Below, one piece after another: positions 1 through 25,778 of a stretch of 25,778 nt of DNA. Source of the DNA: a virus; IMG/VR virus record IMGVR_UViG_3300045051_000485, positions 1 to 25,778 of that record; one strand, written 5' to 3'. Numbering within the stretch: position 1 is the first letter of the stretch; every line of letters begins with the position of its first letter. Under the pieces are notes generated by a model. That model was not told where the DNA came from. It did not search any database and saw only the letters and a program-made list of their open reading frames with translations. The position numbers and the translations under genes were made by a program.

Positions 1-73
1 ATAGGTTTCGATCGTGCGCGGCCGAATCTTCCTTCCGGCCAGCGCAGCCGCGAAACTCGCCAGCGTGCCCGTA

Positions 74-283
74 ATGGCCGGCGACGTGGCCAGCCGAACA
101 TCCACCCCGGTTTTTTGCTCAGTGGTCAACACAGCCCCCTCTAGTTCCACAGTGATCTACTGCTATGGAGTGTACGCGACGACTCGGGCGCTTGCGCTGT
201 ACGAACAGGGATACAGCGCAGCCGCGCGGGCCGTGGCGGCTTGCGTAGAAATGCGAGGTGTCTATGAAGTGGTAAGCGAATAA
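74..283 (+). CDS. Hypothetical protein, start uncertain
   Basis: The frame is open from just after a TAG at 2-4 to a TAA at 281-283. The C-terminal half (about residues 35-69, with Tyr, Glu and Ala-rich helical residues) has codon use like the neighbouring genes, while the first part is less convincing. I took the ATG at 74; a GTG at 14 would give 89 aa and GTG codons near 122 or 167 would give shorter products. None has a clear ribosome-binding site. No domain is recognised. It precedes the small early-gene cluster on the same strand and may belong to it. The gene might also begin outside the window in another frame. Confidence 0.4.
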   Translation: MAGDVASRTSTPVFCSVVNTAPSSSTVIYCYGVYATTRALALYEQGYSAAARAVAACVEMRGVYEVVSE

Positions 284-289
284 CAACCA

Positions 290-320
290 GGGCGGCGCGC
301 GGTGTACGTGCGCGGCGCCC
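290..320. terminator. Imperfect GC-rich hairpin between early genes
   Basis: GGGCG then CGCGC pair with GCGCG then CGCCC around a 9-nt loop, with one G/G mismatch. It lies between the stop at 283 and the ribosome-binding site of the next gene. Four A follow it and there is no T-run on the plus strand, so terminator function is uncertain; an RNA processing or stability hairpin is equally possible. Confidence 0.35.
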
Positions 321-337
321 AAAAGACAGGAGACGAC

Positions 338-616
338 ATGGACAACTATACCACGCTTGAAGAAACCTGTTTCGATCGCATCGGGCGATCGAGCGTGTTT
401 TTTGAGATCTACGCGGCCGGCTACTGCGCCGGCGCGGGCGTGCCCGACCCGACGCCGCACAGCGCCAGCATGCGGAGTCTGATCTGGCTTTTGGCCGATC
501 GGCACCGCGTCGAATGCCCGCCGCGCCTGGCCGATGAGATCCCGGGTTGGCTGCTCAGTCTCAGTCAGCAATCCGACGTGATCGAAGGCCCGCCGGTCGA
601 AGGCTGGCCAGTATGA
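338..616 (+). CDS. Small hypothetical early protein, 92 aa
   Basis: It starts at ATG 338 with an AGGAG site at 328-332, a good spacing that decides this start over the in-frame codon at 302. The product is an acidic 92-aa protein with a central helical stretch (about residues 46-75, Leu, Trp and Arg rich). No signal peptide or membrane segment is seen. The stop overlaps the next start as ATGA, so the following 24-codon frame is probably translationally coupled. I do not recognise the family. Its place at the head of an early phage operon suggests a small accessory or host-takeover protein, but that is only context. Confidence 0.65.
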   Translation: MDNYTTLEETCFDRIGRSSVFFEIYAAGYCAGAGVPDPTPHSASMRSLIWLLADRHRVECPPRLADEIPGWLLSLSQQSDVIEGPPVEGWPV

Positions 617-687
617 ACGCCGCCGACCCGCCGCCGCCGTCGCCGGGCGGCAATCCTATTCCAGGCGATGATGATTTTGAGGACTAG
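613..687 (+). CDS. 24-aa proline-rich peptide with acidic tail
   Basis: The ATG at 613 overlaps the previous stop (ATGA) and the frame runs 24 codons to TAG at 685-687. The peptide is Pro/Gly-rich in the first two thirds and ends in a patch of Asp and Glu with one Phe (DDDFED). Acidic tails with aromatic residues occur at the C-terminus of single-strand binding proteins, but the similarity here is only in composition. The coupled start and typical codon use support translation; the very short length argues for caution. Confidence 0.4.
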   Translation: MNAADPPPPSPGGNPIPGDDDFED

Positions 688-704
688 CTGACCACGCGGT
701 CAGC
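687..704. terminator. Short hairpin after the first early unit
   Basis: GCTGACC and GGTCAGC form a perfect 7-bp stem with loop ACGC. It begins at the last base of the 24-codon frame. No T-run follows, so it may act as an RNA-stabilising hairpin rather than an intrinsic terminator. Confidence 0.4.
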
Positions 705-746
705 ATCCGGCCGGCCCCGACCGCCGGCATTCTCTCCGGACACGCA

Positions 747-784
747 ATCAGCCGCCCTATGCGATCGAGGCGCAGGCGGCTGAT
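747..784. terminator. 10-bp inverted repeat upstream of the initiator-like gene
   Basis: ATCAGCCGCC (747-756) pairs perfectly with GGCGGCTGAT (775-784) around an 18-nt loop. It sits in the 119-bp gap between 687 and 807, just before the AAAGGA ribosome-binding site near 794-799. It could be a terminator, a leader hairpin controlling the next gene, or a protein-binding site. The rest of the gap is GC-rich and I see no convincing promoter in it. Confidence 0.45.
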
Positions 785-806
785 CTAAAGCACAAAGGAT
801 GCTTAC

Positions 807-1805
807 ATGGAATCATACCACAGCTTAAATAGCCTGTCTAGTGGCGCATATCCTGACATGCCCGTCAGGAATACGACCGCGCCGCGCAAACTGCTGCCGT
901 TTGAATACGTCGCGACTCCCCCTATCACACACCTGTTAATGGCGATACTCGGCTATTGTCGCGTCGGCGGCAGCTTTGCGCCCGGCGTGCGCCAGCTCTC
1001 CGAGATGAGCGGCGTGACGCTCAGCACGATCAGCGGCCTGTTATATGAGCTGGATCGCGAAGGCTGGATTCAGTACGACGGCCATGTGATCATGGTGCTG
1101 CGCGACTTGAATGAAAGCGACGATGAAAGCGATCAGCTAAACCGCGATCAGCTGATCGCTGATCAGCTGATCGCCGATTCGCTGATCAGTGACGACGAAT
1201 CGCCGTCTAGCGCATTGGGAACGGGTGATCAGAATCCTGATCGATCCGATCGGCACATGGTAGACTCATGTTTAGCAACAGCATTAGACTCTGAGTCTGC
1301 TGCTAGATCTAAGATACCATGCGCCGCAAAAAACGATCAGCGCGCCGATCACCCCGCCGGCCTTGTGCTGGCCGAACTTGGAACGAACGCGACACTCCGC
1401 GCCAGGGCGCTTGAAATCCGCCCGGACTTAACGCCACAACAGGTTCGCGACACATGGGCGCATTTTGAGCAACGGATCGCCGCTGGACGTTGTACGCCGG
1501 CCGCGTTTCACGCCGCGATCGCTCAGGGCGAAATCCACCCCGCCCCGCCCGATCCCGCCCGCCCGCTCGATCCCGCGTCCTACGCTCGTGACCCGGCCTA
1601 TCAGCTCGGCAGCCAGGCCGAGCCGGATGAAGCGGCCCGGCGTAACGCGCTCTATCGCGATGCCCACTGGCGCGCCGTCGATCTGCTCGGCCCGGGCGCG
1701 GCCTATCAGGACATGGCGATCGTGGTTGAGGCGCTGGTCGACGGCGCGACGGATGACCAGGCGCTGGCCGAGCTGGCGCGCGAACTGAGTGAGGCGCAGC
1801 GATGA
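807..1805 (+). CDS. Winged-helix protein, likely phage replication initiator (lambda O-like role)
   Basis: 332 aa, ATG at 807 after AAAGGA. Residues about 36-100 form a helix-turn-helix followed by a wing: the recognition-helix region reads SGVTLSTISGLLYEL and is followed by a Gly-Trp turn, as in DnaD-, RepA- and O-type N-terminal domains. Residues 109-129 are an acidic linker carrying repeated DQLIAD-like units whose DNA is an array of GATCAGCTGATC palindromes. The C-terminal third (about 190-332) is helical and Ala/Arg rich, without an ATPase motif. Known phage initiators of this design bind iterons lying inside their own gene and recruit host helicase. No helicase, loader or polymerase is encoded in the window, so host proteins would be needed. 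A transcription regulator is the main alternative. The stop overlaps the next start (ATGA). Confidence 0.6.
   Translation: MESYHSLNSLSSGAYPDMPVRNTTAPRKLLPFEYVATPPITHLLMAILGYCRVGGSFAPGVRQLSEMSGVTLSTISGLLYELDREGWIQYDGHVIMVLRDLNESDDESDQLNRDQLIADQLIADSLISDDESPSSALGTGDQNPDRSDRHMVDSCLATALDSESAARSKIPCAAKNDQRADHPAGLVLAELGTNATLRARALEIRPDLTPQQVRDTWAHFEQRIAAGRCTPAAFHAAIAQGEIHPAPPDPARPLDPASYARDPAYQLGSQAEPDEAARRNALYRDAHWRAVDLLGPGAAYQDMAIVVEALVDGATDDQALAELARELSEAQR
1131..1231. repeat. Iteron-like palindrome array, candidate replication origin
   Basis: GATCAG units occur at 1131, 1146, 1161, 1184 (as TGATCAG) and 1227. Two are extended palindromes: GCGATCAGCTGATCGC (16 bp, 1144-1159) and GATCAGCTGATC (1161-1172). 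The stretch just downstream (about 1255-1340) is relatively A/T-rich and includes the palindrome AGACTC-T-GAGTCT. Iterons inside the initiator gene followed by an A/T-rich segment are the layout of the lambda origin. Against it, the same 16-bp palindrome also occurs at 13788-13803 in a head gene, so part of the pattern may reflect genome-wide GATC bias. Confidence 0.4.
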
Positions 1806-1945
1806 AAGCAATCTACCGCGGCGAGACCGTTCGGATCGTCGCCTGGAACGCCAGCGGCACGAAGGCCAAGATCGCCACGGCGCGCGGCCTGCGTTGGGCG
1901 CAGAAGCACGAGCTGGAGGTATGCGATGTATTTCGCGACGGCTGA
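1802..1945 (+). CDS. 47-aa hypothetical protein
   Basis: Its ATG overlaps the stop of the initiator-like gene (ATGA at 1802-1805), and it ends at TGA 1943-1945. The product is basic, with alternating hydrophobic and charged residues in the first half that suggest a small beta-barrel or KOW/SH3-like fold, followed by a short helix. This structural idea is inference only. Translational coupling implies co-expression with the initiator. A strong GGAGG near its 3' end (1915-1919) serves the following disrupted HNH region. Confidence 0.5.
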   Translation: MKAIYRGETVRIVAWNASGTKAKIATARGLRWAQKHELEVCDVFRDG

Positions 1946-2398
1946 AAGAGAAACCGAAGATTCCCGAATCCAGGTGCGCCGCCGACTCCAGCAGCAGCGC
2001 TGCCTACGGTGCGGGGCGCGGCAGTGCTCGGCGGCAAGCCGACTCAGCTGGCGTACCAGTGGCGACAGCAGAATAGCGATCGGCTGCGCGACAAGGATGC
2101 CGCCGATCGGGCGCGGGATGCGTATTGGAGCGAGCGATGAGCCTGGCCAAGCGGTACATTCACCACGAGCGAATGGCACGCACTCTGTGATTGGTTTAGT
2201 AATGTTTGTCTTTGTTGCGGCGTAAAGGGCAAACTAACGGCAGATCATGTCATCCCGCTGGCGATTGGTGGCTCAAACGGGATTAGTAACATACAACCGC
2301 TCTGTTTGCGCTGTAATCAAAGCAAGAATATTCGGACAACCGACTATCGCAATCCTGATCTTTTGGGAGCTTTCTTAGAAAAGGAGCTGTTGCCGTGA
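1926..2398 (+). pseudogene. HNH endonuclease, interrupted reading frame
   Basis: The 3' part (2141-2398) encodes a clear HNH nuclease domain: a CLCCG zinc pair, ADHVIPLAIGG (catalytic His region), NIQPLC and CNQSKN. No ATG, GTG or TTG precedes these motifs in that frame after the TGA at 2138-2140. Upstream of this TGA the same frame encodes YQWRQQNSDRLRDKD, typical of the basic Arg-rich N-terminal segment of phage HNH proteins. Further upstream the best ribosome-binding site (GGAGG 1915-1919) serves ATG 1926 in another frame, which encodes a CLRCGA zinc-like motif. So one gene appears split by a frameshift near 2010-2030 and a nonsense codon. Sequencing error, decay or recoding could explain it. 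The HNH part is A/T-richer than its neighbours, suggesting separate acquisition. Confidence 0.7.
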
Positions 2399-2682
2399 GT
2401 AAGGGTCGTAAGGTTCCCGATCCGCCGCCCACCTTCGATCTGCCGACGTTCCTGGCCGAGCGTGAATCCGCGCTGCTCAGCATGGATGAGCAGCAGATCC
2501 GCGCCTACTTTTTGAAATATAACGGCAATAGCGGGCCAGCCGAGCCAGAGGTCTTTTGGCGCGGCATCCACAAGGCGCGCACGGCGCTGAAAACGCTCCC
2601 GATGGATGCGCGACAGGAGTCGAAGCGCTGGTTACTGGCGCGCGGATCGCAGCCGATGGACGATGGAGAGATATCGCTATGA
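2395..2682 (+). CDS. 95-aa hypothetical early protein
   Basis: It starts with GTG 2395, overlapping the HNH stop (GTGA), with AAGGAG at 2381-2386. The 95-aa product has a Pro-rich N-terminus (about residues 8-14) and a helical middle with Glu, Gln and Lys, including RAYFLKYNG and FWRGIHKAR. No membrane segment or Cys motif is present. The conserved-looking aromatic residues suggest a folded domain, but I do not recognise the family. The stop overlaps the next start (ATGA at 2679). Confidence 0.65.
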   Translation: MSKGRKVPDPPPTFDLPTFLAERESALLSMDEQQIRAYFLKYNGNSGPAEPEVFWRGIHKARTALKTLPMDARQESKRWLLARGSQPMDDGEISL

Positions 2683-3065
2683 TCATGCTGGCCTACGATA
2701 CGCCCGCCGGCCGCGCCTGGTACGTGGATGGCTCCGGCCTCGCTGGCGAACCGCAGTACACGATCGGCCGGCGCGTGCTGTCGCATGCCGCGGTCTGCGC
2801 GCTGATGAGCCGTCGCAATCGCAAAGGCCGGCGCGTGCCGGCCAGGGAGGATGCCCATGAAGATGACCGATCTGCAATATGCCGGCATGACAATCAATCT
2901 CTCAACACTCGGCCAGGTCGATCTTTCCGACAACGATCCCGAACTGCTCATCCAGCTGGCCTGGCTACTGGAACAGGCCGCCGCCAACGTCGCGCGGGCT
3001 ATCGCGGCGCAAGACACGAAAGACGAGTAGCACGCGCGCATAGCGGCAGATCGCCGCCTGTCTGA
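2679..3065 (+). CDS. Hypothetical protein, true end uncertain
   Basis: ATG 2679 overlaps the previous stop. The first 58 or so codons have normal phage codon use and encode an ordinary-looking small protein (YDTPAGRAWYVDGSG near the start, a basic RRNRKGRR patch near 50-57). From about 2857 the frame runs under the next gene in another phase, and its codons become unlike the neighbours. No stop occurs until 3063-3065, giving 128 aa. Either the protein truly has a 200-nt overlap or its stop codon was lost or shifted around 2840-2857. No family is recognised. Confidence 0.45.
   Translation: MIMLAYDTPAGRAWYVDGSGLAGEPQYTIGRRVLSHAAVCALMSRRNRKGRRVPAREDAHEDDRSAICRHDNQSLNTRPGRSFRQRSRTAHPAGLATGTGRRQRRAGYRGARHERRVARAHSGRSPPV
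2857..3030 (+). CDS. 57-aa hypothetical protein
   Basis: ATG 2857 follows AGGGAGG (2844-2850) at ideal spacing; a second in-frame ATG at 2851 lies too close to that site. Codon use is good. The protein is acidic, with a predicted amphipathic helix from about residue 28 to 52 rich in Leu and Ala (ELLIQLAWLLEQAAANVARA), which suggests a small oligomerising or partner-binding protein. It overlaps the C-terminal half of the preceding frame. Function unknown. Confidence 0.6.
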   Translation: MKMTDLQYAGMTINLSTLGQVDLSDNDPELLIQLAWLLEQAAANVARAIAAQDTKDE

Positions 3066-3112
3066 CCAGCGCGCGCTGTGAACGAACGTATATACAAGGA
3101 AAGGAGTCTCCC

Positions 3113-3250
3113 ATGGAATGTGCGGAATGCGGCGGCGCGTGCGCCATGTACGACGGCGGCGAAGCGAATGACTATAAATTACGGGTGTATGTCTGCGCCG
3201 ATTGCGGCGCGTGGCAAGATGAAGAGTCGGACGATCCGGAAGAGGGATGA
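3113..3250 (+). CDS. 45-aa zinc-ribbon protein
   Basis: ATG 3113 is preceded by AAGGAAAGGAG, a strong ribosome-binding site. The peptide has CAECGGAC at residues 3-10 and VCADCGAW at 27-34, two paired-Cys knuckles about 20 residues apart that would hold one zinc ion, followed by an acidic tail. Such tiny zinc ribbons are common in phage early regions and may bind nucleic acid or a host protein. The role here is unknown. A hairpin (3262-3296) closes the unit. Confidence 0.7.
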   Translation: MECAECGGACAMYDGGEANDYKLRVYVCADCGAWQDEESDDPEEG

Positions 3251-3261
3251 GAATCATCAGC

Positions 3262-3296
3262 GCGCCGGCCGAGTGCATACCACGCCCGGCCGGCGC
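3262..3296. terminator. 10-bp GC-rich hairpin after the zinc-ribbon gene
   Basis: GCGCCGGCCG (3262-3271) pairs with CGGCCGGCGC (3287-3296) around a 15-nt loop, 12 nt after the stop at 3250. No T-run follows. Its place between a stop codon and a new promoter-like element supports a terminator role. Confidence 0.5.
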
Positions 3297-3302
3297 ATAC
3301 CC

Positions 3303-3330
3303 CTGACCGTAACTTCAGAGGCGTTACAAT
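3303..3330 (+). promoter_or_regulatory. Possible sigma70-type promoter
   Basis: CTGACC (3303-3308) and TACAAT (3325-3330) are separated by 16 nt, directly after the hairpin at 3262-3296 and 26 nt before the ATG at 3356. The -10 element is good and the -35 moderate. It would drive the membrane-protein genes that follow. Confidence 0.45.
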
Positions 3331-3355
3331 TGTAGCGCAAGAAAGGGAATGAACC

Positions 3356-4060
3356 ATGCAAACGACATCCACGCGCCCGAACGATCCGATCGCCATGCTC
3401 GTTGTCTACGGCTTGCTGGCGCTCATGCTGTACGCCGGCGTGAAAGCGTTCGATCGCGCCCCCGATCCTGTCCAGGCGCAAGGGCCGATCATCTTCGCCA
3501 CGCCCGCGCTGCCGACGGCCATTCCCGACGCGCCAGCGTTCGTTTTGGCTGCGCCGACGCCGACGCCAGCGCCGATCGAGGCCGCGCCCGTATATTCTGA
3601 CGTTTCCGCCGATACTGCCCCGCAAATCGGCGCTGGTGACGTTGACTATCTGGATACCGTTGGCGCACAAGCGCCGCATGCTATCCGCGATAGCGAAAGC
3701 GACCAGCCGACGATCGCGCCGGATGCGCTGAACGATCCCAATCTGAATGGCGGGAATGTCGCGCCGGAGGGGTGTCCATTCCCGATCGTCAACGGCGTCT
3801 GCGCCAATGGCGTGCTGGCTAAAAGCATTGACGATAGCGCGATTGGATCGAAGTCCACCGCGCAAAGTGGCCCCGAACCCGCGCACGCAGAGCCGATCGC
3901 CGTCGCCGTGCCGCCGATCAGCGCTGAGCAAGCGGCGGTTCTCAGTCAGAGAACATCCAATACATGCCCTGATGGACAGGTATTCTACCCGAGGACTGGA
4001 TGTCATACGCCCGGCTCAGGCGGGCCGCAGCCCGGCGCAGTAGGGGAGAGACGGCCGTGA
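3356..4060 (+). CDS. Single-pass membrane protein with Pro/Ala-rich exterior domain
   Basis: 234 aa, ATG 3356 after GAAAGGGA. Residues about 12-32 form one hydrophobic segment (MLVVYGLLALMLYAGV), so it is anchored in the membrane or secreted. The following region (35-130) is low-complexity, rich in Pro, Ala, Thr and Asp. Two Cys pairs lie in the last half (CPFPIVNGVC and CPDGQVFYPRTGC), suggesting disulphides and hence an exterior C-terminus. It sits among accessory genes, so superinfection exclusion or a lysogenic surface function is possible; this is inference. The stop overlaps the next start (GTGA). Confidence 0.6.
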   Translation: MQTTSTRPNDPIAMLVVYGLLALMLYAGVKAFDRAPDPVQAQGPIIFATPALPTAIPDAPAFVLAAPTPTPAPIEAAPVYSDVSADTAPQIGAGDVDYLDTVGAQAPHAIRDSESDQPTIAPDALNDPNLNGGNVAPEGCPFPIVNGVCANGVLAKSIDDSAIGSKSTAQSGPEPAHAEPIAVAVPPISAEQAAVLSQRTSNTCPDGQVFYPRTGCHTPGSGGPQPGAVGERRP

Positions 4061-4446
4061 AGAGCGCGATCGAACGCCTTGACGATTGGGCCGCGCTCTG
4101 CGATTGGCTCGAGCAGCGCCCGTACAACGCCGCGTATGATCCGGAGGGCCGCGGCGCGTATCTGTTGACCGGGCCATGCCCGGCGCGCAGAACGATCAGC
4201 GTGGACGATCTCGATCGCCCGCCGCTGATCATCGCGGGCCGAGAGGTTATGCGAAAAAAGGATGTTCCGAATCCGAATATTGACAAAGAGCGCGAGATAG
4301 CGCGCATGTGCCGCGCGATCGTGAACGAACGCCGGCGCTTACAACTCGTGTTTTGGTCAACCGGGCATGGCTGGCGCTTGCATTCGGATTATCGCGAGAA
4401 GATCGCCGCAGAACGCGCGCGACTGGCAGAACAGGTTACGCCATGA
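4057..4446 (+). CDS. 129-aa hypothetical protein
   Basis: GTG 4057 overlaps the previous stop and has GGGGAG at 4043-4048; the longer in-frame extension from 4000 lies inside the upstream gene and is unlikely. The protein is charged and mostly helical. Residues about 7-20 (DDWAALCDWLEQRPY) and the C-terminal RERARLAEQ-like stretch suggest helices; the middle has several Pro and Asp residues. No catalytic motif is recognised. It is coupled on both sides to membrane-protein genes, so it may act with them. Confidence 0.6.
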   Translation: MKSAIERLDDWAALCDWLEQRPYNAAYDPEGRGAYLLTGPCPARRTISVDDLDRPPLIIAGREVMRKKDVPNPNIDKEREIARMCRAIVNERRRLQLVFWSTGHGWRLHSDYREKIAAERARLAEQVTP

Positions 4447-4979
4447 TCATCGAAGCAATTATGCTCGGCGCGCTCGGCTACTACCACTCATGGCTTGCCC
4501 TGATCACCGTAGTCGCGCTGATCTTGTTTCGCCGCTGGCCCTGGCTGGCGAATCAGATCGCGGGTATGCTGGAATTGGAAACATACGACGGCATGACCGC
4601 ATGGATCGCCCGCCATGCGCTGCCGGCGTGGTCTGGCGCGCGTGGCGTTATGTCACGATCGGAGGGTGCGCCGGCGGCGATCGGAGTACCAGGTACTGTT
4701 GGTACTGCCAGTACCAATGCGCCAAACCTGCCCGATCGTGACATAAGCGCCGACGCATGGATCGTCGCGCTGGCCAGCGCAACCGACGAAAAAGGGCGTC
4801 CGAAATTCTCAGCCAGCAAGATTTTCGCCTTGCTTGGCGGCCACCGCGCGACGGTGTTGGCCAGAGTGAAAGAGATTCAGGAGGGAATACCGCCCCCTCA
4901 ATTTCGACAAGACGACGGATCGACCGCGCCGGCTGAGTACCCGGTCACGAAGTCGGCCGCCACGTACACGCCGGTGTAG
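4443..4979 (+). CDS. Membrane protein with C-terminal HTH-like segment
   Basis: 178 aa, ATG 4443 overlapping the previous stop. Residues about 12-30 are one membrane helix (SWLALITVVALILF), followed by a basic/aromatic border. A flexible Gly/Thr/Ser linker (about 80-100; the DNA carries GGTACTG repeats at 4686-4715) leads to a C-terminal section (125-150) reading KFSASKIFALLGGHRATVL, which resembles a helix-turn-helix recruited to the membrane. Such membrane-tethered DNA-binding proteins are known, but binding is inferred. It is the last plus-strand gene before the convergent late operon. Confidence 0.55.
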   Translation: MIIEAIMLGALGYYHSWLALITVVALILFRRWPWLANQIAGMLELETYDGMTAWIARHALPAWSGARGVMSRSEGAPAAIGVPGTVGTASTNAPNLPDRDISADAWIVALASATDEKGRPKFSASKIFALLGGHRATVLARVKEIQEGIPPPQFRQDDGSTAPAEYPVTKSAATYTPV

Positions 4980-5001
4980 AGCATGGCGATCGCCCCGCCC
5001 C

Positions 5002-5034
5002 GCGCGCCTCCGGTCAACCCGATCGGAGGCGTGC
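5002..5034. terminator. Bidirectional hairpin between convergent operons
   Basis: CGCCTCCG (5005-5012) pairs with CGGAGGCG (5024-5031) and the stem extends three more pairs on the outside with one G-T pair, around an 11-nt loop. It lies between the plus-strand stop at 4979 and the minus-strand stop at 5034, where two operons meet. No T-run is evident on either side. Confidence 0.6.
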
Positions 5035-5528
5035 TATTTCGGCCACCAGTCGACCACCTTACCCGCCCGATGGAAGCGCAGCGTGCCGCCATGCACATCG
5101 ATCGACCATGCCCCGCCGCCGTCGGTCGCAGCCAGCTGGATTTCGCCGCCCTCGTTCCCGCCGGCGGCCGGCACGCGGATGGTTGGCCCCGTCACGGTCG
5201 GCGGCAGACTGGCGATCGTCGCCTCCAGCGTGGCGATCCGTAATTCAAGCGCGCTGGTGTCACTCTTCGGGATCGGCGTGAAGCCAGGCAATTCACCCAT
5301 AAAGTGCTGGTTACCCTCCCACGCGATCCAATGCCCATCCTCGCTGATCGTGCCACGCCCCGAGCAAAACGGGCTGATCGGCACATTGACGCCGTTCTTA
5401 AACAGGTAAAATCCGAACCGCCCCGCGCCGTCTTTCGCGCAGCAGCCGATCCACTCGGCCCCCGCCCCGTCAATCACGCGCGTAATCGTCGCGCCACCAT
5501 AGCCTTCGTACCCTGCAAACGTCGCCAT
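5034..5528 (-). CDS. Putative tail-fibre or receptor-side accessory protein
   Basis: 164 aa from ATG 5528, chosen because a GGAG lies about 6 nt upstream; a GTG at 5534 overlaps the previous stop and is the alternative. The N-terminal half is Gly/aromatic rich (YEGYGGATITR), suggesting beta structure. Residues about 85-108 form a short Leu-heptad coiled coil (LELRIATLEATIASL), and the C-terminal 50 residues are again Gly-rich beta with an Asp/Trp end. This order, beta domain, coiled coil, beta domain, is typical of trimeric phage fibre parts. It is the last gene of the late operon. Exact role unknown. Confidence 0.5.
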   Translation of the reverse strand: MATFAGYEGYGGATITRVIDGAGAEWIGCCAKDGAGRFGFYLFKNGVNVPISPFCSGRGTISEDGHWIAWEGNQHFMGELPGFTPIPKSDTSALELRIATLEATIASLPPTVTGPTIRVPAAGGNEGGEIQLAATDGGGAWSIDVHGGTLRFHRAGKVVDWWPK

Positions 5529-5530
5529 GC

Positions 5531-5767
5531 TCACTCCAATCCATCCAGCGCGGCCGCATGCGCGCCGTTCAGTCCGGTTGCATACGTGCTGATGTGTTCC
5601 CCCTCACCCTCCAAGAGCAGCGCGTCCAGTTCCTGTAGCCCGCCATGCATCGCGCACAGCTGCCGATCGAGCGCGTTCAGCGTCGTCTCTAGCTCGTTAT
5701 ATTGCCGCTGCGCTGTCTCCAGCTGGCGCGCGAGTTCAGCGCGGCGCGCTCGGATTCGCTCGATCAT
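5531..5767 (-). CDS. 78-aa coiled-coil protein
   Basis: Residues 1-50 are a long charged helix with Leu/Ile heptads (RIRARRAELARQLETAQ and so on), ending in a Gly/Glu turn and a short tail. It starts with ATG 5767 overlapping the previous stop (ATGA) and ends next to the following gene. In phages such proteins often act as tail-tip accessory factors, chaperones or spanin/holin partners; nothing decides between these. No membrane segment or signal peptide is present. Confidence 0.6.
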   Translation of the reverse strand: MIERIRARRAELARQLETAQRQYNELETTLNALDRQLCAMHGGLQELDALLLEGEGEHISTYATGLNGAHAAALDGLE

Positions 5768-6123
5768 CGGCAGAATTTCTCCAGCGCCACGAACACCTGT
5801 TCGTCCATGTTGCGAATCTGATTTAATGCCCAGATCGCTTGCAGATAGGCCGTGGATGTCGTGCCCGTTCCAACAAACGCCTCATTCAGCGGGGCGCCCA
5901 TCTGCAAGCGGTCGTGACTATAGAGCAGACTCCGCATCATGCCGCCGGTGTCCATCAGTGTTCGTACCCCTTCAAGCATGCCCATGATCACGCGCCGCTG
6001 CTGCTCTACTTGCTCGGGCGGCGCCGCTGGCAGCTGCGCCGCCTGCGGCGGTTCGGTCGTCTGCTGATCGGGCGCGACATCGCTCGGCTGGTCTCTGCCG
6101 CGCCCGCGTTTGAGTGTATCCAT
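5764..6123 (-). CDS. 119-aa hypothetical late protein
   Basis: ATG 6123. The first 45 residues are disordered, rich in Pro, Gln and Ala; residues 45-119 are helical, with Met-rich stretches (IMGMLEGVRTLMDTGGMMRSLL). It follows the fibre-like gene with a 10-nt gap and overlaps the next gene by ATGA. Co-transcription with tail genes suggests a virion or tail assembly role, but no family is recognised. Confidence 0.55.
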   Translation of the reverse strand: MDTLKRGRGRDQPSDVAPDQQTTEPPQAAQLPAAPPEQVEQQRRVIMGMLEGVRTLMDTGGMMRSLLYSHDRLQMGAPLNEAFVGTGTTSTAYLQAIWALNQIRNMDEQVFVALEKFCR

Positions 6124-6133
6124 TGCGTATTCC

Positions 6134-6913
6134 CTATTGCACCATAGCGAGCATCACAATGTCATGCGTGCCGTTCGTGCCGACCGTGCGCTGCGCGGTG
6201 ATCGCGCCGCCGGCCGTGACCGCGATTGTAATCGTATCATTGTTCACATAGGTCATGTTGTTGGCTAGCAACACTGAATTGACCGGGTACGTAATAATGC
6301 CCGCGCCGCCGGTGTTGTTGCGATCGAAGATGATAAACGTCGCTTGCCGGGAGACCGTGCCGGCAGCAAATATTGTTTGAATACTCGTGACTGCTGCGAC
6401 TGAGCCAAACACCATGCCGGCCGTCGTCACGCCCCCCGCGGCCGCAACATGCAGCTTTCCGGCCGGCGCGGCCGTGCCAATGCCGACGTTCACCCCGCGC
6501 AGCACCATGACATCCTGAAACGTCTCGGCCGCGCTCATGGTCTGCAAGACCAGCTGCGTATCTGCGAACGTCGCCGCCGCAAACGATCCCAGAATACGCG
6601 CCGCCGATCGCACCGTCGCGCCAGTGTCAGCAGCGCGAAACCGCAACCCAGCGCTGCGCACCCCACCCGTACTGCCATTCTCGATCGCCGCCTCGGCCCC
6701 GATCGCGCCGGTTCTGGTCGCCGTCGAGTCAGTGGCGAACACATGCGCCTGATAGCCTGGCGCCGCGGCTGAGCCGATCATGAGCGCATCTTCGATCGCG
6801 ACCGCGCCGGCCTGCCCTTTCAGGTACTTCAAATTATCGCGTACATGAAGATTCATCTTCGACGCGAGTACCACTTCACTGACGCTCCAGGTTGCTGGCG
6901 CTGTCCAGGCCAT
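6134..6913 (-). CDS. Tail-fibre-like protein
   Basis: 259 aa. The N-terminus carries a short helix pattern (VVLASKMNLHVRDNLKYLK) seen at the start of many phage fibre or structural proteins that attach to a tail tip. The body is Ala/Thr/Gly-rich beta structure. Around residues 145-160 it has NVGIGTAAPAGKLHV, a motif common in phage fibres and peptidase-processed adhesins. The C-terminal domain (about 170-259) looks like a beta-rich head. It would bind the host surface. It follows the hub-like gene by one nucleotide. No intramolecular chaperone motif is visible. Confidence 0.7.
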   Translation of the reverse strand: MAWTAPATWSVSEVVLASKMNLHVRDNLKYLKGQAGAVAIEDALMIGSAAAPGYQAHVFATDSTATRTGAIGAEAAIENGSTGGVRSAGLRFRAADTGATVRSAARILGSFAAATFADTQLVLQTMSAAETFQDVMVLRGVNVGIGTAAPAGKLHVAAAGGVTTAGMVFGSVAAVTSIQTIFAAGTVSRQATFIIFDRNNTGGAGIITYPVNSVLLANNMTYVNNDTITIAVTAGGAITAQRTVGTNGTHDIVMLAMVQ

Positions 6914-6914
6914 C

Positions 6915-8123
6915 TTAGTATCCTAACTTCGTCGTGCTGTCCAGCACGCTATAGGTTGTGCTATCCAGCACCCAGAAGCTACTGCCGGCCAGCGCATCAG
7001 CCGACGATAATCCAAACGTCGTCTGCCAGTACGTCCCATCCTCTGTCGCCGTCACTTCGTGCGCGATCGCTTCAATGTAGCAATCGGCCGTAATCAGAAA
7101 CGGCGTCGGCAGCAGCGGCGGCGGCCGCTGCTGAACCGTGATACGGTCTGAGATCGCGCGGCCGAGCATATGGGGCCAGAGCGCATCGGCCATGTTGCCG
7201 TCCAGCACGAGGCTGGTATAGCGAAAGATCGGGTTGGCGTACACGCCGACAAGATATTGCGCCAGACTGAGCGCTTCCGTATCGCTCAGCATCGGCAGCG
7301 TGCGGGTTAACGTGCGCGTAAAGTATTGAGCCTGCGATGTCGCATCGGTCGCTACCTGCTCCGTGCCGCCCGTCCGAGTCACGCGCGCCTCGTTCCAGAT
7401 TTGCGTATCGTCATACGCGCTTGCGGCTTTCAGCCATGGCAGCGCGGCCGATGGATCGTCGTCAAATGTGGCATCACTGGTCAGGCTATTCGTCTGGCGG
7501 TAGTAGCGATCCTGAAACGTCGCCTTGCCATCGGCGCCCATGAAAAACAGCCCGCTTTCGACATCCGCCACATTCTGAAAGTGCTGTAAGGCCTGCGTAT
7601 TGACGAACGTGCCGGACTGAATCTGGCTACTGGCGCTGGCCAGTGTCCGATCGGCGGCCGGCCAGCCGATGTTGGTTAACCATGTGTCGATCGACCAATT
7701 GCAAAATTCATTGGCATACGCGCCGTTCAGCTTGACTGATGCGAAAAACGTGAACGCATCCACGCATTGGATCGTGGTCGTTGCGTCCAGGCCGCCCGGC
7801 CAATCTGGCGGCCAGTTCGTGACATGCCCGACGAACAGATCGTAGACAACCGCGCTATACGTCGCGCGGATGCGTATTTTCTTCATCGGCACGATGTTCG
7901 GGTAGAACGCGCTGCCGGCGTACAGCGGCGCAAACGACCGATCGCTATTGTCCAGTACGACTGTCGCCGATCCGGCTTCCATGCGGCCGAGCGCGTCGGC
8001 CCGCCCGCGCCGCGTGCTGAAGCTGATCACATAGCTGGTGATGTCAGTCCAGCTATTACTGGCCAGCGCGGTGAGTGGCCCGTTGGTAAAGTCTATGGCG
8101 ATCGATAGCGTCGGCCATGCCAT
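6915..8123 (-). CDS. Distal tail or baseplate hub-like protein
   Basis: 402 aa, ATG 8123 overlapping the methyltransferase stop (TAATG). The N-terminal 130 residues follow the pattern of phage minor tail proteins that form the hub: an early DITSYV segment, ATVVLDNSDRSFAP, then a P..IRIRA strand and LFVGHV. The middle (150-300) is mixed alpha/beta. The last 20 residues contain two LDSTT units. In long-tailed phages such proteins join the tube to fibres. Gene order, after the tape measure and before the fibre, agrees. Nucleotide identity of the exact hub class is not determinable here. Confidence 0.7.
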   Translation of the reverse strand: MAWPTLSIAIDFTNGPLTALASNSWTDITSYVISFSTRRGRADALGRMEAGSATVVLDNSDRSFAPLYAGSAFYPNIVPMKKIRIRATYSAVVYDLFVGHVTNWPPDWPGGLDATTTIQCVDAFTFFASVKLNGAYANEFCNWSIDTWLTNIGWPAADRTLASASSQIQSGTFVNTQALQHFQNVADVESGLFFMGADGKATFQDRYYRQTNSLTSDATFDDDPSAALPWLKAASAYDDTQIWNEARVTRTGGTEQVATDATSQAQYFTRTLTRTLPMLSDTEALSLAQYLVGVYANPIFRYTSLVLDGNMADALWPHMLGRAISDRITVQQRPPPLLPTPFLITADCYIEAIAHEVTATEDGTYWQTTFGLSSADALAGSSFWVLDSTTYSVLDSTTKLGY

Positions 8124-8887
8124 TAGACTACCGCCGCTTGCATATGCCGGAGCGGCGCGTAGGCGGTGGCAATGCGCTCCTCTGCAATGGCGAAGTAGCC
8201 CGCGTCCTGCTCAATGCCGACGAAGCGCCGGCCCAGGTTGCCGCAGGCGTGGCCCGTCGTGCCGCTGCCCATCGTGAAGTCCAGAACGCAATCGCCTTCG
8301 TTTGTGTACGTGCGGATGAGGTACTCAAGCAGGGCGACGGGCTTTTGGGTGGGGTGCAATCCGGTTTGATTATTAAACTTTTGCACTGACGAAGGAACGC
8401 GCATCTCGGCTATTTCAGTTCTGACTTGCGGTGTCATTTTTCCGTAATTCTCAGACGCGCCGTAATCGCGGCGTGGGTATCGAATACGCTCCAATCCGCT
8501 GCCTTTTCGTGCCTCCATCTGCCGATTGAATGTCCACTTGCCGCGCGAAAACACAAGAATGCTTTCATGCTCTCGCATCGGTTCACGAACGCAGTTCGCA
8601 AAGTTCGTGCCCTTTGGCTTGTTCCATATCCATTCGTGTCGAAACCACTGCGGATTACTCATCACCAGCGCGCTCGTGAACGGCTGCGAACCGAACAGCA
8701 CGCACGCCCCGCGCGGCTTTAGCACGCGCTTGATGCCCGCCCACATCGGCGCAAACGGGATGACGCTGTCCCATTTGCACGCGGTTGTCCCATAGGGCGG
8801 ATCGCAGATCACCGCGTCCACGCTCTGCGGCGCAAGCGTTGGCAACACATCGAGACAATCGGCGTTGTACAGCGTGTAGTCGCTCAT
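8123..8887 (-). CDS. DNA (adenine-N6 or cytosine-N4) methyltransferase, beta class
   Basis: 254 aa. Motif IV DPPY is at residues 29-32, followed by ACKWD; HPTQKP is at 178-183 and the SAM-binding motif I DFTMGSGTTG at 203-212. The order IV before I defines the beta class. The enzyme transfers methyl from S-adenosylmethionine to an amino group in its target site; target sequence cannot be read from the protein. No restriction enzyme gene is adjacent, so it is an orphan, probably protecting phage DNA from host restriction or altering regulation. Oddly it lies inside the tail module, coupled by ATGA to the tape measure and TAATG to the hub gene, so it would be made late. Confidence 0.93.
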   Translation of the reverse strand: MSDYTLYNADCLDVLPTLAPQSVDAVICDPPYGTTACKWDSVIPFAPMWAGIKRVLKPRGACVLFGSQPFTSALVMSNPQWFRHEWIWNKPKGTNFANCVREPMREHESILVFSRGKWTFNRQMEARKGSGLERIRYPRRDYGASENYGKMTPQVRTEIAEMRVPSSVQKFNNQTGLHPTQKPVALLEYLIRTYTNEGDCVLDFTMGSGTTGHACGNLGRRFVGIEQDAGYFAIAEERIATAYAPLRHMQAAVV

Positions 8888-10272
8888 GGCGTAACGTTCG
8901 GGCTAAAGATGCTGACATTGCGCGCCCCGAGCTGGTTCAGCCCGTTGCGGATCGCGACGATCAGATCCTGTTCTGTTTTGACCGATCCCATCACCGTCAC
9001 GTTAACGGTTACGCCCCCGCCGCCATTTTGCCCCCCTGCAAGGGGCGGCAAGGTCGGCACGCTGCCGCCGGTCGGTTGCACGGCGTCGACCGCGCCGCCG
9101 GCGCTCTCGGCCGCCGCGCCGATGTCGCTGAACCAATTCGCTAAGGGCGGCGGGCTATGGCCTTGCAACCAGGAGGGGATCGCGATGCTGCTGATGCTGC
9201 TGCTGATCTTGTTAAACCAGTTGTAGGCGTCGGTTACAGCCGTCGTGACCGCTTCCCAGCCGCGCACGATCGGATCAATGTACCCCGTCTTAAAGTCGCT
9301 CAGCGCCTGTTTCATGGTATTCCATGCCGTTACCACGCGATCGATCCCGCGCGGCAGATCCTCCGACAGCGCCCGGCCGAGTTCTGCAATGATCGGCCCG
9401 AGTATCGGCGCCAGAAAATTGTACAGATCGGTCAATGCCGGAATAAGCGTATCCGTGACGAACGTCGCCGCCACCTCGATCCCGCGCGCGAAACGCTCTG
9501 CGAATTCGCCGATCGCCGCTTGCACCTCGGGGCTATTCAGCCATGCGCCAAACTTGTCCAGCACGGGTAACAACTTCGATCCCATCGTCTCGAAGGCCTC
9601 GCCTAGTCCGGCTTTAAATTGCGTCATGCCGCCGGCGGCCTTTGCGGCGGCTTCAGCCTGCCCGCCATAGGTCTTATTCAGCGCATCCACCAGCACGGTT
9701 TGGGCGCCGGCCGCGTCCCCGGTCGCTTTCATCTGCTCCAATACCGCCTTTTGCGTATCGGTCAGCATGACCCCTTGCTTTTGCAGATCAGAGACGGCGT
9801 TAAAGGGATCTTGCAGCGCCAGTCCTAATTTTTTGGCGGCGTCGGCGGGCGCCGTGCCAAGCGTTTGCGCCATGTCCAGTGAGAGTTGTGTCACGTCTTG
9901 CAGCGGCACTTTAATCTCTTTGAACTTGAGTAGCACATTCTCAGCGCCCTGGATCGTATCATCGCCGAACAGGCTCTTTCCGGCAGCATCAGACATGGCG
10001 GATGACAGATCGGCGACTTGCTGCGCCGTGACGCCGGCCGCGTTGCCGGTGTTTTTCAAGATCGTTTCAGTCTCGGCCATGAGACGGCGCGACTCTTGCG
10101 CGTCTGCTACGCCGCCGGCTAAGGCCGCGCCGAACGCCACGACGCCGGCTAAGGCCGCCCCGCCCGCAACCATGCCGACATTCCCGAGGCCGCTGGAAAG
10201 CGACGATAGCCCGCTAGAAGCTTCGTCCTTCATCGTCACGAGTAATTCAAGCGCGGCCTGACTCATGCCCAT
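8884..10272 (-). CDS. Tape measure protein
   Basis: 462 aa; ATG 10272 (or 10266, two codons later). It is the long helical, Ala/Gly-rich protein that follows the tail chaperone in siphoviruses and sets tail length. Residues about 29-55 are a hydrophobic Gly/Ala segment that could cross the host membrane; another lies near 285-300 (LAPILGPIIAELG). Residues 60-250 show the repeated helical pattern of tape measures. The C-terminus is Gly-rich, then a compact beta/alpha end. At about 1.5 angstrom per residue the tail would be near 70 nm. No peptidase or lysozyme domain is seen. Its start overlaps the frameshifted chaperone frame. Confidence 0.9.
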   Translation of the reverse strand: MGMSQAALELLVTMKDEASSGLSSLSSGLGNVGMVAGGAALAGVVAFGAALAGGVADAQESRRLMAETETILKNTGNAAGVTAQQVADLSSAMSDAAGKSLFGDDTIQGAENVLLKFKEIKVPLQDVTQLSLDMAQTLGTAPADAAKKLGLALQDPFNAVSDLQKQGVMLTDTQKAVLEQMKATGDAAGAQTVLVDALNKTYGGQAEAAAKAAGGMTQFKAGLGEAFETMGSKLLPVLDKFGAWLNSPEVQAAIGEFAERFARGIEVAATFVTDTLIPALTDLYNFLAPILGPIIAELGRALSEDLPRGIDRVVTAWNTMKQALSDFKTGYIDPIVRGWEAVTTAVTDAYNWFNKISSSISSIAIPSWLQGHSPPPLANWFSDIGAAAESAGGAVDAVQPTGGSVPTLPPLAGGQNGGGGVTVNVTVMGSVKTEQDLIVAIRNGLNQLGARNVSIFSPNVTP

Positions 10273-10486
10273 TGCGTATCTCGATGTCTTGCTCGGCCAG
10301 CATGCGTGCTAGTAACTCTTCAACAAAGTCGGGATCTAATCTTCCGACTTGCTCGGGCGTCCATCCATAGCGTGTCGCAAAAGTGATCTCGGCGTCCCAG
10401 TCGCCAACTGGTGGCTGAGGCTTGGTTGGTCGCTTCCGATCGAGCCGGCCGCGCCACTTTTCCCGAAGGTGCTGCCGGCGGGTAAT
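10247..10486 (-). CDS. Tail assembly chaperone, -1 frameshift extension (T part)
   Basis: This frame has no useful start of its own. Entered by a -1 slip at the CCCAAAA site (10492-10486), it gives 79 codons ending at TGA 10249-10247 and would make a fusion of about 201 aa with the first 122 residues of the upstream gene. The translated segment reads DWDAEITFATRYGWTPEQVG and DPDFVEELLARMLAEQ, an amphipathic helical end typical of lambda GT-like proteins. The T part is thought to bind tail tube subunits while G coats the tape measure. It overlaps the tape measure start by 26 nt, as in lambda. Confidence 0.85.
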   Translation of the reverse strand: MTRRQHLREKWRGRLDRKRPTKPQPPVGDWDAEITFATRYGWTPEQVGRLDPDFVEELLARMLAEQDIEIRNGHESGRA

Positions 10487-10851
10487 TTTGGGTTGGGGCT
10501 GTCCGGGCGCTTATTCCGGCGCGCAATTTCGTCCAGCACTAACACGATATGCGGCTCAGTCGGATCGAGCGCGCGGATGTTCGCTACCGTGCATGGCACG
10601 CTTGCCAGATCCGGCCCTTCCCACCGCACGATGTTATGAATCAGCAGCGCGAGTTGATTCTCTCCTAAGCGCATTTCGACGGTTTTGTTATCCGCCCCCA
10701 TGGTCACCAGCTCGCTTTTAACCTTGGCGTCGGTCGCCACGTCCATCTTGCTTTTAATGTAAATCACGTTCGGCGGCGTCTCGCTGATCACATCGGCCGG
10801 ATCGAATTCGTACACGGGTACGGGCGGGTCGGTCACGAAATAGCGGCTCAT
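10336..10851 (-). CDS. Tail assembly chaperone, zero-frame product (G-like)
   Basis: 171 aa, ATG 10851 overlapping the major tail stop (ATGA). Its position between major tail protein and tape measure is that of lambda gpG. The first 115 residues look folded (VYEFDPADVI, a beta region, then LALLIHNIVRWEG and HIVLVLDEIARRNK helix). After residue 122, where the slippery site lies, the zero-frame sequence turns low-complexity (Ser, Gly, Pro), as expected for the part that overlaps the real coding frame of the extension. Both products, G and the G-T fusion, are normally needed in a fixed ratio for tail assembly. Confidence 0.88.
   Translation of the reverse strand: MSRYFVTDPPVPVYEFDPADVISETPPNVIYIKSKMDVATDAKVKSELVTMGADNKTVEMRLGENQLALLIHNIVRWEGPDLASVPCTVANIRALDPTEPHIVLVLDEIARRNKRPDSPNPKLPAGSTFGKSGAAGSIGSDQPSLSHQLATGTPRSLLRHAMDGRPSKSED
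10486..10492 (-). promoter_or_regulatory. -1 programmed ribosomal frameshift site CCCAAAA
   Basis: On the minus strand the heptamer C CCA AAA is exactly in phase with the zero frame, matching the X XXY YYZ rule for -1 slippage. Seven nucleotides downstream, GCCGGC (10474-10479) can pair with GCCGGC (10444-10449) as a stimulatory stem. The -1 frame is open from here to 10247 and encodes the chaperone C-terminus. Confidence 0.82.
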
Positions 10852-11873
10852 AGCGTTGTCCTGGTATTCTGCGCCGACATCACGAAGCCGGCGCCGGCCG
10901 TGCTGTCATACTGCGCCGTGACCGTGTAGCGCATCGTGATATTCGTATCTTCGACGCTGCCCCATTCGAAGGCGTCCAGCGGCCCGTAGATGTCCAGCTG
11001 AATATAGCTGTAATAGTCCGGCGTGACACTCTCGATCAATGCGCCGTTCAGCCGGATTCGCATCTTGACGATCGTATCCGCTTCGTAGGTTAAGTATTCT
11101 TTCCCGACGCCGATCGACGCGGTATTTAATTCGACTTCGATCGTCGCTTCTGCGGCGCGCGGCTTGCGGCCGGTGGTCGTAAAGTTCAGCCCGCCGGCCG
11201 GCCCGTTGGCGTAATTCTTGTAGGTCACGCCGGTCGGGATCGTCCAGTCGGTTTTGATAAATCGCCCTGTCACTTCCGTCGTGCCGATCGCGCTACTCGT
11301 ATCGATCCACAGCTGCATAGCGCCGGGCATGAGCAGATCGCCCGGAATGGCGGCCGGAAAGACCGGCGCAGAGACGCGCGTCGGAAAGCGGCCCATGCCC
11401 TTCATGGCCCATGTCGCGCCGTCCTCGCTGGTGGCGTCGGCGCTGACGGTCAATTCGTCGCCCATGCAATAGGCCGCTTGCCATATTTGCACATTGGGAT
11501 CGCCGGCGTACAGTGTCGCCGCTTTGATGTCATCAGATGTCAGGGTTGGGAGAAACGTCCAGAGGCGCGTTAAGACGCCGTTGGTCGGCGTGCTTGGCGA
11601 CGTAACCGCCTTCATAAACATGTTAAAGACGATCGGCGCATAGTTCGGATCGGCTAAACTATCCGGTATTTCCCAATCACAGCCCGTCCGGACGGTCTTC
11701 GATCGGTAATACTGCTCTAAGGTGCCGCGCGCCTCTTCCGGCCGGTACTTGGTACGAAACGGCGTAATCACGCCGGCGTACGGCAGCAGATGGGTTGGGG
11801 GCGTGACGGCCGTGCCGCGCGTGCTTTCCAGCGCGAGACCAAACACGGATAGGGGGATCTCAGCTCCGGCCAT
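10848..11873 (-). CDS. Major tail (tube) protein
   Basis: 341 aa. It has the layout of siphovirus tube proteins: an N-terminal FGLALESTRGTAVTPP stretch, then long beta-rich sections with hydrophobic/polar alternation. The AGDPNVQIWQAAYCMGDELTVSADAT region and repeated T-rich strands are typical. It would polymerise into the non-contractile tail tube. It lies between the tail terminator genes and the chaperone, as expected. Its AAAGGAG site overlaps the stop of the 59-aa gene upstream. Single-domain tube proteins are usually 150-350 aa, so the size is normal to large. Confidence 0.85.
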   Translation of the reverse strand: MAGAEIPLSVFGLALESTRGTAVTPPTHLLPYAGVITPFRTKYRPEEARGTLEQYYRSKTVRTGCDWEIPDSLADPNYAPIVFNMFMKAVTSPSTPTNGVLTRLWTFLPTLTSDDIKAATLYAGDPNVQIWQAAYCMGDELTVSADATSEDGATWAMKGMGRFPTRVSAPVFPAAIPGDLLMPGAMQLWIDTSSAIGTTEVTGRFIKTDWTIPTGVTYKNYANGPAGGLNFTTTGRKPRAAEATIEVELNTASIGVGKEYLTYEADTIVKMRIRLNGALIESVTPDYYSYIQLDIYGPLDAFEWGSVEDTNITMRYTVTAQYDSTAGAGFVMSAQNTRTTL

Positions 11874-11876
11874 GTC

Positions 11877-12056
11877 CTACTCCTTTGGCGCTTTCAGCGG
11901 CGTCTTACGGTACATCGGGTGCGCGTCGATCGACGCTTTCAGCCAATCCGGATAGGCGTCGTACTCGGCCTGGCTGATGTCGCGCAGCGGCGCGCCCGGC
12001 AGCAGCCCGTTTTCAGGATTCTTACTCGCATCGTAATACCGCGCTACTTCATCCAT
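11877..12056 (-). CDS. 59-aa acidic-aromatic hypothetical protein
   Basis: ATG 12056 lies 8 nt inside the end of the previous gene and the TAG at 11879-11877 sits just before the next ATG; the sequence before that stop (AAAGGAG) is also the ribosome-binding site of the major tail gene. The peptide (DEVARYYDAS, ISQAEYDAYPDWLKASI) is rich in Tyr, Asp and Pro and could form one helical hairpin. The tight overlaps support translation. Genes of this size before the tube gene are common in HK97-like phages; function unknown. Confidence 0.65.
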   Translation of the reverse strand: MDEVARYYDASKNPENGLLPGAPLRDISQAEYDAYPDWLKASIDAHPMYRKTPLKAPKE

Positions 12057-12477
12057 CGCTCTGCCTCTTGTCTATCACGTCAACGCTGTAATCCACCACG
12101 CGGTACAGGATGCCGCCGATCGTCGCAAACCCGCTTACGCCGCTGGCGCAGTACGCCATGCCGCTGTCCACGCGGCCCCCCAGCTTCGGATCGGCGTCAA
12201 TGCTGTCGGGGATCGCGTCCAGCAAGGTGATCAGCTGCATTTCAGCATTCGTATTCTCAACCCATCGGATAACCAGGCGGCAGGCAAAGACATGGTGCAT
12301 GCCGGTCATGTTGCGCGCCGGCGGGCTATTCCGGAGCGGGCGCGTGAACTCTTGGTATGCTCCATAAATGGCCGGCAGATCGAGATCGCCCGTCGGTTCG
12401 CCGAGCGTGATGCCGCGCAGTCCGTCGATCGTGCGAAACGCCGCTGCTAAGCCCTGCCATGCGGTGAGGGCGCTCAC
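12049..12477 (-). CDS. Tail terminator / head-tail joining protein (putative)
   Basis: 142 aa. Gene order (after the gp10-like tail completion gene, before the tube gene) is that of the tail terminator, which caps the tube and joins it to the head. The sequence fits an alpha/beta fold: an initial helix (LTAWQGLAAAFRTI), strands near HHVFACRLVIRWVEN, a helix (MQLITLLDAIPDSID) and a C-terminal strand pair (ILYRVVDYSVDVID). Family assignment is by context and pattern, not by a diagnostic motif. Confidence 0.7.
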   Translation of the reverse strand: MSALTAWQGLAAAFRTIDGLRGITLGEPTGDLDLPAIYGAYQEFTRPLRNSPPARNMTGMHHVFACRLVIRWVENTNAEMQLITLLDAIPDSIDADPKLGGRVDSGMAYCASGVSGFATIGGILYRVVDYSVDVIDKRQSDG

Positions 12478-12827
12478 TTTGCGATGCCTTGAAAGTACAG
12501 ATCGCCGGCCTCGCTCAGCAGCTGCTGAATATCCGGCGCGGCCTCTTCGATGCCCTGAGCAAAGAACGGCACGCGCGCGTGGACGAACGGCGCGTAGACG
12601 ATATTCGATCCGATCCAGCCCCGCAGCCCTCCGGCCTCGACTCGCGTCGTCTCCGACCGTCGTAATGTGCCGGTACGAACGGGCGTGAGCGGCTGGCTGG
12701 CGCGCAAGGCTAACAGGGTCGCTTTTTGCATGAGCGGTTCAAGCGTCTCACTGAACGGGTGCGCGGTCATGCGCCGCGTAATGTCCTCGGGCGTCGTGCC
12801 CGTCCAGCGTATCTGCGGCTCGCTCAT
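12474..12827 (-). CDS. HK97 gp10-like tail completion protein
   Basis: 117 aa, overlapping both neighbours by ATGA. The TPVRTGTLRRSETTRVE segment (about residues 48-64) followed by IGSNIVYAPFVHAR is the hallmark of the gp10/minor-tail family: a basic RTG.L.RS core and a Y.P..H element. These proteins sit at the head-tail interface. The C-terminus is helical, as usual. The N-terminal helix (SETLEPLMQKATLLAL) also fits. Size matches the family. Confidence 0.85.
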   Translation of the reverse strand: MSEPQIRWTGTTPEDITRRMTAHPFSETLEPLMQKATLLALRASQPLTPVRTGTLRRSETTRVEAGGLRGWIGSNIVYAPFVHARVPFFAQGIEEAAPDIQQLLSEAGDLYFQGIAK

Positions 12828-12913
12828 CGCATGAGACTCCAGAGAAAAGCAAACAGCATCAGAAAAAACAGCAGCCAGATCAGGAACAGCAGCGGCAGCG
12901 GCGGGCGCCTCAT
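12824..12913 (-). CDS. 29-aa single-pass membrane peptide
   Basis: ATG 12913 overlaps the previous stop (ATGA) and its own TGA (12826-12824) overlaps the next ATG. After four charged/Pro residues it is a continuous run of Leu, Phe, Ile and Met, an obvious membrane helix, closing with Trp-Ser-Leu-Met-Arg. The double coupling in a late structural operon supports translation. A role in membrane insertion, lysis timing or head-tail assembly cannot be told apart. The same DNA in the longer frame above 12913 is only a shadow. Confidence 0.6.
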   Translation of the reverse strand: MRRPPLPLLFLIWLLFFLMLFAFLWSLMR

Positions 12914-13494
12914 GGCGCGCTTATCCGGACTAACATCACATGCGTCGGCGCCGTGTTCCCGGCCGTAATGCCGGCCGTGACAAACACGGTTCCCGGCGTC
13001 GGCAGCGCGCCAAAGGTCTGCGTTGCCACGACGATCGTATTCTGTGAGCCGGCCCCGAGCGCGGGCGCGATCCCCCAGCCGCCGCGCGTGCCGTCGCCGC
13101 GCCAGCTGCGAAGCGTGCATGTGCCGTCGGCGTTCAGCGCCGTAATGTAGCGCCCGGGCGCGAGTGTCGCGTTGACCGTGATAGACACGGCGACCGCCGC
13201 CGCGGCGGATACCGTGCCGCCATCCACAACCGGAGCGCCGACGGGTTGCCAATCCGTATCGGCGGCGTAGATACCCATCCGGAGCAGCGTCGCCGTACCC
13301 GTCGCGCTGATCTCTGCTACTAAGGCGTCGATCGTGATTCCAGTGTCGGTTATAAACCCGTTGTACCGGACTTGGTTGGCCACGATCGCCTGCGTGCTGT
13401 TTGATTGCCATTGCGCGCCCGGTATGCCCGGATGCGCCACGCCGCTGGCCTTGAGACGGCCGATCGCGACTCGAGGCGGCGGCGTGAGTTTCAC
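12910..13494 (-). CDS. Beta-rich structural protein, possible decoration or fibre protein
   Basis: 194 aa, GTG 13494 overlapping the previous TAG by one base (TAGTG). The sequence is rich in Thr, Ala, Gly and Val with strand-like alternation, for example TATLLRMGIYAADTDWQPV, then AVSITVNATLAPGRYITAL. Such patterns occur in carbohydrate-binding modules of phage heads and tails. It lies between two head-connector-type genes, so a capsid-side or neck-side surface protein is plausible. There is no catalytic motif. Confidence 0.55.
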   Translation of the reverse strand: MKLTPPPRVAIGRLKASGVAHPGIPGAQWQSNSTQAIVANQVRYNGFITDTGITIDALVAEISATGTATLLRMGIYAADTDWQPVGAPVVDGGTVSAAAAVAVSITVNATLAPGRYITALNADGTCTLRSWRGDGTRGGWGIAPALGAGSQNTIVVATQTFGALPTPGTVFVTAGITAGNTAPTHVMLVRISAP

Positions 13495-13772
13495 TAGACC
13501 ACCTCCAGTATCCGCAGATCGCCCGTACCGCTACTCACGATCCCCCACCATGCATCCGCGGTGCGATCGTCCTCGATCGCCGACCCCGGCGGAAGCGGGA
13601 ATCCATTCGCCGTCGTGACGGTGTTATCTTTGCCGAGATACACCGTTTGCGCGCCGTTGTTGTAGATCAGCGCCCGCTCACGATCGGCGTTGGCGGCCAG
13701 AATCGACGCTGCCGCGTTGGTCGGCGCGGCCGTGCTGAACGTCTTGGTATTCTGACTCTGGGATGTCGGCAT
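13494..13772 (-). CDS. 92-aa beta-barrel-like structural protein
   Basis: It is Thr/Ala-rich at the N-terminus, then shows a strand pattern with NADRERALIYNNGAQTVYLGKDNTVTT and a Gly/Pro loop before strands ending in LRILEVV. Small proteins with this N..R..LI.N....VY.G pattern are frequent in phage head or tail gene clusters, where they can be decoration or fibre-foot proteins. It begins two bases after the connector stop. Exact role unknown. Confidence 0.6.
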   Translation of the reverse strand: MPTSQSQNTKTFSTAAPTNAAASILAANADRERALIYNNGAQTVYLGKDNTVTTANGFPLPPGSAIEDDRTADAWWGIVSSGTGDLRILEVV

Positions 13773-13774
13773 GG

Positions 13775-14620
13775 CTAGACCCCGATCGCGATCAGCTGAT
13801 CGCGCTGCGCGATCAGTATCTGTTGCTGCAAGTTCGTTAGCCCCGCTATATGCTTGGTCGCGCCCGATCCGTCCACGCCGATCGTATCCACGAATCCGCC
13901 CCGATCGCGCGTACGCCAGATATTCACGGCCAGCTCTAATGTGACTTCGACGATCGCCGCGGGCGGCGTCGGCCCGTAACCCCAGACGGCCGTCACTTGA
14001 TAGCGCGTGTCAACGCCCGTCCACCAGCCGCTTGCGCGGTATAAGCGCCCGTCGCCCGTTTCCTCCCACTCGTAGGATTGCAGCGCGGTATAGGCGCTCG
14101 GGTTCGTGCCGCTCTGGAACGCCACGATCGTAACACTTCCGGATTGGTAGCTCGGCAGCCGCAGATACCGGCTATCCACGCCGCGCACGATCTTGGTTGC
14201 AGCTGCGCCGTACGCCAGATAATCAAACGCCGGATCGGCCAGCAAGCTACGCATGGTCGATCGGACAAGATCGGTTGCCCTGTCCAGACAATCTTGTAAG
14301 ATGTCGTCCGTCGCTGGCGCGACCGTCGCATTCGTCGCCGTCATGAGCGCGGCGTCGGTCGCGAGACTCCCTTGAAAGCTGGCCGTGTACGGCCCGCCCG
14401 GCTTGCCGCGCACGTTGACGCCACTACTCCCGATCGCCGTGATGCCGCGCAAGGCCGTTTGCACCGCCGTCGCCGTCGCCGTGCTGGCCAGGGCGCCCGT
14501 AGATACGCCCTCATAGATCAGCGTAAACGGCGTGCCGGACACCGTGATCAGCTGCTGGCCGTATTCGCTCACTTGCGGCAGATAGCTTCTCAGATCGGCG
14601 ACGGTGGCATAGCTGGCCAT
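13775..14620 (-). CDS. Head-tail connector protein with inserted beta domain
   Basis: 281 aa, about 80-100 longer than usual for HK97 gp6-like connectors. Residues 1-18 (MASYATVADLRSYLPQV) and about 104-281 (DDILQDCLDRATDLVRS and onward, with VTLELAVNIWRTRDRGGF and a C-terminal helix) match the connector family. Between them, residues about 20-104 are a Thr/Gly-rich beta domain (TVSGTPFTLIYEG, ATATAVQTAL, YTASFQG) of the kind found repeated in phage structural proteins. The upstream gene at 14870-15391 carries a similar domain. The connector would form the ring between portal and tail, with the inserted domain likely exposed outside. Confidence 0.8.
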   Translation of the reverse strand: MASYATVADLRSYLPQVSEYGQQLITVSGTPFTLIYEGVSTGALASTATATAVQTALRGITAIGSSGVNVRGKPGGPYTASFQGSLATDAALMTATNATVAPATDDILQDCLDRATDLVRSTMRSLLADPAFDYLAYGAAATKIVRGVDSRYLRLPSYQSGSVTIVAFQSGTNPSAYTALQSYEWEETGDGRLYRASGWWTGVDTRYQVTAVWGYGPTPPAAIVEVTLELAVNIWRTRDRGGFVDTIGVDGSGATKHIAGLTNLQQQILIAQRDQLIAIGV

Positions 14621-14623
14621 GAT

Positions 14624-14869
14624 CTAGCCTTTGGCCTTGTTCGGCGGCGCGTCTTTCGCTTTATTCGGCGGCCTGTCTTTCGCCTTTTGGTCGTCAAGGA
14701 GTCCCCACTTGCGCGCTTCATCTTCCGAGAGCTGGCCGCCACTAGCGACCAAGAGAAACGACGCGCGCGGATCGCCGTCTTTCACCACCGCTTGCTGTTT
14801 GGCGTCCAGATACAGACTCGGCCCGTCGTTTGTCCACATGGCGGATCGCCCTTCTGTTTTCCAGATCAT
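14624..14869 (-). CDS. 81-aa hypothetical head-region protein
   Basis: Its ATG follows the previous TAG directly (TAGATG). Residues 1-60 look folded (SLYLDAKQQAVVKDGDPRA, then QLSEDEARKWGLL, a short helix with conserved-looking Trp-Gly-Leu), and the rest is a Lys/Pro/Asn repeat tail with two KAKD/PPN units. The EARKWGL pattern is seen in small proteins encoded next to connectors in HK97-like phages. It may bind the capsid or nucleic acid; function unproven. Confidence 0.6.
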   Translation of the reverse strand: MIWKTEGRSAMWTNDGPSLYLDAKQQAVVKDGDPRASFLLVASGGQLSEDEARKWGLLDDQKAKDRPPNKAKDAPPNKAKG

Positions 14870-15391
14870 CTAGGTTTGCGCCCCGACCACCGTGAACGTC
14901 GGCGCGGCCTGCGTTCCCGTGTTGATGTATAATTTCGCGTTCGTCGTGTCAATGAGTAGCCCGCCCTTTGCGATCCCGCGCGCCGTCGCGTCCACGCCCG
15001 GCGTCGTCTCGGCTATGGCCAGCGTCGGACTCGATCCCGTTAAGCTACTGGTTGCGGTCATGGTCGGCTGGACACGATGATCGAGCGGCGCCCCGCTGAA
15101 CGTCAATAAGATCGTGCCGATGCCGGCCGTCAGCGTGCCGGCCGTCGCGACGATCGCGGAGGCCGCGCCATTCGGCAGCGCGTCCAGCGCGGTATTGATG
15201 CTGGCCAGAAGCGTGGCGTTGACATTGACCCATGTGATCGCGGCCGTTGTCCAGCCGGCCAGCGTGAGCGTGAACGTGCCGCCCGATGGCGTACCGCCGA
15301 TCGTCAGCGTTTGGACTTCGTTCGTTCCAGCGACGGGCGCGCCGGCGTTCGATAGCGGATCGCCCAATCCGCCGCCTTCGATGACTGGCAA
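14870..15391 (-). CDS. Structural protein with phage beta-domain (head decoration or fibre)
   Basis: 173 aa. Residues about 24-116 are a Thr/Ala/Gly beta domain (LTIGGTPSGGTFTLTL, then ASINTALDALPN and TILLTFSG) of a type repeated in many phage surface proteins and resembling the insert in the connector at 13775-14620. The C-terminal 40 residues (GGLLIDTTNAKLYINTG) resemble the start of fibre domains that display on capsids or tails. It directly follows the major capsid gene, where decoration proteins are usually encoded. It begins after a heptamer repeat region (15406-15470). Confidence 0.6.
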   Translation of the reverse strand: MPVIEGGGLGDPLSNAGAPVAGTNEVQTLTIGGTPSGGTFTLTLAGWTTAAITWVNVNATLLASINTALDALPNGAASAIVATAGTLTAGIGTILLTFSGAPLDHRVQPTMTATSSLTGSSPTLAIAETTPGVDATARGIAKGGLLIDTTNAKLYINTGTQAAPTFTVVGAQT

Positions 15392-15403
15392 AATAGCACC
15401 TCC

Positions 15404-15470
15404 CGAGCTATCAGCTATCAGCTATCAGCTATTGGCTGTCGGCTGATAGCTGACGGCTGAAAGCTAATAG
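15404..15470. repeat. Heptanucleotide repeats with hairpin potential
   Basis: On the plus strand AGCTATC occurs in three tandem copies followed by degenerate copies (AGCTATT, GGCTGTC, GGCTGATAGCTGACGGC). AGCTATCAGC near 15420 can pair with GCTGATAGCT near 15441. The repeats fill the 79-bp gap between the major capsid stop and the next start, so they may end or attenuate capsid transcription. Short heptamer repeats of this kind are known from cyanobacterial genomes; a replication-slippage origin is likely. Confidence 0.7.
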
Positions 15471-16703
15471 TTAAATTCCGGTTATAGTAGCGAAGGCAGC
15501 AGCACGGTAGATCTCAAGACTCAGGCGCTCTTCCGCCCTGATTGTCTGTTTGTTTTCCACGAACTGCGTACCCGTCCAGCCGACATCCACGCGGATGCCC
15601 ATGCGGCGCGAGATGTGCGAATAGAGCAAGAAGTCGCCGATCAGCCCGGTGCCCTCAGTCTCGGCCGTTGTCAGGATGACCGGCAGCCCCCAAATGCGCT
15701 CCGGCCCGGCCTCCGAGGGGTTGCCCCAGATATAGATCCCGTCCGTGGTTCTGAGCAAGCGGATGTCTTGCCAATCGTTCGGGTGAAAGACCGCGCCGGA
15801 CGGCTCTGCGAATCCCGTAAAGCGCACTTTGGTCATGGCCTTGTACACCGCGTCGGGCGTCGGGTCGGCGCCTTTGGCCTGCGTTTGGATGCCGGGCTTG
15901 GTGAGGATGCCTTGCAAGTGCGGGCTAACGCCGGTGCCGGTCAACAGCTCAACCTCTTCCGTTAGCTCGAGCATGAGGGTTAAGCGATCGTCAATCACGC
16001 TACTGATCTGCGGCACGTCGTCCAGCTGCTCATCTGTGACAGGGAGTGTCACAGCGATTTTCTCAACCATCTGCGAGCGCTCAGTGAACACTAAGGCCGC
16101 TTCCGGCTTCGTGCCGCCCTCCGAGACCGACGCGGCGTTATTGGTGAACGTCGTCTCTTCCATGTACTTAATCACGCTGGCCGTGGTGGTAGATTGCGGA
16201 ATCAGATCCGCAACGACCGGCCGCCGCTGCGCCGACAGGATGACGATATTGGTGCGGTTATTCGGCGCCGCGAATCCGGCCGTGGTACTCATCAGAGTCT
16301 TACGCTCACGTCGATCGGCCGTCTCATCGAAGTTTTCGAAGATGACTGAGAATTGCCGTTTCGATCGACCAACGTGATCTTTGCTTAATCGATGCTCGGC
16401 AAATTGCATGCCGAGCGTGCGCGCGGGCGCCGGCAGCCCTGACGGCGTGCGATCGTCCATCTGTCGGCGATCGTTCTTTGCGGCGTCGGCGATGAGCTCC
16501 ATCTCGCGCACCTGGTCGAAGTCGCGCCCCAGGTCGCTCAGCTCCTGATTCAGATTGCGGATGAACGCGACTTTCTCCTCTGATGTGCCGTCGATCGCCT
16601 TGACCTGCGCCATGTCATAGTCCGGCCCGGCTTCCCGAAAGATCGCCGCCAGCTGATCGCGTTTGGCGTCCAGCGCCTGGCCGATCTCATATTTCTTTTT
16701 CAC
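15471..16703 (-). CDS. Major capsid protein, HK97 fold
   Basis: 410 aa. The first ~105 residues are a charged helical scaffold-like (delta) domain ([34 protein letters not shown]), as in HK97 gp5 and relatives lacking a separate scaffold gene. The rest matches the HK97 fold: an N-arm ([17 protein letters not shown]), the E-loop and spine-helix region ([23 protein letters not shown]), the P-domain [15 protein letters not shown] and a C-terminal [20 protein letters not shown] strand set. The prohead protease gene just upstream would remove the delta domain. The product forms the icosahedral shell. Start ATG 16703 overlaps the protease stop. Confidence 0.95.
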
Positions 16704-17497
16704 AGCTTAACCCCTTGTAATCGCGCCATGATACGCTGACTTTCCAGGTACAGCCGCATGGCGTCGTTGCTATTCTCCGATCGCGGTTCGCTGTCCTTCA
16801 GCATTTGTTTCAGATCGGCCGCCGCTTTCGCTAAGTCGTCTGCAATGCTGCCGATGCGGTTGGTATTGGCCTGGCTAAACGTCCGGCCCGCTTTCGCGCG
16901 GCGGTCTTTCAGCTCGGCCAGGCGGCTAGCGAACGTCGCGATCGCATCTTCCAACGCGGCCGCGTGGTCGGACAGCGGGCGATCTTTCCAGGCCGCTTTG
17001 CTGCCGACCGTTGCGCCATTCATGCCCCATGCCACATCTGAATAATCAAAAATTTCGACTTTCCGCAAATTGCGGATCGTCTTGCCGTCTATCTCTTCGA
17101 AGTCGTACTGAACCGGCACATACGCATAGCTCATCTCGTGCAATGCGCCGGCCGTAATGCTGGTGAGTATTTCGTTCCCGCGCGGCGTATCCAGATAGGT
17201 GCGGCTGATTTCGACGCCGCCGGTCGCATCGGGCGCGTAGGCGATTACTTTGGGCGGCAGATCGGCGGCGCGTATCTCGCGCACGTAGTTAATGGCCGCG
17301 GTCGGTGGCTGCATACTGTCATGCATCCAGAGGAATACCGCCCGATCGCGCCCGTCAACGCTTGGATCGGCAAAGCTGCCAGGCCATGACTTGTCGCCCC
17401 CGTCGTCAACGTTGCCGTGTACGGCCACGATCCCTACGACCGTGCGCCCGTCGATCGCCTTCGTCGCGTGGCGCAGCTGCTTGTATTCCGGCTCCAT
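16700..17497 (-). CDS. Prohead protease (HK97 U35-type) with helical C-terminal extension
   Basis: 265 aa. The catalytic set expected for the family is visible: His59 in LWMHDS, Ser123 in HEMSYAY, and Glu148 in [10 protein letters not shown]. The C-terminal 100 residues are helical and charged ([19 protein letters not shown] and so on), a scaffold-like tail. It cleaves the capsid delta domain and itself during maturation, inside the prohead. It follows the MuF-like gene after 6 nt. The gene order portal, MuF, protease, capsid is typical of HK97-like phages. Confidence 0.93.
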
Positions 17498-17503
17498 AGC
17501 GCT

Positions 17504-18082
17504 TTACTCCGCAATAACGGGTGATAGCACGCATGTGCAATTCGGGTGCGCCGGCGGGCCGCTGATGCCGCCCGGAAACGATTCGCCTAACGCCGCGCGC
17601 TGTCCGTTCAGACTCTGGCAGATGTCGCACGAATCTGGCCCCATGAGCCATTCAGTTTCGTCTACAACCCCCGAGGCCTGATACGCGGCGATGCTGCCGC
17701 CCGTATAGCCGGCTGCCGATTCGGTTCGGCTGATAGCCAGGCTGCGACTTCGACTCAGATCGGCGCCGGCCTTGCGTATTTCGCGCGCAAGCTGCTCGGC
17801 CCCCCAGCCCTGATCGGCCGCTTGCGCGGTCAAGCGCCGGATGTCGTCTTTGGTCGTATCGGTCACGCCGCGCACGTTCTTTGCCAGCTTGTCAATAACT
17901 TTTTGCACGTAGGGGTTATCCAGCGAAAAGGTGATGTCAATGCCGTCAATGTCGTTGGCGTCGGCAAAGGCGAGTTGAGACAGCTGCGCGTAGAATGGGC
18001 GCATGAGCTTGGCGATCGTGTCGCCGTTGTCCAGCACCGCGATTGGATCTTTCTTCTTATGGCCGTTCAGCGAAACATTCAT
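17504..18082 (-). CDS. MuF-like minor head protein
   Basis: 192 aa, shorter than many MuF proteins, which carry a longer N-terminus. The C-terminal half is diagnostic: ISRTESAAGYTGGSIAAYQ (about 117-135), EWLMGPDSCDICQSLNGQ (144-161, with CxxC) and HPNCTC (179-184). These proteins join head assembly near the portal and are ejected with DNA in some phages. The N-terminal half is helical. No ribosome-binding site precedes ATG 18082; instead a hairpin with a T-run ends immediately upstream, so expression may depend on antitermination or on read-through. Confidence 0.9.
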   Translation of the reverse strand: MNVSLNGHKKKDPIAVLDNGDTIAKLMRPFYAQLSQLAFADANDIDGIDITFSLDNPYVQKVIDKLAKNVRGVTDTTKDDIRRLTAQAADQGWGAEQLAREIRKAGADLSRSRSLAISRTESAAGYTGGSIAAYQASGVVDETEWLMGPDSCDICQSLNGQRAALGESFPGGISGPPAHPNCTCVLSPVIAE

Positions 18083-18086
18083 GGTG

Positions 18087-18130
18087 AAACAAAAAGCGCG
18101 GCGACTCCCGATTGGGAATCACCGCGCTTT
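18087..18130 (-). terminator. Intrinsic terminator or attenuator before the MuF-like gene
   Basis: AAAGCGCGG (18122-18130 read on the minus strand) pairs with CCGCGCTTT (18101-18093), with an inner CCC/GGG stem, followed by TTTTTGTTT right before ATG 18082. This is the most canonical intrinsic terminator in the window. It sits between a promoter candidate (18147-18174) and the gene, an attenuator arrangement. Confidence 0.75.
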
Positions 18131-18146
18131 CGCAAGCACAGCGTAG

Positions 18147-18174
18147 ATTATCGTCAGTATAGCACGATCGTCAA
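18147..18174 (-). promoter_or_regulatory. Candidate promoter before the MuF-like gene
   Basis: On the minus strand TTGACG (18174-18169) and GATAAT (18152-18147) are 16 nt apart. A TATACT at 18161-18156 is a second possible -10 element but lacks a -35. Predicted start near 18140 puts the terminator-like hairpin only a few bases inside the transcript. Confidence 0.5.
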
Positions 18175-18247
18175 CCGCCGATGAACGCCGATGAACGCCG
18201 ATAGATTTTTAGTCCATCGGCGTGTATCTGTCCGACCATCGGCGGTT
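18173..18247. repeat. Direct and inverted GCCGAT repeats in the portal-MuF gap
   Basis: GCCGATGAAC stands in two perfect tandem copies plus a partial third (18177-18205). Inverted copies of the core (ATCGGC) follow at 18216 and 18238. Two nested inverted repeats result: AACCGCCGATG (18173-18183) with CATCGGCGGTT (18237-18247), and ACGCCGAT (18195-18202) with ATCGGCGT (18216-18223). It could be a protein-binding cluster, an origin-type iteron set or a packaging-related site. Confidence 0.7.
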
Positions 18248-18253
18248 AGCGGA

Positions 18254-18409
18254 TTACGGGTCAATAGACGGATACGAGACGCGCGCTTGCCGCCGCTCGG
18301 CCCGGCTCGGCAGCGTGCGCGGCATGTTCAGCGCATCTTCAATCGCGCCGAGCGCCATGAGCAGCGCGGCCCGGAGTGTCAGCAGCAGCTGGCGCGTGCG
18401 ATCGTCCAT
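18254..18409 (-). CDS. 51-aa hypothetical protein after the portal
   Basis: The ATG follows the portal stop with no gap (TAGATG). The peptide begins MDDRTRQLLLTLRAALLMAL, an amphipathic helix, then an Arg-rich stretch and ends YPSIDP. Many HK97-like phages carry a small unknown gene at this place. Codon use and the direct junction support translation, although no separate ribosome-binding site is present. Function unknown. Confidence 0.6.
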   Translation of the reverse strand: MDDRTRQLLLTLRAALLMALGAIEDALNMPRTLPSRAERRQARVSYPSIDP

Positions 18410-19831
18410 CTATGCCACCGCTGCGGCGGCCGCTTCATACTCGGCTGCCAGGTAGGCCTGGGTCGCTTTCTCGATCTTGCGCTCGATCGCCGCGCGGCTC
18501 GCCTTCGTCTCGCGCACCTTTGCGGCGCGGGCTTTCAGCGGAGCCATGGCCGGCGGGGCGCTGGGAGTATAATACGCGCCGTCGCCGTCCGGAACCGCGT
18601 CGTACCCGAGCGCGGCGCGGGCTTCATTCTGGTCAATGATGCGCGCTTGAAAGTTGGCGCGGGCGCGCGTTTGCACCGCGTCAACGTCATCTTGCAGCGC
18701 AGCGACGGTCGACATGTCATAGGCCAGCTTAATACGTTCGCTGCGGATCGTCGCCTCATCCTCAAACTCGATCAGCAGCTGCCATGTCCAGAAGTCGCGC
18801 CACTCTTTGAACGCCGGACTCATCGTCGCATCCCAGAAGCCAGCCCATGCCTCTTTCAGATTGCTATACGTCGCGCGCAGCAGACCAACATACGCGTACA
18901 CGATCAGCGGCGGCACGCCGAACACCATGCAGATACGCGACTCTGAGACGCTTCGTAGGGTCTGGCTAGCCAGCTGGTCTAACTTGCTGCCGACCTCTTT
19001 CACGTCGCTGTTAATGTCCAATACGCCGATGTCGCCGCTGTTCCCGACGCCGCCATAGATCGAGCGCCATTTCGCGCGCACCTCATCGCGCATAGTGTCA
19101 TTCATCGGCATGTTGTATTTCAGGAATATCGGCGGGATGCCGCCATTTTGAAAGTAGGCTAAGATCGTCCCGGTCTGCGCGCTATCGGCCGCCACGCTGC
19201 CGAGCGCGGCCGATAGCGGCGGCGGATCGTACCAGGCCGGCGCGCTTCTGATCAGCAACTCATCAAGGCTATAATCGCGCTTCTGCCGATCGGCCTGCCA
19301 GGTATAGCCGATCAGCGCCCGATCACCTGATGTGCTGTAGCGCGGTGTCATGCACACCGGATTCAGCGGCCATAGCTCCACTAATCGCCCGTTTTTGTAG
19401 ACTTTCTCGCAAAAGAACCGCCGCGGGCTGCTGATGTCCCATGAGACGATCGCCGCTTGCATCAAATCGCCCTCAGTCATCATGGGATTGGGGTGCATGA
19501 ACAGCTGCCGGAAGGGATGCCCCGAGACTTCCTCATAGCTGATCTTGCCGGCCTTGTTGACCTGCTGCTGCACGATGAGCCGCGGATCGCGCGCCGATGT
19601 CGCGCGGATCTGAATACAGGCATAGACTAATTCATTCTGCGCCATCGTCGCTTGCAGCGCGGCGGTATCGGCATACGGCGACTGGCCGGCGCCGCGCACG
19701 ATCCGCGTCTCGATTTCGTTCACGAAACCGCCCGGCGCCAGGCTGATCGACAGGGCTTTGGCTTCGTGCGCGGCGGCCTGCTCCGGCGTCATTTTCCCGC
19801 GCAGCATGTCAAAGAATGTGAGTCTGCTCAT
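18410..19831 (-). CDS. Portal protein (HK97-type)
   Basis: 473 aa from ATG 19831, which overlaps the terminase stop (ATGA); an upstream in-frame start at 19891 lies inside terminase and is rejected. Family features are visible in order: helical N-terminus with QNELVYACIQIRATSARDP, PFRQLFMHPNPMMTEGDL, WPLNPVCMTPRYS, ILAYFQNGGIPPIFL, and FGVPPLIVYAYVGLLRATYSNLKEA, then a helical crown to the end. It forms the dodecameric ring at the capsid vertex for DNA entry and terminase docking. Residues after about 430 (KARAAKVRETKASRAAIERK) are a basic coiled extension. Confidence 0.93.
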   Translation of the reverse strand: MSRLTFFDMLRGKMTPEQAAAHEAKALSISLAPGGFVNEIETRIVRGAGQSPYADTAALQATMAQNELVYACIQIRATSARDPRLIVQQQVNKAGKISYEEVSGHPFRQLFMHPNPMMTEGDLMQAAIVSWDISSPRRFFCEKVYKNGRLVELWPLNPVCMTPRYSTSGDRALIGYTWQADRQKRDYSLDELLIRSAPAWYDPPPLSAALGSVAADSAQTGTILAYFQNGGIPPIFLKYNMPMNDTMRDEVRAKWRSIYGGVGNSGDIGVLDINSDVKEVGSKLDQLASQTLRSVSESRICMVFGVPPLIVYAYVGLLRATYSNLKEAWAGFWDATMSPAFKEWRDFWTWQLLIEFEDEATIRSERIKLAYDMSTVAALQDDVDAVQTRARANFQARIIDQNEARAALGYDAVPDGDGAYYTPSAPPAMAPLKARAAKVRETKASRAAIERKIEKATQAYLAAEYEAAAAAVA

Positions 19832-21195
19832 AGTCCGGGCGTTCCCATCTGCGTTATCGCGATTGCGCCGATCGCAAGGCTCATAACGCAATCTTGCACT
19901 AATGCCTTGTCATCCCATTGATAGCCGATCAACTCGCGCCGTTCCTGCGCCGTCCAGCGCGCCTTGAAGCGGTCATGCTCTAGGAGCAGTTGCAAGGCCT
20001 GGATCGCGTTGACTTTGCTCTTCGCGCTGGTGACAAACGGCTGGATGCGCGCGTCGGTGTTTTCAATCACCGGATCGCCGATGCCGTTCGACTCGACCAT
20101 GTTCAGCCCCGGATAGGCGCGTGCGCGGGCTTCTAAGCGTTGCTGGATAATCGGGTACGGCGCGCGCTCGATCCGCTCGTGGCAGACGCGCTGGAACGGC
20201 TCTGCGGTCATGTCGATCGTATTGATCACCGTCGGATCGTTTCGCCGGCCGATGTCGGCGACGTTCACGTACAGATGTCCAGCGATCGGCGGCTGATCAC
20301 CGATCGCGCCCTGCTCTGCGCGATCCAGGTCGGCGGCGTCGAATACCGCCGCGCCCGAGCCGGAAAAGTCGCATTCATACTCGGCCGCCCATGCTTGCGC
20401 CGGAAACGCCGGCCGCTCTTGGATGTACCATGCGCTTTCCTCCGGCGCGATGCCGCCGGCGCGCTCAGCGTCGGTGTAATAGGCCGGGCAGTGATGCCAG
20501 GGAACCGACTGGCGCGCAAAGCCTTCACCGGCCATGTAGAGACTATGGAACAGATTCCCGATCCCGTTCGGCGTGCTGCCGATAACCAGGCTGCCGCCTT
20601 GCGCCAGCGTCGGGACGATCGACTGGTAAATCTGCTCTGCGTAATCGGCATACGCAAACTCATCCAGATACACGCGCCGCGCCGCGAATCCGCGCCCGGT
20701 CGATCGGTTCGCTGGAATAGACTTGATGCGCGATCCGTTGGCCAACCCCATTTCGCTTTCGTTCTCTTTCACGAGCGCGGGCGCGTGGCGCAGATTCGCA
20801 TGCGTCAAATAGCAGTAGCGCAGCAGATTGACCGCCAGGTCTTGTGAGCGCGAGACTAAAAGGATCGTGGTTTCGGCTTCATGGATCGCGGCGTATAAGG
20901 ACTCGATCGCAAACACTTGTGAGAAGCCGATCTGACGCGCCTTAACCACGATCCTCCGAGGCGCGCTATACCCATCCAAGAATGCGCGCTGATAGGCGTA
21001 GGGCGCAAACGCGATCCGCCCGCGCGTCGGATGCACGATCGTGGCGTACTGCTCGGCCCATGCAACCGGGTCAAGCGTCGGCGCTGCCGTCGTCTTGGTC
21101 GGCGAGGCCTTCGAGAAGTCGAATGGCGCCGGCGAGAGTTTCCCGGTGAAGTACTGCAATTTCCGCGGCCGATTGTTTATGAATCCACTCTTCAT
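19828..21195 (-). CDS. terL: Terminase large subunit
   Basis: 455 aa. ATPase motifs: Walker A-like VKARQIGFS (84-92), Walker B VYLDE (175-179) and the coupling motif GSTPNG (206-211). Nuclease acidic residues fit Asp314 (VADIG), Glu368 and Asp435 (QDCVMSLAIG). The enzyme pumps DNA into the prohead and cuts it. The annotated start at 21195 overlaps the small subunit by 125 bp; a TTG about 12 codons later is an alternative. The C-terminal nuclease is complete. Confidence 0.95.
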   Translation of the reverse strand: MKSGFINNRPRKLQYFTGKLSPAPFDFSKASPTKTTAAPTLDPVAWAEQYATIVHPTRGRIAFAPYAYQRAFLDGYSAPRRIVVKARQIGFSQVFAIESLYAAIHEAETTILLVSRSQDLAVNLLRYCYLTHANLRHAPALVKENESEMGLANGSRIKSIPANRSTGRGFAARRVYLDEFAYADYAEQIYQSIVPTLAQGGSLVIGSTPNGIGNLFHSLYMAGEGFARQSVPWHHCPAYYTDAERAGGIAPEESAWYIQERPAFPAQAWAAEYECDFSGSGAAVFDAADLDRAEQGAIGDQPPIAGHLYVNVADIGRRNDPTVINTIDMTAEPFQRVCHERIERAPYPIIQQRLEARARAYPGLNMVESNGIGDPVIENTDARIQPFVTSAKSKVNAIQALQLLLEHDRFKARWTAQERRELIGYQWDDKALVQDCVMSLAIGAIAITQMGTPGL

Positions 21196-21445
21196 TACGA
21201 AACGCCACCTGATGCCGGCCGAGCGTTTCCAGCGCAGCCTGTAAATAGTCTAGGAGCAGCACGCCGATCCGCGCGCGGGAATCACTTGCAAGACTTGCAA
21301 GTGATTCGCCATGCCGCTGGCGCGACTTCCATGAATGCAGCGTGCCGACCGGAATACCGAACGCGCGCGCGACGTCCGACGGCGCTTGCCCGGCCAGCAT
21401 GGCCGCCAGCGCTTGCGCCTTGATCTGTTCTGAGTATTCCGCCAC
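21071..21445 (-). CDS. terS: Terminase small subunit (putative)
   Basis: 124 aa. Residues about 20-41 are a helix-turn-helix (APSDVARAFGIPVGTLHSW) of the kind used by small terminase subunits and transposase-like proteins to bind DNA; the rest is helical (LLLDYLQAALETLGRHQ, AAEIAVLHRETLAGAIRLLEGL) with a charged end. It precedes and overlaps the large subunit gene, the usual order. It would recognise the packaging site. A possible site lies just upstream (hairpin 21465-21504). Confidence 0.85.
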   Translation of the reverse strand: MAEYSEQIKAQALAAMLAGQAPSDVARAFGIPVGTLHSWKSRQRHGESLASLASDSRARIGVLLLDYLQAALETLGRHQVAFRNEEWIHKQSAAEIAVLHRETLAGAIRLLEGLADQDDGSADA

Positions 21446-21464
21446 GATTGCGCGTCCTATCGCC

Positions 21465-21504
21465 CGCAGAATGGCGCATATGACGCCATGCGCGCCATTC
21501 TGCG
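21465..21504. repeat. 13-bp perfect inverted repeat between holin and terminase
   Basis: CGCAGAATGGCGC (21465-21477) pairs with GCGCCATTCTGCG (21492-21504) around a 14-nt loop; a second, shorter ATGGCG/CGCCAT pair is nested and offset. It begins 8 nt beyond the holin stop on the minus strand. It may terminate lysis-gene transcripts or mark the packaging site, which often lies beside the small terminase gene. There is no T-run. Confidence 0.65.
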
Positions 21505-21511
21505 CTATTCC

Positions 21512-21685
21512 CTAAACCAGCCAGGCAATGATCAGCAGCAACAGGCAGATCACCGCTGCCGCGCCAGCGATGCGCCCGGCCGGCCACTGGACGGCCATAT
21601 GGACAAGCGCCCATCCGAGGCCGACAAGGATGCCGATCGCGATCAGCGTAAAGACGGCATGCGCGCTTCTGATGGTATCAGGCAT
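21512..21685 (-). CDS. Putative holin, two membrane helices
   Basis: 57 aa, ATG 21685 after AAAGGAG. Residues about 9-29 and 38-57 are hydrophobic helices separated by a short VQWPAGR loop, with a charged N-terminus; this is a small class II holin layout. It would permeabilise the inner membrane so that the amidase and glycosidase can reach the wall. It directly follows the glycoside hydrolase and precedes terminase. No family signature is known to me, so the call rests on topology and context. Confidence 0.65.
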   Translation of the reverse strand: MPDTIRSAHAVFTLIAIGILVGLGWALVHMAVQWPAGRIAGAAAVICLLLLIIAWLV

Positions 21686-21696
21686 AGTCAGCTCCT

Positions 21697-22464
21697 TTAG
21701 AGTGTCCCGCCGGCGTACAAATACGGCAGCGCGGCGGGCGGCAGCGCGTAGGACTCTTGGTCATCGTCGATCGGGCGTTCGCAAAAGTGATACCAGCACG
21801 CCGCCGCTACCTGGCTCGGCAGCTTGGCGTGCAAGGCGGCGTAGCGGGTCGCTTTCGTCTCGGCCGATGTCGCCATATCGTTAATGCCGTATTCGGTCAG
21901 CATCCATGTTTTGTACGGAAAAAACAGCGCCAGATCGGAAAGCGCGCGGCCGAGCTGGCCGGTGTCATCCGCGTCGTGGTAGGCGTAGGCGTGAAACCCG
22001 ATCGCGTCTGCCAGTTCAAACGCATCCTGACAGATCGCCCACCACTCGCTCTGCCGATGCTCAATCAGCCCGGGCGCGACGATGCGCGCGGCCGGGAAAG
22101 ACTCACGTACCACGTTCAGACTCTCAAGAAACCAGTAGCGGAAATTCCATGCCGCGTCGTCTGAACTATCATAGCCGTTCGGCTCATTCCCGATTTCAAA
22201 GGTGACATTGCCGCCAACGTCGTACCACGGCCGCAGCTCGGCCACAACCGCATCCGGCGCCAGCGCCGGCGGGCCGCGCGTGCCGTCGCCGCTGATCGTG
22301 CGGACAAGCACCTCCGGCATGGTCGTACACACCTCTGCGCGGCTGGCATCATCCCATGCCGCCCCCCATCCGGTCACGACTTTCAGCAGCGGAATATGAT
22401 TCGCGCGCACGGCCGAGAGCAGGCCGCCGATGCTCATGCAATCGGTTAAGACGATACCTTGCAT
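21697..22464 (-). CDS. Glycoside hydrolase, clan GH-A TIM barrel
   Basis: 255 aa, ATG 22464 overlapping the amidase stop (TAATG). The sequence VTFEIGNEPNGYD gives the acid/base Glu94 after Asn on strand 4, and WMLTEYGIND gives the nucleophile Glu191 on strand 7, the GH-A pattern seen in GH39, GH5 and relatives. HAYAYHD and ACWYHF fit strands 6 and 8. No signal peptide. It is placed between the amidase and the holin, so it probably attacks a cell-wall or surface polysaccharide during release. It could also be a virion depolymerase; nothing ties it to a fibre. Confidence 0.8.
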   Translation of the reverse strand: MQGIVLTDCMSIGGLLSAVRANHIPLLKVVTGWGAAWDDASRAEVCTTMPEVLVRTISGDGTRGPPALAPDAVVAELRPWYDVGGNVTFEIGNEPNGYDSSDDAAWNFRYWFLESLNVVRESFPAARIVAPGLIEHRQSEWWAICQDAFELADAIGFHAYAYHDADDTGQLGRALSDLALFFPYKTWMLTEYGINDMATSAETKATRYAALHAKLPSQVAAACWYHFCERPIDDDQESYALPPAALPYLYAGGTL

Positions 22465-23174
22465 TACACCGGCCTGGCATAGCTGGCCGGCACGAAGCCA
22501 ATGCCGGGCGGGTTAAACTCATCGTCAGAGATCCACAAGAAACCGCCTTCCGCCTGCGATTCGCCGTTCACGATGTCGCCGGCGGCCAGCCAGGTCTGCC
22601 CGTTGTCCGGCCCCGCGGCCGGCGGCGCATCGCCCGCGCGCGCGTTCAGCACGGCGCATGGCGACGTGATGACGTAGCGGATAATGGTCGGCGTGTAGAG
22701 GCTGGCGATCCAGGCCTTCAGCTCAGAGTCTGGCCAGTCGCTTGGATCGATCTTCCGATCGGGCGCTACCCATCGATGCGCGGCGATGTTTATCTCTTCG
22801 ATCGGATAGGCGTCGATCAGCTTGCGGCAGAGACTAGCGAGCATGTCATGCTGGCCAGCTGGCCATACGTCGCCTTGCATATGCGAGACTTCGACGCCGA
22901 TCGAGAAGTTATTCCAGTTCGATCGACCTGCGTAAGACGACGTGCCGGCGTGCCACGCGCGCCGACCGTCCGGCACGAGACGGTAGACAATCGATCCCGT
23001 CGGCGGTATGACGTAGTGACAGGATACGCCGGCGTCCGGATTGCACAACCACTCAGCGTCGCTCGGCCAGCGGCCCTCTGTGGTGTGAATCACGATCGCG
23101 TCTACAACCGTTCCCGATGGACGGTTATCGTAGTTCGGACTCTTATAGCGCTGCGAGTCAAGGGTATAGGGCAT
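22464..23174 (-). CDS. N-acetylmuramoyl-L-alanine amidase endolysin (Amidase_2)
   Basis: 236 aa. Residues about 20-150 are the Amidase_2 domain: zinc ligands His30 (AIVIHTTEG), His133 (AAHRWVAP) and Asp143, with Lys141 and Glu95 (GVEV) at the active site. Residues about 165-236 are a small beta domain (VITSPCAVLNARAG, TWLAAGDIVNG, PPGIGFVPASY) like a bacterial SH3 wall-binding module. It cuts the amide bond between MurNAc and the peptide stem. It lacks a signal peptide, so it needs the holin. It heads the late operon, behind an inverted repeat (23211-23246). Confidence 0.93.
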   Translation of the reverse strand: MPYTLDSQRYKSPNYDNRPSGTVVDAIVIHTTEGRWPSDAEWLCNPDAGVSCHYVIPPTGSIVYRLVPDGRRAWHAGTSSYAGRSNWNNFSIGVEVSHMQGDVWPAGQHDMLASLCRKLIDAYPIEEINIAAHRWVAPDRKIDPSDWPDSELKAWIASLYTPTIIRYVITSPCAVLNARAGDAPPAAGPDNGQTWLAAGDIVNGESQAEGGFLWISDDEFNPPGIGFVPASYARPV

Positions 23175-23210
23175 GGCGCGTCTCTGCGGGCGCCGGAGGT
23201 GTGGTGTAGC

Positions 23211-23246
23211 TATAGTCTATCACAATCGTCAATGTGATAGACTATA
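23211..23246. promoter_or_regulatory. 14-bp inverted repeat upstream of the late operon
   Basis: TATAGTCTATCACA (23211-23224) pairs perfectly with TGTGATAGACTATA (23233-23246) around ATCGTCAA. On the minus strand the loop holds a TTGACG box that resembles a -35 element, but the best -10 match downstream is weak. Its A/T-rich symmetry, 37 bp before the amidase ATG, suits an operator for late-gene control better than a terminator. Confidence 0.6.
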
Positions 23247-23308
23247 CCTATCAGGCCGGGCATGCGCCTGGGGTGTGGTTGCACTGGCGTCAGCAGCTCG
23301 GCCTGGAC

Positions 23309-23344
23309 GCACGAAGGCCGGTCCTGCAGGACCGGCCTTCGTGC
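23309..23344. terminator. Perfect 36-bp palindrome between leftward units
   Basis: A 16-bp GC-rich stem with loop TGCA, itself palindromic, so the whole 36 bp is a perfect palindrome. It lies beyond the stop of the gene at 23374 and 135 bp before the amidase start. It would terminate the leftward unit and insulate late genes. No T-run is present, so it could also be a recombination or protein-binding site. Confidence 0.7.
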
Positions 23345-23373
23345 ATGCGCGGTACGGGGTGAGTATAGCACAG

Positions 23374-23862
23374 CTAGTCCACTTCGTATCCGGGCGAGTC
23401 TTTCCCATGATAGCCCTTGCAGTAGATGTCTTTCCCGTCTGCGCCCTTGCCGGCGCTATGGCTATACCACGTATCGCCCTGCCGCTCACGCTTGCGCATC
23501 GGCGTATGATGTTTGGGGCAGATCGGCGTGCCGTCCGGCAGCGTCTGCCATTCTTGAGTCTGCGCCGGCGCTGCATAGCCGCGCTTGTCCAGCATATCGC
23601 AGAGCTGATCGAGCGTGTAGCCGCGCGCAACGACCGTGAACGATCGCCCGCGGTGCTGAACCGTCGTTTGAATTTCGATGCACGGCAGATCGGGTGCTGT
23701 TTCCGGCGTCGGCTCGGGAAACAGCGGCGCATCCTGCGGCGCGTTCAGCGCTGCCGCCGCGCGGGCGCTGGCCTGTCGCCGGCGTTCGCGATCGTTCAGG
23801 ATCTTCTCTGCGGCGGGAGTCAGGACTTGGCGGCCCGCTTCCGTGGTAGTTGCTACTGGCAT
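23374..23862 (-). CDS. 162-aa protein with C-terminal zinc-ribbon-like motif
   Basis: ATG 23862. The N-terminus (about 1-45) is a charged helix; the middle (60-95) has strands and a short helix (VQHRGRSFTVVARGYTLDQL); the C-terminal third has ICPKHHTPM near residue 114-122 and YCKGYHGKD near 147-155, a Cys/His pair that could hold zinc, in a Gly/Asp-rich setting. Proteins with this ending (P.CP.H..PM) are found in phages of GC-rich bacteria, with unknown role, perhaps nucleic-acid binding. It is the last gene of the leftward unit starting near 24415. Confidence 0.65.
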   Translation of the reverse strand: MPVATTTEAGRQVLTPAAEKILNDRERRRQASARAAAALNAPQDAPLFPEPTPETAPDLPCIEIQTTVQHRGRSFTVVARGYTLDQLCDMLDKRGYAAPAQTQEWQTLPDGTPICPKHHTPMRKRERQGDTWYSHSAGKGADGKDIYCKGYHGKDSPGYEVD

Positions 23863-24045
23863 GGTGTTCTCACTTTCGTATTCAAGACGATTGTACTGCT
23901 AAAGTGTTTGGCGGTGATTGCGCGACCGCCGGCGCGGTGTATTCGTGGTTGCTAGTAGCAGGACGGCGATCCGTGGATCGGTGCTCAGCTATCGGCCGGT
24001 GCCATGTCCTGGTGGCGATACTCCGGCCAGCCCGCGCAAGAGACG

Positions 24046-24168
24046 CTACTTGGATCGTCGTTTCAACCAGCATTGCGCGCAGAGCGGGCGCAGCGTGCTG
24101 TCCTCGTATGTATCGGCGGGCCGGCGGCGGCAGACGGCGCAGCGCGGCGGGCGGGCGGGCGTGGGCAT
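24046..24168 (-). CDS. 40-aa zinc-finger mini-protein
   Basis: ATG 24168 follows AGGAGG that overlaps the end of the previous gene, so coupling is strong. The peptide has RCAVCRRRP at residues 9-17 and PLCAQCWLK at 28-36: two CxxC pairs about 17 residues apart, enough for one zinc site, in a very basic chain. Such proteins may bind DNA or RNA. It ends at TAG 24048-24046, followed by about 180 bp without a convincing gene. Confidence 0.7.
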   Translation of the reverse strand: MPTPARPPRCAVCRRRPADTYEDSTLRPLCAQCWLKRRSK

Positions 24169-24171
24169 TGG

Positions 24172-24378
24172 CTAATCCTCCTGTGTGAAGTAATTGAGTT
24201 GAAGCACCCGTCGTGACTCTGCGAACCGCGCCAGCTGCGCCAGCTCGCCCGCCCGCTCCAGCGCCGCCGCTTTGAGCGCCGCGACCGTCGCCGCCCGGCT
24301 GGCCTGGCTGGCGCTGAAGCGCTGCGCCTCGTGTGCGGCTTCGATGTGCTGGATGGTGATGCGCTGCTGCGTGGTCAT
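24172..24378 (-). CDS. 68-aa helical protein, first gene of the leftward unit
   Basis: ATG 24378 is chosen because the promoter (24443-24415) would start RNA near 24408, leaving only this start with enough leader; a TTG at 24402 is too close. The peptide (residues 9-58) is one Ala/Gln/Glu/Arg-rich helix (HEAQRFSASQASRAATVAALK), suggesting a coiled coil or dimer. It could be a small regulator, given that it is divergent from the Xis-like gene, but no DNA-binding motif is visible. Confidence 0.6.
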   Translation of the reverse strand: MTTQQRITIQHIEAAHEAQRFSASQASRAATVAALKAAALERAGELAQLARFAESRRVLQLNYFTQED

Positions 24379-24414
24379 GGTCGTGTGCTTTCGTGCTATC
24401 AATTAACTGATGTT

Positions 24415-24443
24415 AGTATACATTACTTTCGCTAATCTGTCAA
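24415..24443 (-). promoter_or_regulatory. Leftward consensus promoter
   Basis: Read on the minus strand: TTGACA (24443-24438), 17-nt spacer, TATACT (24420-24415). Both boxes are full or near-full sigma70 consensus, and the spacing is ideal. It drives the unit 24378 to 23374. Confidence 0.85.
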
Positions 24444-24457
24444 GCACGAATACGCTA

Positions 24458-24486
24458 TTGACAATCGCGATTGACAATGCTAATAT
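24458..24486 (+). promoter_or_regulatory. Rightward consensus promoter with internal palindrome
   Basis: TTGACA (24458-24463), 17-nt spacer, TAATAT (24481-24486), 35 nt before the Xis-like ATG at 24521. The spacer holds CAATCGCGATTG (24462-24473), a 12-bp perfect palindrome overlapping the -35 box and a direct repeat of TTGACAAT. A repressor bound there would block this promoter and, at 14 bp from the leftward -35, perhaps both. Confidence 0.85.
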
Positions 24487-24520
24487 CAGGGTATTCCATC
24501 ATCACGAGAGGGGAACGCCG

Positions 24521-24766
24521 ATGCCAAAGAAGTTTTACACGATTCAGGAAGTGGCGGAGCTGCTGCAATTCTCAGACCAGACGATCCGCGATTGGGTACG
24601 GAGCGGGCGCATTAAGGCCATGCGCCCGGGTCTGCGCGCGTGGCGCATTCCGCCCGCGGAAGTCGCGCGGCTTATGGGCCAGCTTGACACCGATGGATCG
24701 GCGTTAGAAAATAGCGCGGACATACGAACGCCCGGCCATGCAGCGCCAGTCTTAGAGCCTGCATAA
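24521..24766 (+). CDS. MerR/excisionase-like DNA-binding protein
   Basis: 81 aa, ATG 24521 after GAGAGGGG; the in-frame extension to 24410 overlaps the promoter and is rejected. Residues about 5-52 form a MerR-type winged HTH (YTIQEVAELLQFSDQTIRDW, RSGRIKAMRPGLRAWRI, P..EV..L), as in phage Xis and HTH_17 proteins. The last 25 residues are flexible. It would bind DNA near the att site and steer integrase, or act as a regulator. Its last codons lie inside a 14-bp inverted repeat. Confidence 0.8.
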   Translation: MPKKFYTIQEVAELLQFSDQTIRDWVRSGRIKAMRPGLRAWRIPPAEVARLMGQLDTDGSALENSADIRTPGHAAPVLEPA

Positions 24767-24780
24767 CCGGGCGTTCGTAT
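24722..24780. terminator. 14-bp hairpin overlapping the Xis-like gene end
   Basis: ATACGAACGCCCGG (24722-24735) pairs perfectly with CCGGGCGTTCGTAT (24767-24780); inside, ATGCAG (24738-24743) pairs with CTGCAT (24759-24764). The stop codon at 24764-24766 lies inside the structure. It may terminate the transcript, although no T-run follows. Confidence 0.65.
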
Positions 24781-24784
24781 TGGT

Positions 24785-24822
24785 CGGTTTCGCGCCCATC
24801 CACCAAGATAATCGCGAAACCG
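24785..24822. repeat. 10-bp perfect inverted repeat
   Basis: CGGTTTCGCG (24785-24794) pairs with CGCGAAACCG (24813-24822) around 18 nt. It follows directly on the preceding hairpin in a 300-bp gene-free stretch between the Xis-like and GNAT-like genes. Confidence 0.65.
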
Positions 24823-24882
24823 CTATGGCATGCGCCACCTTCCGGCAGCACTTTACCAACATGATAAACGAACTCTTGTGCT

Positions 24883-24901
24883 ACATACGTTAACAGTATG
24901 T
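24883..24901. promoter_or_regulatory. ACATAC inverted repeat, possible operator
   Basis: ACATAC (24883-24888) and GTATGT (24896-24901) are separated by GTTAACA in an A/T-rich stretch. It could be an operator or an integrase/Xis arm site. Confidence 0.4.
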
Positions 24902-24911
24902 AAGACTTTGG

Positions 24912-24996
24912 CGCGCGAATCTTCACAGATCGGCGCATCGCTGCCGACTCCCGATTGCAATCAGGCGGCAGCGGCTGGGGAACGCCGATTCGCGCG
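24912..24996 (+). ncRNA. Structured leader or cis-element upstream of the GNAT-like gene
   Basis: CGCGCGAAT (24912-24920) pairs with ATTCGCGCG (24988-24996); CGGCG (24931-24935) with CGCCG (24983-24987); CGCTGCCG (24939-24946) with CGGCAGCG (24966-24973). The nested stems form one bulged hairpin about 85 nt long, 70 nt before ATG 25067. GGCTGGGGAAC repeats near 24973 and 25019. It may be a 5' leader with a regulatory fold or a DNA site. No riboswitch class is recognised. Confidence 0.45.
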
Positions 24997-25066
24997 TCAG
25001 AACATACGAAAAAGCTCTGGCTGGGGAACAGGGAACCGATCGCCAGATCAAAACCAGGAGGGATAC

Positions 25067-25654
25067 ATGAACGCGCGTTATTGGCAGCGAATCGACCATG
25101 CCGATCCACGCGCATTGGACATGGCCGATCGGCACTATTCCAGGCAAGCGCCCGGAACCCCCGAATTTATGGCGAATGGCCACAAGATCGTCCTCATGCA
25201 CTTTGCGCCGGACGGCACGCCCGCTGCGCTGTGGTCCTCGCACCGGCCGGCGCCAGGCATCGCTAAACGTCCCGACGGGCGCGATTGCTGGTCTTGTACC
25301 ATGTTTCGAATCGAGCAACGCACGGTGCTGGCATCAGAACTTATCAATGAAGCGGTCGCGATTACAGCGGCCCTCTGGCGCCCGCTGCCGATCGATGGAT
25401 TCTATACCACGATCAATCCAAGGTTTGTGAAAAGCCAAGGCCGCAAGCGCGGCTGGGGCTGGTGCTACCAATGCGCCGGATGGGAAGTGCAAGCCGAACG
25501 CACGAAACGGCGCAATCTGATTATCCTGATTCTTCCCTATGAAAAGCTGTTTCGAGTCGAGCCGGTTACAACCACAACCGCCATGCCGCCGTTCGGGACA
25601 GCATGGCGGCGCTGGCCGCACAAAACCGACGATAAGCAGCTGAGACTCTTCTGA
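25067..25654 (+). CDS. Conserved phage GNAT-like protein (Mom-like fold possible)
   Basis: 195 aa, ATG 25067 after AGGAGG (25056-25061); the longer in-frame extension from 24830 crosses the hairpin region and is rejected. Recognisable elements: MADRHYSRQAPG (19-30), a strand KIVLMHFAP, WSCTMFRIEQ (75-84), SELINEAVAI (90-99), then FYTTINPRFVKS (112-123) and CYQCAGWEV (133-141). The order R..E/ELI..A, T..NPR and AGW resembles GNAT folds and the Mu Mom group, which modifies adenine in DNA. That functional link is inference. The C-terminal 35 residues are flexible. It converges with the integrase. Confidence 0.65.
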   Translation: MNARYWQRIDHADPRALDMADRHYSRQAPGTPEFMANGHKIVLMHFAPDGTPAALWSSHRPAPGIAKRPDGRDCWSCTMFRIEQRTVLASELINEAVAITAALWRPLPIDGFYTTINPRFVKSQGRKRGWGWCYQCAGWEVQAERTKRRNLIILILPYEKLFRVEPVTTTTAMPPFGTAWRRWPHKTDDKQLRLF

Positions 25655-25660
25655 TAGCGG

Positions 25661-25778
25661 TCAAAACCTATCCGGTAGCCTGTCGATCGCGCGCCGTTTA
25701 TCATCGAAGTCTAACGCCAGATAGCGCTGGGTTGTTTCCAGACTGGCATGGCCGAGCAACGTTTGAATCGTCCGGATG
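25661..25778 (-). CDS. int: Tyrosine recombinase / phage integrase, C-terminal end (partial)
   Basis: The frame enters from beyond the right edge and ends at TGA 25663-25661. The 38 visible residues start IRTIQTLLGHASLETTQRYL: the LLGHA segment carries the second active-site His and the Tyr in TTQRYL is the nucleophile that binds DNA during strand exchange. The rest is a short basic helix. This is the usual C-terminus of phage integrases. Arg and first His motifs lie outside the window. It faces the GNAT-like gene with 6 bp between stops. Confidence 0.9.
   Translation of the reverse strand, partial: IRTIQTLLGHASLETTQRYLALDFDDKRRAIDRLPDRF

Follow-up and report, generated by a model that had tools for sequence, protein, structure and literature searches.

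Two back-to-back promoters near the integrase gene of a small phage raise the question of which protein controls them. The sequence analysed (the window) is the whole of IMG/VR record IMGVR_UViG_3300045051_000485 (25,778 bases). An earlier note on this DNA had regarded the promoters as a compact candidate for a lysis-lysogeny or excision switch with no CI-type repressor nearby, and had supposed that the repressor might be one of the small unknown proteins. Comparison with related phages suggests that the region is probably an immunity cassette, in which an 81-aa HTH_17 protein (24521-24766, plus strand) would act as stand-alone repressor of the leftward operon and as autoregulator, and not primarily as an excisionase.

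The phage genome and its relatives

Both ends of the window encode parts of a tyrosine integrase on the minus strand: the C-terminus at 25664-25777 (97% identical by tblastn to residues 270-307 of the integrase of relative L004) and the N-terminus at 1-126 (69% identical to residues 1-42). We infer from these two matches that the window is a cut circle from which about 0.7 kb of the integrase gene is missing, and that it represents the nearly complete genome of a small phage of about 26.5 kb. Twelve further distinct phages carrying this region were gathered by using the integrase, and the 68-aa protein, hairpin and regulator described below, as queries; L021 and L022 share one version of the region and are counted once. 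Two relatives appear closed: L005 (26.8 kb, its two ends encoding integrase residues 3-70 and 71-307) and L022 (27.3 kb, with identical 127-base ends). The circular or nearly circular genomes of the window, L005 and L022/L029 are all opened within the integrase gene, which would rarely be expected from random opening of a 26-kb circle; the shared cut may reflect a conserved segment common to many phages in the assembly. L003 was rejected as a relative, as its short match covers only the hairpin-encoded DIRTPGHA tail, in a stretch that reads without a hairpin and without promoters. No similar DNA was found in annotated phages, alignments of the integrase and portal protein found no host or prophage in 84,980 species genomes, and the window end has no tRNA and no Rfam match.

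In phages where the integrase and left gene can be located, the region usually runs from the integrase through the att-like stretch, the hairpin, the regulator gene (the slot gene) and the promoter pair to the left operon. Between the integrase and the att-like stretch, the window has a gene for a 195-aa protein (25067-25654, plus strand; phrog_24928, function unassigned) that is present in L006 and L021/L022, absent from L004 and L005, and apparently an optional cargo gene. The rightward arm opens with the gene for a 332-aa protein (807-1805, plus strand) that is conserved in relatives, has a weak IclR-type winged helix close to the N-terminus and resembles a replication-type protein. Beside the hairpin is an inverted repeat (24785-24822; CGGTTTCGCG-18 bp-CGCGAAACCG), a possible att core or structured element, the arms of which vary by eye among relatives yet remain complementary, with the 18-bp spacer kept. 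Another sequence, GGCTGGGGAAC, occurs twice (24973-24983 and 25019-25029) from the slot gene towards the integrase, with similar copies in L004, L005 and L006; these are candidate integrase arm sites.

The promoter pair, its candidate operator and the leftward genes

The leftward promoter (24415-24443, minus strand, 11/12 consensus positions) has -35 TTGACA at 24443-24438, a 17-nt spacer and -10 TATACT at 24420-24415, and the rightward promoter of the regulator gene (24458-24486, plus strand, 10/12) has -35 TTGACA at 24458-24463, a 17-nt spacer and a TGn-preceded -10 TAATAT at 24481-24486; the two -35 boxes are 14 bp apart. Only five sites in the window score at least 10/12, the leftward promoter alone reaches 11/12, and an equally good divergent pair within 40 bp arose in 0 of 200 first-order Markov sequences. 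Back-to-back near-consensus sigma-70 promoters recur in 12 of 12 relatives, and the gap between the -35 boxes varies from 7 to 30 bp: 14-15 bp in the window, L005, L007, L012 and L019, 7 bp in L021, and exactly 30 bp in seven HTH_17 phages. Judged by these comparisons, the predicted pair is real, far beyond chance. The earlier description of it as a consensus pair is borne out for the TTGACA boxes, the 17-nt spacers and the 14-bp gap, but the rightward -10, at 4/6, is not near-perfect.

That description had the leftward promoter driving helical and zinc genes, both of which are present: a 68-aa helical protein (24172-24378, minus strand; no Pfam or PHROG match), followed by a 40-aa four-cysteine zinc-ribbon-like protein (24046-24168, minus strand; DZR_2 E=0.0016, below the cut-off). 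The run extends well past them, however, through amidase, TerS-like, terminase, portal, head protein, capsid and tail genes (5034-24378, minus strand; from PHROG and Pfam matches and the ORF map), almost unbroken down to about 5.0 kb, and may be read as one transcript from the leftward promoter. A DNA methyltransferase gene (N6_N4_Mtase; 8123-8887, minus strand) is lodged in the tail gene cluster.

The candidate operator is a tandem 13-bp repeat (CGCTATTGACAAT CGCGATTGACAAT, 24453-24478; p=1/2000) that occurs once in the window. The repeat covers the -35 box of the rightward promoter along with most of the spacer; the leftward -35 box is 9 bp away. Counted from the leftward start, the site is at about -45 to -70, and it overlaps the regulator's own promoter only. 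A 22-bp dyad (ATTGACAATCGCGATTGACAAT, 24457-24478) has p=16/2000 in dinucleotide shuffles, but 31/300 with the promoter hexamers held fixed. The site's direct and its inverted reading are inseparable, given that ATTGACAAT is close to a palindrome. The 12-bp palindrome CAATCGCGATTG (24462-24473), previously proposed as an operator overlapping the rightward -35, is the junction of the tandem repeat; it touches the last two bases of the -35 and lies mostly in the spacer, and it was set aside as a finding by itself, with 18 perfect 12-bp palindromes in the window against 16 expected by chance. No second operator copy was found at the leftward promoter of the window (alignment p=0.79), and the exact operator has no match in other viral contigs.

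Exchange of the slot gene together with its operator

The 81-aa slot protein is a BldC/Xis/MerR-like winged helix protein that matches HTH_17 (PF12728) over residues 5-52 with 54.8 bits (cut-off 27). HTH_17 proteins are often excisionases; the PHROG matches of the protein are to excisionases, its PDB profile matches are to Pukovnik Xis (4j2n) and BldC (6amk/6ama), and the PHROG, Pfam and PDB matches together fit both Xis and BldC. An AlphaFold model of moderate confidence (mean pLDDT 67.8) has helices at residues 8-15, 19-28 and 45-58 and a disordered tail. In agreement with the earlier note, no HTH_26 or HTH_3 match over the cut-off, as expected of a CI-type repressor, was found in the window, and this absence is meaningful because the window is a nearly complete circle.

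The slot gene encodes an HTH_17 protein in the window, L004, L005, L006, L011, L024, L025, L026 and L038 (L011 and L038 being so classed by alignment to the others), and a Cro/CI-type (XRE; HTH_26/HTH_3) protein in L007, L012, L021 and, below the Pfam cut-off, L019. HTH_26 and HTH_3 matches over the cut-off are absent from every whole record with an HTH_17 slot gene, including circular L005. HTH_17 matches are absent from the records of L007, L021 and L022, of which L022 is complete, and occur elsewhere in the records of L012 and L019, which likewise have a CI-type slot gene. Neither the window nor the complete genomes of L005 and L022 yielded a second small repressor of the families tested.

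An exchange cassette comprising the regulator gene body and the entire promoter/operator region (about 24387-24718) can be seen in the sequence from blastn breakpoints against L005, L006 and L021: inside it there is no DNA similarity to relatives with closely related integrases, whereas the flanks are homologous. Homology of the window with all three extends through the att-like stretch to 24710-24726, at the 3' end of the slot gene, and is then lost; with L005 and L006 it returns at 24387-24397 (9-19 bp upstream of the start codon of the 68-aa protein), with L021 only further into the left operon. The right boundary is probably a terminator or insulator, a hairpin over the regulator gene's 3' end, stop codon included (24722-24780, plus strand; ATACGAACGCCCGG ... 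CCGGGCGTTCGTAT; -37.5 kcal/mol, z=-6.1). Its stem ATACGAACGCCC is conserved in several relatives, and in L004, L006 and L038 the stem is wholly different, still paired. The CI-type protein of L021 ends in DIRTPGHAAPALEPA and the HTH_17 protein of the window in DIRTPGHAAPVLEPA, a nearly identical tail because the shared hairpin encodes it; the swap was evidently joined at the hairpin. In L014, the same hairpin terminates another gene, methyltransferase-like.

The slot protein changes even between close relatives: the integrases of L007, L024 and L026 are 97-99% identical, yet the slot holds a CI-type (XRE) protein in L007, which also has a different operator, and HTH_17 proteins in the others, and L004 and L005, with integrases 93% identical, have slot proteins 25% identical and different operators. 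Conversely, L004 shares an identical ATCGTCTTTTTACGAT with L025 and L026, to which its integrase is about 51-52% identical. Across 12 loci, which are not independent (six share one operator type, which mainly carries the result), operator similarity with hexamers masked correlates with slot-protein identity (Spearman rho 0.50, permutation p=0.0015), whereas integrase identity gives no such correlation (rho -0.21); as judged from these alignments, the operator tracks the slot gene and not the integrase. Seven HTH_17 phages have an ATCGY-N6-RCGAT palindrome centred exactly 7-16-7 bp between the -35 boxes, a motif that occurs 23 times in the 421,545 bases of all loci collected; L038, an out-of-sample case, was found by protein search and the motif was then located 89 bp upstream. 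The dyad of L026 takes in both -35 boxes, inverted arms lie across both promoters in L005, L012 and L019, and L021 has perfect 14-bp arms across both. Breakpoints, correlation and centred palindrome all indicate that regulator gene and operator are exchanged together between relatives. For the window's own pair, of which the operator has no exact match in other viral contigs and the protein has no close homologue that could be found, the coupling may be expected by analogy.

These comparisons narrow the choice of repressor. The supposition of a small protein remains good, but the most likely one is the Xis-like product of 24521-24766, since relatives exchange its gene and operator in a single piece, in some cases for a Cro/CI-type gene, and mostly keep the 68-aa gene. 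The 68-aa protein is 81-85% identical in L004, L005 and L006 and so is not expected to be the variable DNA-binding partner; the zinc protein is disfavoured also. As for the switch itself, its candidacy as a compact lysis-lysogeny device is retained, and a role in excision is disfavoured by integrases 92-99% identical accompanied by very different slot proteins. The chances are about even that, in this phage group, two unrelated DNA-binding folds are interchangeable in one immunity repressor slot: a BldC/Xis-like HTH_17 protein that would be the only lysogeny repressor, or a protein of CI/Cro type. Each would bring its own operators, placed between or over the back-to-back promoters, and specificity would be swapped by exchanging cassettes between the start codon of the 68-aa gene and the hairpin.

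Proposed mechanism and comparison with known systems

In the proposed mechanism, by which a temperate phage would decide between lysis and lysogeny, the 81-aa HTH_17 protein would be made rightward and would bind 24453-24478, where its own promoter has its -35 and spacer, and so limit its own synthesis. Occupancy or oligomerisation 9 bp from the leftward -35 would keep the leftward promoter off, presumably by exclusion or head-to-tail spreading, as for Apl (PMC7498355) and BldC (PMC5859096); with -35 boxes 14 bp apart, two polymerases should exclude one another. In the absence of repression, transcription from the leftward promoter would pass through the 68-aa and zinc-ribbon genes and, if it continues along the entire left operon, through the lysis, packaging and structural genes. 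Gene and operator would evolve together as an exchangeable block, the repressor in it being of the HTH_17 or the Cro/CI type and accompanied by its own operator.

It is rather unlikely that the HTH_17 protein is instead an Apl/Cox-like dual protein, excisionase of the adjacent integrase and regulator of both promoters, with immunity coming from elsewhere. Such a protein would account for the excisionase matches in PHROG and the match to Pukovnik Xis, for a slot gene adjoining the att-like region and integrase, and for direct repeats as in RDF sites, and there are precedents in Apl of phage 186, which has both roles (PMC7498355), and RdfS, which binds attP and its own promoter (PMC11963761). 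The nearly identical integrases of L007, L024 and L026, paired with XRE or HTH_17 slot proteins, argue against an obligate partnership, however, and no separate CI or C repressor was found in the window or the complete relatives. None of the 20 best window matches to the 13-bp unit is in the att-like stretch (24780-25066), which weighs little against an RDF as RDF binding specificity is loose. The constitutive reading, that the pair merely drives two units and that duplication of -35 sequence gave rise to the repeat incidentally, is very improbable: the dyad is unexceptional with hexamers fixed and the 12-bp palindrome is at chance level, but the tandem repeat is not, most relatives have centred or paired inverted repeats, and the operator tracks the slot gene.

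The protein might also be an activator or anti-repressor that represses its own gene and stimulates the leftward promoter, switching the lytic operon on, which we consider quite unlikely. The position of the window site upstream of the leftward start would suit activation, as would that of the palindrome in seven relatives, whose centre falls outside the core promoters, some 15 bp upstream of either -35 box, and XisF4 of Pf4 activates phage replication (PMC7379572). Near-consensus leftward promoters should need no activation, however, and the Cro/CI-type replacements in L012, L019 and L021, with operators over both promoters, point to repression.

Genes for small HTH_17 proteins next to a phage integrase are routinely given the annotation of excisionase. 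If repression by the HTH_17 protein is correct, some of these "excisionases" would be immunity repressors, explaining temperate phages that seemingly lack a CI protein and changing how lysogeny genes are recognised in viral metagenomes. The loci would also supply natural protein-operator pairs for HTH_17 site choice (ATCGT-N6-ACGAT, TTGACANAAACCATA and the 13-bp repeat of the window). A literature search of partial coverage found no HTH_17-type protein as sole immunity repressor.

In lambdoid and P2-type immunity, a CI or C repressor is encoded with a divergent lytic operon, and heteroimmunity arises by exchange of repressor and operator. The present region is similar in having a single-repressor slot by the integrase, divergent from the lytic operon, in the placing of an operator between the promoters or over them, in the exchange of the whole as a unit, and in the CI/Cro-type slot genes of L007, L012, L019 and L021. 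Unlike those systems, the window and eight relatives have HTH_17 instead of XRE, with no cleavage domain and no Cro partner, and 7-30 bp separate the -35 boxes of the back-to-back promoters.

Apl of phage 186 and Cox of P2 are likewise small HTH proteins between lytic and lysogenic promoters with a direct-repeat site (PMC7498355), but each is the first gene of the early lytic operon beside a separate repressor, the promoters are face to face, and the sites, 10-11 bp apart, are also at att (PMC7498355). Here there are one regulator, back-to-back promoters, and a 13-bp unit with no copy in the att-like region. For a regulator of this type, tandem direct repeats about one helical turn apart would be expected; the window has a 13-bp tandem repeat, and the relatives have inverted repeats. 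In Pf4, an excisionase-type gene at a divergent regulatory region also controls lysis-lysogeny (PMC7379572), although there the excisionase XisF4 and the C-type repressor Pf4r are both present and divergent (PMC7379572), in contrast to HTH_17 or CI-type in one slot.

BldC belongs to the same fold family as the slot protein (profile match 6amk/6ama), consists of a winged HTH only and binds direct repeats head to tail (PMC5859096); its repeats are of 9 bp in host development genes (PMC5859096), whereas those here are at a phage switch and most relatives have inverted repeats. RdfS of ICEMlSymR7A is, similarly, of HTH_17 type and binds its own promoter, exerting negative autoregulation (PMC11963761), but it is a demonstrated excision factor with no clear consensus site (PMC11963761), whereas the phages described here are predicted to have specific operators that are exchanged together with the gene.
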